From: Polaribacter vadi
GTDB lineage: Bacteria > Bacteroidota > Bacteroidia > Flavobacteriales > Flavobacteriaceae
Assembly (NCBI RefSeq): GCF_001761365.1
Contig: NZ_CP017477.1
Coordinates: 3,214,001 to 3,278,000, forward strand
Reading direction: 5' to 3'
Length of the DNA stretch: 64,000 nucleotides
This document shows positions 1 through 64,000 of this stretch, piece by piece. How positions within the stretch are numbered: the first letter of the stretch is position 1; every line of letters starts with the position of its first letter. Made by a program: the position numbers and the translations under genes. A model generated the notes under the pieces. The model saw only the letters and a list, made by a program, of their open reading frames with translations, had not been told where the DNA came from and did no database searches.

Positions 1-928
1 CATCTTTAAAATAACCTCTATACCAAGAAGGTCCTGTACGTGTAGAAATTAAAAATTGCTCTAAGTTTTTTTCTTTTTTAGGATAAGCCGCTAAATTATA
101 ATTTGCTCTAACAATTGAATTTATTTCATTTATATTAGTCTTGTAGTTTGCTAAATCAGGATGAATTCCTCCATGAACAAAAAGATGTCCGTTTATTAAT
201 TCTAGCGTGTTTTTACTAGCCATCCATTTTCCAATAAAAGAGTTAGAACCGTAAAATTCAAATTGTTGTTTTTGTAGAATTGAGGCGATATATAAATACT
301 TTTCAGAAGCAGATTTGTAATTTCCTTGTAAGTTTTTTATTTCATGATTTCCTAAAATAAAATGAACATTGCCACCAACTTTTTTAGCATATTGTTCTAA
401 TTTATAAATAAACCATAAAACTTGCGTTGTAGAAAAACCTCTATCAACAAAATCGCCAACCAAAACTAAATGCCCTTTTCCAAAAATCCAATTTAGATGT
501 TTGTCAATTACATTATTCGCGATAAGAAAATCTCTAAAAGTTTTGTATCCACTTTCAATATCAGAAATTGCTATTATTTTTTCATCATCATTATAAATGG
601 CTTTTGGTATTTTAATATCAGTGTTTACTGTAAAACTAAAGACTGTTTTATCTAAATTAAAATAACTTTCTGCATCAATTTTCTGATTAAATTCTTTTCT
701 ATCAACAGAAAAACCATCAGTTTTATTTCCTTTGATATAATTAAGACTTAAAACAGAATCATTTTCATAAAAAACATAAGGACCTTCATTGTGCCAATTC
801 ATTTTTTCAATATTATCTGCATAATGTACACTACCATTTTCATAAATAAGAATAGATGCTCCAATAGCTAGCAATACAATTAAAGTTGCAAAAATGTGTT
901 TTAAATAACGTAAAACTCTTTTCTTCAT
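1..928 (-). CDS. Metallophosphoesterase (PPP/Shewanella-like phosphatase type), 3' part missing
   Basis: An open frame of about 309 codons runs from an ATG at 926-928 off the left edge, so the C-terminus is missing. The N-terminus has a short basic stretch and then a hydrophobic segment (about residues 8-28), so it is an anchored or exported protein. Calcineurin-like phosphoesterase motifs follow in order: GDFVDRG, GNHE and HGGIHPD, which supply the metal-binding Asp, Asn and His residues of this fold. In the PPP and Shelph families such enzymes are Ser/Thr or Tyr phosphatases. The substrate here is unknown. It is divergent from the sensor kinase gene at 1136. Confidence 0.85.
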   Translation of the reverse strand, partial: MKKRVLRYLKHIFATLIVLLAIGASILIYENGSVHYADNIEKMNWHNEGPYVFYENDSVLSLNYIKGNKTDGFSVDRKEFNQKIDAESYFNLDKTVFSFTVNTDIKIPKAIYNDDEKIIAISDIESGYKTFRDFLIANNVIDKHLNWIFGKGHLVLVGDFVDRGFSTTQVLWFIYKLEQYAKKVGGNVHFILGNHEIKNLQGNYKSASEKYLYIASILQKQQFEFYGSNSFIGKWMASKNTLELINGHLFVHGGIHPDLANYKTNINEINSIVRANYNLAAYPKKEKNLEQFLISTRTGPSWYRGYFKD

Positions 929-1123
929 AATTTTAGATTTTATTTTTATTTCATCAAAAGTAATTGTAGAAAAAAGGTTGCATAAATTTTTGTGATAAAG
1001 GCTGTATGTAGTGTGATGTAAAATCATTATGGTTTAAAAAGAAAGTTTATCACATAAAAAATAACTTATAAACCAGCATAGAAGTAGTTTGTCACATTTT
1101 ATAATATCTTATAAATATTAAGG

Positions 1124-1131
1124 TAATTTTG
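1124..1131 (+). promoter_or_regulatory. Candidate -7 box of the sensor-kinase operon
   Basis: TAATTTTG matches the Bacteroidota -7 consensus TAnnTTTG. It ends only four bases before the ATG at 1136, so the message would be leaderless or nearly so. No TTTG lies at the usual 19-21 base spacing upstream, which makes the call uncertain. Confidence 0.35.
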
Positions 1132-1135
1132 TAGT

Positions 1136-1954
1136 ATGATAGCAACATTAAAAAATAATAATTGGCTTTTAGTTAAAGTAATTGTTTTAGTTACAATAGT
1201 AATTCCAGTAGGTTTTATAGCGTATAAATTCATTTCTACAGGACAAGATTCTATTGTAATTTTCGAAGATTTTCCCACTTATTTAAGCATTCTTATAATT
1301 CTATATTATGTATTACTTATTTTATTTGGAATAGGTTGGATTGTTTTGCAATTAAAATCTGTGTTAAGTTTAAAAAATGCAAACAGAAAAAATGAATTGT
1401 TGCATTTACAAAGTCAAGTAAATCCTCATTTTTTCTTTAATATGCTAAATAATTTATATGGTTTGGTTGATAAAGATTCAGAAAAAGCAAAAGAATTAAT
1501 TTTGAAACTATCTGATTTAATGAGATATAGTATTTATGAAGGAGAGAAAAAAAGTGTTTCTTTAGAAGAAGAAGTTGCATATCTAAAAAACTATATTGAA
1601 TTACATAAAATGAGATATCATAAAAGTATAAATATTAAATTTGATGTAGATTTAGGGGATAAGAAGCATCAAATATTACCTTTAATGTTTATTATTTTAT
1701 TAGAAAACGCTTTTAAACATGGTGTAGAAAATTTAAGAGAAAATGCATTTGTTTCTATTAAATTAAGAGCGACAAAAAATAATATTTCTTTTGAAGTTGA
1801 AAACAATTTTGATGCTGAAGAAATTTCTAAAAATAAAGGAATTGGTTTACAAAATTTAAAAAGACGTTTAGAATTGGTGTATCCTAAAAAACATATTCTT
1901 ACTTTTAAAGAAAAAGAATCTATTTATAAAGCCAAATTAGTTTTAGAATTATGA
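1136..1954 (+). CDS. LytS-type sensor histidine kinase
   Basis: A 272-residue protein with two membrane segments (about residues 12-33 and 47-72), then a His_kinase (PF06580-type) domain. The phosphoacceptor region contains QVNPHFFFN with His98. The ATP-binding part shows LLENAFKHG and GIGLQNLKRRL. It has no recognisable extracellular sensor domain; the loop between the membrane segments is short. The stop codon overlaps the start of the LytTR regulator gene in ATGA, so the two are translationally coupled and form a sensor/regulator pair. The signal sensed cannot be told from sequence. Confidence 0.92.
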   Translation: MIATLKNNNWLLVKVIVLVTIVIPVGFIAYKFISTGQDSIVIFEDFPTYLSILIILYYVLLILFGIGWIVLQLKSVLSLKNANRKNELLHLQSQVNPHFFFNMLNNLYGLVDKDSEKAKELILKLSDLMRYSIYEGEKKSVSLEEEVAYLKNYIELHKMRYHKSINIKFDVDLGDKKHQILPLMFIILLENAFKHGVENLRENAFVSIKLRATKNNISFEVENNFDAEEISKNKGIGLQNLKRRLELVYPKKHILTFKEKESIYKAKLVLEL

Positions 1955-2661
1955 TAAAATATATCATTGTTGATGATGAACATATTGCACACGATATTGT
2001 AAAAAATTATTGTGATTTACTAAGCAATTTTAAGTTGATGAAAAATTGTTATGATGCAATTGAAGCCTTAGAATACTTAAATAGCAATGCTGTAGATTTA
2101 ATTTTTTTGGATATAAATATGCCCAAATTAAAAGGTTTTGATTTTTTAAAGTCATTATCAAATCCACCAAAAATAATTGTTACAACTGCATATAAAGAGT
2201 TTGCAATAGAGGGTTTTGAGTTAAATGTTGTAGATTATTTATTAAAGCCATTCAGTTTTAAACGATTTGTAAAAGCAGTACATAAAGTTAATATTAAAAC
2301 TAAAAATGATGTTTTACCAAGTTCATCAGAAAATAAAAGTGAAACCATTTTTTTAAAGTCTGATAAGAAACAATTTCAAGTAAAATTAGCTACTATTTTG
2401 TTTGTTGAAGCGTATGGTAATTATTGTAAAGTAGTTATAGAAAGTGAAACAATAACAGTAAGAGAAAAGATTTCAGAATTTTTAGAGAAACTCTCTAAAG
2501 TAGATTTTTTACAAGTGCATAAATCTTTTATAATAGCAAAAAAGCATATCAATATCATAGAAGGAAATAGAATAAAAATAAACTCTTACTTTGTTCCTGT
2601 AGGAAAAACGTACAAGGAAAATTTAAATTCTTTATTAAATCAAAAACCCGATTTCAATTAA
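1951..2661 (+). CDS. LytTR-family response regulator
   Basis: A 236-residue protein. The receiver domain has the acidic pocket DDE at residues 8-10, the phosphoacceptor Asp54 in FLDINMP, and the conserved Lys in LLKPF. The C-terminal half (about 130-232) is a LytTR DNA-binding domain with the typical FVEAYGNYCKV and FLQVHKSFIIAKKHI segments. It overlaps the kinase gene by four bases and ends inside a transcription terminator, so the operon holds two genes. Its targets are unknown; the neighbouring Spy-like genes have a different, ECF-like promoter pattern. Confidence 0.93.
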   Translation: MIKYIIVDDEHIAHDIVKNYCDLLSNFKLMKNCYDAIEALEYLNSNAVDLIFLDINMPKLKGFDFLKSLSNPPKIIVTTAYKEFAIEGFELNVVDYLLKPFSFKRFVKAVHKVNIKTKNDVLPSSSENKSETIFLKSDKKQFQVKLATILFVEAYGNYCKVVIESETITVREKISEFLEKLSKVDFLQVHKSFIIAKKHINIIEGNRIKINSYFVPVGKTYKENLNSLLNQKPDFN

Positions 2662-2674
2662 GAAATCGGGTTTT
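2643..2674. terminator. Bidirectional terminator between the LytTR operon and the Spy-like gene
   Basis: A 13-bp perfect stem (2643-2655 with 2662-2674) with a six-base loop, flanked by A and T runs on both sides. It overlaps the last codons of the regulator gene and serves the convergent gene that ends at 2713. Confidence 0.85.
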
Positions 2675-2712
2675 ATCAAAAACTAATCAACCAAACCAGT
2701 TATTAAAAATAA

Positions 2713-3186
2713 TTATTTATTGTCTCTTTGACCTCTATGACTTTTTTTACCTCTTTTACTCTCTTTATTCTTCATCATTTTTCTCCCTTTTCCTTTTCTC
2801 ATTTTAGCCATTTTCTCAAACTTTTCAAATTGATCTTTGTTTAAGATGTTTTTCATTTCACTCTTAAATGCAATTTGATTATCTAATTGTTTGCTTTTCA
2901 TGGCATAGATTTCGTCTGCAGAAGGTTTTTTGTTTGCCTCTCTATTTTCTTTTCTACTTTCCATAGCTGCTTTTCTTGCTGCTGCTTGTGCACTAATTAA
3001 AGGCTTAATTTGATTTTGTTGTTTATCAGATAAATCTAAAGCCAAAGTCATTTTTTTAACGGCTAAATCAGCATATTGTTCAACTGTAAATTTTGGATTT
3101 TTATGATCTCTTTTGCCTTTTTTCTGTGCTTGAGCTGTTACTGTAAAAGCGAATACTAAAATTAAAATGCTTGCTATTTTTTTCAT
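2713..3186 (-). CDS. Spy/CpxP-like secreted basic protein
   Basis: A 157-residue protein with a signal peptide (about residues 1-20, ending AQAQ). The mature part is Lys/Arg-rich and helical. It carries an LTxxQ-like motif (LSDKQQNQIKPL), the hallmark of Spy/CpxP periplasmic chaperone-like proteins, and ends in a very basic tail (GKGRKMMKNKESKRGKKS). It is a paralogue of the gene at 3373-3774: signal peptide, LTxxQ segment and the KDQFEKFEKMAK segment align. Family knowledge suggests an envelope-stress role; the exact function is not shown. An ECF-like promoter lies upstream. Confidence 0.7.
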   Translation of the reverse strand: MKKIASILILVFAFTVTAQAQKKGKRDHKNPKFTVEQYADLAVKKMTLALDLSDKQQNQIKPLISAQAAARKAAMESRKENREANKKPSADEIYAMKSKQLDNQIAFKSEMKNILNKDQFEKFEKMAKMRKGKGRKMMKNKESKRGKKSHRGQRDNK

Positions 3187-3225
3187 GATATAAAATTTTT
3201 AATTATTATTAATGTATACTTCTTT

Positions 3226-3249
3226 GACTTCTAAATTGTAAAAAGGTTT
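3226..3249 (-). promoter_or_regulatory. ECF-sigma-like promoter of the first Spy-like gene
   Basis: On the minus strand AAACC (3245-3249) is followed after 16 bases by GTC (3226-3228). The same AAACC-N16-GTC arrangement occurs before the paralogue, and 16 bases is a usual ECF -35/-10 spacing. Confidence 0.45.
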
Positions 3250-3300
3250 AATTTATATTGCTGATTAACATAGTTTTAACGTTATTTTTTTGAAATAAAA

Positions 3301-3332
3301 AAAACTCGAATCAATAAATGTATTCGAGTTTT
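3301..3332. terminator. Terminator after the second Spy-like gene
   Basis: An 11-bp stem (3301-3311 with 3322-3332) has a ten-base loop and flanking A and T runs on both sides. It lies just downstream of the minus-strand gene ending at 3373, so the two paralogues are transcribed separately. Confidence 0.75.
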
Positions 3333-3372
3333 TCAATTTAACTAATCAACCAAAATTAGAAAACTATTTTTA

Positions 3373-3774
3373 CTAATTATCTCTTTTCTTCTTTTTTCCT
3401 GGCGCTTTTTCTTTTCTTTCTTTTGCCATTTTTTGAAACTTTTCAAATTGCTCTTTATCTAAAATTTGTGACATTTTAGTATTCATTGCAGTTTCTTTGG
3501 TTTCTCTATCTTCTTTCATTTTACTACGTGCTTCTTTGGTTGGTTTGCTTCCAGAATTTTTTAATGCTTCTCTATTTTCAGCTAGCTGTTTTCTGTCTTC
3601 CATTTGTGCAATTAAAAGAGGTTCAATTTCTTTTTGTTGTGCATCTGTTAAGCTTAAATCTGTGGTCATTTTTTTCAACATTCTTTCCACTGGATTTTTA
3701 CCACCTTTTTTTTGAGCTTGTGCAGTAAAAGAAAATGCAATTGTTAAAACCAATACTGTTATTATTTTTTTCAT
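3373..3774 (-). CDS. Spy/CpxP-like secreted basic protein, paralogue
   Basis: A 133-residue protein with a signal peptide (residues 1-20, ending TAQAQ). An LTxxQ motif (LTDAQQKEIEPLL) is followed by charged helices and a basic C-terminus (KEKAPGKKKKRDN). It is shorter than the neighbouring paralogue but has the same order of segments, so the pair arose by tandem duplication. Each copy has its own terminator and its own AAACC-N16-GTC promoter-like sequence, which points to control by one alternative sigma factor. Expected location is the periplasm. Confidence 0.7.
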   Translation of the reverse strand: MKKIITVLVLTIAFSFTAQAQKKGGKNPVERMLKKMTTDLSLTDAQQKEIEPLLIAQMEDRKQLAENREALKNSGSKPTKEARSKMKEDRETKETAMNTKMSQILDKEQFEKFQKMAKERKEKAPGKKKKRDN

Positions 3775-3816
3775 GATATAAATTTTTTATTTTAATGTTT
3801 TAAATTGTGCATCTAT

Positions 3817-3840
3817 GACATCAGAAAATAGAAAAGGTTT
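3817..3840 (-). promoter_or_regulatory. ECF-sigma-like promoter of the second Spy-like gene
   Basis: On the minus strand AAACC (3836-3840), 16 bases, then GTC (3817-3819). Bases after both elements also match the copy at 3226-3249 (AAACCTTTT and GTCAnAGA). The start codon lies about 42 bases downstream. Confidence 0.45.
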
Positions 3841-3881
3841 AAATTTGTAACGTTTTTAACGTCACTTTAACAACAATTACT

Positions 3882-5534
3882 ATGAAAACAAAATTTTGGC
3901 TTTTATTATTTTTTCCGCTATTAACTATAGCTCAAGGACAGTCTGTAGATAGTGTAAAGGTAGATTTAAGCAACCCGAATGCAACATTAACAACACACTT
4001 ATATTTTTTACAGCAAGATTCTTATCAACCTGAAAAATCAGCAAAAACTATTTATGGTTTAGAAGAAACAGATGCTATAAGAAAGGCAATTAAGATTAAG
4101 AAAATTTTAGACGGGAAAGGTTTATATGTAGATTTAAAGAAAGTAACAACAAATCCTGCACATATAGATTCTATTGGTTATTCAGCATATTCTAGGTACA
4201 TTTTGTTTCCTGATAGAATGCCAGATATTTATTTAGAAAAAATTAATAATAATTGGTATTATTCAAGTGAAACAGTTGCTAAAATTGATGCTATTTACAG
4301 CAATGTTTTTCCTTGGTATGTAGAAGAATTGCAAGACAGCATTCCTGTGTATGGTCATAAAAAATTTTTAGGAGTAGAGCTTTGGCAGTTTGTAGCTTTA
4401 TTATTGGTATTTGGTATTGCTTTGCTAATTTTTGCCTTCACTAAAAAAATTGCCTTTTGGATTTTGCAAAGAGTGCAACATCAAATAACAAAAACGAATA
4501 TTAATTTCGAAGTTAAAATAGTGCTTAAAAAATTGGCACATCCCATAAGTTTATTGATTTCTTTGGCTTTTGTAGATCTTATTTTTCCGTCTTTACAATT
4601 TTCTTTAGAAGTTAATGCATGGGTTTTCCTTGCTATTAATATTGCAAGAACTATCTTTTGGATATACGTTTTCTTGAAATTGGTTAAAGTTGTTATGCAG
4701 ATTTATGGTGAATTTACAGAAAGAACTCATGGAAGACTAGATGATCAATTAGTGCCAATTCTCCATAATTTTTTAACAGGTCTTGTACTTGTAGTTGGTT
4801 TTTTTAATGTGCTAAAATTGTTTGGTGTAGATACAACAACTTTAATTGCAGGTGCAACAATTGGTGGTTTGGCAGTTGCTTTGGCATCTCAAGATACTGT
4901 AAAAAACTTGATTGGAACCATCATGATTTTTATGGACAAACCTTTTCATATAGATGATTGGATTGAAGCAGGTGAAGTTGTTGGAACTGTAGAAAAAGTT
5001 GGTTTTAGGTCTACCAGAGTTAGAGCAGCAGATACTTCAATTTACCAAATTCCAAATAGTAAATTATCGGAAATGGTTGTAAATAACAAAGGTTTGCGCT
5101 TGTTTAGACGATACAATACTAATTTAGGAGTTCGTTATGACACACCTCCAGCATTAATTGAAGCGTTTGTAAATGGTGTGAGACAAATTGTTATTGAGCA
5201 TCCAGAAACACGTTCAGATTCTTATAATGTAGAGTTTACGGGTTTTGGAGATTCAGCTTTATTAATTATGGTAAATGTATATTTTAAGAGTTTGGCTTGG
5301 AGTACAGAGCAAACTTCAAAACATAGGTTGCATATGGCTATTATTAAATTGGCTGCAGAATTGGGTGTAGAATTTGCTTTTCCATCTACCACTGTTACTA
5401 TTGAGCAGTTTCCAGATAAGAGCAATTTATCGCCAAAATATGATACAAGTCAAGCGAAAATTAATGCATCTATCAATAAAGTTCTTACGGAATTTAAGAA
5501 AGATACTCCACCAGAAAATACTCCAGAAAACTAA
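3882..5534 (+). CDS. MscS-family mechanosensitive channel
   Basis: A 550-residue inner-membrane protein. A signal peptide (residues 1-20) is followed by a periplasmic region of about 140 residues, then at least four membrane segments between about 160 and 345. The pore helix region reads LIAGATIGGLAVALASQ, rich in Gly and Ala as in MscS TM3, and the next segment contains DKPFHIDDWIEAGEVVGTV, the start of the MscS beta domain. Such channels release osmolytes on hypo-osmotic shock. The periplasmic extension makes it longer than E. coli MscS. Its stop codon overlaps the next ATG (TAATG). Confidence 0.93.
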   Translation: MKTKFWLLLFFPLLTIAQGQSVDSVKVDLSNPNATLTTHLYFLQQDSYQPEKSAKTIYGLEETDAIRKAIKIKKILDGKGLYVDLKKVTTNPAHIDSIGYSAYSRYILFPDRMPDIYLEKINNNWYYSSETVAKIDAIYSNVFPWYVEELQDSIPVYGHKKFLGVELWQFVALLLVFGIALLIFAFTKKIAFWILQRVQHQITKTNINFEVKIVLKKLAHPISLLISLAFVDLIFPSLQFSLEVNAWVFLAINIARTIFWIYVFLKLVKVVMQIYGEFTERTHGRLDDQLVPILHNFLTGLVLVVGFFNVLKLFGVDTTTLIAGATIGGLAVALASQDTVKNLIGTIMIFMDKPFHIDDWIEAGEVVGTVEKVGFRSTRVRAADTSIYQIPNSKLSEMVVNNKGLRLFRRYNTNLGVRYDTPPALIEAFVNGVRQIVIEHPETRSDSYNVEFTGFGDSALLIMVNVYFKSLAWSTEQTSKHRLHMAIIKLAAELGVEFAFPSTTVTIEQFPDKSNLSPKYDTSQAKINASINKVLTEFKKDTPPENTPEN

Positions 5535-6511
5535 TGAAACGTTTTTTAAAATTTATATTTAGACTTCTTTTTCTGTTGATAATTGCCACGATTGTATTTT
5601 TCTTTTGGGCTTCATCATCAACATTAAAAGAAACTGAATATGTTTCTTTAACTAAGGTTGATGATCAAATCCAAATTAAAAACGATTCAATTTTTAGTAT
5701 TGTAACGTACAATATTGGGTATTTGAGTGGCATGACAAATAACAGACCCATTGCAAAGCCAAAATTTTTATTTGATGAAAACTTGCAAAAAGTTTTAGCG
5801 GAAACTCAAAAAGTAAATCCAAGTATTATTGCGTTTCAAGAAATAGATTATGATGCAACAAGAAGTTACAACATCAATCAAGAAGAGCAAATTGCCCAAT
5901 TGGGTTTTCCTTATAGAGCAAGAACTATCAATTGGGATGAACACTATGTGCCTTTTCCTTATTGGCCAATTTCTATGCACTTTGGTAAAGTAGTTTCTGG
6001 GCAATCTATCATTAGTAAATATCCTATAAAAGAGCAACAAAGAATTGTTTTACAAAAAGTTGAAGATGCTCCTTTTTATAGAAATGCCTTTTATTTAGAG
6101 CGATTAGCGCAAGTTGTAAAAGTGGTTTTAAAGGATCAAGAAATCATGATCATCAATGTTCATTTAGAAGCTTTTGACAAAGCAACAAGAGTGAAACAAT
6201 TTGATGAGGTTGTAAAACTTTTCAACCAATATAAAGAGCAATACCCAACAATTTTATTGGGCGATTTTAATTCTGAAGCCAATGATACATCAGCAGTTAT
6301 TCAAAAAATGTTTGCAATGAAAGATGTTGGAAATGCTGCTTTTAATGTTGATAAAATTGAAAATACTTTTGATTCCAAATCACCTTATAAAAGAATCGAT
6401 TATATTTTTTATACTAAAAATTCTATCGAATATATTTCAGGGAAAGTATTAAATGAATTTGAAGAAGCTTCAGATCATTTACCTGTTTTTATGGAGTTTA
6501 AGTTGAGGTAG
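5534..6511 (+). CDS. Membrane-anchored endonuclease/exonuclease/phosphatase family protein
   Basis: A 325-residue protein with one N-terminal membrane segment (about residues 7-27). The rest is an EEP-fold domain: VTYNIGYL near the start, AFQEIDYD with the metal-binding Glu, NVHLEAF, LLGDFNSE, and the C-terminal SDHLPVFMEF with the catalytic Asp-His. Members include DNases and sphingomyelinase- or inositol-phosphatase-like enzymes, so the substrate is open. The anchor places it at the cell envelope. It is coupled by one base to the MscS gene. No clear terminator follows. Confidence 0.85.
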   Translation: MKRFLKFIFRLLFLLIIATIVFFFWASSSTLKETEYVSLTKVDDQIQIKNDSIFSIVTYNIGYLSGMTNNRPIAKPKFLFDENLQKVLAETQKVNPSIIAFQEIDYDATRSYNINQEEQIAQLGFPYRARTINWDEHYVPFPYWPISMHFGKVVSGQSIISKYPIKEQQRIVLQKVEDAPFYRNAFYLERLAQVVKVVLKDQEIMIINVHLEAFDKATRVKQFDEVVKLFNQYKEQYPTILLGDFNSEANDTSAVIQKMFAMKDVGNAAFNVDKIENTFDSKSPYKRIDYIFYTKNSIEYISGKVLNEFEEASDHLPVFMEFKLR

Positions 6512-6665
6512 GTTTTTTTTGGTTTTGTTACTTTCATTATTTATAGTTAGTTACGTTGATAAAAAGTAAGTTTAAGAGAAGAACCAAACCATTTTTGAAA
6601 TCCTTAGAATTTTCCGAGTAAAAAGATACTATAAATGAACTGTAAAAGTTGTTGTAATTAATTTT

Positions 6666-7370
6666 TTAAATTACTTTTTCACCTATAATTCCTACTAAAA
6701 AACCAATTATTGCTCCTAAAGCTGTTAAATAATTTTTTTCTAATTTACTTTCTGGAACAATATCTTGAATCAGAAGATACAAAATACCACCACTAGCAAA
6801 TACCATTAAATGTGCTGTTAAATTTGGATAGTCACTTAAAAGAAAATGACCAATTAATGCTCCTCCAATTCCAAATAAACTTAAAAAGAAAAATATTACG
6901 AATGTTTTTTTGCTTGTGTATCCACTTTGAATTAAATCTCTAAAGGAATTGAATGCCTCTGGTAAGTTTTGCAATCCTATAAATACAGCTAATAATGTAG
7001 CTACTTTTTTATCAGTTGCAAAAACAGCACCTAAAGCTATGGATTCAGGAATAAAATCCATAATCATTGCAAGAAGTGTTGCTACTTTTCCTCCTTTTTT
7101 TGCTAGATATTGGTCAATAATCATAAATAAAATAGCACCTAAAAGAAATGAAAAAGCTAAAGGTAGTAAACTCAATTCTTCCATTCCTTTTGGAATAAGA
7201 ACTAATGCCAAAGCAGATAAAATTATACCAGCACCAAATGACATCATTGTATGAGTTATTTCATATTTTATTGGACTTTTTTTAATATGATGATTAAAAT
7301 AATAAGCTAAAATTCCACCAAGCAATACTGTGATTCCTGCAAAACCAGAATATAAAATAAGTTCTTTCAT
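6666..7370 (-). CDS. ZIP-like divalent metal transporter
   Basis: A 234-residue protein with about seven to eight membrane segments and little else. It follows the ZupT/ZIP layout: a variable loop after three helices, then two helices with PE motifs. The metal-site motifs are altered. Where ZupT has HNFPEG it has DFIPES, and where ZupT has HNIPEG it has QNLPEA. The Pro-Glu pairs are kept but both His are replaced. Metal specificity or even transport activity may therefore differ. It stands alone between converging and unrelated genes. Confidence 0.75.
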   Translation of the reverse strand: MKELILYSGFAGITVLLGGILAYYFNHHIKKSPIKYEITHTMMSFGAGIILSALALVLIPKGMEELSLLPLAFSFLLGAILFMIIDQYLAKKGGKVATLLAMIMDFIPESIALGAVFATDKKVATLLAVFIGLQNLPEAFNSFRDLIQSGYTSKKTFVIFFFLSLFGIGGALIGHFLLSDYPNLTAHLMVFASGGILYLLIQDIVPESKLEKNYLTALGAIIGFLVGIIGEKVI

Positions 7371-7485
7371 TTATTCTTTCTAATTAGGTTAGTTTTTAAA
7401 TTACTAACAACTTTATTCTAATAAAATCGTTTAGATCAAAAATAACTAAGTTAGCATTTTCTACATTTAGAAACAAACCAAAAAA

Positions 7486-8439
7486 TTACCCATTCTTAGC
7501 TTCCTTCAAAATTTCGTCAACAGCAGCAGCGTATTTTTTAGGATTTTGTGCTTTTTTAATTTTTTTATAGGTTTTCTGAGGATTTGAAAAACTTTGAGAA
7601 AAGTATTCCCAAAAACCAAGCATTTTCATTTTTATAGGAGTTGGCCCAGAAAGTGCTGCGTCATATTCTGTGTAAATACGTTCATGAAATTCTTGAAAAA
7701 TATCAAATCTATTTTGTGGATATTCAGTGGTGTCATTTTTTATCATACTTGGTAAAAAAGGATCTGCAATTAAGCCTCTACCAATCATCCAATGGTCTAT
7801 GGTTGTAAAACGTTTTTGTAGTTTTTTAAAAGCAGCAACAGAAGTAATATCACCATTATAATACATTTTGTGGTTACTGTTGTCTAAACATTTCTGAAAA
7901 GCTTCCAAATTGGTTCCACCTTTGTATAATTGCTTTCCTATTCTTGCATGAATGGCAATGTTTTTTAAAGGATAGGTATCTAAAATGGGTAAAACATCTA
8001 AAATTTCTTCTGGTGTTTCATAACCCATTCTCATTTTCATAGAAACCAAAATATCAGATTCATTATGAATTTTATGCAGAATACTATTAATTTTTTCAGC
8101 ATCGCTAATCAAGCCAGAACCCATTCCTCTTTTGGTAACCATTGGGTAAGGACATCCTAAATTCCAGTTTAATTCTTTATAGCCTAATTCTCTTACGTAT
8201 TTTGCAACGAACAAAAACTCATCAACATCATTGGTAATAATTTGAGGAATTACAGTTAAAGTGCTGTTGTTTTCTGGTAAGATATCTTTTTGATAAGAAT
8301 TTTTAATCACCAATTTTCCATTCAATCGAATATAAGGCGAATAAAAAGTGTCTATTCCACCAAAAAAATGATGAAATGCATTTCTAAATTTATAATCTGT
8401 AAATCCTTGAAGTGGAGAAGATAAAAGTGTCTGATTCAT
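7486..8439 (-). CDS. tRNA-dihydrouridine synthase
   Basis: A 317-residue flavoenzyme of the Dus family, which reduces uridines in the tRNA D-loop. The start SSPLQGFTDYKFR matches the family opening (normally APMxGxTD). The catalytic Cys lies in NWNLGCPYPMVTKRGMGSGL, and the FMN-phosphate site is in the TIM barrel (MYYNGDITS and MIGRGLIADPF). Length is that of DusC-like enzymes. The ATG at 8437-8439 gives full family length. Confidence 0.92.
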   Translation of the reverse strand: MNQTLLSSPLQGFTDYKFRNAFHHFFGGIDTFYSPYIRLNGKLVIKNSYQKDILPENNSTLTVIPQIITNDVDEFLFVAKYVRELGYKELNWNLGCPYPMVTKRGMGSGLISDAEKINSILHKIHNESDILVSMKMRMGYETPEEILDVLPILDTYPLKNIAIHARIGKQLYKGGTNLEAFQKCLDNSNHKMYYNGDITSVAAFKKLQKRFTTIDHWMIGRGLIADPFLPSMIKNDTTEYPQNRFDIFQEFHERIYTEYDAALSGPTPIKMKMLGFWEYFSQSFSNPQKTYKKIKKAQNPKKYAAAVDEILKEAKNG

Positions 8440-8557
8440 AAAAAATAATATGCTGCAAATATAGACTACTTTTTAAAGTGATTTGAAAACAAATTGATGA
8501 GTTTAACTTTAAGTAGTTTTGAAAACTTTATTCAATTTTATAATATTTTTAAAAGTA

Positions 8558-8583
8558 AAAACCACACCTTTTGGTGTGGTTTT
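8558..8583 (-). terminator. Terminator of the zinc metalloprotease gene
   Basis: An 11-bp perfect stem (8558-8568 with 8573-8583) with a four-base loop and T-rich sequence on the minus strand. It lies 28 bases after the stop of the gene at 8611. Confidence 0.85.
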
Positions 8584-8610
8584 AAAATAATAGTATAATA
8601 AAATTTAGAT

Positions 8611-11082
8611 TTATTTAGGATCTAAAATCATATCAATTCTGTCTACAACGTCTTGTAAATGGTAACGTCTTAAAGTGTTTCCACTATTAGAAGCATTTTT
8701 TGCATCTCTTTGAATACGCTTTAATTCACCTCTTGCTATCGATTTAATGTCAGATTGGTTGGCACTTACAGAACCTAATTCTCCACGACCTCTAGCATCA
8801 TCAGCATCGTTTAATAAAAATCCTAAACGCTCTACGTGTGCTTTTTGTAAATTTCTTCTGTACGTATCAATAGATTTTCCATTGTATAATTCAGACCAAA
8901 CTCCTTGGCGTAAATCAGAAAATAAGCTGATAACACTATAGGCATCATTTCCATTTAATGTTTCATTTTCAATCATTCTACCCATTCTGTCTACACTTAA
9001 AGCAGAATTCAGGATACGAGTTTGCATACTTCTAATTCTTTCAATAGCACCTGTAAATTCAGTTTTGCCAAAAATGCTTTTATCTAACATCCAAGTTGGA
9101 GTTTCAAAAAGTTGTTCATTTAAAAACTTTACAGCCTCTTTTTGATGATCTTTAGCAACATGTGTGTATACATTACCTTCTTGGTCAGATGTTTTATAGT
9201 ATTCATAAATACCACCAATATTACCAGCAACATGTCCCATATATCTATTAAACTGACCTAATAATTGGTCATACATTGTAGATAATTCGTCATAGTTTTG
9301 CCCTTTTTCAGAAGTCCATTTTTCTAAGTTTGGTAAAATTCTTTTTAAGTTTTTAATACCATACATAGAAGCTTTCATGGCATTATCACCTAAATCTTCA
9401 GTTTGAGAACTTGGATCTATAACACCTCTTTGTTGACGTCCAAAACGATACATTGGGTCTCCAGCATGTTTCATAATCCAAGCGTCTAAAGTAGCTTTTT
9501 CTTCTTTAGCAGTTTTGTTTAAGATTGGTCTATATCCCCAAGCAATTGAATATTTATCATAAACACCAATGTTTGGCATTAAAGCAACGCCTTTATCTTC
9601 TGGTTGCGCTATATAGTTAAAACGAGCATAATCCATAATTGAAGGAGCTGTACCATATTTATCTGTAAATTTAGATGAACGTAAAGAGTCTACAGGATAT
9701 GCTACAGAACTACCCATGTTATGAGGTAAACCTAAAGTATGACCTACTTCATGAGAAGATACAAATTGTATTAAACGTCCCATAACTTCTGTTTTAAAGT
9801 TATTTCCTCTTGCATCTTCGTTAATAGCTGCTGTTTGTATAAAAAACCAGTTGTGTAATAATGTCATTACATTGTGATACCAGTTAATATCTGATTCTAA
9901 AATTTCTCCAGATCTAGGGTCACTTACGTGAGGTCCGTTTGCATTTGGAATTGGAGAAGCTAAATATCTTACCACAGAATAACGCACATCTTCTGGACTC
10001 CAGTCTGGATCTTCCTCTTTAGATGGAGGGTCTTTTGCGATAATTGCATTTTTAAAACCTGCTGCTTCAAAAGCCACTTGCCAGTCATTAATACCTTGTT
10101 TTATGAAAGGAACCCATTCTTTTGGAGTTGCTCTATCTACATAATAAACAATTTGTTTTTTAGGTTCAACCAATTCACCTCTGTTAAACTTTTCTACATC
10201 TTCATCTTTTACTTCTAAACGCCATCTGTCTAAATAACGAACAGTTTTACTTCTCTGGTCTACTAAACCATAATCAGTTTGTCCTCTTGCAAACCAACCA
10301 ACTCTTTCATCAAAATATCTACGTTTCATAGGTACTTTAGGTAGTAAAACCATAGAATTACTCATCTCTAAAGTAATAGAGCCTAAGGCACTATTTGAAG
10401 GTGGTTTATTTGCAAAATATGTTTTTACGTGTCTAATTTCAATATTTTCAGGATAGCTACTTACTCTATCAATGTAAGAACGATCTTTATCCATTCTAGT
10501 TGCTTGATACGCTTTCCTGTAAAAATCAGGAAAACCTAATGGCTTTACATCCGAAGAAAATAATTCTGTAGCATCAATTACAGTTGCTGTAGAATCTTTG
10601 CTAAATGCTTTTATAGGAAATGAAAATAAAATTGGCTCTAAGTTAGAGTTTACAACAGCTTCATGCACTGGTAAAATTGTATCTGCAACTACGTCATGAG
10701 ATACGATTCTTAATAAGATTTGTTTGTTTTTCTTTTCCCAACGTAAAACTTGTGTGTTGGTTTTTCCACCACCAAAACCAATTCCGCTAGCGGTTTTAGC
10801 AATTCTGGTAACCATTAACATTTCTCTTTTTAAAAGAGAGTCTGGTATTTCAAATAAATAAGTGTCTGCTTTTTGATGAACTTTAAATAAACCTTCATCA
10901 GTTGTGTGTTCTTTTGTAACTACCTTGCTGTAAGGTTCAATACCATCTTTTGATTTTGGTTTTGGGGCCACTTTTTTTGGCTCTTCTTTCTTTTTTTTCT
11001 TCCAAAATTGTGCTTCAGCATTTGCTGAATAACCAAAAACAAATGCAACTAAAAGTAGTCGCGAAAATATTTTTTTTGTCAT
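8611..11082 (-). CDS. Secreted zinc-dependent metalloprotease (DUF5117/DUF4953 type)
   Basis: An 823-residue exported protein with a signal peptide (residues 1-25, ending ANAEAQ) and a basic, Pro/Lys-rich linker. The metzincin zinc site HEVGHTLGLPH has ligands His444, His448 and His454 and catalytic Glu445. A downstream SIMDYARFNYIAQPED segment supplies a Met-turn-like region. Flanking domains match the DUF5117 and DUF5118 regions common in Bacteroidota. It acts in the periplasm or outside the cell. Peptide substrates are unknown. It is monocistronic, with its own terminator. Confidence 0.88.
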   Translation of the reverse strand: MTKKIFSRLLLVAFVFGYSANAEAQFWKKKKKEEPKKVAPKPKSKDGIEPYSKVVTKEHTTDEGLFKVHQKADTYLFEIPDSLLKREMLMVTRIAKTASGIGFGGGKTNTQVLRWEKKNKQILLRIVSHDVVADTILPVHEAVVNSNLEPILFSFPIKAFSKDSTATVIDATELFSSDVKPLGFPDFYRKAYQATRMDKDRSYIDRVSSYPENIEIRHVKTYFANKPPSNSALGSITLEMSNSMVLLPKVPMKRRYFDERVGWFARGQTDYGLVDQRSKTVRYLDRWRLEVKDEDVEKFNRGELVEPKKQIVYYVDRATPKEWVPFIKQGINDWQVAFEAAGFKNAIIAKDPPSKEEDPDWSPEDVRYSVVRYLASPIPNANGPHVSDPRSGEILESDINWYHNVMTLLHNWFFIQTAAINEDARGNNFKTEVMGRLIQFVSSHEVGHTLGLPHNMGSSVAYPVDSLRSSKFTDKYGTAPSIMDYARFNYIAQPEDKGVALMPNIGVYDKYSIAWGYRPILNKTAKEEKATLDAWIMKHAGDPMYRFGRQQRGVIDPSSQTEDLGDNAMKASMYGIKNLKRILPNLEKWTSEKGQNYDELSTMYDQLLGQFNRYMGHVAGNIGGIYEYYKTSDQEGNVYTHVAKDHQKEAVKFLNEQLFETPTWMLDKSIFGKTEFTGAIERIRSMQTRILNSALSVDRMGRMIENETLNGNDAYSVISLFSDLRQGVWSELYNGKSIDTYRRNLQKAHVERLGFLLNDADDARGRGELGSVSANQSDIKSIARGELKRIQRDAKNASNSGNTLRRYHLQDVVDRIDMILDPK

Positions 11083-11179
11083 AATTAAATTTGATTTGAA
11101 TTAGTTTTCGAAATTACGCAAACAATAAATAAAGGATTCTTAAATAAATGTTAAAGAGAAGTGGTTAAATTTAAAAGAA

Positions 11180-11212
11180 AAAACCTCCAAAAAATTAATT
11201 TTGAAGGTTTTA
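11180..11212 (-). terminator. Terminator of metK
   Basis: An imperfect 12-bp stem (one G-U pair on the minus strand) with a short AT loop, lying 24 bases after the metK stop codon. Confidence 0.65.
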
Positions 11213-11235
11213 ATATCGTTTTAAAAATTACTTAT

Positions 11236-12525
11236 TTATAATTTGAAAGCCTTTTTTATGGTATCAACATAATCTAATTTTTCCCAAGTAAAAGTTTCTA
11301 CTTCTTCAGAAACAGTTTCACCCATAGGATTTGAAAAAGTTACTGTTTTTACTTCTGGTGTTCTTCCCATATGTCCATAGGCAGCAGTTTCTGAGTAAAT
11401 TGGTGTTCTTAATTTTAATCTTTTTTCGATAAAATAAGGACGCATATCAAAAATAGTTTCTACTATTTTACTAATTTCTCCATCAGTTTTGTTGATGGTT
11501 GCAGTTCCATAAGTTTCTACATTTATACTTGTTGGTTTGGCAACACCAATAGCATAAGAAACTTGGACTAAAACTTCTTTACATAAACCAGCAGCCACTA
11601 AATTCTTAGCAATATGTCTTGTTGCATATGCTCCAGATCTGTCTACCTTACTTGGATCTTTTCCTGAAAATGCACCTCCTCCATGAGCACCTTTTCCTCC
11701 ATATGTATCCACTATAATTTTACGACCAGTTAAACCAGTATCTCCATGAGGACCACCAATTACAAAAACACCTGTTGGGTTTATATGATATGTAATATTA
11801 TCTGTAAATAATTTTTGAAGATTTTCAGGTAATTTTGCAATAACTCTTGGAATTAAAATTGATTTTATATCAGCATTAATTTTTGCCAACATTTTATCTT
11901 CTGCAATCTTTTTATCTTCTTTACTTTCTGATGAAGGTTTTACAAAATCATCATGTTGTGTAGAGATTACAATGGCATCAATTCTTTGAGGAATATTATC
12001 ATCTGAATACTCAATAGTAACCTGGCTTTTTGCATCAGGTCTTAAATAATCGATTTCTTTATTTTCTCTTCTTAAAATTGCTAATTCAATTAACAATCTG
12101 TGAGACAATTCTAATGCCAAAGGCATATAGTTTTCAGTTTCATCAGTTGCATAACCAAACATCATTCCTTGATCTCCTGCTCCTTGTTCTTCAGGATTTG
12201 TTCTATCAACTCCTTGATTTATATCTGGTGATTGTTCATGGATTGCAGATAAAATTCCACAAGAATTTCCATCAAACATATAAGCGCTTTTTGTGTAGCC
12301 AATTTTATTGATTACTTCTCTAGCAATTTGCTGAACATCTAAATACGTATCAGATTTTACTTCACCAGCCAAAATAACTTGACCTGTAGTTACCAGCGTT
12401 TCGCAAGCAACTTTACTGTTTTTATCAAAAGCTAAAAAATTATCAATTAAAGCATCAGAAATTTGATCTGCAACTTTATCTGGGTGTCCTTCAGAAACAC
12501 TTTCTGAAGTAAATAAATATGACAT
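11236..12525 (-). CDS. metK: S-adenosylmethionine synthetase
   Basis: A 429-residue cytoplasmic enzyme that makes SAM from methionine and ATP. Visible motifs are [19 protein letters not shown] at the N-terminus, the loop [15 protein letters not shown], and the P-loop-like [19 protein letters not shown]. It is somewhat longer than E. coli MetK (384) because of an insertion around residues 195-220, as in other Bacteroidota. It is transcribed away from the methionine genes, and its long 5' leader carries a candidate SAM-II riboswitch, so product feedback is likely. Confidence 0.97.
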
Positions 12526-12597
12526 AACTATCTTGTTTTAAGTTTTTTAGGTAAAAATAAAAAGATTGCGAGGTAACTAAAAGAAGTATGGAATTAT

Positions 12598-12681
12598 ACT
12601 GCTTTAGCTTTTGTTTTGTTAAAGTTGTTGTAGTGAAAAACAATTCAACAAGAGGTTGCAATCAGTTCAAATTTTCCTCTT
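12598..12681 (-). promoter_or_regulatory. Candidate SAM-II riboswitch in the metK leader
   Basis: On the minus strand a six-base stem AAGAGG/CCTCTT (12676-12681 with 12650-12655) encloses a loop containing ATTTGAACTGATTGCAA. This resembles the SAM-II loop core, which as I recall it reads AUUUAACCGUAUUGCA. A downstream GCTAAAGCAGT (12598-12608) resembles the 3' GCUAAA strand. ACTG in the loop (12663-12666) can pair with CAGT (12598-12601) to form the pseudoknot. The intervening linker of about 41 bases is longer than in alphaproteobacterial examples. The call rests on motif memory, not on a covariance-model search. Confidence 0.5.
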
Positions 12682-12691
12682 AATTATTTTG

Positions 12692-12724
12692 CAAAGTTAC
12701 AGTTTAAAACCATACTTAAATCAA
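12692..12724 (-). promoter_or_regulatory. metK promoter
   Basis: The minus strand has TAACTTTG (12692-12699), an exact TAnnTTTG -7 box, with TTG (12722-12724) 22 bases upstream. Transcription would start just before the candidate riboswitch and leave a leader of roughly 160 bases. Confidence 0.6.
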
Positions 12725-12861
12725 TTTTGGGTATAATTTTTTATGATAGCATCATCGATAAACTAATTTTAGAAGATAACAACGAATGATTTTATAGAAT
12801 GATGAATTGAAACCTGTAAACTTTACGAAATCTATATAAAAATAAAATAAAGTGCTTTTTA

Positions 12862-12894
12862 TTTGGATATTAAACTTTTCTGTTGCAATATTTG
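12862..12894 (+). promoter_or_regulatory. Promoter of the SAM-I/metY transcript
   Basis: TTTG (12862-12865), 21 bases, then AATATTTG (12887-12894), seven of eight matches to the -7 consensus. It lies 30 bases before the riboswitch. Confidence 0.5.
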
Positions 12895-12923
12895 TACTTA
12901 CAAAGTTCAATAACTTATTGAAA

Positions 12924-13077
12924 TGTTATCAAGAAAGGTGGAGGGATTAGACCCTTTGAAACCTTAGCAACCCTTTGCAATGCTGAACTCAATTCAGAAT
13001 TTTAAAGAAGGTGCTAAATTCTACCCAAAGTACTGAATTTATTTCAGTATCTCACAAAAGAGATTGGATAGATAACA
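12924..13077 (+). promoter_or_regulatory. SAM-I (S-box) riboswitch upstream of metY
   Basis: P1 is the perfect pair TGTTATC (12924-12930) with GATAACA (13071-13077). The conserved core follows in order: AAGAAAGGTGGAGGGATTAG, ACCC, AACCTTAGCAACC, AAGGTGCTAAATTCTACCC and GGATAGATAAC. This matches the S-box consensus well. The terminal loops of P3 and P4 are enlarged by palindromes of a dispersed repeat family (12981-12997 and 13031-13049). A segment at 13112-13128 is nearly identical to the P1 3' strand and may form the alternative structure. SAM binding is expected to lower metY expression. Confidence 0.93.
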
Positions 13078-13203
13078 AAAAAAGAATGTTTCACTTCTGA
13101 AATGTTTGATTTTTCTTAATAACATTTTTCTAGTAAATACATCAACAGAAATTGATGTTTTGACTTTTGGTTTAATCATTTATTAACTCAAAAAAACAGA
13201 AAA

Positions 13204-14478
13204 ATGAGTACATTAAAATTAGCAACAAACGCATTGCATGCAGGGCATGATGTAAAAGCAAATGGAGGAACAAGAGCAGTTCCTATTTATCAATCTACAG
13301 CGTATGTTTTTAACAATTCAGAACACGCAGCAAATTTATTTTCTTTAAAAGAACTAGGGTTTATTTACACACGTTTAAACAACCCAACAAATCAAATTTT
13401 GCAAGATCGTTTAGCAGCTGTAGAAGGTGGAATTGGAGCCGTAGTTTTTGCTTCTGGAACTGCAGCAATTGCTACAGGTTTTTTAACGCTTTTAAAAACT
13501 GGAGATCATATTGTTGCTTCTAGCAGTTTGTATGGAGGAACGTATAATTTGTTAAGTGTTACTTTACCAAGATTCGGAATTACAACAACTTTTGTAGATG
13601 CTTCTGATCCAGAAAATTTTGGAAAAGCAGTGCAAGAAAATACTAGAGCAATCTTTATTGAATCTTTAGGAAATCCTAAATTAGATGTTTTAGATTTAGA
13701 AGCAATTTCTGCACAAGCTAAAAAAGCAGAAGTGCCTTTTATTGTAGACAATACTGTTGCAACTCCAGCTTTATTAAATCCTATAAAACATGGTGCAGAT
13801 TTAGTAATTCACTCCTTAACAAAATACATTAGTGGGCAAGGAACTTCTTTAGGAGGTGCAATCATTGATGCAGGAACTTTTAATTGGGCAAATGGAAAAT
13901 TCCCAGAATTTACAGAACCTTCTGCAGGATATCATGGTTTAAAATACTATGAAACTTTAGGTGCAGCATCTTTTATTTTTAAGTTGATATTAGAAGGTTT
14001 ACGTGATTTTGGTGGTGCTTTAAGTCCTACAAACGCGTTTAATATTATTCAAGGTTTAGAAACTTTGCCTGTTAGAATTAAACAACATTCTAAAAATGCA
14101 TTAGCTTTAGCAAAATGGTTGGAAGAGCAAGATGAGGTTGCTTGGGTAAATTATCCTGGTTTAGAAAGTAGTAAATACAAGAAATTATCAGATAAATATT
14201 TACCAAAAGGACAAAGTGGAATTGTAACTTTTGGACCTAAAAAAGGTTTTGAAGCTGCAAAAGTAATTGCAGATACTACAAAACTATTTTCTTTATTGGC
14301 AAATATTGGAGATACAAAATCGTTAATTATTCATCCAGCAAGTACAACACATCAACAATTAGATGAAGCACAACAAGCAAGTGCAGGTGTTAGTCAAGAT
14401 TTAATCAGATTGTCTGTTGGTATTGAAGATTTAGACGATTTAAAAGCAGATTTAAAAGAGGCTTTTTCTAAAATATAA
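13204..14478 (+). CDS. metY: O-acetylhomoserine sulfhydrylase
   Basis: A 424-residue PLP enzyme of the Cys/Met metabolism family that makes homocysteine from O-acetylhomoserine and sulfide. The N-terminal LATNALHAGHDV, the phosphate-binding FASGTAAIAT, and the PLP-lysine motif HSLTKYISGQGT are visible. The C-terminal segment SLIIHPASTTHQQL is typical of MetY. Length agrees with MetY (about 425) rather than with the shorter cystathionine synthases. Controlled by the SAM-I riboswitch upstream and followed by the acetyltransferase fusion that supplies its substrate. Confidence 0.94.
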   Translation: MSTLKLATNALHAGHDVKANGGTRAVPIYQSTAYVFNNSEHAANLFSLKELGFIYTRLNNPTNQILQDRLAAVEGGIGAVVFASGTAAIATGFLTLLKTGDHIVASSSLYGGTYNLLSVTLPRFGITTTFVDASDPENFGKAVQENTRAIFIESLGNPKLDVLDLEAISAQAKKAEVPFIVDNTVATPALLNPIKHGADLVIHSLTKYISGQGTSLGGAIIDAGTFNWANGKFPEFTEPSAGYHGLKYYETLGAASFIFKLILEGLRDFGGALSPTNAFNIIQGLETLPVRIKQHSKNALALAKWLEEQDEVAWVNYPGLESSKYKKLSDKYLPKGQSGIVTFGPKKGFEAAKVIADTTKLFSLLANIGDTKSLIIHPASTTHQQLDEAQQASAGVSQDLIRLSVGIEDLDDLKADLKEAFSKI

Positions 14479-14492
14479 ATAAACATAAAGGA

Positions 14493-14566
14493 TGTCTCCT
14501 TGAGCGCAGTCGAAAGGTCTTTTTGACTTTCGAGTAAATAAGTTCTCGACTGCGCTCGAACAGACA
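14493..14566. repeat. Flavobacterial GCGCAGTCGA palindromic repeat
   Basis: Two arms of about 20 bases (14493-14514 and 14546-14566) form a long imperfect hairpin with cores TTGAGCGCAGTCGA and TCGACTGCGCTCGAA. Sequences of this kind are widespread between genes in Flavobacteriia. It separates metY from the next gene and may end part of the transcripts. Confidence 0.8.
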
Positions 14567-14582
14567 AAAAATAACACAATAT

Positions 14583-17500
14583 TTGGAAAATCAACTACAA
14601 CATATCACTATAAATAATTTCACTACAGAAAGTGGAACTCATTTTAAGAACCTGCAATTAAGTTATCAATTGTTTGGACAAAAATTGGGGGCTGCTCCTG
14701 TTATTTTAGTAAATCACGCACTTACAGGAAATAGCGATGTTGCTGGTGAAAATGGTTGGTGGAAAGATATTATTGGTGTTGATAAAACAATCGATACAAA
14801 TGTATATACAATTCTATCTTTTAATATTCCAGGAAATGGTTTTGATGGTTTTTTGATTGAGGATTACAAAAGTTTTATTGCTAGAGATGTTGCCAACATA
14901 TTTTTAATCGGATTAAAACAATTAGAAATCGATAAGCTTTTTGCTCTAATAGGAGGTTCTTTAGGTGGAGGAATTGCTTGGGAAATGATGGTTTTAAAAA
15001 ACAAACTTACCCAACACTTTTTACCAATTGCCACAGATTGGAAATCTACAGATTGGCTAATTGCAAATTGTCAAATTCAAGAGCAATTTTTAATAAATTC
15101 TAGCAATCCTGTTCATGATGCAAGAATGCATGCCATGTTGTGTTACAGAACTCCAGCTTCTTTTAAAGAACGTTTTCATCGCTCTAAAAAAGAAAATTCA
15201 ACTGTTTTTAATGTTGAAAGTTGGTTGTTACACCATGGAAAAAAATTGCAAGAACGTTATCAATTATCGTCTTATAAGTTGATGAATCAGTTACTTAGGT
15301 CTATTGATGTGACTAATAATGATGAACTAAAAATTGATATTTTAGACAAAATTGAAGCGGATATTCACATTGTTGGTGTGGATTCTGATTTGTTTTTTAC
15401 TGCTGAAGAAAATAAGCAAACACACAAAAAGTTAGCATTAACAAAAGCAAATGTTACCTATAATGAAATTAATTCGGTGCATGGTCATGATGCTTTTCTA
15501 ATTGAATATGACCAATTACAAACCATTATTGAACCTATTTTCAATAAAGATTATAGAAAGAAAAAGATGAAAGTTGTAAAATTTGGAGGTAAATCTTTAG
15601 CCAATGGAAAAGGGTTAGAGAATGCTATTGAAATTATAAAAAATAAACATCAAAATAAAGAAAAATTTACGATTGTGGTTTCTGCAAGAGGCAATTCCAC
15701 AAACGATTTGGAAGCTATTTTAAAGAAAGCAGCTGCTAAGAAAGAATACAAAACTAAGTTCGAAAAATTTAAGAATTATCAACAAGAACCAAATAAAAAT
15801 GTTGATTTTTCCGATGAGTTTTCAAAACTATCTACCATTTTCGAAGGTGTTTCTTTATTAGGCGATTATAGCCAGAAAATTAAAGATGAGGTTTTAGCAC
15901 AAGGTGAAATTTTATCAGCAAAATTAGTAGCGAGTTTGTTAGAGGAAGAGGGTATTTCTGCAAATGTAACAGATGCTAGGAATTTAATTATTACTGATGA
16001 AAGCTTTGGAAATGCACAGCCAATTATTCCGATTTCTAAAGAAAATACAATCAAATATTTTAAAGAAAATAATGATAAAATTCATATTGTAACAGGGTTT
16101 ATATCCTCAAATAAAAAAGGAGAAACCACAACTTTAGGTAGAAATGGCAGTAATTATACAGCAGCTTTATTAGCTAATTTTTTAGATGCTGATGAGTTGC
16201 AAAACTACACACATGTTAGTGGAATTTTTACAGCAAATCCTGATTTGGTGGCTGATGCAAAAAAAATAGAGCAATTATCCTTTTCTGAAGCGAATGAATT
16301 GGCAAATTTTGGAACGACAATTTTGCATGCAAAAACCATTATTCCTTTATTAGAGAAAAACATCAATCTTCGAATTTTAAATACGTTTAATAAAGAGGAT
16401 AAAGGCACTTTAATCACAGCAGAATCATCAACAAAAGGTATAAAATCTATTTCTACGATTGATAATGTTGCTTTGTTAAATTTTGAAGGTCGAGGTTTGT
16501 TAGGCAAAGTTGGTGTTGATGCCAGAATTTTTAAAGCATTAAGTGATAAAAATATAAGTGTAAGTATTATTTCTCAAGGTTCTTCAGAAAGAGGAATTGG
16601 GTTGATCATTGAAGCTGAAAGAGCGCAAGAAGCTATTTATGCTTTGGAAAAAGAGTTCGAAAATGATTTTTATGCACAAGATGTAAATCATATTTCTATT
16701 GTAAATAATGTTGCAGTAATATCCATCATTGGGCAAGATTTAAGCGAATTTCATCATCCTTATAATGCCTTGATCAAAAACCAAATTGTTCCACTTTTAT
16801 TCAATAATACAGTTACAGGTAAAAATGTAAGTTTGGTGGTTAAAAAGACAGAACTTAACAAAGCCGTAAATGTAATTCATGGACAAGTTTTTGGAGTTAC
16901 TAAAAAAATAAATATCGCTATTTTTGGGAAAGGTTTAGTTGGCGCAACTTTAATTGACCAAATTATAGAAAATACACAATCGGTTTTAGAGCGAAGAAAA
17001 ATTCAATTGAATGTTTTTGCTGTAGCGAATTCTAAAAAAGTTTTGCTTAATAAAAACGGAGTTTGTAAAAATTGGCAAGAAAATTTATCGAATAAAGGTA
17101 ATGAGAATATTGCTGTTGAAGATATTATTGCGTTTGCAAAAGAACATCATTTTGAAAATTTAATTGCTGTTGATAATACAGCAAGCGTTAATTTTGTAAG
17201 CAATTATATTCCATTAATTGAAGCAGGTTTCGATTTGGTTTCTTGTAACAAAATAGCAAATACTTTATCTTTTGATTTTTATAAGGAAGTAAGAGCAAAG
17301 TTAAAAGAATATAAAAAACAATATTTATACGAAACCAATGTTGGTGCAGGTTTACCTTTAATTGATACCATCAGGTTATTGCACGAATCAGGAGAAAATA
17401 TCACTAAAATTAGAGGTGTTTTTTCAGGAAGTTTAAGTTATTTATTTAATACTTTTTCTTCGGATGAAGTTTCTTTTTCATCAACCTTAAAAGAAGCAAT

Positions 17501-17984
17501 TGATAAAGGTTTTACTGAGCCAGATCCAAGAGAAGATTTAGGTGGAAATGATGTTGCCAGAAAATTGTTAATTTTAGCAAGAGAATTAGAATTAGAAAAC
17601 GAATTTGATGAAGTTAAAATTCAGAATTTAATTCCAGAGAATTTAAGAGCAGGTTCTGCAACCGATTTTCTAGGAAATTTAGAATTATTGAATGAGGAAT
17701 ATCAAAAATTAAAAGAAAATCAAAAGCCAAATCATGTTTTACGTTATATTGGCGAATTAAGTGGAGATTTATCTCAAGAAAAAGGAAATTTAGAAGTAAA
17801 ATTAGTATCAACTACTACAAATACACCTTTGGGTTCTTTAAAAGGTTCTGATGCAATTTTTGAAATTTATACAGAATCTTATGGAGAGCAACCTATTGTA
17901 ATTCAAGGAGCAGGAGCAGGAGCAAGTGTAACTGCAAGAGGCGTTTTTGGTGATATTTTAAGATTGGCAAAACATAATAATTAG
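14583..17984 (+). CDS. Trifunctional fusion: homoserine O-acetyltransferase - aspartate kinase - homoserine dehydrogenase
   Basis: A 1133-residue protein. Residues 1 to about 325 are a MetX-like alpha/beta hydrolase: nucleophile Ser126 in GGSLGGG, Asp in VGVDSDLF, and the catalytic His at 300 or 302 in SVHGHDAF. Residue 329 onward is a ThrA-type aspartate kinase (VKFGGKSLANGKG, SARGNSTND, LGRNGSNYTAALLAN) with ACT domains at about 620-770. Residues from about 775 are homoserine dehydrogenase (IAIFGKGLVGATLI, SCNKIAN, GVFSGSLSYLFN, GFTEPDPREDLGGNDVARK). The aspartate-semialdehyde dehydrogenase step is absent from the window. The start is TTG; no in-frame ATG precedes the conserved region. An ATG at 15567 could give a separate kinase-dehydrogenase product. 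Confidence 0.9.
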   Translation: MENQLQHITINNFTTESGTHFKNLQLSYQLFGQKLGAAPVILVNHALTGNSDVAGENGWWKDIIGVDKTIDTNVYTILSFNIPGNGFDGFLIEDYKSFIARDVANIFLIGLKQLEIDKLFALIGGSLGGGIAWEMMVLKNKLTQHFLPIATDWKSTDWLIANCQIQEQFLINSSNPVHDARMHAMLCYRTPASFKERFHRSKKENSTVFNVESWLLHHGKKLQERYQLSSYKLMNQLLRSIDVTNNDELKIDILDKIEADIHIVGVDSDLFFTAEENKQTHKKLALTKANVTYNEINSVHGHDAFLIEYDQLQTIIEPIFNKDYRKKKMKVVKFGGKSLANGKGLENAIEIIKNKHQNKEKFTIVVSARGNSTNDLEAILKKAAAKKEYKTKFEKFKNYQQEPNKNVDFSDEFSKLSTIFEGVSLLGDYSQKIKDEVLAQGEILSAKLVASLLEEEGISANVTDARNLIITDESFGNAQPIIPISKENTIKYFKENNDKIHIVTGFISSNKKGETTTLGRNGSNYTAALLANFLDADELQNYTHVSGIFTANPDLVADAKKIEQLSFSEANELANFGTTILHAKTIIPLLEKNINLRILNTFNKEDKGTLITAESSTKGIKSISTIDNVALLNFEGRGLLGKVGVDARIFKALSDKNISVSIISQGSSERGIGLIIEAERAQEAIYALEKEFENDFYAQDVNHISIVNNVAVISIIGQDLSEFHHPYNALIKNQIVPLLFNNTVTGKNVSLVVKKTELNKAVNVIHGQVFGVTKKINIAIFGKGLVGATLIDQIIENTQSVLERRKIQLNVFAVANSKKVLLNKNGVCKNWQENLSNKGNENIAVEDIIAFAKEHHFENLIAVDNTASVNFVSNYIPLIEAGFDLVSCNKIANTLSFDFYKEVRAKLKEYKKQYLYETNVGAGLPLIDTIRLLHESGENITKIRGVFSGSLSYLFNTFSSDEVSFSSTLKEAIDKGFTEPDPREDLGGNDVARKLLILARELELENEFDEVKIQNLIPENLRAGSATDFLGNLELLNEEYQKLKENQKPNHVLRYIGELSGDLSQEKGNLEVKLVSTTTNTPLGSLKGSDAIFEIYTESYGEQPIVIQGAGAGASVTARGVFGDILRLAKHNN

Positions 17985-18070
17985 TATAGTTGGCAGTAAT
18001 TCAGTCAGCTAGAAAACTTTAAAGACTAAAATAAATAATTAGGCGTTTTTCTGCAAGGTTTCCAAAACTT

Positions 18071-18188
18071 CCTGCAAGGTTTTCAAAACCTTGTAGGTAT
18101 TTTAAGCTTTATTAAAAAAGGTTTATAGTTATTTAATTTTTATTAAAATCAAAAATACCTACAAGGTCAATAAAAAAGACCTTGTAGG
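18071..18188. repeat. Two CCTGCAAGGT/ACCTTGTAGG palindromes, mutually complementary
   Basis: Hairpin A (18071-18097) pairs CCTGCAAGGTTTT with AAAACCTTGTAGG. Hairpin B (18158-18168 with 18178-18188) pairs CCTACAAGGTC with GACCTTGTAGG. The right arm of A plus its flank (18089-18104) can also pair with the left arm of B and its flank (18152-18167), so three alternative structures are possible. The array fills the gap before metZ. A related copy is at 29131. Confidence 0.8.
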
Positions 18189-18201
18189 AAAAATAAAGAA
18201 A

Positions 18202-19368
18202 ATGAAGAAACATTTCGAAACAGAAGCGATTAGAACACAAACAGAAAGAAGTCAATTTTCTGAACATTCTACACCTTTATATTTAACATCTAGTTTTGTT
18301 TTTGATGATGCTGAAGAAATGAGAGCATCTTTTGCAGAGGAAAAACAACGCAATTTATACAGCAGATTTACAAATCCAAATACCACAGAATTTGTAGATA
18401 AAATTGTACAAATGGAAGGAGCAGAAGCTGGTTACGCTTTTGCAACAGGAATGTCTGCCATTTTTACAACATTTGCAGCTCTGCTAAATGCAGGCGATCA
18501 TGTAGTTTCTTGTAGATCGGTTTTTGGTTCTACACACTCTATGTTCACCAAATTTTTACCAAAATGGAATATTGAAACTTCTTATTTTAAGGTGGATGAA
18601 GTTGATTTGGTAGAAAGTTTAATTAAAGAAAACACTAAAATTCTTTACATAGAAACACCTACAAATCCTGCAGTAGATATTTTAGATTTAGAATTGATTG
18701 GTAAAATTGCCAAAAAACACAATTTAATATTTATTGTAGATAATTGTTTTGCAACACCTTATGTGCAACAGCCAATTAAATTTGGTGCAGATTTGGTCAT
18801 CCATTCTGCTACCAAATTAATTGATGGTCAAGGAAGAGTTTTAGGTGGAGTTACAGTTGGGAAAGCAGATTTAATGAGAGAAATCTATTTATTTGCAAGA
18901 AATACTGGGCCAGCAATGTCTCCTTTTAATGCTTGGGTTTTATCTAAAAGTTTAGAAACTTTATCAGTTAGGGTAGAAAAACATGCAAAAAATGCTAAAA
19001 AATTAGCTAAATTTCTAGAAAAAAGCGACTATGTAAAAATGGTAAAATATCCGTTTTTAAAATCGCATCCTCAATATAAAGTTGCAAAAAAGCAAATGAA
19101 ATTAGGAGGAAATATCGTTGCTTTTGAAATTAAAGGCGGTTTAGAAGCAGGTAGAAAGTTTTTAGACAGTATAAAAATGTGTTCTCTATCAGCAAATTTA
19201 GGCGATACAAGAACCATTGTTACACATCCATCTTCTACAACTCATGGGCGTTTATCTGAAGAAGATCGATTGGAAGTAGGTATCACAAATGGCTTGGTTA
19301 GAATTTCTGTAGGATTAGAAAATATTACTGATATTATTGAAGATATTAAGCAAGCTTTAGAAAAATAA
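18202..19368 (+). CDS. metZ: O-succinylhomoserine sulfhydrylase / cystathionine gamma-synthase-like PLP enzyme
   Basis: A 388-residue PLP enzyme of the same family as MetY but in the MetZ/MetB length class. Motifs are TEAIRTQTERSQFSEHSTPLY at the start, FATGMSAIFTTFAAL for the cofactor phosphate, and HSATKLIDGQGR with the PLP lysine. The C-terminus TIVTHPSSTTHGRL is shared with MetZ and MetB. With acetylated homoserine as the likely local substrate, the true acyl donor is uncertain. It lies 217 bases after the fusion gene, separated by repeats, and has no SAM-I motif of its own. Confidence 0.85.
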   Translation: MKKHFETEAIRTQTERSQFSEHSTPLYLTSSFVFDDAEEMRASFAEEKQRNLYSRFTNPNTTEFVDKIVQMEGAEAGYAFATGMSAIFTTFAALLNAGDHVVSCRSVFGSTHSMFTKFLPKWNIETSYFKVDEVDLVESLIKENTKILYIETPTNPAVDILDLELIGKIAKKHNLIFIVDNCFATPYVQQPIKFGADLVIHSATKLIDGQGRVLGGVTVGKADLMREIYLFARNTGPAMSPFNAWVLSKSLETLSVRVEKHAKNAKKLAKFLEKSDYVKMVKYPFLKSHPQYKVAKKQMKLGGNIVAFEIKGGLEAGRKFLDSIKMCSLSANLGDTRTIVTHPSSTTHGRLSEEDRLEVGITNGLVRISVGLENITDIIEDIKQALEK

Positions 19369-19444
19369 TATTTTCATCATTTTATTATTTCATCAAAAAA
19401 AGCATTTTAAGATTTATAAACATAAAATAACAAGTTGATATTAA

Positions 19445-19480
19445 AAAGATAACGAATTGGTTAACCAATTCGTTATCTTT
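19445..19480. promoter_or_regulatory. 36-base perfect palindrome before the alginate lyase gene
   Basis: Bases 19445-19480 read identically on both strands; the centre is TTGGTTAACCAA. It lies 77 bases after metZ and 31 bases before the lyase ATG. It could be an operator for an alginate-responsive regulator or the metZ terminator (an AT-rich stem followed by TTTACTTTT). Its perfect symmetry, with no unpaired loop, favours a protein-binding site. Confidence 0.55.
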
Positions 19481-19510
19481 ACTTTTAAATACTATTAAAC
19501 TGTGATTTTT

Positions 19511-20455
19511 ATGAAAATTAGTTTCAAAATTATATTTTTTTGTCTTTTAATATTTTCTTTCGTTTTTTGTTCTAAGGATGCTCTTTCTGAAGAAACTGAA
19601 GAGATAATTGAGAATACCTCACAACTTTCGCCAGCTAAAAATTTCGATTTAACGACTTGGAATATTAGTATTCCAGAAAATAATGGGAGTGGAGTTGCCA
19701 CAACAATTTCTGTTTTATCATTGAATAAAGATTATCAAAATGAAAACTATTTTTACACAGCTGAAGATAGTGGAATGGTCTTTAAATGTTTTGTAGATGG
19801 TTTTAAAACATCCACAAATACAAGCTATACTAGAACCGAATTAAGAGAAATGTTAAGAGGTTATGTTACAGGAATTCCTACACAAGGCGTCAATAAAAAC
19901 AATTGGGTTTTTGGTGCTGCACCTAGTTCAGATAAAAATGCTGCAGCTGGTTTTGATGGTGAAATGAATGCAACTTTAGCAGTAAATTACGTAACAACTA
20001 CAGGAAATTCTAGTCAAGTTGGGAGAGTAATTGTAGGTCAAATTCATGCAAATGACGATGAACCTATAAGACTATATTACAGAAAATTACCTAACAATGA
20101 ATTGGGTTCAATTTATTTTGCTCACGAACCAAGAGATGGTTTTGGTAATGAACAATGGGTTGATATGATTGGCTCTAGAAGTAGTTCTGCAACAAATCCA
20201 ACAGATGGAATTGCTTTAAATGAAAAGTTTTCTTACAAAATTAAAACAGTAAATAACTTGTTGACAGTTACCATTTCTAGATCAGGAAAAACCGACGTTA
20301 CAAAAACTGTAGATATGAGCAATAGTGGTTATGATGTTGGTGGGCAATACATGTATTTTAAAGCAGGCGTTTATAATCAAAATAATACAGGAAATGCAGA
20401 TGATTATGTACAAGCAACGTTTTATAAATTAGAAAAAAGTCATACAGTCAATTAA
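19511..20455 (+). CDS. PL7 alginate lyase lipoprotein
   Basis: A 314-residue protein. The ATG at 19511 is chosen because it starts a lipoprotein signal peptide ending FVFCSKD; an upstream in-frame GTG at 19502 is less likely. Polysaccharide lyase family 7 motifs appear in order: RTELRE (about residue 108), GQIH (about 176) and YFKAGVYNQ (about 281), which carry the catalytic Arg, Gln, His and Tyr. It cleaves alginate by beta-elimination at the cell surface or in the periplasm. It is isolated inside the methionine/cysteine region, with a large palindrome upstream, and looks like an insertion into that region. Confidence 0.9.
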   Translation: MKISFKIIFFCLLIFSFVFCSKDALSEETEEIIENTSQLSPAKNFDLTTWNISIPENNGSGVATTISVLSLNKDYQNENYFYTAEDSGMVFKCFVDGFKTSTNTSYTRTELREMLRGYVTGIPTQGVNKNNWVFGAAPSSDKNAAAGFDGEMNATLAVNYVTTTGNSSQVGRVIVGQIHANDDEPIRLYYRKLPNNELGSIYFAHEPRDGFGNEQWVDMIGSRSSSATNPTDGIALNEKFSYKIKTVNNLLTVTISRSGKTDVTKTVDMSNSGYDVGGQYMYFKAGVYNQNNTGNADDYVQATFYKLEKSHTVN

Positions 20456-20484
20456 AATTAAGGGAATTTGATTACTTTAGTTGC

Positions 20485-20895
20485 ATGTTATCAAAGAAAA
20501 CAAAATACGGAATAAAAGCACTTACTTTTTTAGCAAAACAGGAATGTAAAACGCCTGTTGCTATTGCTACTATTTCTAAAAGTGAAAATATTTCACTAAA
20601 ATTTTTAGAAAGTATTTTGTTAACACTTCGTAAAAATGGCTTGTTAGGTTCTAAAAAAGGTAAAGGTGGAGGTTATTATTTATTAAAACCTTCTGATGAA
20701 ATAGAAATGACAACGATTATGCGAATTTTAGAAGGACCAATTTCTATGGTGCCTTGTGTAAGCTTAAATTTTTATGAAAAATGTGATGATTGTCCAGATG
20801 AAAATGCTTGTGCAGTTCATAAATTAATGATGCAAGTTAGAGACAGTTCTCTGCAGATTTTTAGAAACACAACATTGGCAGATTTGTGTAAATAG
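20485..20895 (+). CDS. Rrf2-family transcriptional regulator
   Basis: A 136-residue winged-helix protein. The opening MLSKKTKYGIKALTFLAK and GLLGSKKGKGGGYYLLKP are typical of Rrf2/IscR/CymR. Four cysteines (91, 101, 104 and 110) in the region where IscR binds its Fe-S cluster suggest a cluster or redox sensor. The position ahead of the sulfate-assimilation genes suggests control of cysteine synthesis, like CymR; this is inference. The leader is very short (an imperfect -7-like TACTTTAG at 20473). Confidence 0.88.
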   Translation: MLSKKTKYGIKALTFLAKQECKTPVAIATISKSENISLKFLESILLTLRKNGLLGSKKGKGGGYYLLKPSDEIEMTTIMRILEGPISMVPCVSLNFYEKCDDCPDENACAVHKLMMQVRDSSLQIFRNTTLADLCK

Positions 20896-20932
20896 TAGGT
20901 TTTTATAGTTGATAAAATTTAGAGCATTTTTC

Positions 20933-22153
20933 ATGAAAAAAATTGGATTACTTTTTTTATTATTTTTTACAATTCCACATTTTTCTCAAGAAAATAAGAA
21001 AGAAAATCCTAAAACTAAATTCACTAATTTTTTAGCAAATTCCTATTACAGTCTAAATTTTGGAGGTATTTTTTATCCTTTCTCTAATGATCATTTAATT
21101 GATGGTTTTGCAACTGAAACCTTCAGTAAAAACCGATTTTCTGGCAGATTACTTTTAGGACATAAAATAAACGAAGATTTATCTGTTCAATTTGGAACGA
21201 TGAGACCCGCTTCTTGGTTTAAATATGACAATGTAAATAACACTGGTTATGAAAGAAGTGTGTGGATAAATGCTTGGTCTTTATCACTTAAAAAAGATTT
21301 TAAAATCAATAATAAATTTAATTTGTTTGCAGAAGCTGGTATCGCAAACGTAACTAGATTTGGTTTTTCAATTAATGATCAAGTTATTTATGATGATGCT
21401 CATTTTGCAAGTTTACTCTATGGTTTTGGTCTCCAATATCGATTATCAGACAAATGGCGATTGTCGGCAAATGGAACATTTCTACCTAAATCAACCAAAA
21501 ATAATCAGCCCTCAATTTCACAAGCAACCCTAGGGTTTGAATATCATTTGCAACAAGTAGATGATAAAACAGCAGCTGAATACGCAAAAAACGAATATTT
21601 TTTTCCAAAGAATATTTTTCAAGTAAGTTATGGAACAGGAGAAATTGGTTTTGGATTCAATCAATTTTTTGGAATGAGTTTGCCAGTTGGTAATTTTGAT
21701 AGTTTTGGAGTGCCGATTTTTTGGGTTGGAGAAGTAAAAGCACAACATGCTTTGTCTTTAACATATCAACGTTTAATTTACAGATCAGAAAAGATTTTTT
21801 CTTTAGATTGGGGAGCAAGTGCAACCTATTTTCAATCAAGAGAGGGTACAGATGTTTTTGCTTTTTCGATTTTTCCAGTTTTACGTTTCTATTTGTGGCG
21901 AAAACCAACCTTTGATTTTTATGCAAATTACTCCATCATTGGTCCTGCTTATATTACAAAAAGTGATATTGACAACTCTAAAACTGGCCCAAATATAACC
22001 TATCAAGATACGATGGGTTTTGGGGTATTCTTTGGAGAAAAAAGAGAATATAACTTCGAGTTGAGAATTATGCATTATTCGAATGGAAATATTTTTACTA
22101 GAAATGCGGGTGTTGCAATTCCACTTCAATTTACAATCGGAAAGACTTTTTAA
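20933..22153 (+). CDS. PagL-like outer-membrane protein (acyloxyacyl hydrolase family)
   Basis: A 406-residue protein from the ATG at 20933, which begins a signal peptide (MKKIGLLFLLFFTIPHFSQ); an upstream TTG at 20909 is less likely. Alternating beta strands and a terminal Phe indicate an outer-membrane barrel. Near the C-terminus HYSNGNIFTRNAG aligns with the lipid A deacylase PagL motif, with His381 and Ser383 in place. The position matching the PagL catalytic Glu is Ala395. It is roughly twice PagL length, so it carries an extra N-terminal barrel-like half. The role next to cysteine genes is unclear. Confidence 0.6.
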   Translation: MKKIGLLFLLFFTIPHFSQENKKENPKTKFTNFLANSYYSLNFGGIFYPFSNDHLIDGFATETFSKNRFSGRLLLGHKINEDLSVQFGTMRPASWFKYDNVNNTGYERSVWINAWSLSLKKDFKINNKFNLFAEAGIANVTRFGFSINDQVIYDDAHFASLLYGFGLQYRLSDKWRLSANGTFLPKSTKNNQPSISQATLGFEYHLQQVDDKTAAEYAKNEYFFPKNIFQVSYGTGEIGFGFNQFFGMSLPVGNFDSFGVPIFWVGEVKAQHALSLTYQRLIYRSEKIFSLDWGASATYFQSREGTDVFAFSIFPVLRFYLWRKPTFDFYANYSIIGPAYITKSDIDNSKTGPNITYQDTMGFGVFFGEKREYNFELRIMHYSNGNIFTRNAGVAIPLQFTIGKTF

Positions 22154-22324
22154 AGCTCCTTTTATCTTTTTTTACCAAAATTATCGTAAAATATATTCTT
22201 TAACTACAACCTTTTAGTATTTCGATATCCTCAAATAATCTAACTTATTTTTATTAATCTACTAAAACGATAGGGTTTGTATTTATTTTAAGAATTATAG
22301 AGTAATTTTTTAAAATAAAAGGTA

Positions 22325-22357
22325 TATGTTTGCATACCCTACTAAATAAATAGGGTA
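22325..22357 (+). promoter_or_regulatory. Promoter and dyad operator of the sulfate-assimilation operon
   Basis: TATGTTTG (22325-22332) is an exact -7 box. Immediately downstream TACCCTA (22335-22341), nine bases, then TAGGGTA (22351-22357) forms a perfect 7-bp inverted repeat around the expected start point. Its place fits a repressor site, possibly for the Rrf2 protein encoded upstream. No TTTG -33 box is seen. Confidence 0.55.
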
Positions 22358-22376
22358 ATAATATTTATACAATATT

Positions 22377-22640
22377 ATGATTGCAGATCAAATGATTTTT
22401 AGTAAAAAAATAGCAAAACAAAGTTTTGAGGAAGATTTATCTTCAGAGAAACCAATAAGGAGCATTGTAAAAGCATTAAGCTGGAGAATTGTAGGAACGT
22501 TAGATACGCTAGTGGTTTCCTATTTTGTAACAGGTAAAATAGTTTTAGCAGCATCCATTGCTACTGTAGATTTTTTAACGAAACTAGTTTTATACTTTTT
22601 TCATGAAAGAATTTGGAACAAAATAAAATGGGGTAAATAA
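22377..22640 (+). CDS. DUF2061 small membrane protein
   Basis: An 87-residue protein. The segment KPIRSIVKALSWRIVGTLDT and the two following membrane segments (about residues 38-52 and 57-76) match DUF2061. Function is unknown. It is the first gene of the cys operon, coupled to cysH by a one-base overlap (TAATG), so a role in sulfate uptake or sulfur metabolism is plausible. No recognisable sulfate transporter lies in the window. Confidence 0.85.
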   Translation: MIADQMIFSKKIAKQSFEEDLSSEKPIRSIVKALSWRIVGTLDTLVVSYFVTGKIVLAASIATVDFLTKLVLYFFHERIWNKIKWGK

Positions 22641-23254
22641 TGAGTTTAGACTTAGATAAAGTTAATAAAGAATTACAAGATAAAAGTCCAGAAGAAATTA
22701 TTTCTTGGGCAATTTCTTATGCAAAAAATCCAATTATTACTACCAATTTTCGTCCTTATGAAGTAGCAATTTTAAATGCTGTTACAGAGGTGCAAAAAGA
22801 CATTAAAGTAATTTGGTGCGATACTGGTTACAATACAATTCAGACGTATAAACACGCAGAAGAAATTATTGAAAAACTGAATTTAAACATTCAGTTATAC
22901 GTTCCTAAACAGACAGTTGCACACAGAAATGTAGTTTTAGGAGTTCCTTCAGTTGATGATGAAAAACACACACTTTTTACAGAGCAAGTAAAACTAGAAC
23001 CTTTTAAAAGAGCAATGCAAGAACACAAACCAGATGTTTGGTTTACAAATTTAAGAAAAGGGCAAACTGCTTTTAGAAATAGTATAGATGTGGTTTCTGT
23101 TAGTAAAGACGGAATTATAAAAGTAAGTCCTTTTTACAATAGTTCAGATGAAGATTTAGATACTTATTTAGAAGAAAAAGGCTTGCCAAACGAATTCAAA
23201 TATTTCGATCCAACAAAGGTGGAAAGCAACAGAGAATGTGGTTTGCATATATAA
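22640..23254 (+). CDS. cysH: Phosphoadenylyl-sulfate/adenylyl-sulfate reductase
   Basis: A 204-residue thiol-dependent reductase that turns activated sulfate into sulfite. The PP-loop-like fold start (ITTNFRPYEVAI), VIWCDTGYN, and the catalytic ECGLH with Cys200 are present. The CC...CxxC cluster motif of Fe-S APS reductases is missing: the position reads NLRKGQTAFRNS. By family rule this suggests PAPS as substrate, yet no APS kinase (cysC) is in this operon. It is shorter than E. coli CysH (244). The stop overlaps the region where the cysD start lies. Confidence 0.92.
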   Translation: MSLDLDKVNKELQDKSPEEIISWAISYAKNPIITTNFRPYEVAILNAVTEVQKDIKVIWCDTGYNTIQTYKHAEEIIEKLNLNIQLYVPKQTVAHRNVVLGVPSVDDEKHTLFTEQVKLEPFKRAMQEHKPDVWFTNLRKGQTAFRNSIDVVSVSKDGIIKVSPFYNSSDEDLDTYLEEKGLPNEFKYFDPTKVESNRECGLHI

Positions 23255-23265
23255 AAGACATGATA

Positions 23266-24171
23266 ATGAATCAAAATACAATACAAGTAGATGCTTTAGA
23301 AAGCGAAGCCATTTATATTTTTAGAGAAGTTGTAGCGCAATTTGAAAAACCTGTGTTGCTTTTTTCTGGTGGAAAAGACAGCATCACTTTAGTGCGTTTG
23401 GCGCAAAAAGCATTTTATCCTGCAAAAATTCCTTTTCCTTTAATGCATATAGATACTGGGCATAATTTTCCTGAAACGATAGCTTTTAGAGACAAGCTAA
23501 CCAAAGAATTAGGTGTTGAATTAATTGTAAGAAACGTTCAAGATAATATAGATTCTGGTAGAGTAAAAGAAGAAACTGGTAGATATGCAAGTAGAAATAT
23601 GTTGCAAACAGAAACCTTATTAGATGCTATTGAAGAGTTTGGTTTTGATGCTTGTATTGGTGGAGCAAGAAGAGATGAAGAAAAAGCAAGAGCCAAAGAA
23701 CGTATTTTTTCTGTAAGAGACGATTTTGGTCAGTGGGATGAAAAAAACCAACGTCCAGAAGTTTTCGATATGTTAAATGGACGTATAGATTTAGGTCAAA
23801 ATGTACGTGTTTTTCCAATTTCTAATTGGACAGAATTAGACGTTTGGTCCTACATAGAAAAAGAAAAGATCGAAATTCCATCCATTTATTTTGCCCATAA
23901 AAGGAAAATATTTGTGAGAGATAATATGATTTGGTCTGCAGATGATTCAGTTGTTTTTAGAGATAAAGAAGAAGAGGTCTTAGAAAAAATGGTTCGTTTT
24001 AGAACTGTGGGCGATATGAGTTGTACAGCAGCAGTTTTGTCTGACGCTATAGATATTACAAAAGTCGTCGAAGAAATTAGAGATTCTTCAATTTCAGAAA
24101 GAGGGGCAAGAATCGATGACAAACGTTCTGAAGCAGCAATGGAAAAACGAAAACAACAAGGATATTTCTAA
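23266..24171 (+). CDS. cysD: Sulfate adenylyltransferase subunit 2
   Basis: A 301-residue ATP-sulfurylase catalytic subunit of the PP-loop family. The ATP-pyrophosphatase motif LLFSGGKDSITLVRLA is at the N-terminus, and CIGGARRDEEKARAKERIFS is conserved in CysD. The ATG at 23266 is chosen (23260 also possible) because it clears the cysH stop and gives the family N-terminus; earlier starts lie within cysH. With CysN it forms APS from sulfate and ATP. A 234-base gap with repeats separates it from cysN. Confidence 0.95.
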   Translation: MNQNTIQVDALESEAIYIFREVVAQFEKPVLLFSGGKDSITLVRLAQKAFYPAKIPFPLMHIDTGHNFPETIAFRDKLTKELGVELIVRNVQDNIDSGRVKEETGRYASRNMLQTETLLDAIEEFGFDACIGGARRDEEKARAKERIFSVRDDFGQWDEKNQRPEVFDMLNGRIDLGQNVRVFPISNWTELDVWSYIEKEKIEIPSIYFAHKRKIFVRDNMIWSADDSVVFRDKEEEVLEKMVRFRTVGDMSCTAAVLSDAIDITKVVEEIRDSSISERGARIDDKRSEAAMEKRKQQGYF

Positions 24172-24187
24172 ACTTTTTTAGGTTTAA

Positions 24188-24206
24188 TACTGAACTTGAT
24201 TCAGTA
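24188..24206. repeat. TACTGAA-TTCAGTA palindromic repeat
   Basis: TACTGAA (24188-24194) pairs with TTCAGTA (24200-24206) and is followed by TCTCA. The copy in the SAM-I riboswitch at 13031-13049 has the same arms and the same TCTCA flank. Related copies are at 12981, 33848 and 36739. Confidence 0.75.
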
Positions 24207-24224
24207 TCTCAGTGAAAATTATTT

Positions 24225-24300
24225 GGGCGTTTTAACGGGCTTTCCACTATATCTTTTTTTGAGAAAAACAAAAAAAGGATGTCGTTTCAATCCCTAACGC
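24225..24300. repeat. Flavobacterial GGGCGTT...AACGC structured repeat
   Basis: Outer arms GGGCGTT (24225-24231) and CTAACGC (24294-24300) enclose CTTTCCACTATATC, a T run, a loop, an A run and AAGGATGTCGTTTCAATCCC. The T and A runs can form an inner stem. The inner halves recur at 30302-30319 and 30403-30423. Elements of this form are common between genes in Flavobacteriia; function is unknown. This one sits between the two subunit genes of ATP sulfurylase. Confidence 0.75.
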
Positions 24301-24405
24301 AACTATTAAAAAGTGATTTGCAAGTTTCAAAAACTTTTAAATATCAATAAAAAAAATACAAATCAAGCGAATAGCTAAAAGCAAAACGCTAAGAGCATAA
24401 AAGAA

Positions 24406-25653
24406 ATGAATGTACTAAAAATAGCAACAGCAGGAAGTGTAGATGATGGAAAAAGTACTTTAATTGGTCGTTTGTTATATGATACAAAATCGTTAACAGA
24501 TGATAAATTAGAAGCCATTGAAGAAAAAAGTAGACAACGTGGTTTTGACTATTTAGATTTTTCTTTAGCAACAGATGGTTTGGTTGCAGAACGTGAACAA
24601 GGAATTACTATAGATGTTGCACATATTTATTTTTCAACCAGAAAAAAGAGTTTCATTATTGCAGATACTCCAGGTCATATAGAATATACTAGGAATATGG
24701 TTACTGGTGCATCAACAGCACAAGCTTCTATTGTTTTAATCGATGCTAGAAATGGGGTTGTAGAACAAACTTATCGTCATTTTTTTATCAATAATTTATT
24801 ACGAATAAAAGATGTTGTAATCGCCATTAATAAAATGGATTTAGTTGATTTTTCGGAAGAAAAATATAACATCATTAAAGGTGAAATAGAATATTTGGCA
24901 AGCAAAAGTGAGTATAAAAACCAGAATTTAACTTTTATTCCATTGTCTGCTTTACAAGGAGATAATATAGTTTCAAAATCTGAAAACACACCTTGGTACA
25001 AAGGCGAAACGTTGTTACATCATTTAGAAAATTTAGATGCAGAAGACATAAGTGATGCTTCTCAAGTTCGTTTTCCTGTGCAAACTGTTATCAGACCAAA
25101 AACAGAAGAATTTCATGATTTTAGAGGTTATGCAGGTAAAATTTATGGTGGAGATTTAGAAATTGGAGATGATATTGTGGTGTTACCATCACAAACAAAA
25201 TCAAAAATAAAAAGCATTCATTTTTTTGATAAAGAATACGCAAAAGCAAAAAACGGAAGTTCTGTAACCATCACTTTAGATGATAATGTAAATGTAAGTA
25301 GAGGAGATATGTTGGTTAAAATTGATGAAGAACCAACCATTACAAAACAATTAAAAGCCACTATTTGTTGGATGGATTCCAGTCCACTTCAAGCATCACA
25401 AAAATACTATATAAAACATGGTGTAAATGATGCACAAGCAAAAATTACACAATTATCAAACATTATAAAAACAGATTTTTCAGGCAAAACTGAAAATCCA
25501 TCAGAATTAAAACTGAATCAAATAGGCGAAATTGAATTAAAAATAAGCAAACCATTATTGGTAGATACTTATCAAAAAAATAAATCAAATGGTTCTTTTA
25601 TTTTAATCAATCCTAAAACTAATAATACAGTAGGTGTAGGATTTATAAATTAA
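24406..25653 (+). CDS. cysN: Sulfate adenylyltransferase subunit 1 (GTPase)
   Basis: A 415-residue EF-Tu-like GTPase that drives APS formation by CysD. G1 is GSVDDGKSTLIGRLL, G3 is DTPGHIEYTRNM and G4 is NKMD. The switch segment EREQGITIDVAH is conserved. The C-terminal beta-barrel domains follow from about residue 230. It ends without a CysC (APS kinase) domain, unlike CysNC fusions. The sulfite reductase gene starts six bases later. Confidence 0.95.
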   Translation: MNVLKIATAGSVDDGKSTLIGRLLYDTKSLTDDKLEAIEEKSRQRGFDYLDFSLATDGLVAEREQGITIDVAHIYFSTRKKSFIIADTPGHIEYTRNMVTGASTAQASIVLIDARNGVVEQTYRHFFINNLLRIKDVVIAINKMDLVDFSEEKYNIIKGEIEYLASKSEYKNQNLTFIPLSALQGDNIVSKSENTPWYKGETLLHHLENLDAEDISDASQVRFPVQTVIRPKTEEFHDFRGYAGKIYGGDLEIGDDIVVLPSQTKSKIKSIHFFDKEYAKAKNGSSVTITLDDNVNVSRGDMLVKIDEEPTITKQLKATICWMDSSPLQASQKYYIKHGVNDAQAKITQLSNIIKTDFSGKTENPSELKLNQIGEIELKISKPLLVDTYQKNKSNGSFILINPKTNNTVGVGFIN

Positions 25654-25659
25654 AAAAAA

Positions 25660-27753
25660 ATGCAAAGTTTTAGAACAGAAATAGAAAATCCAGTCGTAGA
25701 AAGAGATATTATTGAATTGGCAGATAAAATTGCGCAATTTAATAATCTTCAAATAGATGAAGAAAAATTTAGAAGCTTACGATTAGCTAGAGGAGTTTAC
25801 GGTCAGCGTCAAGAAGGTGTGCAAATGATTCGTATTAAACTGCCTTATGGTAAAGTAAAGAGTAATCAACTACGAAGAATTTCTGAAGTTTCAGACGAAT
25901 ATTCAAGAGGAAGATTACACATTACAACACGTCAAGATATTCAAATTCACTATGTAGATTTACAAAGAACTCCAGAATTGTGGGCAGAATTAGAACGTGA
26001 TGATGTTACGTTGCGTGAAGCTTGTGGTAATGTTGTAAGAAACGTAACTGCTTCTGAAACTGCAGGAATTGATGTTGATGAACCTTTTGATGTTTCACCT
26101 TACGCAGATGCATTATATAAATTCTTTTTACGGAACCCAATTTGTCAAGAAATGGGACGTAAATTCAAGGTTTCTTTTTCTTCTACGGATAAAGATACAG
26201 GTTTGTCTTATTTACACGATTTAGGATATATTGCTAAAATAGAAAACGGAGTAAGAGGTTTTAAAGTAATGGTTGCTGGAGGATTAGGTTCACAGCCAAG
26301 ACATGCAGAAGTATTGTATGATTTTTTACCATCAGATAAAATTATTCCAGTAATGGAAGGTGTTTTAAGAGTTTTTGATAGATATGGCGAACGAAAAAGT
26401 AGAGCCAAAGCAAGAATGAAATTCTTATTAAAAGATATTGGTTTAGAAGCTTTTAAAAATTTAATTGAAGAAGAACAAAAAGCGATTGAATTTAAAACGG
26501 TTGTAATTGATGCAGCATCTTATGTGCCTTCAGAACCTGTTTATGTTGAAGCGCCACAAGTGGAAATAAAAGACCAAGCAGCATTTAATTTATGGAAATC
26601 AACAAACTTGATTCCTCAAAAACAGAAAGGATATGTTGCAATCGGAATTAAAGTTTTATTAGGAGATTTTTATACAGATAAAGCCCGTTTATTAGCAGAT
26701 TTAGTAGATACATACGCAGCAGGTGAAATCCGTTTAACCTTACGTCAGAATATTGTTATTCCTTTTGTGAAGGAAGATTTAGTTCCTTTGTTTTATCAGG
26801 AATTAGAAAAATTAGGATTTGTTGAAGCAGGTTATAATAAAGCAGTAGATATTACAGCTTGTCCAGGAACAGATACTTGTAATTTAGGAATTGCAAGTAG
26901 TACAGGAATTGCTGTAGAATTAGAAAAAGTGATTGCTGCAGAATATCCTCAGTATTTAAAAAATGAAGATTTAGTCATTAAAATTAGTGGTTGTATGAAT
27001 GCTTGTGGACAACACAATATGGCAAACATTGGTTTTCAAGGAATGACAGTAAGAACACCAGATAAATTAGTAGCGCCAGCGTTACAAGTTTTATTAGGTG
27101 GAGGAAATTTAGGAAATGGAAACGCACTTTTTGCAGATAAAGTAGTAAAAGTACCAAGTAAAAGAGGACCTGAAGCTTTGCGTAGAATCTTAAATGATTA
27201 TGAAGCAAATGCAAACGGAAAAGAATTTGTAGACTATTATAAAGAAAAAGGAGAAAAGTATTTTTATGATTTCTTAAATGATTTACAAGACGTTACCAAT
27301 TTAACACAAGAAGATTTTATTGATTGGGGAGAAGCTGATAAATATGTAAAAGAAATTGGAATTGGAGAATGTGCAGGCGTTGTGATCGATTTAATTGCCA
27401 CTCTATTTTTAGAAAGTGATGAGAAAATTGAAAATGCAAAAGAAGCTTTTGGAAACGGCGTGTATTCAGGGGCAATTTATTACGCGTATCAATCTATTGT
27501 CAATTCTGCGAAAGCATCATTATTAGCAGCAAATAAGAAAACGAATACACATGCAAGTATAATTTCTCAATTCGATGAGGAATTTATTTCATCAGGAAAA
27601 ATAGATTTAGGTACTTCTTTTGCAGAATTGATCTATCAAATCAATAAATTTGCTCCAACAGCAGAATTTGCTGAGAAATATATTAATGATGCAGGTAGTT
27701 TTTTACAAAAAGTAAGAGCTTTTAGAGAAGTTGAAACTTCTGTTGCACAGTAA
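25660..27753 (+). CDS. Ferredoxin-type sulfite/nitrite reductase with C-terminal HEPN-like domain
   Basis: A 697-residue protein. Residues 1 to about 540 hold two ferredoxin-like and two catalytic half-domains of the siroheme reductase family. The siroheme-[4Fe-4S] ligands are Cys401 and Cys407 (TACPGTDTCNLG) and Cys445 and Cys449 (SGCMNACGQHN). The context with cys and siroheme genes points to sulfite as substrate. Residues from about 570 are a helical HEPN-like domain (AKEAFGNGVYSGAIYYAYQS). It lacks the Rx4-6H motif of HEPN RNases, so it is probably structural or regulatory. Confidence 0.9.
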   Translation: MQSFRTEIENPVVERDIIELADKIAQFNNLQIDEEKFRSLRLARGVYGQRQEGVQMIRIKLPYGKVKSNQLRRISEVSDEYSRGRLHITTRQDIQIHYVDLQRTPELWAELERDDVTLREACGNVVRNVTASETAGIDVDEPFDVSPYADALYKFFLRNPICQEMGRKFKVSFSSTDKDTGLSYLHDLGYIAKIENGVRGFKVMVAGGLGSQPRHAEVLYDFLPSDKIIPVMEGVLRVFDRYGERKSRAKARMKFLLKDIGLEAFKNLIEEEQKAIEFKTVVIDAASYVPSEPVYVEAPQVEIKDQAAFNLWKSTNLIPQKQKGYVAIGIKVLLGDFYTDKARLLADLVDTYAAGEIRLTLRQNIVIPFVKEDLVPLFYQELEKLGFVEAGYNKAVDITACPGTDTCNLGIASSTGIAVELEKVIAAEYPQYLKNEDLVIKISGCMNACGQHNMANIGFQGMTVRTPDKLVAPALQVLLGGGNLGNGNALFADKVVKVPSKRGPEALRRILNDYEANANGKEFVDYYKEKGEKYFYDFLNDLQDVTNLTQEDFIDWGEADKYVKEIGIGECAGVVIDLIATLFLESDEKIENAKEAFGNGVYSGAIYYAYQSIVNSAKASLLAANKKTNTHASIISQFDEEFISSGKIDLGTSFAELIYQINKFAPTAEFAEKYINDAGSFLQKVRAFREVETSVAQ

Positions 27754-27766
27754 TTTTAAAAAAAAA

Positions 27767-28537
27767 ATGAGTATTAAAACACCAAAGTTAACAGTTGTAG
27801 GTGCTGGGCCTGGAGATGTAGATTTAATCACAGTAAAAGCTATTAAAGTTTTAAAAACTGCGGATGTAGTTTTGTATGACGCTTTGGTAAATGAAGAGCT
27901 ATTAGATTTTATCAATCCAAAAGCAGAACTTATTTTCGTCGGAAAAAGAAGAGGTTGCTATAGATATCAACAAGAACAAATTAACGAATTAATTGTAGCA
28001 AGAGCAAAAACTCATGGACATGTTGTTCGCTTAAAAGGTGGCGATCCTTTTATTTTTGGAAGAGGAGCAGAAGAAATGGAATTTGCTGCCAACTTTGGAA
28101 TAGAAACAGCTATGGTTCCAGGTATTTCATCGTCTTTGGCAGTACCTGCATATCAAAATATTCCCTTAACAAAAAGAGGAAGTGCAGAAAGTTTCTGGGT
28201 AATTACAGGAACTACAAAAGACCATAAATTATCGAATGATGTTGCTTTGGCAGCAAAATCGAACGCAACTATTGTAGTGTTAATGGGAATGGGAAAATTG
28301 GCAGAAATTGTAAAATTATTTCAACAAGAAAATAAAAACGATTTGCCAGTTGCTATTATTCAAAACGGAACAAGAACCAACGAAAAAGTAGGAATTGGAA
28401 CTGTAGATACCATTTTAGAAATTGTAAAAAATCAAGAATTAAGCAATCCTGCAATTATTGTTTTAGGCGAAGTTGTAAATCACAGAGCAATTTTAGCAAA
28501 TGTGCAAGAAGAATATGCAAAAGCGTTAATTGATTAA
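27767..28537 (+). CDS. cobA: Uroporphyrinogen-III C-methyltransferase
   Basis: A 257-residue SAM-dependent enzyme making precorrin-2 for siroheme. VVGAGPGDVDLITVKA is the family start; RLKGGDPFIFGRGAEEM, VPGISS and PLTKRG follow. The ATG at 27767 gives the family N-terminus; a TTG at 27731 inside the reductase gene is not needed. It supplies siroheme for the reductase just upstream and is part of the same operon. Confidence 0.95.
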   Translation: MSIKTPKLTVVGAGPGDVDLITVKAIKVLKTADVVLYDALVNEELLDFINPKAELIFVGKRRGCYRYQQEQINELIVARAKTHGHVVRLKGGDPFIFGRGAEEMEFAANFGIETAMVPGISSSLAVPAYQNIPLTKRGSAESFWVITGTTKDHKLSNDVALAAKSNATIVVLMGMGKLAEIVKLFQQENKNDLPVAIIQNGTRTNEKVGIGTVDTILEIVKNQELSNPAIIVLGEVVNHRAILANVQEEYAKALID

Positions 28538-28546
28538 TTTTTTAAG

Positions 28547-29122
28547 ATGGAACGTAATAATTTATATCCTATTTTTTTAAAGTCTAAAAACCTAAATTTT
28601 TTAATAGTTGGTGGTGGTTTTGTGGCCGAAGAAAAATTAACTTTCTTGTTAAAATCAAGCCCAGATGCTAAAGTAACAATGGTTTCGCCAATGTTTAGAG
28701 AAGGCACTATTGAATTATCAAAAAAAGGCAATGTTACTTTAATTAAAGATGTTTATCAAAAAAAATATTTGGAAGGTAGGCACATTGTAGTTGCAACTAC
28801 AGATATTCCAGCAATAAACGTACAAGTTTGGAAAGATTGCAGAGCAGAAGCAAAGTTGGTAAATGTTGCTGATAATCCTCCATATTGCGATTTTTATATG
28901 GGAGGAATTGTAACCAAAGGAAACGTAAAAGTTGCAATTTCAACAAACGGAAAATCGCCAACAACAGCCAAAAGATTGCGTCAGTTTTTTGAAGATGTAA
29001 TTCCAGAAAATGTAGACGATTTAGTGAAAAATTTAAACGAATATAGAAAAACCATCAAAGGAAACTTTGAAGAAAAAGTAGAAAAACTAAACGAATTCAC
29101 AAAAAGTTTGGTTGAAAAATAA
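28547..29122 (+). CDS. Precorrin-2 dehydrogenase / sirohydrochlorin ferrochelatase-type protein
   Basis: A 191-residue protein matching the N-terminal half of CysG, or Met8p. FLIVGGGFVAEEKL is the NAD-binding motif, VATTDIPAINVQVW and VNVADNPPYCDFYMGGIV follow, and ISTNGKSPTTAKRLRQF is the conserved dimerisation region. It oxidises precorrin-2 and may insert iron, completing siroheme together with the methyltransferase upstream. The separate genes replace the fused CysG of enterobacteria. Confidence 0.92.
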   Translation: MERNNLYPIFLKSKNLNFLIVGGGFVAEEKLTFLLKSSPDAKVTMVSPMFREGTIELSKKGNVTLIKDVYQKKYLEGRHIVVATTDIPAINVQVWKDCRAEAKLVNVADNPPYCDFYMGGIVTKGNVKVAISTNGKSPTTAKRLRQFFEDVIPENVDDLVKNLNEYRKTIKGNFEEKVEKLNEFTKSLVEK

Positions 29123-29130
29123 AGTAACTT

Positions 29131-29157
29131 CCTGCAAGGTTTCTAAAACTTTGTAGG
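29131..29157. repeat. CCTGCAAGGT-type palindromic repeat
   Basis: CCTGCAAGGTTT and AAAACTTTGTAGG form an imperfect hairpin. It is a diverged copy of hairpin A at 18071-18097 and fills the short gap between the siroheme gene and the ferredoxin reductase gene. Confidence 0.75.
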
Positions 29158-29175
29158 TCTGATAAATAAACAAAA

Positions 29176-30231
29176 ATGATTACAACAGATATACTAATTA
29201 TTGGTGCAGGACCAACAGGATTATTCACAATTTTTGAAGCAGGTTTATTAAAGTTAAAATGTCATTTAATTGATGCTTTGCCACAACCTGGAGGTCAGTG
29301 TTCTGAGATTTATCCAAAGAAACCAATTTACGATATTCCTGCATATCCAGAGATTTTAGCAGGCGATTTAACAGATAAATTGTTAGAACAAACCAAGCAG
29401 TTTGAACCAGGTTTTACTTTGGGAGAAAGAGCAGAAACAATCGATAAATTAGAAGATGGAACTTTTATTGTAACCACAAATAAAGGGACAAAACATCACG
29501 CGAAAATTGTTGCCATTGCTGGTGGTTTAGGTTCTTTTGAGCCTAGGAAACCAAAAATTGAAAACCTTGCAAATTTTGAAGATAAAGGTGTGGAATATAT
29601 TATTAAAGAACCAGAGTTTTATCGAAATAAAAAAGTGGTAATTTCTGGAGGTGGAGATTCTGCTTTAGATTGGGCAATTTTCTTATCAAATATAGCATCA
29701 GAAGTAACTTTAATCCACAGAAGAAACGAATTTAGAGGTGCTTTAGATTCTGTTGAAAAAGTACAAGAATTAAAAAATTTAGGTAAAATTAGACTAATTA
29801 CACCTGCAGAAGTAAAAGGTATTTTAGGAACTGATAAAGTAACAGGAGTTGCTGTAGAAAAGAAAGGCGAAGATGCATTTATTGTAGATGCAGATCACTT
29901 TATTCCTTTGTTTGGTTTGTCACCAAAATTAGGACCAATAGGTAATTGGGGCTTAGAAATCGAGAAAAATGCCATCAAAGTAAACAACGCTTTAGATTAC
30001 CAAACCAATATTCCAGGAATTTACGCAATTGGCGATGTCAATACGTATCCAGGAAAATTAAAGTTAATTCTTTGTGGTTTTCACGAAGCTACTTTAATGT
30101 GCCAAAGTGCTTATCAAAGAATTTTTCCAGATAAAAAATACGTAATGAAATATACCACAGTTGGTGGTGTAGATGGTTTTGATGGTACACGAAAAGAAGC
30201 GCCAAAGGCAGTTGTAAAAGCTATAAATTAA
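29176..30231 (+). CDS. Ferredoxin/flavodoxin-NADP reductase (thioredoxin-reductase-like)
   Basis: A 351-residue FAD/NAD(P) oxidoreductase. ILIIGAGPTGLFTIFEAG is the FAD site, PGGQCSEIYPKKPIYDIPAYP is typical of YumC-type reductases, and VISGGGDSALDWAI is the NADPH site. AIGDVNTYPGKLKLI near the end contacts FAD. The redox CxxC of thioredoxin reductase is absent, which supports the ferredoxin reductase call. With the ferredoxin downstream it can carry electrons from NADPH to the sulfite reductase. Confidence 0.9.
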   Translation: MITTDILIIGAGPTGLFTIFEAGLLKLKCHLIDALPQPGGQCSEIYPKKPIYDIPAYPEILAGDLTDKLLEQTKQFEPGFTLGERAETIDKLEDGTFIVTTNKGTKHHAKIVAIAGGLGSFEPRKPKIENLANFEDKGVEYIIKEPEFYRNKKVVISGGGDSALDWAIFLSNIASEVTLIHRRNEFRGALDSVEKVQELKNLGKIRLITPAEVKGILGTDKVTGVAVEKKGEDAFIVDADHFIPLFGLSPKLGPIGNWGLEIEKNAIKVNNALDYQTNIPGIYAIGDVNTYPGKLKLILCGFHEATLMCQSAYQRIFPDKKYVMKYTTVGGVDGFDGTRKEAPKAVVKAIN

Positions 30232-30297
30232 TTTTTTAATGAAAGTTTTCAGATTTTTTATCGACATAAAAGAATAATTTTTATGAGAAGCTATTTC

Positions 30298-30429
30298 CAG
30301 CTTTCCACTGTATCTTTTCATAGGCGTCTTTGCGAAGTTTACTTTTTTTGTAAACTGTGGCAATCTCTTCTAGAAATTGAATTACTTGTTTGGAAAGCCT
30401 ATAAAAAGGATGTCGTTTCAATCTGGGCT
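30298..30429. repeat. Composite nested repeat
   Basis: CCAGCTTTCCACTGTATC (30298-30315) and AAAAAGGATGTCGTTTCAAT (30403-30422) are the two halves of the element seen at 24225-24300; CCAG and CTGG form its outer stem. The loop between them holds a second element, GCGTCTTTGCGAAG and GGCAATCTC (30324-30366), which resembles the TTGCGAGGAACGAAGCAATC repeat of Bacteroidota. That element in turn encloses an AGTTTAC/GTAAACT hairpin. Confidence 0.65.
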
Positions 30430-30485
30430 AAACTTGTTTAAAATTATTAGTTTAAGAATACTATATTGCTAATTTAAATACACAA

Positions 30486-30518
30486 AGACCTCACAGGTTT
30501 TCAAAAGCTGTGAGGTCT
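30486..30518. repeat. AGACCTCACAG-CTGTGAGGTCT palindrome
   Basis: An 11-bp perfect stem (30486-30496 with 30508-30518) plus an inner TTTT/AAAA pair. Another flavobacterial intergenic hairpin family, possibly ending the upstream transcript before the ferredoxin promoter. Confidence 0.75.
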
Positions 30519-30534
30519 AACCAATCAAATTTCT

Positions 30535-30542
30535 TACTTTTG
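30535..30542 (+). promoter_or_regulatory. Candidate -7 box of the ferredoxin-cysE-cysM operon
   Basis: TACTTTTG is an exact match to TAnnTTTG, 18 bases before the first possible ATG. No TTTG is found at the -33 position. Confidence 0.45.
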
Positions 30543-30559
30543 ATATTTGATAAACATAG

Positions 30560-30895
30560 ATGATGAGTTTAGATATAAATATTAAGATTACTGACAGAAA
30601 TGGAGTAACTCACGAAGTTGTTGCACCTACAGATATGGCTATGAATTTGATGGAAGTTGTTCGTTCTTACGAACTTGCAGAAGAAGGAACCATAGGAATT
30701 TGTGGAGGAATGGCAATGTGTGCTTCTTGCCAATGCTATGTAAAATCAGATCATAATTTACCAGAAATGACGGATGATGAAGATGCAATGTTAGCAGAGG
30801 CATTTAATGTTGAAGACAATAGTAGATTAGGGTGTCAAATTCAAATGACATCAGAAATGGAGGGTTTAGAAGTTGAATTAGCACCAGAATCATAA
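30560..30895 (+). CDS. [2Fe-2S] ferredoxin (adrenodoxin type)
   Basis: A 111-residue (or 110 from the second ATG at 30563) small electron carrier. Cluster ligands are in GICGGMAMCASCQC (Cys-x5-Cys-x2-Cys) and the later RLGCQIQ. LPEMTDDEDAML is the acidic partner-binding helix of adrenodoxin-type ferredoxins. Its place between the reductase and cysE suggests it feeds the sulfite reductase. The following cysE gene starts three bases after its stop. Confidence 0.92.
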   Translation: MMSLDINIKITDRNGVTHEVVAPTDMAMNLMEVVRSYELAEEGTIGICGGMAMCASCQCYVKSDHNLPEMTDDEDAMLAEAFNVEDNSRLGCQIQMTSEMEGLEVELAPES

Positions 30896-30898
30896 TTT

Positions 30899-31663
30899 AT
30901 GAAAGAGGTTGTAAGTGAAATTTTAGTTAAAAATTACAGCATGTGTTTACGAGATGCTGTAGAAGTTTTTACCAAAGAAATAATTAATTGCCTTTTTGAC
31001 GAAAAATATCAACAAGAAAAAGGACAAGACACAAAAAATAAATTTTTCAAAATTTTAGAGCGTTTAGAAATTGAAAATGAAACTTGTTTTTGGTTAGATT
31101 TCGAAAATTCTTTTTCTGAGATTAGAAGAAAATTAGATTTGGATGCTGTTTTCGCCCTAAATAGCGATCCTGCAGCAAAAAGTTTACGAGAAATTTATTT
31201 AGCATATCCAGGTTTTTATGCCATTGCTGTTTATAGATTAAGCCATCAATTATTACAACAAGAAATACCTGTATTGCCAAGAATGATGAGTGAATTCGCT
31301 CACAGTATAACAGGAACAGATATTCATCCAGGAGCAGAAATTGGAGAATCTTTTTTTATAGATCATGCAACAGGAATTGTTATTGGCGAAACCACAATTA
31401 TAAAAAATAAGGTAACTATTTTTCAGGGAGTTACTTTAGGAGGAATTCAAGTAAAGAAAAGTTTAGCATCAACAAAAAGACACCCAACTATAGAAAGTGG
31501 TGTTGTTATTTATGCAAACGCAACTATTTTAGGAGGTGATGTTATTATTGGTGCAAATTCTGTTATTGGCGCAAATGTGTGTGTTACAGAATCAATCTCA
31601 GAAAATTCGGTAGTTACTGTAGAATCAGAAAATAATATTTTTCAAAAAAAAATTAAAAGATGA
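30899..31663 (+). CDS. cysE: Serine O-acetyltransferase
   Basis: A 254-residue enzyme that makes O-acetylserine. The helical N-terminal half is followed by a left-handed beta-helix of hexapeptide repeats: GTDIHPGAEIGESFFIDHATGI holds the catalytic Asp-His region, then VTIFQGVTLGG. Its product is used by the cysteine synthase gene that overlaps it by four bases (ATGA). The C-terminus lacks the long tail of E. coli CysE, so feedback and complex formation may differ. Confidence 0.93.
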   Translation: MKEVVSEILVKNYSMCLRDAVEVFTKEIINCLFDEKYQQEKGQDTKNKFFKILERLEIENETCFWLDFENSFSEIRRKLDLDAVFALNSDPAAKSLREIYLAYPGFYAIAVYRLSHQLLQQEIPVLPRMMSEFAHSITGTDIHPGAEIGESFFIDHATGIVIGETTIIKNKVTIFQGVTLGGIQVKKSLASTKRHPTIESGVVIYANATILGGDVIIGANSVIGANVCVTESISENSVVTVESENNIFQKKIKR

Positions 31664-32553
31664 AAACAAAAAGTATCATAGATTTTGTAGGAAATACACC
31701 TTTGGTAGAAGCTCAAAATATATTTAAAAAAGAAGGCGTTACTTTATTGCTAAAATTAGAAGGAAATAATCCTGGAGGAAGTGTTAAAGACAGAGCTGCT
31801 TATAATATGATTTCTGAAGCTTTAAAAAGAAAAAATATAAAAAAAGGAGATACTTTAGTGGAAGCTACTTCTGGAAATACAGGAATTGCTTTGGCGTTAA
31901 TGGCAAAAGTTTTAGGCGTACATATGGTTTTGGTAATGCCAGAAAATTCTACGATTGAAAGAGTAAAAACGATGCGTGCTTATGGTGCAAAAGTAATTCT
32001 TACATCGAAAGAATTAGGGATGGAAGGTTCTAGAGATCATGCTTTAAAACTAAAATATAAAAAAGGATATTACAGATTAAATCAATTTGATAATACAGAC
32101 AATTCTAAAGCACATTATAAAGGAACTGGGCCAGAAATTTGGAGAGATACAGAAGGTGAAATAACACATTTTGTATGTACAATGGGTACAACAGGTACAA
32201 TTATGGGTGTTTCTGATTACTTAAAAGAGCAGAATAAAAATATTACCATTATTGGAGTTCAGCCAAAAGAAGGAGCAAAAATTCCTGGAATAAGAAACTG
32301 GCCAGAAGAATATTTACCAGCTATTTTTAATAGAAAAAAAGTTGATGAGGTAATAGAAGTAGATGAAGAAGAAGCAAAAGCAATGACGCAAAGATTGGCT
32401 GAAGAAGAAGGCATTTTTGCAGGAATGAGTAGTGGAGGTTCTGTAGCAAGTGCTATAAAAGTGGCAGAGAAATTAGATAAAGGTGTTGTGGTTGCTATTA
32501 TTTGTGATAGAGGAGACCGTTATTTATCATCAACATTATTTGAAAAAGAGTAA
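31660..32553 (+). CDS. cysM: Cysteine synthase (CysM-like)
   Basis: A 297-residue PLP enzyme that makes cysteine from O-acetylserine and sulfide. The PLP lysine lies in LEGNNPGGSVKDRAA, the substrate loop is EATSGNTGIALA, and the phosphate-binding loop is CTMGTTGTIMG. Length and the MEGSRD segment resemble CysM rather than CysK. It is the last gene before the second SAM-I riboswitch; no terminator is visible. Confidence 0.92.
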   Translation: MKTKSIIDFVGNTPLVEAQNIFKKEGVTLLLKLEGNNPGGSVKDRAAYNMISEALKRKNIKKGDTLVEATSGNTGIALALMAKVLGVHMVLVMPENSTIERVKTMRAYGAKVILTSKELGMEGSRDHALKLKYKKGYYRLNQFDNTDNSKAHYKGTGPEIWRDTEGEITHFVCTMGTTGTIMGVSDYLKEQNKNITIIGVQPKEGAKIPGIRNWPEEYLPAIFNRKKVDEVIEVDEEEAKAMTQRLAEEEGIFAGMSSGGSVASAIKVAEKLDKGVVVAIICDRGDRYLSSTLFEKE

Positions 32554-32685
32554 TTTAATATAAAATTTTCAAGATTTTAAGTTCGTAATATGCTTTAATT
32601 TTATCTAAAAATTTTAGTGTAATAATTCTACAAATAAAAATATAATGCGTTAATTTGTAGCTCAGTTCATAAACTTATTAATTAC

Positions 32686-32806
32686 GTTATCACGAAAGGT
32701 AGAGGGATTAGACCCTGTGAAGCCTTGGCAACCTCTCATTTATGAGAAAGGTGCTACATTCTACAAGAATACTATGAATTTAATTCATTTATTTTTGACA
32801 GATAAC
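32686..32806 (+). promoter_or_regulatory. SAM-I (S-box) riboswitch upstream of metH
   Basis: P1 pairs GTTATC (32686-32691) with GATAAC (32801-32806). Core segments ACGAAAGGTAGAGGGATTAG, ACCC, AGCCTTGGCAACC and AAGGTGCTACATTCTAC are in order and match the S-box consensus. P3 is closed by CTCAT/ATGAG. P4 carries an ATGAAT/ATTCAT hairpin (32774-32788). A second copy of the P1 3' strand lies downstream at 32823-32834. The element is compact compared with the metY copy. The remaining bases of the 307-base gap show no gene. Confidence 0.93.
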
Positions 32807-32860
32807 AGAGAAAATTTACACTTTTCCTGATGACATATTGATACTAATTATCAAATAAAA

Positions 32861-33874
32861 ATGTCAAACATATATAAAGCTTTACAAGAAAGAATTTTGG
32901 TTTTAGATGGTGCCATGGGTACTATGCTACAAGCCTATAAATTTTCTGAAGAGGATTTTAGGGGAGATCGCTTTAAAGACTATCCAACTCCACTTCAAGG
33001 AAACAACGATTTACTTTCAATTACGCAACCAGAAGCAATCAAAACCATTCATGGAAAATATTTTGAAGCTGGTGCAGATATTATAGAAACCAACACTTTT
33101 TCTGGAACTACAATTGCAATGGCAGATTATCAAATGGAAGATTTGGTTTATGAGCTAAATTATCAATCTGCAAAAATCGCTAAAGAAGTTGCACTAGAAT
33201 TTACAGCAAAAGAACCACAGAAACCACGTTTTGTTGCAGGTTCTATTGGACCAACAAACAGAACAGCAAGTATGTCTCCAGATGTAAATGATCCTGGTTA
33301 TAGAGCTGTAACTTTTGAAGATTTAAGAATAGCTTACAAACAACAAATAGAAGCTTTGTTAGATGGTGGAGTGGATCTTTTATTAGTAGAAACTGTTTTT
33401 GATACCTTAAATGCAAAAGCAGCTTTATTTGCAATTGAGCAAGTAAAAGATGAAAGAAATATCGAAATCCCTACCATGTTAAGTGGCACAATTACAGATG
33501 CTTCAGGAAGAACTTTGTCAGGACAAACAGCCGAAGCTTTTTTAATTTCTGTTTCTCATATTCCTTTATTATCTGTGGGCTTCAATTGTGCTTTAGGAGC
33601 TAATTTGTTACAGCCACATTTAGAGGCAATTGCTAATAAAACCGACTTTGCAATTTCTGCACATCCAAATGCAGGTTTGCCAAATGCTTTTGGCGAATAT
33701 GATGAAACTCCAGAAGAAATGGGCGAACAAATTGAAGAATACTTAAAGAAAAACTTAATCAATATAATTGGAGGTTGTTGTGGTACAAGTCCAGAACATA
33801 TAAGAGTAATTGCCAATATTTCAGCGAAGTATAAACCAAGACGTCACTCTGAGCTAATTTCAGAATCAAATTAA
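32861..33874 (+). CDS. metH: Methionine synthase, homocysteine-binding subunit
   Basis: A 337-residue protein equal to the N-terminal module of Met[22 protein letters not shown] opens the barrel; the zinc ligands are in the [10 protein letters not shown] and [10 protein letters not shown] segments. It binds and activates homocysteine. The cobalamin part is encoded by the next gene, so MetH is split into two chains. The last residues, [10 protein letters not shown], come from a dispersed palindromic repeat at 33843-33868 rather than from the family. Controlled by the SAM-I riboswitch upstream. Confidence 0.93.
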
Positions 33875-33889
33875 GAAGAACGAAAGAAG

Positions 33890-36565
33890 ATGAAAGTGAA
33901 ACAAACAAAATACATGAAATTGTCAGGTTTAGAACCTTTGGTTTTAAATGAAAACAGCAATTTTATCAATATTGGAGAGCGAACAAATGTAGCAGGTTCT
34001 CGTAAATTTTTACGTTTGATAAAAAACGAGCAATTTGATGAAGCTTTAGATATTGCAAGGCATCAAGTAGATGGTGGAGCACAAATTGTCGATATTAATA
34101 TGGATGATGGTTTAATTGATGGAAAAGAATCGATGGTTCGTTTCTTAAACTTAATTGCTGCAGAACCCGATATTTGTAGAGTACCAATGATGATTGACAG
34201 CTCTAAATGGGAAATCATAGAAGCTGGTTTACAAGTTGTACAAGGAAAATGTGTTGTAAATTCTATTTCGCTAAAAGAAGGAGAAGAAAAGTTTGTTTGG
34301 GAAGCTACTCAAATAAAACGTTATGGAGCAGCAGTAATTGTTATGGCTTTTGATGAAGTTGGGCAAGCAGATACTTACAAACGTAGAATAGAAATTGCAC
34401 AACGTTCTTATGATATTTTGGTCAACAAAGTTGGCTTTCCAAGTGAAGATATTATTTTCGATTTAAATATATTTCCTGTAGCAACAGGAATGGATGAACA
34501 CAAAAGAAATGCCATCGATTTTATTGAAGCAACAAAATGGGTTCGTGAAAACTTAGAAAATGTTTCTGTAAGTGGAGGTGTAAGTAATGTGTCGTTTTCT
34601 TTTAGAGGAAATGATGGTGTTCGTGAAGCAATGCACTCTGTTTTCTTGTATTATGCCATTCAAGCAGGTATGAATATGGGGATTGTAAACCCTGCTTTGT
34701 TAGAGGTTTATGATGATATTCCAAAAGATTTATTAGAACGTGTAGAAGATGTAATTCTCGATAGAAGAGATGATGCAACAGAGCGTTTATTAGATTTTGC
34801 AGAAACTGTAAAAGGCTCTAAAACCGAAAAAGGAGTAGATTTATCTTGGAGAGAAAAACCATTGCAAGACAGAATTACGCATGCTTTGGTAAAAGGAATA
34901 GATGCTTTTATTATTGAAGATATAGAAACTGCAAGACAACAAGCAGCAAAACCCATTGAAGTTATTGAAGGTAATTTAATGATTGGTATGAATGTGGTTG
35001 GCGATTTATTTGGCGCAGGAAAAATGTTTTTGCCTCAAGTAGTAAAATCTGCTAGAGTAATGAAAAAAGCAGTAGGTTATTTAAATCCGTTTATTGAAGC
35101 AGAAAAAGGAGATAAACAAGAACCTGTTGGTAAAATATTAATGGCAACTGTAAAAGGTGATGTACATGATATTGGTAAAAATATTGTAAGTGTTGTCTTG
35201 GCTTGTAATAATTATGAGATTGTAGATTTAGGAGTGATGGTTCCTCCAGAAAAAATAATTCAAACGGCTATAGATGAACGAGTAGATGCAATTGGTTTAA
35301 GTGGATTGATTACACCTTCTTTAGATGAAATGGTGTATTTAGCAAAAGAAATGCAACGTCAAAATTTTGTATTGCCTCTTTTAATTGGAGGTGCAACAAC
35401 ATCTAAAGCACATACAGCTGTAAAAATAGATACCCAATATAAAAATGCAGTTGTACATGTAAATGATGCATCTAGAGCTGTAACTGTTGTTGGAGATTTA
35501 TTAAACAAAAAATCTAGTCATTTATACACTGCAAAATTAAAGAAAGATTACGACGAATTCAGAACCAAGTTTTTAAAACGAGGTAAAGAAAAGTCTTACA
35601 TTTCTATTGATGAAGCTCGCAAACGTAAATATAAAATCGATTGGGAAACATCAGAAATTGTAAAACCAAAATCTTTAGGAATTCAAACATTAGAACAATT
35701 AAGTTTAAAAGAATTGTTGCCTTTTATAGATTGGAGTCCGTTTTTTAGAAGTTGGGATTTACATGGAAAATTCCCAGCTATTTTAACAGATAAAGTTGTG
35801 GGTGAACAAGCAACCATAATGTATGAAGAAGCACAACAAATGATTGCCGAAATTATTGCAAATCAATCTTTAAAACCTAAAGCGATTTTTGGATTATTTG
35901 AGGCAAATACTATAAATGATGATGATATTTCTGTTCAGAAAAAAGGAAAAGAAATTGCTGTTTTTAGAACTTTACGTCAACAATTAAAGAAGAGAGAAGG
36001 AATTCCAAATATTGCTTTATCAGATTTTATTGCGCCCAAAGAAACCAATAGAACAGATTATATGGGTACTTTTTGTGTGGCAATTTTTGGTGCGCAAGAA
36101 TTGGCAGACTCATACAGAGCTAAAGAAGACGATTATAATGGAATTATGGCACAAGCAATTGCAGACAGATTTGCAGAAGCTTTTGCAGAATATTTGCACA
36201 AACAAATTAGAACAAAACATTGGGGTTATGATTCAGATGAAGGTTTAACAAACGACGATTTAATAAAAGAAAGTTATAAAGGAATTAGGCCAGCACCTGG
36301 TTATCCTGCTTGTCCAGATCATTTAGAAAAAGAAACGATTTGGGATTTATTAGATGTAGAAAATAAAATAGGAGTAAAGCTAACAGAAAGTTTAGCAATG
36401 TGGCCAGCTGCTGCAGTTTCTGGATATTATTTTGCAAATAAAGAAGCTAAATATTTTGGTTTAGGTAAAATTACAGATGATCAATTAACCGATTTTGCAG
36501 AAAGAAAAGCAATTAAAAAAGAAAAAGCAAGAAAGTGGTTACATCCTAACCTAGCAGAAGAATAA
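33890..36565 (+). CDS. metH: Methionine synthase, folate/cobalamin/reactivation subunit
   Basis: An 891-residue protein equal to the rest of MetH. The pterin-binding barrel (about residues 15-300) shows [16 protein letters not shown] and [11 protein letters not shown]. The cobalamin module has [10 protein letters not shown], whose His binds cobalt, and GLSGLITPS. The reactivation domain ends with [12 protein letters not shown], which binds SAM. It transfers the methyl group from methyltetrahydrofolate to homocysteine bound by the upstream subunit. The start is 15 bases after the upstream stop. Confidence 0.95.
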
Positions 36566-36649
36566 CAACTAAAATAAATTAACAATTTGTTTTATTTTAA
36601 CTAACATACATTATAAGTAGAAATAAGAATTTTGCAGAAAACAAATAAG

Positions 36650-36736
36650 ATGAAAAGACATAAACTAGAACTAGTGTTTTTTTTAAAGCTTTTAACCTTA
36701 ACTGTAACTGCATTAACAATCGCTTATTTTCTATAA
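36650..36736 (+). CDS. Possible 28-residue membrane peptide
   Basis: An ATG preceded by the purine-rich AAATAAG opens a 28-codon frame. The first residues are basic (MKRHKLE), followed by one membrane segment of about 20 residues. It lies in the gap between metH and metF. I do not recognise a family. It could be a genuine small protein or chance. Confidence 0.35.
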   Translation: MKRHKLELVFFLKLLTLTVTALTIAYFL

Positions 36737-36738
36737 AA

Positions 36739-36757
36739 TACTGAAATAAATTCAGCA
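36739..36757. repeat. TACTGAA-TTCAGCA palindrome at the metF start
   Basis: TACTGAA (36739-36745) and TTCAGCA (36751-36757) form a hairpin that ends three bases before the metF ATG. It is a member of the family at 24188. In the RNA it would cover the metF ribosome-binding region. Confidence 0.65.
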
Positions 36758-36760
36758 TAA

Positions 36761-37714
36761 ATGAAAATTACAGAACACATCAAAAAAGCAAACGGAAAAA
36801 CATTATTTTCTTTCGAAATTATTCCACCAAAAAAGGGAAAAAGCATTCAGGAACTGTATAACAATATAGATCCTTTAATGGAGTTTAACCCTCCTTTTAT
36901 AGATGTAACCACTTCTAGAGAAGAATATGTTTATGTAGAAAAAGAAGGTTTGCTAGATCGAAAAATGACAAGAATGCGTCCTGGAACTGTAGGTATTTGT
37001 GCTGCAATTAAGCATAAATATGATGTAGATACTGTTCCACATGTTTTGTGTGGAGGTTTTACAAAAGAGGAAACAGAATATTTATTGGTAGATTGCCATT
37101 ACTTAGGCATCGAAAATGTAATGGCTTTAAGAGGAGATGCTATGAGTCATCAAAAGTATTTTGAAGCTTCAAAAGGTGGGCATCAATATGCAAAAGAATT
37201 GGTTGCTCAAATTCAGAATTTAAATTGCGGAAAATATTTACACGATGTTATTGAAGCTGATAATTGTGCCGATTTTTGTATTGGAGTTGCTGGTTATCCT
37301 GAAAAACATTTAGAAGCACCCTCTTTACAGAGCGATCTAAAACGTTTAAAAGAAAAAGTAGATGCTGGTGCAGATTATGTGGTAACTCAAATGTTTTTTG
37401 ATAATAATAAGTATTTTCAGTTTGTTGATGCTGCAAAAAAAGCAGGAATTAACGTGCCAATTATTCCAGGAATTAAACCATTGGCTGTAAAACGTCATCT
37501 GCAATTATTACCTCAAGTTTTTAGAATTGATATTCCTGAACCCTTAATTAATGCAGTAGAAAGTTGCAAAAACAATAAAGATGTTCGTCAAGTTGGGATT
37601 GAGTTTGCTATTCAACAATCTAAAGAATTATTGGCAGCTGGTGTGCCAGTTTTGCATTATTATTCTATGGGTAAAAGCGATAATATTCAGGCAATTGCGA
37701 AAGAATTATTTTAA
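36761..37714 (+). CDS. metF: Methylenetetrahydrofolate reductase
   Basis: A 317-residue flavoenzyme that makes 5-methyltetrahydrofolate for MetH. FSFEIIPPKKG with the catalytic Glu, FIDVTTSREEY, ALRGDA and VTQMFFDNNKY are family motifs. Length is close to E. coli MetF (296). It follows the split metH in the same direction and completes the methyl-supply branch. Confidence 0.95.
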   Translation: MKITEHIKKANGKTLFSFEIIPPKKGKSIQELYNNIDPLMEFNPPFIDVTTSREEYVYVEKEGLLDRKMTRMRPGTVGICAAIKHKYDVDTVPHVLCGGFTKEETEYLLVDCHYLGIENVMALRGDAMSHQKYFEASKGGHQYAKELVAQIQNLNCGKYLHDVIEADNCADFCIGVAGYPEKHLEAPSLQSDLKRLKEKVDAGADYVVTQMFFDNNKYFQFVDAAKKAGINVPIIPGIKPLAVKRHLQLLPQVFRIDIPEPLINAVESCKNNKDVRQVGIEFAIQQSKELLAAGVPVLHYYSMGKSDNIQAIAKELF

Positions 37715-37943
37715 GGGAATACGAAATAAATTTTACTGTTTTTACTAAAAATGAATTGTACATGATTACGAAATATTCGATATTTATTATTGATGAAATT
37801 TAATTAAAAATATATAAATCAGATTTTTTTATTGATTTGTTATAATTTATAAAATTAGTGTTTAAACCCTTTAAGCATAAACACAATTGATACATAAATA
37901 GTAAAAAGCAATTTTTTTAACCGCCAATAATCTCTAAAAAGAC

Positions 37944-37951
37944 TATTTTTG
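37944..37951 (+). promoter_or_regulatory. trxA promoter, -7 box
   Basis: TATTTTTG exactly matches TAnnTTTG and lies 38 bases before the trxA ATG. The rest of the 275-base gap upstream is AT-rich, with no visible gene. Confidence 0.5.
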
Positions 37952-37989
37952 CTTATTAAATTTAAAATAATAATCTAAAAATATATATC

Positions 37990-38307
37990 ATGGCATTAGA
38001 AATCACAGACGCAAATTTCGAAGAAATAGTATTAAAATCAGATAAACCAGTTTTAGTAGACTTTTGGGCTGCTTGGTGTGGACCTTGTAGAATGGTTGGA
38101 CCAATCGTAGATGAACTTCATACAGAATATGAAGGGAAAGCTGTTATTGGTAAAGTAGATGTTGATGCAAACCAAGAATTTGCAGCTAAATATGGAGTTA
38201 GAAATATACCAACTGTCTTAATTTTTAAAAATGGAGAAGTTGTTGATAAACAAGTAGGTGTTGCTCCTAAAAAAACATATTCAGAAAAAGTTGATGCTGC
38301 TTTGTAG
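37990..38307 (+). CDS. trxA: Thioredoxin
   Basis: A 105-residue cytoplasmic thioredoxin of normal length. The active site is FWAAWCGPCRMVGP and the cis-Pro region is VRNIPTVLIFKNG. Thioredoxin is the electron donor for CysH-type reductases, which suits its place beside the sulfur genes. It has its own promoter and strong terminators. Confidence 0.97.
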   Translation: MALEITDANFEEIVLKSDKPVLVDFWAAWCGPCRMVGPIVDELHTEYEGKAVIGKVDVDANQEFAAKYGVRNIPTVLIFKNGEVVDKQVGVAPKKTYSEKVDAAL

Positions 38308-38332
38308 TCTCAATTAACAATTTATAATATTG

Positions 38333-38361
38333 AAAAGGTTTGGCTAACGCTAAACCTTTTT
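38333..38361 (+). terminator. trxA terminator
   Basis: A 12-bp stem (38333-38344 with 38349-38360, one G-U pair) with a four-base loop, followed by TTTTTC. Confidence 0.9.
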
Positions 38362-38409
38362 CTATTTTAGTGAAACTCAATTTTTTAAAAGTTGCAAAGC
38401 AACGCATTA

Positions 38410-38562
38410 AAAATTGTAAGTTGAACTAACCCCGCTTTTTTAGCGGGGTCTTATTGTAACATTTCGATAAGTTATTATAAATTAAATATTTATAATTAAA
38501 AATTGTTAGTTAAATTAATCCCGCTTTTGGTGGAATTTTATTGTGAATATTTTTATAATTAT
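38410..38562. repeat. Tandem degenerate repeat of a CCCGCTTTT hairpin
   Basis: The first unit contains the stem ACCCCGCT/AGCGGGGT (38429-38436 with 38442-38449). The second unit (about 38499-38562) repeats the flanks (AAAATTGT, AGTT, CCCGCTTTT, TTATTGT) but has lost the stem. It looks like a duplicated terminator or flavobacterial repeat in decay. No gene is seen in this 334-base gap. Confidence 0.6.
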
Positions 38563-38641
38563 TTGAAATTATTCTTAGATTTTTTAAAGTTTTATAGAAA
38601 TTGTTAAGCAAGTTAAATTCTGATTTTAAAAATTACCATTA

Positions 38642-41200
38642 ATGAAATATATTTTATACTCCTTTCTTTTTCTTTTTTTTATTTCATGTGATAAAAAACA
38701 AGAACAACTAACCTTAGAAACAGGAATTTCTCACGAATTAGCTACCTATAGAAAACAACAAATTGCTGATGTTGTTTATAATTTGCACTTTAAAATTCCA
38801 AAAGAAAAAACCAGCACAATTTCATCTAATTTAGAACTCAATTTTAAGGTAGAAGATTTAAAGCAGGATGTTTTTCTCGATTTTAACGAAGAAACTTCAA
38901 AACTAAAATCGATAAAAGTAAATGATAAAACATCAACAATTAATCATCAAAAAGAACACATCATTATAGATAAATCGAATTTGGTTTTAGGTGCTAATCA
39001 AATTGAAATTTTATTTGATGCAGGTGAAACGTCGTTAAACAGAAATGAAGAATTTTTATACACTTTATTAGTGCCTGATAGAGCAAGTACGCTGTTTCCT
39101 TGTTTTGATCAACCAGATATTAAAGCAAAATATAATTTACAAATAACAGCACCAAAAGATTGGAAAGTTTTAGCTGGTGGTTTTAAAGAAAGTGCTTTAG
39201 AAACTGATGATTTTATTAAACATACGTTTGCAACATCAAATTTAATGAGCACGTATTTATTTTCTTTTGTTGCTGGAAAGTTTACAGAGGAAACTAAAAA
39301 TCCTGGTGCTTTTAATATGCGTTTTTTATACCGAGAAAATAACCAAGAAAAAATACAAGAAAGTGTTGGTGAGGTGTTTAAAATTCATCAAAATTCAATT
39401 GATTTTTTAGAAAATTACACTGCTGTAAAATTTCCATTTCAAAAAATGGATTTTGCTGCAATTCCACCTTTTCAATATGGAGGAATGGAACATGTAGGTG
39501 CAATTCAATATCGTGAATCTTCTTTGTTTTTAGATGAGAATGCTACACAAACACAAAAATTAGGCAGAGCAAAGTTAATTGCGCACGAAACTTCGCACAT
39601 GTGGTTTGGAGATTTAGTAACCATGAAATGGTTTAATGACGTTTGGATGAAAGAGGTTTTTGCCAATTTTATGGCAGATAAAATTGTAAATCCTGTATAT
39701 CCAGAAATAAATCACAGATTGAGTTTTATGATGACACATTACCCAAGTGCGTATTCAGAAGACAGGACCAAAGGAACCAATCCTATTCGTCAAAATTTAG
39801 ATAATTTAAAAAATGCAGGTTCTTTATATGGTAGAATTATTTACAATAAAGCCCCAATAATGATGCGTCAATTAGAGTATTTGTTGGGAGAAGAAGCATT
39901 TCAAAAAGGCATTCAAGAATATATAAAAACCTATCAAAATACAAATGCAGATTGGTCTGAATTAGTTTCAATCTTAGATAAAAATTCCTCAGAAGATATT
40001 AAAAAATGGTCAGAAGTTTGGGTGAATTCCTCAGGAAGACCCATTTTTACAGAAGAACTAGCATATGATGAAAAGGGAAATATATCTAAATTTTTCCTTC
40101 ACCAAAAAGCAGAAGATGGTTCAGATAAAATTTGGACACAGTCTTTTAAAATTCAATTGATTGATGAAAAAGGAAACACAAAAGAGGTAGAAGTTACAAA
40201 TATGGGCAAGACTTTCGATGTTTCATCTTTTGTAAAAGATTTTAAACCTGTTCAAGTTTTATACAATACAAACGGATTTGGTTATGGTGTTTTTCCTATT
40301 GATGAAAATAAAATTGAGTTTTATCAAGAGATCAAAGAAGAGGTTTCAAGAGGATCTCAATTTATCAATCTGTATGAAAATATGTTGATTGGAAAAGTGG
40401 AACCTTTAAAAACCTATCAAGTATTTTTAAATGCCATTAAGATTGAAAAAAATGAGTTGATTACAAACTATTTATCAGGAGTAATTCAGCATATATTTTG
40501 GACTTATTTAAATGAAGAAGAACGAGCTACTGTTCAAGTTAAAATAGAGAAAGAAATTTCTAGTTTGTTGAATGAAAATTTATCATCAAACATAAAGAAA
40601 ACACTCTTTAATTTATACCAATCTGTAGCTTTTAATCCAGTTGGTTCTGAAAAATTATATCAAATTTGGGAAGAAAATAACATAATAGAAAATTTGTTTC
40701 TAAACGAAAGCGATTATTCTTCTTTAGCAATGAAATTGGCAATTTATAAACATCCTAAAGCTAAAGAAATTTTAGAAGAACAGCAAACAAGAATTTCAAA
40801 TGCAGATCAATTAGAGCGTTTTAAATGGTTGTTGGCTTCTCTTTCTTCGGATGAAAATGTGAGGGCTAGTTTTATGACATCACTTCTAGAAAAAGAAAAC
40901 CGAGAAAAAGAGTCTTGGGTGCAAACGGCTTTAAATAATATGCATCATCCATTAAGACAAGAATCTTCAATAAAACATTTAAAATCTATTTTAGAAGTAT
41001 TAGAAGAGGTACAATTAACTGGTGATATTTTCTTTCCAAAAGGATGGTTGGCGAGTTCTATTGGTAATTATTCAAGTGAGGAAGCCGATCTTATTTTAGA
41101 GGAATTTTTAGCAGAGAATTCTAATTATAACCCTATTTTGTTAAAGAAATTACAGCAAACTACAGACGATTTAATAAGAGCGCAAAGAATTAAAAAATAA
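38642..41200 (+). CDS. M1-family aminopeptidase lipoprotein
   Basis: An 852-residue protein with a lipoprotein signal (about residues 1-16, ending FISCDKK). The M1 exopeptidase motif appears as YGGMEHVGA (GAMEN-like). The zinc site is HETSH with His315, Glu316 and His319, plus Glu338 18 residues later. The N-terminal beta domain (ADVVYNLHFKIP) and helical C-terminal domain fit the ERAP/APN layout. It removes N-terminal residues from peptides outside the cytoplasm. Coupled by one base to the DUF58 gene. Confidence 0.92.
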   Translation: MKYILYSFLFLFFISCDKKQEQLTLETGISHELATYRKQQIADVVYNLHFKIPKEKTSTISSNLELNFKVEDLKQDVFLDFNEETSKLKSIKVNDKTSTINHQKEHIIIDKSNLVLGANQIEILFDAGETSLNRNEEFLYTLLVPDRASTLFPCFDQPDIKAKYNLQITAPKDWKVLAGGFKESALETDDFIKHTFATSNLMSTYLFSFVAGKFTEETKNPGAFNMRFLYRENNQEKIQESVGEVFKIHQNSIDFLENYTAVKFPFQKMDFAAIPPFQYGGMEHVGAIQYRESSLFLDENATQTQKLGRAKLIAHETSHMWFGDLVTMKWFNDVWMKEVFANFMADKIVNPVYPEINHRLSFMMTHYPSAYSEDRTKGTNPIRQNLDNLKNAGSLYGRIIYNKAPIMMRQLEYLLGEEAFQKGIQEYIKTYQNTNADWSELVSILDKNSSEDIKKWSEVWVNSSGRPIFTEELAYDEKGNISKFFLHQKAEDGSDKIWTQSFKIQLIDEKGNTKEVEVTNMGKTFDVSSFVKDFKPVQVLYNTNGFGYGVFPIDENKIEFYQEIKEEVSRGSQFINLYENMLIGKVEPLKTYQVFLNAIKIEKNELITNYLSGVIQHIFWTYLNEEERATVQVKIEKEISSLLNENLSSNIKKTLFNLYQSVAFNPVGSEKLYQIWEENNIIENLFLNESDYSSLAMKLAIYKHPKAKEILEEQQTRISNADQLERFKWLLASLSSDENVRASFMTSLLEKENREKESWVQTALNNMHHPLRQESSIKHLKSILEVLEEVQLTGDIFFPKGWLASSIGNYSSEEADLILEEFLAENSNYNPILLKKLQQTTDDLIRAQRIKK

Positions 41201-42120
41201 TGAAGGTATCCGAAGTAAAATCATCAGAAATTAAAAATTTAGATTTACTTGCGAAACAAGTGGTAGAGGGTTTTATTACAGGGATTCATAAAAGTCCTTT
41301 TCACGGATTTTCGGTAGAGTTTTCTGAACATAAATTATATAACAAAGGCGAAAGTACACGTCATATAGATTGGAAATTATTCGCAAAAACGGAAAAACTC
41401 TATACAAAAAAGTACGAAGAGGAAACCAATTTGCGTTGTCATATTATTATCGATAATTCTGCATCAATGAATTATCCAATATTAAAAACACAAACTATAG
41501 ATAGTTTAAACAAGGTTGGTTTTTCTGCAATTGCAGCAGCTTCTTTAATGGAAATCTTAAAAAGACAAAGAGATGCTGTTGGTTTAAGTATTTATTCAGA
41601 TTCATACGAATATTATGCGCCAGAAAAAGGGAGTGATCGTCATAGAAATATGTTGTTGCATCAATTAGAGCAGTTGTTAGTCTCTAATTCTACAAGTGCT
41701 ACAGAAACCTATCAATTTTTACATGAGATTGCAGAAAAGATGCACAGACGCTCTTTAGTTTTTTTATTTACGGATATGTTTCAAACTTCAAAAGAAGACG
41801 AAGTGCTTTTTGAGGCTTTACGTCATTTAAAATATAACAAACATGAGGTGGTTTTATTCCATACTTATGATGGGAAAACGGAATTAGACTTCAATTTTGA
41901 TAATTCTCCGAAAAAATTTGTTGATGTAGAAACTGGCGAAGAAATAAATGTATTTGCAGAAAATGTTCAGCAAAAATATAATGAATTAACTACTAATTAT
42001 TTTAAAGAATTAAAAAACAAATGTTTACAATATAAAATTGATTATGTTCCTGTAGATATTCACAAAGGATTTAACGAAATTTTGACTTCATATTTATTGC
42101 AAAGAAAAAATTTTAAATAA
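41200..42120 (+). CDS. DUF58 protein (vWA-like)
   Basis: A 306-residue cytoplasmic protein. GESTRHIDWKLFAKTEKLYTK is the DUF58 signature. A von Willebrand A-like domain follows with the metal-site motif IIDNSASM and LFTDMFQ. DUF58 genes usually sit with MoxR ATPases; none is adjacent here, and instead it overlaps an aminopeptidase gene. The biological role is unknown. Confidence 0.88.
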   Translation: MKVSEVKSSEIKNLDLLAKQVVEGFITGIHKSPFHGFSVEFSEHKLYNKGESTRHIDWKLFAKTEKLYTKKYEEETNLRCHIIIDNSASMNYPILKTQTIDSLNKVGFSAIAAASLMEILKRQRDAVGLSIYSDSYEYYAPEKGSDRHRNMLLHQLEQLLVSNSTSATETYQFLHEIAEKMHRRSLVFLFTDMFQTSKEDEVLFEALRHLKYNKHEVVLFHTYDGKTELDFNFDNSPKKFVDVETGEEINVFAENVQQKYNELTTNYFKELKNKCLQYKIDYVPVDIHKGFNEILTSYLLQRKNFK

Positions 42121-42134
42121 TTTTTAAATTTATG

Positions 42135-42165
42135 TTTGCATATATCAAAATGTGTGTTATATTTG
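42135..42165 (+). promoter_or_regulatory. tRNA-Asp promoter
   Basis: TTTG (42135-42138), 19 bases, then TATATTTG (42158-42165): a full match to the Bacteroidota consensus. The tRNA begins 18 bases later. This is the best-matching vegetative promoter in the window without an overlapping operator. Confidence 0.85.
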
Positions 42166-42182
42166 CACTCGCTTTAAGCAAC

Positions 42183-42256
42183 GGTTTGGTAGTTCAGCTG
42201 GTTAGAATGCCTGCCTGTCACGCAGGAGGTCGCGGGTTCGAGTCCCGTCCAGACCG
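42183..42256 (+). tRNA. tRNA-Asp (GTC)
   Basis: A 74-base cloverleaf. The acceptor stem GGTTTGG pairs with CCAGACC (one G-U), the anticodon arm CCTGC-CTGTCAC-GCAGG presents GTC, and the T arm is CGGGTTCGAGTCCCG. The discriminator base is G and CCA is not encoded. Confidence 0.97.
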
Positions 42257-42270
42257 CAAAAAAGCAAATT

Positions 42271-42316
42271 AAAATCCTTAACAATCTGTTTTTACAGAAA
42301 GTTAAGGATTTTTTAA
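42271..42316 (+). terminator. tRNA-Asp terminator
   Basis: A 12-bp perfect stem (42271-42282 with 42301-42312) whose loop contains a second CTGT/ACAG hairpin, followed by a T run. Confidence 0.85.
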
Positions 42317-42455
42317 TTATAATCTAATTCGGAATTAATTAGTCTTCTTAAATTTACACCATTTTACCCAAATTAACTTGTAAGTATAAATTATTTTTTC
42401 GATTGTATAATTCTTGATCTTTTACAATCAATTTTAGAATTAAAGAAATTAGTGA

Positions 42456-42718
42456 CTACTTTCCGTCAAAATCAAAAACTATAACTTCTGTAGTAATAGT
42501 TCCTTTTTTTAATTTAATGTCTTTTGTCGTTATTTATAAATTTTAATGTTTACAATATTAGGTATTTTAATAGGAGTTATTAAACAACCCTCTAATTATC
42601 GGAAAATATTATTCTTGAGGTATTTTTCTAAGGATTTTGATTATTTTCCTGTATAGAAATCATTTCATAAGGAAGAATAGACAATATTCATTAAATGGGC
42701 TTTTGCAAAATAGAAGTG
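42456..42718 (-). pseudogene. Possible remnants of a decayed gene
   Basis: The minus strand has protein-like fragments broken by stops and a frame change. One is HFYFAKAHLMNIVYSSL, then YEMISIQENNQNP in another frame. A third (at about 42456-42530) is DIKLKKGTITTEVIVFDFDGK. None has a usable start. I do not recognise the family, and chance reading of AT-rich DNA is possible. Nothing else is seen in this stretch between the tRNA and the GH20 gene. Confidence 0.25.
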
Positions 42719-42739
42719 AAGAAAATTGTTTAAAATAAA

Positions 42740-42779
42740 AAAATCAGAATAAAACATTTTATAATTTTATTCTGATTTT
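42740..42779 (-). terminator. Terminator of the symporter-nagA-GH20 operon
   Basis: A 15-bp perfect stem (42740-42754 with 42765-42779) with a ten-base loop and T-rich flank on the minus strand, 36 bases after the GH20 stop. Confidence 0.85.
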
Positions 42780-42814
42780 CCTAATATGAAATAGTTTTTG
42801 AGAACTTTATAAAA

Positions 42815-44425
42815 TTACTCTAAACTTTCGTGAAAATTAATACCAATCATTTTCCAACGATTTTGCATTTTCTTTAATCCAATTACAAAATTATTATAAT
42901 TTTTATTTTCTTTAGAAGTCCAGCCAACTTCTGCATAAGCAGCCAATCTTGGGAAAACTTGATTATTCATTTTTTCTACAGTTGGAATCCATTCGCTCCA
43001 CATTTGACAACCAGAACCTAAAATTTTATCGTGATATTTTTCATCTAAACCTTCTGGAATTGGATCAAAAGAATATGCTTTTGAAAGTGGTATAGATTTG
43101 TAAGTATAATCTAAATACGTCATAGAATGTAATGAATTTACAACTTCATGACCACTTGTTACAGCTTTATTTACCAAATCTAAACTTCCTTTCCAGAAAT
43201 GAATAATTGCGTTGTCAGACAATTTTTGTTTTACTTCCATGTTAGAATTTTCATGTTCTTTATGAACATTATCTCCTAAAATTTCATTCCAACCCATCAT
43301 TCTATGGTTATTATCTTCCATAAAATTAGAAATCTCATTCGTGAAATAAATTTGTAAATCTGCAGGAGATGATAACCCTTCTTTTTTGATTTTATCTTGA
43401 ATCATTTTAGAATTTTCCCACGTTTTAAAGTTTACCTCATCACCACCAATATGTACTACATTTTCTGGAAAAAGTTCAAAGACTTCCGTTAAAACATCTT
43501 TTAAAAATTGCACAACCTTAGGGTCTGACACATTGTAAGAATCTGGTAATTTTCCAAATTCTTGAGTAACTTCTGAAGTAGTTCCTAAAATTCCTAACCA
43601 AGGATAAGATGCAATTGCAGCAGTTGCATGACCTGGCATTTCTATTTCCGGAATAATTTTTATATGTCTTTCTTCTGCATATTTAATGATTTCTTTTATT
43701 TGTTTTTGAGTGTAAAAACCTTCATGAGAAAAACCGACTCTTTCTGGGCTTTTTCTTTTTGCTTGGGTGTCTTTCCTATAACTTCCAATTTTGGTTAAAT
43801 TCGGATATTTCTTAATTTCAATTCTCCAACCTTGATCATCTACCAAATGCCAATGAAAAACATTCATTTTTAAGACAGACATTTCATCTAGTAAGTTTTT
43901 TACAGCTTCCATTCCTTTAAAATGGCGAGATTCATCTAGCATAAATGAACGCCAAGAAAAACGTGGTTTATCAGAAATTTCGACTATTGGAAAATCTACA
44001 TTTTTATTTTTATAATTTTTTTTTCCAAAATCTGAAGGTAATAATTGTTTAAAAGACTGGATTCCATAAAATAAACCTGCTTTTGAAGCACCTTCTATAA
44101 CAATTTGATTATTTTTAGATGATAATTTATATCCCTCTTTTCCAAGATTTTTTTCTAAATCTTGATTGATGTATAATTTAATTCCACTTCCTTTTTTTGA
44201 GATTTTAGCTTTTTTATCAAACCCTTCTTTTAGGATTGAACAGAGAATTTTTGCTTCTTCTTTTGTTTCTTTAGTAGAAATGATTTTAACATCATCATTC
44301 AATATAAAAAAACCTTCTTCTATGGAAATTTCTAAGGGCTGTGGAACTATATGGATTTGACTTTGTAAATTGAATCCGAAAAAAATCAATAGAATTACTG
44401 TAAATTTTAGTTGTTTCATTTTCAT
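42815..44425 (-). CDS. GH20 beta-N-acetylhexosaminidase
   Basis: A 536-residue exported enzyme from the ATG at 44423-44425, one base after the nagA stop; a longer frame would overlap nagA and lose the signal peptide. The signal peptide ends about NLQSQ. The N-terminal GH20b domain is followed by the barrel: WRSFMLDESRHF, FHWHLVDDQGWRIEIKKYPN, EIEMPGH and the catalytic pair HIGGDE (Asp329, Glu330). It releases terminal beta-GlcNAc. It forms an operon with nagA and the symporter. Confidence 0.94.
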   Translation of the reverse strand: MKMKQLKFTVILLIFFGFNLQSQIHIVPQPLEISIEEGFFILNDDVKIISTKETKEEAKILCSILKEGFDKKAKISKKGSGIKLYINQDLEKNLGKEGYKLSSKNNQIVIEGASKAGLFYGIQSFKQLLPSDFGKKNYKNKNVDFPIVEISDKPRFSWRSFMLDESRHFKGMEAVKNLLDEMSVLKMNVFHWHLVDDQGWRIEIKKYPNLTKIGSYRKDTQAKRKSPERVGFSHEGFYTQKQIKEIIKYAEERHIKIIPEIEMPGHATAAIASYPWLGILGTTSEVTQEFGKLPDSYNVSDPKVVQFLKDVLTEVFELFPENVVHIGGDEVNFKTWENSKMIQDKIKKEGLSSPADLQIYFTNEISNFMEDNNHRMMGWNEILGDNVHKEHENSNMEVKQKLSDNAIIHFWKGSLDLVNKAVTSGHEVVNSLHSMTYLDYTYKSIPLSKAYSFDPIPEGLDEKYHDKILGSGCQMWSEWIPTVEKMNNQVFPRLAAYAEVGWTSKENKNYNNFVIGLKKMQNRWKMIGINFHESLE

Positions 44426-44426
44426 C

Positions 44427-45599
44427 TTAAGAGTTTTTAATAAGATCAGAAAAAACAATTTCCCCATCTTTAATTGTTTGCTTTATTTGTATTCCGTTTA
44501 TGTTCTTTTCAAACAAAACAAAATCTGCTTTGTAACCTACTTCTAAAAAATTGTTAGAAGTTCCGAAAAGTGCTTCAGTTGGCTTTATGGAAGCCATATT
44601 CCATGTATCTTGTAAAGACGTTATTTGTTTTTTTACTAACTGATTTACACACCAAAGTAAAGATTGTGCTGAACCTGCAAGCATATCTATATTATCTTGC
44701 ATACATAATTTTCCATCTTCATTTAACTCAACATTACCACCAATATGACTTTTATAAGTGCCAGAAGGTAACCCTGCAAAAGAAGTTGCATCACTAACTA
44801 AAATACTTTTATTGGGTTTCGTTTTTAAAAATATTTTTAATAATGAATCTGGTAAATGAAATCCATCTGCAATTAGTGTAGACCACAATTTTTCTGATGC
44901 TAATTGCTCAAAAATATAATTTTTATGTCTTGGTAACATTGCATGGCAACCATTACCTAAATGTGTGGACATAGTTGCACCAGCTTTAATGGCATTTTGA
45001 ATTTGTTCTGTAGTTGCTGCTGTATGACCAATGGAAACAATTACACCAGATTTTATACATTTTTCAATAAATTCGGTTGAATTTTCCCATTCTGGAGATA
45101 ACGTAATTATTTTAATTTTTCCGTTTGCTGCTTTTTGCCATTTTTCGAATAAATTCCAGTCTGGAGCTTGAACAAAATCTTTTGAGTGTGCACCTCTTGG
45201 TCCATCTTGAAACGAGATAAATGGTCCTTCTAAATGAATTCCGCCAATACAAGCATCTGTTTTTTTAGAATTGTTACAAGCAGTTGAAATTGTTGTTAAA
45301 AGCAATTCTATAGCTTCTGAACTATTTGTGATTACTGTTGGATAAAAACTTGTAATTCCTTTTTCTAAAAGAATGTTACAAATTTCATGAACATCAGTAA
45401 TTTTTAAATCTAAACTATTAAAATCAATTCCTTTAAAGCCATTTATTTGTAAATCTACCAAACCAGGAGCAACAAAATAATTTGTATCCAAAGTTTCTAT
45501 TATTTCAGATATAGCACAAATTTTTCCATTTTCAACATCAACAGAAATTGGTTTATTTGTTCTATAATCTAATGCCTTAAAAGTTTTATTTTTAGACAT
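44427..45599 (-). CDS. nagA: N-acetylglucosamine-6-phosphate deacetylase
   Basis: A 390-residue amidohydrolase that converts GlcNAc-6-phosphate to glucosamine-6-phosphate. GLVDLQINGFKGIDF, GIHLEGPFIS with the metal-binding Glu, SIGHTAATTEQI, THLGNGCHAM and LVSDATSFAGLPSG with the catalytic Asp are all present. It starts eight bases inside the symporter gene and is directly followed by GH20. No GlcNAc kinase is in the window, so the phosphorylation step must be elsewhere. Confidence 0.95.
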   Translation of the reverse strand: MSKNKTFKALDYRTNKPISVDVENGKICAISEIIETLDTNYFVAPGLVDLQINGFKGIDFNSLDLKITDVHEICNILLEKGITSFYPTVITNSSEAIELLLTTISTACNNSKKTDACIGGIHLEGPFISFQDGPRGAHSKDFVQAPDWNLFEKWQKAANGKIKIITLSPEWENSTEFIEKCIKSGVIVSIGHTAATTEQIQNAIKAGATMSTHLGNGCHAMLPRHKNYIFEQLASEKLWSTLIADGFHLPDSLLKIFLKTKPNKSILVSDATSFAGLPSGTYKSHIGGNVELNEDGKLCMQDNIDMLAGSAQSLLWCVNQLVKKQITSLQDTWNMASIKPTEALFGTSNNFLEVGYKADFVLFEKNINGIQIKQTIKDGEIVFSDLIKNS

Positions 45600-47070
45600 C
45601 TTTTTTACTTTTTAAGTTTAAATGTAATTCTGTTACTCTCTCTGGAACAGGTTTTTTACTTAGAAAACCTACAGTTATAAATATAATTAATGAAGCTAAA
45701 ATTGGTGCGCCCATTTCTAAGGAAAGCGGCTTTTCTGGAATCATTTTTAAAATAACGAAAACAAGTAAACCACCAATTATAGAACTTATGGCAGCAACAC
45801 TTCCGCTTTTTTTGAAAGCTGGTAGTAACCCTAAAATCATTGGTACAGAAATTGGACCTAATAAAGCTGCAAACCAAGTAACAATTAAACCGAAAATTCC
45901 GCCAAAACTACTTGCATTCAATCCGACAAGAATCGTTATAAAAGTGAAACAAAATGTACAGATTCTCGCCAAACGTAATTCTTTTTTTTGTGATAAATTT
46001 CTAAACTTCGGAAATAAATTCGGTAATATATCTCTACAAATAACAGACGAAATTGTGTTAGAATCTGATGAGGTCATCGAAAGTGTATTTGCAAACATAG
46101 AAGCCAAAACCAACCCTAGTAAACCAGCAGGTAAAAACTTTTTAGCCATTAAACCATAAGATAATGTTGGATCTGAAAGATTTTCTAAAAATAATGGCGC
46201 CACAAACATTGGGTATAATAAAATTAATGGCCAAATTAAATACAATATAGAAGATAAAATACCTGCTTTTTTAGCAACCTTAGCAGAAGATGATGAAATA
46301 AAACGCGTTGCTAAATTCCAAGTTCCACCACTATAACTAAAGAAATTTATAAGCAACATTGCAAATGCAAAAGCAATTGTGTAGGGATCATTAAAAAAGT
46401 CTGAATTTCCTTCAGGTAATTTATCCCAAACAGTTGTAATACTCATAAAACCATCCTCTGTATTTAAAAGAATAACAACAAACATGGTAATTCCTGCTAA
46501 TAATTGTACGATAAATTGCGCAAAATCATTCCAAACATCTGCCCATAAACCACCAATTGTAATGTAGATTAATGATACAATTCCAACTAGTAAAATTCCG
46601 AAAGTTATTGAAGTTCCACTAAAAACATTTAGTAAAATAGCGATAGCTGCCAATTTTCCACCAGTATCAAAAACTTTAATTAAAGAACCAACCCAAGCAA
46701 TTAATTGTTGTGTTTTTAAATCATAACGCATTAATAAATATTCTGTAGGCGATTGTATGTTGGCAAATTTTCTTAGTCTAGACCAACGTGGAGCAATATA
46801 AAAAGCAGCTAATAATGTTGCTATAGAAACTGTAAAAGCCCACCAAACATAAAGTGTAAAACCATGGGTATATGCAATACCTGCGTAAGCAACAAAAACG
46901 GCTCCACTATAACCAGAAACATGGTGAGAAACACCAGATAACCACCAAGGTAATTTTCCACCAGCTGTATAAAAATCTGCCGAATTTTTTACTTTGGAAT
47001 ATGCCCACAAACCTATAGATAATAAAAGTATAAAGTAAAATGCGAGAACTATCCAATCTAGTAATTCCAT
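45592..47070 (-). CDS. SSS-family sodium/solute symporter
   Basis: A 492-residue protein with about 13 membrane segments. YTAGGKLPWWLSGVSHHVSGYSG near the N-terminus and GGLWADVWNDFAQ are SSS signatures. By operon context with nagA and GH20 it probably imports GlcNAc or a short amino-sugar oligomer. Its promoter has a LacI operator covering the -33 box. Confidence 0.92.
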   Translation of the reverse strand: MELLDWIVLAFYFILLLSIGLWAYSKVKNSADFYTAGGKLPWWLSGVSHHVSGYSGAVFVAYAGIAYTHGFTLYVWWAFTVSIATLLAAFYIAPRWSRLRKFANIQSPTEYLLMRYDLKTQQLIAWVGSLIKVFDTGGKLAAIAILLNVFSGTSITFGILLVGIVSLIYITIGGLWADVWNDFAQFIVQLLAGITMFVVILLNTEDGFMSITTVWDKLPEGNSDFFNDPYTIAFAFAMLLINFFSYSGGTWNLATRFISSSSAKVAKKAGILSSILYLIWPLILLYPMFVAPLFLENLSDPTLSYGLMAKKFLPAGLLGLVLASMFANTLSMTSSDSNTISSVICRDILPNLFPKFRNLSQKKELRLARICTFCFTFITILVGLNASSFGGIFGLIVTWFAALLGPISVPMILGLLPAFKKSGSVAAISSIIGGLLVFVILKMIPEKPLSLEMGAPILASLIIFITVGFLSKKPVPERVTELHLNLKSKKDV

Positions 47071-47146
47071 ATGTGTTATGTTTTTTATATTTTGATGAGT
47101 TGCTAATAGACTTCTAATTTACTAAATCAATAACAACGTTAGTTCA

Positions 47147-47193
47147 CAAATCTAACTAATTTTTTATATTTATGCAAACGTTTGCATAAATAT
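47147..47193 (-). promoter_or_regulatory. Symporter-operon promoter with LacI-type operator
   Basis: A 28-base perfect palindrome (47166-47193) is centred on TGCAAACGTTTGCA. On the minus strand its TTTG half (47175-47178) is followed after 20 bases by TAGATTTG (47147-47154). The operator therefore includes the -33 box, so bound regulator would block sigma. Confidence 0.85.
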
Positions 47194-47311
47194 AAATCTA
47201 CTAAAATCTAGTTATTTTAATAAAAAAAATAATAAAACTTTTGAGAATGATATTTTTTTTGGAAAAATAACATTATAATTACGTTACCATTTAAAAGTAA
47301 ATATATTTTAC

Positions 47312-47325
47312 AGCAAACGTTTGTT
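47312..47325. promoter_or_regulatory. LacI-type operator before the regulator gene
   Basis: AGCAAACGTTTGTT, an imperfect copy of the operator, ends eight bases before the regulator ATG. This suggests autoregulation. Confidence 0.75.
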
Positions 47326-47333
47326 ATTTAATA

Positions 47334-48359
47334 ATGAAAAATAGAGTTACCTTAAAAGATTTAGCGAAAGAACTTAAATTATCTCCTTCTACAATTTCGA
47401 GAGCTATAGGAGGGCATCCTGCAATAAGTGATGCTACCAAAAAAAGAGTCAAGAAAAAAGCAGAAGAATTAGGTTTTACACCAAACTCAATTGCTGCAAG
47501 TTTTAGAAATAAAAAAACACGTTCTATTGGTATTATTGTTCCAAGAATTGATATTCATTTTCACTCTTTGGTCATTAGCGGAATTGAAGATTTTGCTTAT
47601 AAAAACGATTATAATGTTACTATTTTTCAATCTAAAGATTCTTTAAAAAGAGAAAAAGAGATTACAAAAATATTACAAACAAGAATGGTTGATGGAATTA
47701 TAGGCTGTTTAAGTATTGAAACAGAAAATTGTGATCATTTTAAAAAATTTAACAAGTTGGGTGTTCCCCTTGTTTTTTATGATCGAGTTCCCACAGATTT
47801 TGATGCAAACAAGATTGTTATTAATGATTTTGAATCTGCATATACTGCCACAAAACATCTAATAAAAAGTGGTTGTAAAAAAATTGGACACATTGCTGGA
47901 AGTCAAAAAACCAGTATTTTTAAAGCTCGTTTAGAAGGGTATAAGGCTGCTTTAAAAAAATATAAAATTCCTTTGGATGAATCCTTAATTATGTACACCA
48001 AAAATTTAAGTTATGATGAAGGTGTTTCTAGTGCAAAAAAATATTTAAATCTACCAGAATTACCTGATGGAATTTTTTGTGCCAACGATTATTCTGCAGT
48101 GAGTGTTATTCAGGTTTTTAGAAAAGCAAACATAAAAATTCCGGAACAAGTAGCTATTGTTGGTTTTAGTAATTACCCAATTTCTAGAATTATTGAACCG
48201 AATTTAACAACAATTAATGATCGTGCTTTTCAAATGGGGGAATCTTCTACAAAGCTACTTATCAGAAAAATTGAAGATGAAAATGATATTATAGATTCTG
48301 AAATTATTACCCTTAAAACTGAGCTAATTATTAGAGAATCTTCTAAACTAAATGCTTAA
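47334..48359 (+). CDS. LacI-family transcriptional regulator of the GlcNAc locus
   Basis: A 341-residue regulator. The helix-turn-helix VTLKDLAKELKLSPSTISRAIGG and hinge helix (PNSIAASFRNKKT) are followed by a periplasmic-binding-like effector domain (RSIGIIVPRIDIHFHSLV; DGIFCANDYSAV). It is divergent from the symporter operon. Five LacI-type TGCAAACGTTTGCA-like sites within 12 kb, one just before its own start, make it the likely regulator of the whole locus. The effector may be a GlcNAc derivative or uronate; this is inference. Confidence 0.94.
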   Translation: MKNRVTLKDLAKELKLSPSTISRAIGGHPAISDATKKRVKKKAEELGFTPNSIAASFRNKKTRSIGIIVPRIDIHFHSLVISGIEDFAYKNDYNVTIFQSKDSLKREKEITKILQTRMVDGIIGCLSIETENCDHFKKFNKLGVPLVFYDRVPTDFDANKIVINDFESAYTATKHLIKSGCKKIGHIAGSQKTSIFKARLEGYKAALKKYKIPLDESLIMYTKNLSYDEGVSSAKKYLNLPELPDGIFCANDYSAVSVIQVFRKANIKIPEQVAIVGFSNYPISRIIEPNLTTINDRAFQMGESSTKLLIRKIEDENDIIDSEIITLKTELIIRESSKLNA

Positions 48360-48363
48360 TATC

Positions 48364-49923
48364 TTATTTTATTTTTACCAAACGATTGTATAAAACTTTT
48401 ACAGGCTGAATTCTCAACTCATTTTGGTTTTTCAATTCAGAATCATATAAAAAACCTTTGTTTAATTTAGTAAATCTTTTATTTAGTTTTTTAGCATCTT
48501 TTAAGATTTCGTCTAATTTATCAACTAGGGTAGTAGTTTGAGACTGTTTAAAGTTTACAGAATTAAGTGCTTCCACTACTTCTTTAAAATCTAAATAATG
48601 CATTCTTAAATCTGCCATTAATTTAAAATGTTCAAATTCTTTTTTATTTTTAGTAGGATTTACAGCACATAAAGCATTTCTAATTTTACCAAAATCAGCT
48701 AACATTTGAGCAACATTTTTGCTTTTTTCTGGTTTTCCGTTTGTAATTAATTCAGGTTTAGCAAATATAAAATTAGATAAACTTTGAGCTTCATTTTCGT
48801 TTAAACCAAATTGACTTTTCCCATACTTTAAAACAAATTCTTTCGCTTCAATTGGTGTTTTACTTGCTAACGCATCTGCATAGCTGGCAATTAAAATTCG
48901 GAAACCAGAAAGTGGATATGTATTTCTAATTTGTTCCATATCAATTACATCATAGTTTACATCCCAAGTAAAACCATAAACGCCAGTTGTAGACCAAGAT
49001 GTCATAACAATTCCTTTGTAATTTGCTTCTCTTGCGTATGGAATAAACTCCTTTTGGTTCTTAAAATGTGTGGTCCAGTCTGTAACATACCAATTATCTG
49101 GATGACTTCTAATAGATGGTGAACCCCAAAAAGTAAATCCTTTTTTCTGAAGTTCTGGAACATCACCAAAATGATTAATTCTCCAACCATAATTCCAATC
49201 TACAAAAATGGTTTCTTTAGGTAATTCTGATGCTGCTTCTGGATGTTTTAAAATAATATCTGCCCACATTACAGGTTTTTTTCCTGCTGCAATGACCAAT
49301 TCAGTAATCATTTTCATGTGATCTACAAATAATTTTGATTTTCCTTCCTCTTCAACTTTTTTCTTGCATTTTTCATCATGCCCTAAAAGGTAAGTTTCAT
49401 CTCCACCAATATGAATATATTCTGATGGATGTGTTGAAGCTAAATCTCTAAATAATTCTGCAAATAATTCTTTATTGTCTGCAACTTCCATTGGGCACAA
49501 TTGAGAAATATCTTTTCTGTCTTCCTTTAAGTTACTATATCTTGGATTTCGTAAAATATATTCCACATGTCCTAATGTTTGTTGCAGTGGAATTACATCA
49601 ATATTTAAGGTTTTACAGTGTGCAATAAAATCTTTTATTTCTGCTCTTGTGTAAGAATATTCGTTAGAAATTGCGACATGATTTTCAAAAGGATACGTTC
49701 CTTCCCATTCTAAAACTAATGTATTCATGCCCATTTTAGAAAGTTCTGTAGCAAATTCTTTTAATGCATTTGGCGTCATTACTTGAATTCTTAAATCTAA
49801 ATGAAACCCTTTTACATCAAAATTATTTTCATTTTTTTGAGCAGAAGTTTCTATAGAACTTACTATGATTAAATTTATGATTAATAGGAAGTTTAGAATG
49901 GATTTAATGTTCATATTTATCAA
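48364..49923 (-). CDS. GH20-family glycoside hydrolase, short form
   Basis: A 519-residue exported protein with a signal peptide (about residues 1-28; a second ATG at 49914 also fits). It lacks the GH20b domain; the barrel starts at once (GFHLDLRIQVMTP). The acid pair is in YIHIGGDETYLLG (Asp175, Glu176). Family relatives are beta-hexosaminidases. The substrate may differ from the other GH20 because the barrel is diverged. The last gene of the susC operon; its stop lies four bases from the stop of the convergent lacI gene. Confidence 0.88.
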   Translation of the reverse strand: MINMNIKSILNFLLIINLIIVSSIETSAQKNENNFDVKGFHLDLRIQVMTPNALKEFATELSKMGMNTLVLEWEGTYPFENHVAISNEYSYTRAEIKDFIAHCKTLNIDVIPLQQTLGHVEYILRNPRYSNLKEDRKDISQLCPMEVADNKELFAELFRDLASTHPSEYIHIGGDETYLLGHDEKCKKKVEEEGKSKLFVDHMKMITELVIAAGKKPVMWADIILKHPEAASELPKETIFVDWNYGWRINHFGDVPELQKKGFTFWGSPSIRSHPDNWYVTDWTTHFKNQKEFIPYAREANYKGIVMTSWSTTGVYGFTWDVNYDVIDMEQIRNTYPLSGFRILIASYADALASKTPIEAKEFVLKYGKSQFGLNENEAQSLSNFIFAKPELITNGKPEKSKNVAQMLADFGKIRNALCAVNPTKNKKEFEHFKLMADLRMHYLDFKEVVEALNSVNFKQSQTTTLVDKLDEILKDAKKLNKRFTKLNKGFLYDSELKNQNELRIQPVKVLYNRLVKIK

Positions 49924-49977
49924 TTTAAATAGAGAGAATTTTTATTAATTTTGTTGAAAAACGTGCCTTAAATTATT

Positions 49978-50745
49978 TTAAAGTGCTTTCGTGATTTCTT
50001 TATTTTTTGAGAATGCTTTCTCATCAAAATAAAATTTACAATCAGGATGTGTTGTTAATATTGAAGCAGGACAAGCTGTAGAAATTACGCCTGAAAGTGT
50101 ATTTTTTACTGCTTCACTTTTTTTAGTACCTAAAACTACACAAAATAAGTGATCTGCATTCATTAAAGTTGGTATTGTTAATGTAATTGCTTTTTCAGGA
50201 ACATCATCAAATGTATCAAAACAAGCATCATTTACTTGTTGAGTTCTACATGCTTCATCTAATTCTACAACCTTAATAACTTTTGGGTCGTTAAAATCTG
50301 CAACTGGTGGATCGTTAAAGGCAATATGTCCGTTTTCGCCAATTCCTAAACAAACAATGTCTATTTTTTCTTCGGATAAAAGCTTTTCATACCTTTCTAA
50401 TTCTTCAGCGATACCATTGTGAACATTAATAGTGTTTTTCTGTTTTACTGTAACTTTCGAGAACAAATGATTTTCTAAATACGTAGAAAATAATTCTGGA
50501 GCATTTTCTTTTAATCCAATATATTCATCCATATGAAATGCTACTATTTTGCTCCAATCTATTAATTTAGAATTGGTTAAATAGTTTAGCATTGAATTTT
50601 GAGAAGGTGCTGCTGCAAAAATAATTCTTACCTCCTTTTTTGTTTGTAGTAATCTTACAATACAGTCTTCTACAGCTTTTCCTGCTGTGTTTCCTGTTTT
50701 TACTTTATCAGAAGAGACAGTAATGTTCTGATTAAATTTTATCAT
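49978..50745 (-). CDS. nagB: Glucosamine-6-phosphate deaminase
   Basis: A 255-residue enzyme that turns glucosamine-6-phosphate into fructose-6-phosphate and ammonia. FHMDEYIGLKENAPELFSTYL holds the catalytic Asp, and GIGENGHIAFNDPP the His-containing active site. It completes the path from NagA. Length is that of E. coli NagB. A second NagB domain occurs in the fusion gene at 60767. Confidence 0.93.
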   Translation of the reverse strand: MIKFNQNITVSSDKVKTGNTAGKAVEDCIVRLLQTKKEVRIIFAAAPSQNSMLNYLTNSKLIDWSKIVAFHMDEYIGLKENAPELFSTYLENHLFSKVTVKQKNTINVHNGIAEELERYEKLLSEEKIDIVCLGIGENGHIAFNDPPVADFNDPKVIKVVELDEACRTQQVNDACFDTFDDVPEKAITLTIPTLMNADHLFCVVLGTKKSEAVKNTLSGVISTACPASILTTHPDCKFYFDEKAFSKNKEITKAL

Positions 50746-50858
50746 TATTTTTCTTTTGTATTTGTTTTAGGGATTTTTCTTTTCTATAAGAGAAATTAAT
50801 CAACAGAAAAGTATTGATTGTTAGAAATTAGTTTTGGGGGAACTAGTTCAAACGTATT

Positions 50859-51608
50859 TTATAAAATTTCTATACGATCAATAATCATTTCTGCTGATTT
50901 ATTATCTGATGGTGCACTTCCTCTGAACAACCATAAGTTTATTTTAAAACGTTCTTCGTTTTCTGGTGGAATATTACTTCCTGTATATGTCCAAGTATTT
51001 ATTACATCTTTAGATTCTGGAGTTAATGTATGACCTTGATAACTACCAAACTCAATTTTATCTGCTTTCCAATCAAAAAAATGTGTGGATAGATCAGTAT
51101 TTAAGTTGAGATCAAATCTGGTTTTATTTCCAGTTAAGTGAGAAGGCTGAACTGCAAATTGAGAATTTTCATTATTTGATTTTGACCATTTAGAAAACTC
51201 AATATCAATTTCTTCTTCATCATTTTTATAAGTAAATATTCCTGCAACAACATTTTCATCTAATGCTTCAACATCACTTGCTACATAAACTACATATTTT
51301 TTGTATCCAAATGTTTTTCTTAAAGTTACACCAGAACAATACCAATTACCACCATCTTGTACTACTTTTAGATGTAATCTTCCTTGATCATCTACCCAAA
51401 CATTTTCTTCTGAATCTGAAAACAAATTGGGTCCAGGCCCTTGTTTTGTTTCATCTGAAGTTCTTACAACCCATTCATAACCAGAGAAGTCTATAATTCT
51501 AGTTTCTGGTTCTACAGGATTATCTTGTACTTCTGAATTTTTCGCACATGAATTTATTAAAATCAGTATAAAAAAAGAATACAATAGAATGGATAGAGAT
51601 TTTTTCAT
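50859..51608 (-). CDS. GH16-like lipoprotein
   Basis: A 249-residue lipoprotein (signal ending LINSCAKN). A concanavalin-type beta-sandwich is indicated by WYCSGVTLRKTFGYKKYVVYVAS and EEEIDIEFSKW, which resembles the GH16 catalytic ExDxxE signature with the spacing E-I-D-I-E. It may cleave an internal beta-linkage of the target glycan. Activity is not certain because this GH16-type motif also appears in binding proteins. It follows the FAS1 lipoprotein gene by 12 bases. Confidence 0.7.
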   Translation of the reverse strand: MKKSLSILLYSFFILILINSCAKNSEVQDNPVEPETRIIDFSGYEWVVRTSDETKQGPGPNLFSDSEENVWVDDQGRLHLKVVQDGGNWYCSGVTLRKTFGYKKYVVYVASDVEALDENVVAGIFTYKNDEEEIDIEFSKWSKSNNENSQFAVQPSHLTGNKTRFDLNLNTDLSTHFFDWKADKIEFGSYQGHTLTPESKDVINTWTYTGSNIPPENEERFKINLWLFRGSAPSDNKSAEMIIDRIEIL

Positions 51609-51620
51609 TAAGTTTTATTT

Positions 51621-53063
51621 TTATTGTACTGTTATGTTAATATCAAAAGCAGGTAAGCTTGCACCAGCTTTATCTTTAGTTGTTACAGTAATTTTATCGT
51701 CTGTACCATTACCATTGTTAATATATACAACATTCATAACGTCTACATCTTCTTGCGTAAATGATTCACCAGCCTGTAATACACTTGCTCCTCTAATAAA
51801 CCAACCATTTTGTGGTGCTTGTTGAATGGTAAAACTAATGTCTGCAGCTGTTGCTCCAGAAACTTCTAAAACATTACTATTTAAAGCGTACGCTTCTCCA
51901 CTATTAACTGTAAAACCAGTATTTCTTTCAATAACTAATGTTGTATTTCCTGTAGCAAAACGTGCAATTAACATAGATGGCAAATTACCTCCTGTATTTT
52001 CTTTTGTCCAGAATTCATCTGTTTCATCTTTTAGATTTTCTTGATCTAACATAAATGCAACTTTTCCATTATGAGTTAAATCTTTATAGTAATCTAGAAT
52101 ATCAAATTGAAAAGCAGAGATTTTTGATGTAGTTATTGAAGCAATTGGATCTGTGGTTGGGAAAGGTGCATTATCAAACGTAATTCCAGATTCTGTCCAA
52201 GTAGTATCTTGCACTGCTAAAATATCAAAATCAATACCTTTTGCAGCCGTAAATTTTACGTTTAGCTCTAAATTCATTTCAACAATTACGCCTTCTTTTG
52301 TAAAATCTTTTAGATTAAACATTAAAAAACCTTTTCTTAAATAATCTTTATTTGATGCACTTTTTACTTTAATACGATCTTCTGATCCATAATTTCTACC
52401 AGAACTACCACCACCATTTACATATGAATCTGCAATTGGATAAATTGTATCTCTAACAATATCTGGATCTGGAGAAGCTGGTGTTAAACGTGCAGAAAAG
52501 AAAATTATATCATCTAAAATATGAACAACACCATTTGTAGGTTTTATGTTAGATGTTATGATTGTCCATTGCTTATTAGTTCCTTCGTTTATTAATCCTG
52601 TATAACCACTTGTTCTCGATAAGAAAACAGTTTGTCCATTTTCACTAGTGTAAGGTAAAGGATTGTTTCTTTCAGAAATATTAGGATCATCAAAAGAAAC
52701 GACTGCATTTACAATATGATATTTTAATGCGTTTCTTAAAATTGGAACTGGAACTTCTGATAAATCTTGATACGAATTATTTGCTAAATAATTTTTAAAA
52801 GCTTCATTTGTTGGTGCAATAAATGTCTTTTTTTCTGCAGCTTCATAAAAACTTTGTATACCAGTTAGTGTTATTGCTTCTTCTAGCAATGCTAAAGAAT
52901 CGTTTTGTTGAATAAACTCCCAAGCGTTTATAGTTAATGGAGTATTTGAATTGGACTTTTTATAAGAAAAATCTTCTTGAACTTCACAACTAAAAAAAGT
53001 ACTTAATACAACTGAAAAGAAGATTCCAATTGTGAGATACAGTAATGTTTTATTATTTTTCAT
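51621..53063 (-). CDS. FAS1-DNRLRE-cadherin-like surface lipoprotein
   Basis: A 480-residue lipoprotein (signal ending TFFSCEVQ). Residues about 40-195 are a fasciclin FAS1 domain (FIAPTNEAF, LRNALKYHIV, GVVHILDDIIF). Residues about 205-370 are a DNRLRE/CBM96-like beta domain (YPIADSYVNGGG, YGSEDRIKVK, WTESGITFDNAP). The C-terminal 110 residues resemble a cadherin/CSPG-type repeat. No catalytic motif is seen. Between susD and a GH16 gene, the best inference is a surface glycan-binding protein. Confidence 0.75.
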   Translation of the reverse strand: MKNNKTLLYLTIGIFFSVVLSTFFSCEVQEDFSYKKSNSNTPLTINAWEFIQQNDSLALLEEAITLTGIQSFYEAAEKKTFIAPTNEAFKNYLANNSYQDLSEVPVPILRNALKYHIVNAVVSFDDPNISERNNPLPYTSENGQTVFLSRTSGYTGLINEGTNKQWTIITSNIKPTNGVVHILDDIIFFSARLTPASPDPDIVRDTIYPIADSYVNGGGSSGRNYGSEDRIKVKSASNKDYLRKGFLMFNLKDFTKEGVIVEMNLELNVKFTAAKGIDFDILAVQDTTWTESGITFDNAPFPTTDPIASITTSKISAFQFDILDYYKDLTHNGKVAFMLDQENLKDETDEFWTKENTGGNLPSMLIARFATGNTTLVIERNTGFTVNSGEAYALNSNVLEVSGATAADISFTIQQAPQNGWFIRGASVLQAGESFTQEDVDVMNVVYINNGNGTDDKITVTTKDKAGASLPAFDINITVQ

Positions 53064-53108
53064 TATTTCTGAATTTTAATTATTTAATGCATTTTTAGGA
53101 ATAGATAC

Positions 53109-54485
53109 TTACCTGTAAAATTGATTTTGTATCAAATTAGGGTTTCTATTAATAGCGTCTTCATGAATTGGCCAAACCAAATTTTCTGGATCGCTCAAAC
53201 CATTTATAGGGTTCATAGTATTTATAGCTTTACCTGTTCTTACCAAATCGAACCATCTATGTCCTTCAAAAGATAATTCTATTGAACGTTCATGCAGTAT
53301 TGCAGATTCTAAATCTCCATATAAAGTAGTTGCTGATGCTAATGTTAAAGCTGGAAGACCTGCTCTATCTCTTATCAAGTTTAATAATCTTAAAGCTTCA
53401 GTTGTGTCTCCTAATTTGTTATGAGCTTCTGCTTTTAGCAACATAATATCTGCTAAACGTATCAAAACAATATTGTTTCCTGAAGGATCTGCACTTTCGT
53501 CATTAAAACCTTGTCCGAAAAATTTCCATATTTTTCTTGGATCTGCATCTGTTGTATCATAAATAAGATCTTTTCTTAAATCTCCAGTTTCAAAAGAATT
53601 TTTGAATTTTTCGCTTGGAAAATAATCACTATCAGCTCCAATAGCATATAAAACTCTTAATGCATTTGTTTGTACTTCGTTATAACCTACTTCGAAAATA
53701 CTTTCGTTAGAATAACCTGATGTAAAAATTCTAGACCAATCATTTATAGAAACTAAAGAGTATAAACTGTTATCTAATACTTTTTCTGAAGATTCTATGG
53801 CTGCATCATACTGATTTCTCCACATATATACTTGCGTTAATAAAGCATGTGCTGCACCTTGTGTAAAAAGAATTCTAGAACTATCACTAGAAAAAGTTAC
53901 TCTACAGTTTTCTGATGCAAAAATTAAATCTTCAACAATTTGATCAAGTACAACCTCTTTATCTGTTTTAGAAATAAAGAATTCTTGGTCAACACTTTCA
54001 TAAGGTTCTGTAATTAAAGGAACATCTCCCCAAACTCTAACTGCATAAAAATAAGATAATGCGCGAAGTGCTCTAGCTTGTGCAATTAACTGTAAGCTAA
54101 ATTCACTTTCTGTTTCAAAAACAGTTGGTACGTATTTAATAGCATAATTAGCACGACTAACTGTTTCGTAAATGCTATTCCATCTTGCAGAAGTTATACT
54201 TTGGTTTAAAGTGTTTTGTTGTAATGCTAAAGGATCTCCAGCATGGTTTGTATTTACTGCATCTGCTCTACCTTCTCCCCAATAAGAAAAGTTAACTCGA
54301 AATGTAGATTGTGCTGCATCATAAATTCCATAAACACCCGATTGTGCATCGCTTGAGTTTTTGTAAAATCCTTGCCCTGAAAAGCTACTTACTGGATCTT
54401 TCTCTAAAATATCTGAACAAGAGAAGAATATCAGCATTAATAATCCACTTAATAAAATTGGTTTTATATTTTTTATATTTTTCAT
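53109..54485 (-). CDS. SusD/RagB-family glycan-binding lipoprotein
   Basis: A 458-residue lipoprotein from the ATG at 54483-54485 (signal ending IFFSCSDIL); an upstream in-frame ATG would overlap susC. SARWNSIYETVSRANYAI and the C-terminal LSFEGHRWFDLVRTGKAI are SusD signatures. It binds glycan at the cell surface and acts as the lid of the SusC transporter encoded just upstream. Confidence 0.95.
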   Translation of the reverse strand: MKNIKNIKPILLSGLLMLIFFSCSDILEKDPVSSFSGQGFYKNSSDAQSGVYGIYDAAQSTFRVNFSYWGEGRADAVNTNHAGDPLALQQNTLNQSITSARWNSIYETVSRANYAIKYVPTVFETESEFSLQLIAQARALRALSYFYAVRVWGDVPLITEPYESVDQEFFISKTDKEVVLDQIVEDLIFASENCRVTFSSDSSRILFTQGAAHALLTQVYMWRNQYDAAIESSEKVLDNSLYSLVSINDWSRIFTSGYSNESIFEVGYNEVQTNALRVLYAIGADSDYFPSEKFKNSFETGDLRKDLIYDTTDADPRKIWKFFGQGFNDESADPSGNNIVLIRLADIMLLKAEAHNKLGDTTEALRLLNLIRDRAGLPALTLASATTLYGDLESAILHERSIELSFEGHRWFDLVRTGKAINTMNPINGLSDPENLVWPIHEDAINRNPNLIQNQFYR

Positions 54486-54495
54486 AATTCTTTTT

Positions 54496-57400
54496 TTAAA
54501 ATCCAATGTTTAATCCTAAAATAAATGTGCGACTTTGAGGGTAAGAACCTTCATCAACACCTTCTCTTAATCCGCTGTAAGAATTTACATCTGGATCAAA
54601 ACCTGTGTAACGTGTCCAGGTTATTACGTTTACTGCAGATGCAAATAATTCAACTTTTCTTAAGCCTAAATTTTCAACAACATTATTTGGTAAGTTATAT
54701 CTAACGTTAATGTTTTTTAATTTAATATAAGAACCATCTTCTACCCAACGACTTTGAATTCTACTGTCTGATTGAAAAGGGTCATCTCTAACTGGTCTTG
54801 GAAAATCTGTAATATCTCCTTGATTTCTCCATCTAGTTAAAGCGTCTGTAGAAAGGTTGTTATATCTTACAACAGAGTTTCTTTGATGATTAATTTCACT
54901 ATAAATATCGTTTCCAACAGAATACTGTAAGAAGAAACTTAAACTAATTCCTTTATAAGAAAAGTTGTTAGTAATACCTCCAAAGAAATCTGGAGTTGCA
55001 TCTCCAATTATTTGTCTATCGTTGTTGTCTATAATATTATTTCCATCAACATCATCCCAAATAGGGTCTCCACCTTTAAAAATTGCTCCTAAAGCTCCGT
55101 TTGTAACTTGGTTTTCATTGTCTGAATCACTTGCATAAACACCGTTAAATTTCCATCCGTAAAAAGTACCAATTGGGCTTCCTTCTTTTAAAATATGATA
55201 ATTACCATTTTGGATAAAACCGTTTGTTAATACGTTATCTGGTAAATCTGTAACTTGATTTCTATTTGAACTAATATTAAAATTAGTACTCCATTTAAAA
55301 TCGCCTACGAAGTTTTTAGAATTTATAGAGAGTTCGACACCTCTGTTTTCTATGCTACCAATATTTTGGGTTACTGTAGAAAAACCTGTTGTTCTTGGAA
55401 CAGGAACGTTAAATAATAAATCGTCTGTGATTTTTAAATACACATCTGTAGTTACTTGTAATCTATTATTTAAAAAAGATAAATCTAAACCTGCATTATA
55501 TTGTGTACTTGTTTCCCAAGTTAAACCAGAATTTGACATTACTGATGGAGCAGCTCCAGAAAAATCTAAATAATTTGTTCCTACTGCAAATTCTCCTTGT
55601 GCAGTGTAATTTCCTATAGATTCATTTCCTGTTTGTCCTGCTGTTAAACGAATTTTCCCATCATTTAAAAAGTCTAAGTTTTCAAGAAAATCTTCATCAG
55701 AAAAACGCCATCCTAAAGCAACAGAAGGAAAATAACCAAACCTGTTATCTTTACCAAATCTAGAGGAACCATCTGCTCTTATATTTGCTTCAAATAAATA
55801 TTTCTCTTTATAATCATAAGCTACTCTTGCAAAATAAGAAAGTATTGAATGCTCTGTAGTAATATTTACATCTTGATTAGAGATGGTTCCTGCACCATTT
55901 AAGGTTGTAATATTATCACTAGAAAAGAATTCACCATCCAAACCAGTTCTTTCATATTGCCAATTTTGGAAACTAATACCTAACAAAGAAGAAAAGTTAT
56001 GATCTTCTGAAATTGCTTTATTAAAAGTTAAAAAAGTTTCATTTCCCCAAGTTAAATTGCTAATAGCTCTTACTTCTCCACTGTTAAAACCAGGTCTATA
56101 ATCTAAAGAAGCTGGAAGAAATTTATCTTCCTTCATTGATAAAAAGTCTAAATTAATATTACTTCTTAACTTAAGGCCTTCTATAATATTATATTCTCCA
56201 TATTGGTTTGCTATAATACGATTTGTCTTGTTATTGTTTGTTGCCAATTCAGCTAATCCAACAGGATTTCTTCTACCAAATTGATATCCGTTATAAGATC
56301 CATCAGGTAAAAAATTTGCAAAAATTGGAGGACGAACTAATAATTCTCTAACAATACTTAAATTGTTAGTTCCACCTGCATTTATTCTTTTATTAAAACC
56401 GTTTGTGTAAGAAATACTCTGTCCAAAAGTTAATTTTTCTGAAGCTTTAAAATCTACATTTAAACGAGATGTAACTCTTTTATAATTTGAGTTTAAAATA
56501 ATACCATCTTGACTTAAGAAAGAAGAGCTCCATGCGTATTTTACATTTTCAGATCCTCCTCTTACAGATAAATCTACTTTATATTGTGGTGCAACTCTTA
56601 ATAATTCGCTTTGCCAATCTACATCACCATTATTTCTAGGATTTAAAGAATCCAAAACAATTCCATTAGGCACTGTAGGATTGTCCATATTTGCATAAGA
56701 ATCTAAGATTAATTGTCTGTACTGTGTTGCATTTAAAACACTTAGTTTTCTAGTAATTTCACTTACACCTGTTAAAATGTTAACATCAATTTGTGCTTTA
56801 CCAGATTTACCTCTTTTGGTAGTAATTAATACAACACCATTTGCAGCTCTTGAACCATAAATTGCAGTTGAAGCTGCATCTTTTAATATTTCTATGGATT
56901 GAATATCACTTGGGTTAATATCTGATAAAGGGTTTAAACCAAAATTTTCTGTTCCGTTTAAAGAAGACAAAGAATTTGATTCGATAGGCACACCATCTAC
57001 CACATAAAGTGGAGTGTTTCCTGAATTTAACGATGAATTTCCCCTAACTTTAATAGACATTCCTCCTCCAGGAGCACCAGAGTTTGATACTACTTGTACA
57101 CCAGCAGCTCTACCTTGTATTGCAGAAATAGGGTCTTGTGCATTAGATTCTGCAATTGCCTCACTACTTACAGAGGCTATAGATCCTGTTAAATTTCTTT
57201 TCTTTTTCTTTCCATAAGCAACAATTACTACTTCGCTTAATTCATTAGAAGCTGCTGATAAAGTAACATTTAAAATTTTTTCATTTTCTATTTTTACTTC
57301 TAATTTATCGTAACCCAAATAGGAAAACAATAAAATATCGCCTTTAGAAATTTGACTAATACTATACATTCCATCTAAATCGGAAGTAACACCTTTAGCA

Positions 57401-57597
57401 GTTCCTTTTACACTTATACTAACACCTATTAAAGATTCTCCTGTAATATTATCTGTAACTTTTCCAGTTACATTAAAATTTTGGGATTGTCCATTAGTGG
57501 CAATTGTAAAAAAAACGAAAATAAAAGGAATAAATAACTTGTTTAAAAACTTCCATCTTAGGAAGTTAGAAAGCAGATTTTGAGTATTTTTTTTCAT
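54496..57597 (-). CDS. SusC/RagA TonB-dependent glycan transporter
   Basis: A 1033-residue outer-membrane protein. After the signal peptide (about 1-37) a carboxypeptidase-D-like domain (VTGKVTDNITGESLIGVSIS) is followed by the plug (ISAIQGRAAGVQVVSNSGAPG, IEILKDAASTAIYGSRAANGVV) and a beta-barrel ending in an aromatic residue. First gene of an operon with susD, the FAS1 lipoprotein, GH16, nagB and GH20. The promoter overlaps a LacI-type operator. Confidence 0.96.
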   Translation of the reverse strand: MKKNTQNLLSNFLRWKFLNKLFIPFIFVFFTIATNGQSQNFNVTGKVTDNITGESLIGVSISVKGTAKGVTSDLDGMYSISQISKGDILLFSYLGYDKLEVKIENEKILNVTLSAASNELSEVVIVAYGKKKKRNLTGSIASVSSEAIAESNAQDPISAIQGRAAGVQVVSNSGAPGGGMSIKVRGNSSLNSGNTPLYVVDGVPIESNSLSSLNGTENFGLNPLSDINPSDIQSIEILKDAASTAIYGSRAANGVVLITTKRGKSGKAQIDVNILTGVSEITRKLSVLNATQYRQLILDSYANMDNPTVPNGIVLDSLNPRNNGDVDWQSELLRVAPQYKVDLSVRGGSENVKYAWSSSFLSQDGIILNSNYKRVTSRLNVDFKASEKLTFGQSISYTNGFNKRINAGGTNNLSIVRELLVRPPIFANFLPDGSYNGYQFGRRNPVGLAELATNNNKTNRIIANQYGEYNIIEGLKLRSNINLDFLSMKEDKFLPASLDYRPGFNSGEVRAISNLTWGNETFLTFNKAISEDHNFSSLLGISFQNWQYERTGLDGEFFSSDNITTLNGAGTISNQDVNITTEHSILSYFARVAYDYKEKYLFEANIRADGSSRFGKDNRFGYFPSVALGWRFSDEDFLENLDFLNDGKIRLTAGQTGNESIGNYTAQGEFAVGTNYLDFSGAAPSVMSNSGLTWETSTQYNAGLDLSFLNNRLQVTTDVYLKITDDLLFNVPVPRTTGFSTVTQNIGSIENRGVELSINSKNFVGDFKWSTNFNISSNRNQVTDLPDNVLTNGFIQNGNYHILKEGSPIGTFYGWKFNGVYASDSDNENQVTNGALGAIFKGGDPIWDDVDGNNIIDNNDRQIIGDATPDFFGGITNNFSYKGISLSFFLQYSVGNDIYSEINHQRNSVVRYNNLSTDALTRWRNQGDITDFPRPVRDDPFQSDSRIQSRWVEDGSYIKLKNINVRYNLPNNVVENLGLRKVELFASAVNVITWTRYTGFDPDVNSYSGLREGVDEGSYPQSRTFILGLNIGF

Positions 57598-57629
57598 AAA
57601 TTAAAAGTTTGTTTATTCTATAATTTTGT

Positions 57630-57668
57630 CAAATATAACATTTTATTAATTCTATGCAAACGTTTGCA
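57630..57668 (-). promoter_or_regulatory. susC promoter with LacI-type operator on the -33 box
   Basis: TGCAAACGTTTGCA (57655-57668) provides TTTG on the minus strand (57657-57660). After exactly 19 bases comes TATATTTG (57630-57637). The leader before susC would be about 30 bases. The geometry equals that of the symporter promoter. Confidence 0.88.
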
Positions 57669-57752
57669 CTTAAAAAATTTAAATTTTATGGAAAATATTT
57701 TATTATTTACTATAAACTCTTTAAAAAAAAGTGCTAAGTGTTATTTTATATA

Positions 57753-57766
57753 TGCAAACGTTTGTT
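57753..57766. promoter_or_regulatory. Second LacI-type operator upstream of susC
   Basis: TGCAAACGTTTGTT, 98 bases from the first susC operator and 70 bases after the uronate isomerase stop. No -7 box lies at the right distance, so it may be an auxiliary site for looping. Confidence 0.75.
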
Positions 57767-57835
57767 TTCTTTTTACTTAAAAATATAATTTTTGTCTTAA
57801 ATAATTATTTAAATGAAGTAATTTTAAAGAAAATG

Positions 57836-59239
57836 CTAAAAGTTAAAATAATTTTTTGCATTAAAATAGGAAACATCATTTACAATATCACCTAAAAAAG
57901 AAATATCGTTTGGTAATTCTCCATTATAAACATCTTTGCCAATAAGATTGCAAAGTATTCTTCTAAAATAATCGTGTCTGGCATAAGAAAAAAGACTTCT
58001 ACTGTCTGATAACATTCCAACAAAACAAGACAATAAACCGACATTAGACAAGGTGTTAAGTTGTTTTTCAATTCCGTCTTTTTGATCCATAAACCACCAA
58101 GCCGCACCAAATTGAACTTTTCCTTTTATAGAGCCATCATTAAAATTACCAACCATAGATGCTATTAACTCATTATCTCTTGGGTTTAAATTATATATAA
58201 TTGTCTTTGGAAGTTTACCTTCTTTATCTAATCGATTTAAAAAAACTGATAATGATAATCCTTGGTTAAAATCTCCAATACTATCTGAACCAGCATCATT
58301 GCCAAGTAATTTAAAGAGTCTAGAATTTGTATTTCTCATTGCTCCAAGATGTAGTTGCATTACCCAATTTTTTGAGGCATACATTTTGCCTAACTCGAAT
58401 AATAAAGTCGATTTGTAAATTTCTATTTCTTCTTTTGAAATTTTTTCTCCAGAAATTCGCTTCTTAAAAGTTTTATCTGAAATACTGAAGCTTAATTTAT
58501 TGACATAACAATGTTCTAAACCATGATCTGAAATTCTACATCCATTTTCATGAAAATAATCGATACAATTCTTTAAGGTGTTTAATAAATCTGAGAAATT
58601 TAATATAGAAGTGTTTTTGGCTTCACTTAATTGTGTAATATAATTTACGAAAGAGGTTTTTTCTATATGAATTGAATTATCAGGTCTAAATGTGGGAAGT
58701 AGTTTAAAGCTACAATCATCATTTTTAATTTTTTGATGATTTTTAAGATCAGAAGAAGGGTCGTCTGTTGTTACTGCAACTTCAACATTAGCGTTTTTGA
58801 GAATATTTCTGGCAGCTAAGTTGTTAGTGCTGAGTTTTGCAGCTGTTTCATTAAATATTATTTCTGCATTGTTGGAGTTTAGCAATCTTTCTTCGGATAA
58901 AAAAATCTTCAATTCCATCTGTGTCCAATGATATAATGGATTTCTAATTGTAAAAGGAACTGTTTTTGCCCATTTTTCAAATTTTTCAAAATCACTAGCT
59001 TCTCCTGTAATATATTTTTCAGAAATCCCAAAAGTTCTCATGGCTCTCCATTTAGAGCTGTCACTTTCAAGCCAAGCTTGAGTTAAGTTTTCATATTTAC
59101 GATTATTTGCAATATCAGCATCAGAAACATGACTATGGTAATCTATAATGGGTTGTTTTTTAGCGTAATCATGATAAAGTTGTTGTGAAATACTATTTTC
59201 TAATAGGAAATCATCATTTAAAAAAGGCTTTATTTTCAT
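57836..59239 (-). CDS. uxaC: Uronate (glucuronate) isomerase
   Basis: A 467-residue enzyme that converts glucuronate to fructuronate, or galacturonate to tagaturonate. PIIDYHSHVSDADIANN has the metal-binding His-x-His. WRAMRTFGISEKYI, VAVTTDDPSSDL and VMQLHLGAMRNTNSRLF are family features. Length equals E. coli UxaC (470). No other uronate gene is in the window, yet its upstream region shares the LacI operator. The target glycan may contain uronic acid. Confidence 0.94.
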   Translation of the reverse strand: MKIKPFLNDDFLLENSISQQLYHDYAKKQPIIDYHSHVSDADIANNRKYENLTQAWLESDSSKWRAMRTFGISEKYITGEASDFEKFEKWAKTVPFTIRNPLYHWTQMELKIFLSEERLLNSNNAEIIFNETAAKLSTNNLAARNILKNANVEVAVTTDDPSSDLKNHQKIKNDDCSFKLLPTFRPDNSIHIEKTSFVNYITQLSEAKNTSILNFSDLLNTLKNCIDYFHENGCRISDHGLEHCYVNKLSFSISDKTFKKRISGEKISKEEIEIYKSTLLFELGKMYASKNWVMQLHLGAMRNTNSRLFKLLGNDAGSDSIGDFNQGLSLSVFLNRLDKEGKLPKTIIYNLNPRDNELIASMVGNFNDGSIKGKVQFGAAWWFMDQKDGIEKQLNTLSNVGLLSCFVGMLSDSRSLFSYARHDYFRRILCNLIGKDVYNGELPNDISFLGDIVNDVSYFNAKNYFNF

Positions 59240-59319
59240 ATCGGAAACTATCTAAAATGTTTTGTAATTGTGTTGTAAAGTTCAAACGTATAAAAAATAA
59301 TAAGAAAAAACACTATAAA

Positions 59320-59351
59320 TTTGGTATTATGCAAACGTTTGCATAATTTTG
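59320..59351 (+). promoter_or_regulatory. Permease promoter with LacI-type operator between the -33 and -7 boxes
   Basis: TTTG (59320-59323), 20 bases, then TAATTTTG (59344-59351). A 22-base perfect palindrome centred on TGCAAACGTTTGCA (59326-59347) fills the spacer. On the other strand TACGTTTG (59283-59290) is a candidate -7 box for uxaC, so the site may serve both genes. Confidence 0.85.
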
Positions 59352-59428
59352 AAATAAATATTTACACTTATTTTATTTTTAATTAAATAAAAAAAAGATT
59401 TATGCTTACATCTTAATATATTATAAAA

Positions 59429-60733
59429 ATGCAACAAAAAAACAATACCACAGCAATTATCATTATTGCAAGTTTATTTTTCATATTTGGTTTTGTAACC
59501 TGGATTAATGGCGCATTAATTCCTTTTATGAAAACAATCAATGAACTTACAGATGCCCAATCTTATTTAGTAGCATCTGCAAGTTATATTTCTTTTGTGG
59601 TGATGGCTTTGCCAGCTTCTTATATTTTAAATAAGATTGGTTATAAAAAAGGCATGTCTTTAGGGTTGGTAATTATGGGGATTGGAGCTTTGGTATTTAT
59701 ACCAGCAGCAGAAGCAAGAACGTATTGGGTTTTTCTAGCAGGTATTTTTATTCAAGGTTTAGGAATGACGATTTTGCAAACAGCCTCAAACCCTTATATC
59801 ACAATTTTGGGTCCTATAGAAAGTGGTGCAAAGCGAATTGCCATTATGGGAATTGCAAATAAAACTGCAGGTGCATTAGGTTCTCTAATTTTTGGAGCGT
59901 TGTTATTATCTGGAATTGATGACACCAAAGAAAAATTAGCGGGTGTAACTTTAGAGGAAAAAAATGTACTGTTAGATACGATGGCTGATAGCGTTTTTAT
60001 GCCTTATATAATAATGGCAATAGTGCTATTTATATTAGGTGTTTTAATTAGAAAAGCCCCTTTACCAAATGTAGAAGCAGCAGAAATCGAAGAGATTGTA
60101 GAAGGAAAAACAGCAAAAACAAGTATTTTTCAATTCCCAAATTTATGGTTGGGTGTATTGGCACTTTTTGTTTATGTAGGAGCCGAAGTTATTGCTGGAG
60201 ATACAATTATTTCTTACGGAATTTCACTTGGTTTTACAGGAGAAGAAGCCAAATATTTTACAACTTATACATTATTAGCAATGGTTGCCACGTATGCTTT
60301 GGGGGTTTTCTTAATTCCTAAATATGTAAAACAAAAAACAGCTTTAATTGCAAGTGCTATTTTAGGAATTGTGTTTAGTTTTTGCATCTTAAATACTACA
60401 GGTTTTATATCTGTTTTATTTGTGGCAGGCTTAGGAATTGCAAATGCCTTGGTTTGGCCAGCAATTTGGCCCTTAACATTAGAAGGCTTAGGGAAATTCA
60501 CAAAAACAGGTTCAGCCTTATTAATCATGGCAATTTCTGGAGGTGCCATCATTCCCCCTTTATATGGTAGAATTGTAGATGCTAACAAACAAGAATTAAT
60601 GATCAATGGTTTGCAGGAAGCAGCAGCAATGGCATCAGCCTCTACTAGTAGTTATTGGATTTTAATTCCTTGTTATGCAATTGTGTTAATCTTTGCGATT
60701 TGGGGACACAAAATAAAAAATTGGACAAAATAA
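59429..60733 (+). CDS. FHS-family sugar permease (FucP/NagP-like)
   Basis: A 434-residue major-facilitator transporter with about 12 membrane segments. FFIFGFVTWINGALIPFMK is the FucP-like opening, and QTASNPYITILGP is conserved in FHS proteins. In other marine bacteria such permeases (NagP) carry GlcNAc, but fucose, glucose or galactose relatives exist. The context with NagB favours an amino sugar. Confidence 0.88.
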   Translation: MQQKNNTTAIIIIASLFFIFGFVTWINGALIPFMKTINELTDAQSYLVASASYISFVVMALPASYILNKIGYKKGMSLGLVIMGIGALVFIPAAEARTYWVFLAGIFIQGLGMTILQTASNPYITILGPIESGAKRIAIMGIANKTAGALGSLIFGALLLSGIDDTKEKLAGVTLEEKNVLLDTMADSVFMPYIIMAIVLFILGVLIRKAPLPNVEAAEIEEIVEGKTAKTSIFQFPNLWLGVLALFVYVGAEVIAGDTIISYGISLGFTGEEAKYFTTYTLLAMVATYALGVFLIPKYVKQKTALIASAILGIVFSFCILNTTGFISVLFVAGLGIANALVWPAIWPLTLEGLGKFTKTGSALLIMAISGGAIIPPLYGRIVDANKQELMINGLQEAAAMASASTSSYWILIPCYAIVLIFAIWGHKIKNWTK

Positions 60734-60766
60734 TAAAGTAGTAATTTCTTAAAGAAAATAAATGTC

Positions 60767-62695
60767 ATGTTAAAAAGTACAATAGACAAAGCAACAGGTT
60801 TCGAAAAAAGATTCGAGAATATTGGTACCATCGTATATGAAGATTCTACATCTGCCTCAAAAGCAATCGCACAAGAAATTGCAGATTTAATACGAGTAAA
60901 ACAAGCCCAAAAACAAACTTGTGTGTTGGGTTTAGCCACTGGCTCTTCCCCAAAAGGATTGTATGCAGAATTGGTAAGATTGCACAAAGAAGAAGGTTTA
61001 AGTTTTAGCAATGTTGTCTCTTTTAATTTAGATGAATATTACCCAATGGAACCAGATTCTGTAAACAGTTATGTTCGTTTTATGAAAGAACAATTGTTTA
61101 ATCATATCGATATTATACCAGAAAATTGTTTTGTACCAGAAGGCAGATTAACCAAAGAAGAAATTAGAATTTATTGCGAACAATATGAATCGAAAATAGA
61201 AGCTTTTGGAGGAATTGATTTACAGATTTTAGGAATTGGAGGAAATGGTCATATTGGTTTTAATGAATCTGGCTCTTTACAAAACTCAAAAACAAGATTA
61301 GTAGCCTTAGATCATATTACAAGAGTAGCAGCAAGTGCCGATTTTTCTGGCTTGGAAAAAACGCCAAGAACAGCAATTACATTAGGAGTAAAAAAAATAA
61401 TGGAAGCGAAAAGAGTCATTTTAATGGCTTGGGGAGAACAAAAAGCAAACATTATAAAAGCCTCAGTAGAAGATGAAGTAACCAATAAAGTGCCAGCCTC
61501 TTATTTACAAGAACATAGAAATGCCACCTTTGTTTTAGACAAAGCAGCCTCTAGTAAATTAACAAGAATTAAAACCCCTTGGTTGGTAGAAAATGTAACT
61601 TGGACAGATAAATTAATCAGAAAAGCAGTTTTAAATTTAGCTTTAAAATTAAAGAAGCCAATTTTAATGTTAACAGATGCAGATTACATCGAAAATGGGA
61701 TGAGCGATTTGTTAACAGAAAATGGCTCAGCGTATGAAATAAATATAAAAATATTTAACAAATTACAAAGAACAATTACAGGTTGGCCAGGAGGAAAACC
61801 AGGAGCAGACGATAGTAGCAGACCAGAAAGAGCAGAGCCTGTTAAAAAACGCGTGTTGATCTTTAGTCCACATCCAGATGATGATATCATTAGTATGGGA
61901 GGTACTTTTAAAAGATTACATGAACAAGGACATGAGGTGCATGTTGGGTATCAAACTTCAGGAAACATTGCAGTTGCAGATGATGAAGCCTTACGTTTTG
62001 CAAGTTTTGTAAGAGATTATAATGAGAAATTTGGAATCGATAATTCAGAGGCAAATGTTATTTATAAAAAAGCAGCTGATTTTTTAAAGAACAAAAAATC
62101 TAGTGAAATAGATACTCCAGAAGTACGCTATATCAAAGGCTTGATTAGAAAAGGAGAAGCAAGAGCTACCTGTCATTTTATCGGGATTCCTGATGCTCAA
62201 ATTCATTTTATGGAGTTGCCTTTTTATGAAACAGGAGCTATTAAGAAAAATCCTGTTGGAGTTGCAGATGTGCAAATAACCGCTGATTTAATTGAAAAAA
62301 TAAAGCCTCACCAAATATATGCAGCAGGAGATTTAGCAGATCCACATGGCACACATAAAGTTTGTTTAGATGCTGTTTTTTCATCCGTAAAAGAATTAAA
62401 AGATAAAAAATTCATGAAAGATTGCTGGGTTTGGTTGTACAGAGGAGCTTGGCAAGAATGGGGTGTAGATGAAATAGAAATGGCAGTTCCAATGGGACCA
62501 GGTCAAGTATTAGAAAAACGAAAAGGTATTTTTAAACATCAATCACAAAAAGATGGGGTGGTTTTTCAAGGAGCAGATAGTAGAGAATTTTGGCAACGAG
62601 CAGAAGATAGAAATAAAGAAACTGCAGATTTGTATGATGCTTTAGGATTGGCTCATTATGCAGCTATGGAAGCTTTTGTAAGATGGCATTTTTAA
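60767..62695 (+). CDS. Glucosamine-6-phosphate deaminase-like/PIG-L deacetylase fusion
   Basis: A 642-residue protein. Residues about 20-280 are a NagB domain (GLATGSSPKGLYAEL, VVSFNLDEYYPM, LGIGGNGHIGFNESGS). Residues about 365-625 are a PIG-L/LmbE domain (LIFSPHPDDDIISMGGTFKR with the zinc-binding His-Pro-Asp-Asp, and DPHGTHKVCLDAV). It could both deacetylate and deaminate an amino-sugar derivative. The fusion is known in Bacteroidota. It follows the permease by 33 bases in the same operon. Confidence 0.9.
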   Translation: MLKSTIDKATGFEKRFENIGTIVYEDSTSASKAIAQEIADLIRVKQAQKQTCVLGLATGSSPKGLYAELVRLHKEEGLSFSNVVSFNLDEYYPMEPDSVNSYVRFMKEQLFNHIDIIPENCFVPEGRLTKEEIRIYCEQYESKIEAFGGIDLQILGIGGNGHIGFNESGSLQNSKTRLVALDHITRVAASADFSGLEKTPRTAITLGVKKIMEAKRVILMAWGEQKANIIKASVEDEVTNKVPASYLQEHRNATFVLDKAASSKLTRIKTPWLVENVTWTDKLIRKAVLNLALKLKKPILMLTDADYIENGMSDLLTENGSAYEINIKIFNKLQRTITGWPGGKPGADDSSRPERAEPVKKRVLIFSPHPDDDIISMGGTFKRLHEQGHEVHVGYQTSGNIAVADDEALRFASFVRDYNEKFGIDNSEANVIYKKAADFLKNKKSSEIDTPEVRYIKGLIRKGEARATCHFIGIPDAQIHFMELPFYETGAIKKNPVGVADVQITADLIEKIKPHQIYAAGDLADPHGTHKVCLDAVFSSVKELKDKKFMKDCWVWLYRGAWQEWGVDEIEMAVPMGPGQVLEKRKGIFKHQSQKDGVVFQGADSREFWQRAEDRNKETADLYDALGLAHYAAMEAFVRWHF

Positions 62696-62815
62696 GTTTT
62701 TAAGCTCTAAAAAAATACTTTAAATAAATTTACTTTCATCTTTATGAAAATTTATTTTTATGAAGCTGAGAGTTTTATTAATTTTAACGGCAAATAGGTT
62801 TTTAAAAATATATAC

Positions 62816-64000
62816 ATGAGTAATTATCACATAAAACATTTAGAGGAATATTTTCAAGTATATAGAAAATCGATTCGAGAGCCAGAAAATTTTTGGGCAG
62901 AAATAGCAGAAGAGCATTTTCTATGGAGAAAAAAATGGGATAAAGTTTTGGAATGGGATTTTACCAAGCCAGCAATAAAATGGTTTCAAGGCGCGCAATT
63001 AAACATTACAGAAAACTGTATTGATAGGCATTTAGGAACAAGAGCCAATAAAACAGCTATTTTATTTGAACCTAATAATCCAGAGGAACCAGCACAACAT
63101 ATTACGTATAAACAGTTATCAGAAAGAGTTAATCAATTTGCGAATGTTTTAAAAGAACAAGGCGTAAAAAAAGGCGATAGAGTTTGTATTTATGTGCCCA
63201 TGATTCCTGAATTGGCCATTGCAACATTGGCCTGTGCAAGAATTGGTGCGATTCATTCTGTCGTTTTTGCAGGCTTTTCATCAGCAGCATTATCTTCTAG
63301 AATTAACGATTCTGACTGTAAACTAGTCATTACAAGTGATGGCTCTTTTAGAGGAAAAAAATCAATCGATTTAAAAGGCATTGTAGATGAAGCTTTAGAA
63401 GATTGTGCAGGAGTTAAAACAGTTTTGGTTGTAAAAAGAATCAATTCTGACATACATATGAAAGAAGGAAGAGACCAATGGTTACAACCTTTGCTAGACA
63501 AAGCATCTAAAGAATGTATAGCAGAAACGATGGAAGCAGAAGATCCGTTATTTATTTTATATACGTCTGGTTCAACAGGAAAACCCAAAGGAATGGTGCA
63601 TACCACTGCTGGGTATATGGTGTATAGTGCCTATACTTTTAAAAACGCCTTTCAATATCAAGAAAATGATGTGTATTGGTGTACAGCAGATATAGGTTGG
63701 ATCACTGGACACTCATACATCGTTTATGGACCTTTGGCCAATGGAGCCACTACAGTTTTGTTTGAAGGCGTACCAAGTTATCCCGATTTTGGTCGTTTTT
63801 GGGAAATTGTACAAAAGCATAAAGTAACTCAATTTTATACAGCACCCACAGCCATTAGAGCTTTGGCAAAACACGGAACAGAATTGGTGGATCAATACGA
63901 TTTATCAACCTTAAAAGTTTTAGGTTCTGTTGGAGAACCGATCAATGAAGAAGCTTGGCATTGGTATAATGATACGATTGGGAAAAAGAAAAGTCCGATT
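62816..64000 (+). CDS. acs: Acetyl-CoA synthetase, 3' part missing
   Basis: 395 codons run from the ATG at 62816 off the right edge. FQGAQLNITENCIDRHL, RVCIYVPMIPELAIATLACAR and the ATP/AMP loop YTSGSTGKPKGMVHTT (about residue 250) identify an AMP-forming acetate-CoA ligase. WCTADIGWITGHSY is also conserved. Acetate released by NagA deacetylation could be a substrate, which suits the position after the GlcNAc locus. Confidence 0.94.
   Translation, partial: MSNYHIKHLEEYFQVYRKSIREPENFWAEIAEEHFLWRKKWDKVLEWDFTKPAIKWFQGAQLNITENCIDRHLGTRANKTAILFEPNNPEEPAQHITYKQLSERVNQFANVLKEQGVKKGDRVCIYVPMIPELAIATLACARIGAIHSVVFAGFSSAALSSRINDSDCKLVITSDGSFRGKKSIDLKGIVDEALEDCAGVKTVLVVKRINSDIHMKEGRDQWLQPLLDKASKECIAETMEAEDPLFILYTSGSTGKPKGMVHTTAGYMVYSAYTFKNAFQYQENDVYWCTADIGWITGHSYIVYGPLANGATTVLFEGVPSYPDFGRFWEIVQKHKVTQFYTAPTAIRALAKHGTELVDQYDLSTLKVLGSVGEPINEEAWHWYNDTIGKKKSPI

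Follow-up and report, generated by a model that had tools for sequence, protein, structure and literature searches.

Can the operator of a repressor also supply one of the two boxes by which the repressed promoter is recognised? The question is raised by a stretch of 64,000 nucleotides from the genome of Polaribacter vadi (one contig of 3,809,314 bases); this stretch, hereafter the window, has a GC content of 30.3% and includes a polysaccharide locus with a gene for a LacI/GalR-family regulator. A preliminary description proposed that this regulator governs five palindromic sites, and that at two promoters – those of a symporter gene and of susC – the TTTG of an operator half site is at the same time the -33 box. 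Promoters of the sigma-ABfr type combine a TTTG at -33 with a TAnnTTTG at -7 (PMC7366714); the -33 element is also given in TTG form (PMC4306948), and a flavobacterial map of transcription start sites has been published (PMC9723704).

Gene content, operators and promoters of the locus

The first part of the locus consists of genes for a GH20 beta-N-acetylhexosaminidase (42815-44467; PF00728, 348.9 bits), a nagA-like GlcNAc-6-phosphate deacetylase (44427-45599; TIGR00221, 212.5 bits, slightly below the cut-off of 225.65) and a sodium:solute symporter (45592-47070; PF00474, 112.3 bits), all on the minus strand, and of lacI on the plus strand (47334-48359). Seven minus-strand genes follow, encoding a divergent GH20-like protein (48364-49923; PF00728, 60 bits; PDB 8qk1, E = 2.8e-21), a nagB-like deaminase/isomerase (49978-50745; PF01182, 73.3 bits, below NCBIfam cut-offs), a lipoprotein-like protein of 249 aa (50859-51608) that has no match in Pfam and in which EIDIEF is invariant across an alignment of 12 sequences, a fasciclin/CBM96/cadherin-like protein identified by its Pfam domains (51621-53063), SusD (53109-54506; PF07980, 112.1 bits), SusC (54496-57597; TIGR04056, 893.5 bits) and the glucuronate isomerase UxaC (57836-59239). 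At the end, on the plus strand, lie the genes for a NagP/FucP-like MFS permease (59429-60733; TIGR01272, 272.7 bits, above the cut-off; NF046060, 388.6 bits, below the cut-off of 625) and a nagB-PIG-L fusion (60767-62695; NF002557, 1064.1 bits); the latter gene starts 33 bp after the permease gene and probably forms one operon with it. The pairing of susC and susD with glycoside hydrolases is that of a polysaccharide utilization locus (PUL): the predicted gene content points to a susCD locus that handles a glycan containing N-acetylhexosamine.

The regulator, of 341 aa, has the N-terminal LacI helix-turn-helix (HTH; Pfam, 41.6 bits) and the periplasmic-binding-protein-like sensor domain (Peripla_BP_3, 98.2 bits) of the LacI/GalR family, both scoring above the cut-offs. 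CcpA chains are its closest solved relatives, with PurR lower in the list. Its hinge position is occupied by phenylalanine, leucine being the usual residue there in the LacI family. The genome encodes eight proteins with a LacI HTH.

All five of the proposed sites are present: three contain the 14-mer TGCAAACGTTTGCA exactly (47173-47186, 57655-57668 and 59330-59343), and two retain its 10-bp core. A search of the whole genome, suggested in the preliminary description as a check, found the exact 14-mer only in these three places, all inside this locus and within a span of 12.2 kb; the number expected by chance is about 0.01 (a single-base estimate at an assumed GC content of 31%). The perfect palindrome around the symporter copy, on the symporter side of the lacI-symporter gap, extends to 34 bp (47163-47196) rather than the 28 bp originally described; that at susC is 14 bp (57655-57668) and that at the permease 22 bp (59326-59347). 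The two lesser sites are perfect palindromes over only 10 bp: AGCAAACGTTTGTT (47312-47325; three mismatches to the 14-mer) lies 8 bp ahead of the start codon of lacI, and TGCAAACGTTTGTT (57753-57766; two mismatches) lies upstream of susC, 98 bp from the first susC operator. Even-length palindromes with a central CG near the regulator gene, such as these, are typical of LacI/GalR-family operators (PMC4052901). Allowing up to three mismatches, the window alone holds 7 matches against 5.67 expected, so that counts in the window are no proof of sites; allowing up to two, the genome holds 27 matches, but the reversed pattern already gives 18, so that most two-mismatch matches are background and we claim no wider regulon.

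The promoter geometry is as first described. At the symporter promoter the -33 TTTG (47175-47178, minus strand) belongs to the operator and lies 20 bases from an exact TAnnTTTG, TAGATTTG (47147-47154, minus strand); at susC the corresponding TTTG (57657-57660, minus strand) lies 19 bases from the exact box TATATTTG (57630-57637, minus strand). In both cases the TTTG is in the promoter-facing half of the palindrome. At the permease the -33 TTTG (59320-59323, plus strand) is outside the operator and is separated by 20 bases from the exact box TAATTTTG (59344-59351, plus strand); here the palindrome lies in the spacer, as had been noted, the 14-mer forming the last 14 of the 20 bases and abutting the -7 box. 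The arrangement TTTG-N17..22-TAnnTTTG occurs seven times on the two strands of the 64 kb: three are these promoters, and another (TTTG-N19-TATATTTG) precedes a tRNA-Asp gene. Neither the lacI site (47312) nor the additional susC site (57753) has an exact box at 17-22 bases on either strand. A uxaC promoter at the operator shared with the permease was also considered: on the uxaC strand no exact TAnnTTTG comes closer to the operator TTTG than 41 bases, so such a promoter is unsupported, and control of uxaC by the shared operator is uncertain.

Conservation of sites and spacing among orthologs

Of the 80 loci retained when the LacI protein was used as query, the 26 with 51-89% identity (L054-L079) were analysed as orthologs and the other 54 (at most 49% identity) were left out; the nearest named one, at 89%, is from an uncultured Polaribacter (L054). 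An operator-like site is found upstream of lacI in all 26 loci (in L066 by the 10-bp core only), and in 23 of them an exact TAnnTTTG follows the operator TTTG on the strand divergent from lacI, at 19 bases in three and at 20 bases in 20. The sigma-ABfr combination of TAnnTTTG with an upstream TTTG at about -33 is thus found at three promoters of the window and in 23 of 26 ortholog loci. As to the exceptions, L055 has no such box there, and L076 and L077 have TAGATTTA at 20 bases. Over all the sites counted, with both strands included, there are 7 exact boxes at 19 bases and 21 at 20 bases, and at most one at any other distance.

Across the 24 promoters whose box is exact (the window included) the operator sequence AAACGTTTG is invariant, while the columns of the spacer are only 38-62% conserved, except for one invariant T directly after the operator. 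That TA and TTTG do not vary within the box follows from how the promoters were selected; its nn positions vary. Since spacers and nn positions differ, these promoters are not near-identical copies, although the 23 loci are not 23 independent events, because orthologs share ancestry. One half site of the operator is altered in four loci (L055, L059, L074 and L075), and in each the half that is kept is the promoter-facing TTTG.

The other sites recur to different degrees. Another site, no more than 45 bp from the start of lacI, is present in 21 of the 26 orthologs (at 6-31 bp in the 20 listed of those 21). A symporter gene divergent from lacI, together with a separate 19-base susC promoter, is found in the window and in L054, L056 and L058, the symporter spacing being 20 and the susC spacing 19 in all four; in L057 the spacings are 19 and 19, and a 19-base susC promoter is also found in L153. 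Most Gramella-like and Bacteroidales loci have another gene order, in which susC itself is divergent from lacI. Operator sites upstream of susC are present in L054, L056, L057, L058 and L153, the five relatives in which a separate gap upstream of susC was read; the second susC site, present in the window as proposed, recurs in two of these five (L056 and L153) and is missing from L054, L057 and L058. Within the limited lengths covered by tblastn (the 26 ortholog loci and 15 further stretches) no match to uxaC is listed, and the permease and nagB2 are listed solely in L055 and L152; as the searched stretches are limited, all three genes may sit elsewhere in the relatives. The proposed regulon recurs in relatives for the symporter, susC and lacI sites, whereas its uxaC/permease part does not recur in the loci that were retrieved. 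Searched with up to one mismatch, 15 of 15 relatives have 1 to 6 matches to the motif, and by coordinates at least one match falls at this locus in 12 of the 15 (none could be placed there for G315, G317 and G318); the remaining matches adjoin other LacI genes or are remote from all the genes found in this locus.

Spacing of other operators and of promoters in general

Because a repressor need merely overlap a promoter, the fixed spacing was tested against other operators by tallying operator-to-box distances across the family (249 genomes). Pairing CAAACGTTTG with a box no more than 30 bases away gave 73 matches in 59 of the 249 genomes, a moderate excess over the 47 (counted from the table) of the reversed control. 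Fifteen of the matches are at a spacing of 20 and six at 19, whereas each of the remaining 29 spacings has 1.8 on average. The count at 22 comprises six near-identical strings and looks like background from one conserved coding stretch; several matches at 19 and 20 that have no CA after the TTTG, and lie in longer stop-free frames, may likewise be background. In the subset with CAAACGTTTGCA, 13 of 15 matches are at 19-20, the others being the permease (spacing 2) and one at 9; this subset was picked after the list had been seen, three of the 15 come from the window itself, and at least three of the genomes in it (G182, G086 and G138) seem to be those of L063, L079 and L078, so that the data sets overlap.

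The comparison was provided by a sister operator, ACAATCGATTGT, whose half site is ATTG and which adjoins, in the same genome, a paralogous lacI and a gene that we take to be kduI-like. It gave 42 matches in 27 genomes (one match in the reversed control), and these 42 places yield 43 operator-box pairs with spacings from 3 to 22 bases. Twelve of the 43 are at 19-20 (the commonest single spacing is 19, with eight), as against 13 of 15 for CAAACGTTTGCA: Fisher's test gives P = 1.3e-4 for the difference, a value to be read with common ancestry, the overlap between sets and the later choice of the subset in mind. None of the 43 sister promoters carries TTTG at 18-21 bases from the box, and TTTG is evidently dispensable at them. 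The TTTA operator TGTAAACGTTTACA gave six matches, 9-19 bases from the box by hand count, two of them at 19. An operator with TTTG that is fixed in place, and others that are loose, is the outcome predicted by a joint role as operator and -33 box.

Elsewhere, the -33 element leaves little trace. Among 67 promoter-like boxes there is no peak of TTTG (one each at 19 and 20), and a weak peak appears among 87 boxes that include the window's own operator promoters. In 73 promoter-like boxes from the same genome without the window, TTTG occurs 2 times against 1.4 expected and TTG 7 times against 3.0 (P = 0.035, a weak excess). TTTG or TTG at 19-20 is weakly or not at all enriched in promoters generally; since the general element is not strong, the case for a -33 role rests on the locked spacing.

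Proposed mechanism and relation to known systems

Our preferred reading, to which we give a probability of roughly two in three, is that a local LacI repressor controls this N-acetylhexosamine-glycan locus, and that its half site, being the -33 TTTG, puts it in competition with RNA polymerase. From sites, spacing, conservation and gene content, all read from sequence, we infer binding, repression, -33 function, operon limits and inducer. The LacI protein encoded at 47334-48359, the probable binder by adjacency, would sit as a dimer on TGCAAACGTTTGCA when inducer is absent. For the symporter gene and susC, the half site that faces the promoter would double as the -33 TTTG recognised by the primary sigma factor, and repressor and polymerase would vie for identical bases; at the permease the repressor would cover the spacer between -33 and -7; and at lacI an operator just before the start codon would limit the regulator's own synthesis (autoregulation). 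Release would presumably be brought about by an amino sugar (GlcNAc is the putative effector) or its phosphate from the encoded pathway, or by an oligosaccharide product. The proposal of a LacI regulon with half sites at -33 thus gains support from the sites, from the spacing kept in 23 of 26 orthologs and from the looser placing of the sister operator.

The strongest competitor, unlikely in our judgement, is plain steric repression: the operator merely overlaps the promoter, its TTTG has no role for sigma, and the spacing of 19-20 is inherited from one ancestor. The promoters compared are indeed orthologous and of common descent, and all 43 sister promoters do without TTTG at 18-21. However, the spacing is repeated at two promoters per genome, and at susC in another gene order, despite spacers that have diverged. 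Steric blocking would also allow drift, yet the spacing is fixed here and drift is seen with the sister operator, which counts against it; together these comparisons favour a shared operator/-33 element over blocking alone.

Very much less probable are two readings that concern the protein rather than the site. Another of the eight LacI-family proteins might be the main binder, and a near-identical palindrome does adjoin a paralog of 36% identity in a different species (L155); but exact sites are confined to this locus, operator-like sites stand upstream of the orthologs in every one of the 26 loci (including L066, by its core), and the perfect palindrome beside the sister lacI of this genome is a different one, TACAATCGATTGTA. 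Slimmer still is the chance that the LacI protein is an activator, acting in the class II manner with its site centred at about -38. Activators, too, typically keep a constant distance from the -7 box, and some LacI-family proteins, such as CcpA and Cra, activate certain promoters; a dimer placed here would, however, mask the -33 bases, and a site in the permease spacer and another beside the lacI start codon are in positions of repression.

With its spacing kept in 23 of 26 related loci, the arrangement looks like a real, conserved and fairly conventional repression switch. We also offer, as a conjecture on which we would sooner bet against than for, that in a phylum where the -33 element is otherwise weak this LacI operator provides it, so that repressor and sigma factor select together on the same four bases: operators with TTTG are locked at 19-20 while those with ATTG or TTTA float. 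Were this general, the position of an operator could be predicted from its sequence, and such regulons would reveal where -33 contact matters. The locus offers a concrete and conserved instance of a marine Bacteroidota PUL that is probably controlled by a repressor, and it points to a simple plan for promoter regulation in the phylum; it is also a natural test of -33 function, which is hard to detect in flavobacteria, as the same four bases can be compared with and without a repressor.

Much of this resembles what has been described. The local LacI regulons of PMC4052901 likewise have even palindromes centred on CG, are often autoregulated, lie beside sugar genes and include tandem sites; they differ in that Bacteroides is treated there as a single taxonomic group, with "Flavobacter" absent from the main text, and in that distances of sites are given to start codons and not to -33 and -7 boxes. 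The Bacteroides regulators KdgR, UxaR, UxuR and UxmR, predicted for uronate pathways (PMC3878776), are likewise LacI-family proteins of Bacteroidota, and uxaC adjoins the present locus; those regulators are listed for monosaccharide pathways, whereas here the target is a susCD locus with N-acetylhexosaminidases. The contrast originally drawn with Bacteroides, most of whose polysaccharide loci were said to use hybrid two-component, SusR or ECF regulators, is accordingly fair for polysaccharide loci but does not extend to uronates, for which LacI regulators had been predicted (PMC3878776). A figure legend for a xylan PUL in Gramella flava also names lacI (PMC5306329), so that control by LacI close to loci of this kind is no novelty in itself. 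In the titles and abstract openings among the literature matches listed we found no LacI operator serving as a -33 box in Bacteroidota, which is not proof of absence. Bacillus CcpA and E. coli PurR, the best solved relatives by sequence, belong to other regulons and another promoter type. The core of the PurR operator, AAACGTTT, is similar. The boxes and their order are those of sigma-ABfr promoters, the F. psychrophilum box lying at -12 to -5 (PMC7366714, PMC4306948, PMC9723704); the difference is that here one of the two boxes belongs to a predicted repressor palindrome. While CG-centred LacI regulons with autoregulation are already well described (PMC4052901), what would set this one apart is the PUL as target and the shared position of operator and -33 box.

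Hinge residue and operator core

In LacI proteins the hinge residue is usually leucine. The regulator encoded at window 47334-48359 (+) carries phenylalanine at this position, as do 14 close orthologs among the 26 that were compared; the remaining 12 of the 26, which are the more distant ones, have leucine. Across these 26 proteins the operator core is unchanged between the phenylalanine-hinge and leucine-hinge forms. Phenylalanine is also found at the hinge of two other LacI proteins (L020 and L032).

Palindromes beside LacI paralogs

Because a near-identical palindrome (L155 1976) adjoins a LacI paralog of 36% identity in another species, related motifs may be common to LacI paralogs. Within the P. 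vadi genome itself, a lacI paralog and a gene resembling kduI have the palindrome ACAATCGATTGT in common (L181, 2729340-2729740). In a scan of 249 family genomes, 27 had ACAATCGATTGT no more than 30 bases from a -7-like box, and among these matches the spacing between palindrome and box is loose.

Promoter spacing and neighboring genes

The promoter-like boxes upstream of the tRNA-Asp gene (window 42135-42257, +; TTTG-N19-TATATTTG) are a local case of the spacing seen at the symporter and susC promoters, here without an operator. Downstream of the nagB fusion gene, a reading frame (62816-64000, +) that continues past the window end is, from its sequence, presumably acetyl-CoA-synthetase-like; its product might allow use of acetate freed by deacetylation. 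Adjoining susCD is a gene for a 249-aa lipoprotein-like protein (50859-51608, -) for which Pfam gave no match. Relatives retain this protein, and an alignment of 12 sequences shows an invariant EIDIEF, which resembles the active-site motif of GH16 enzymes.
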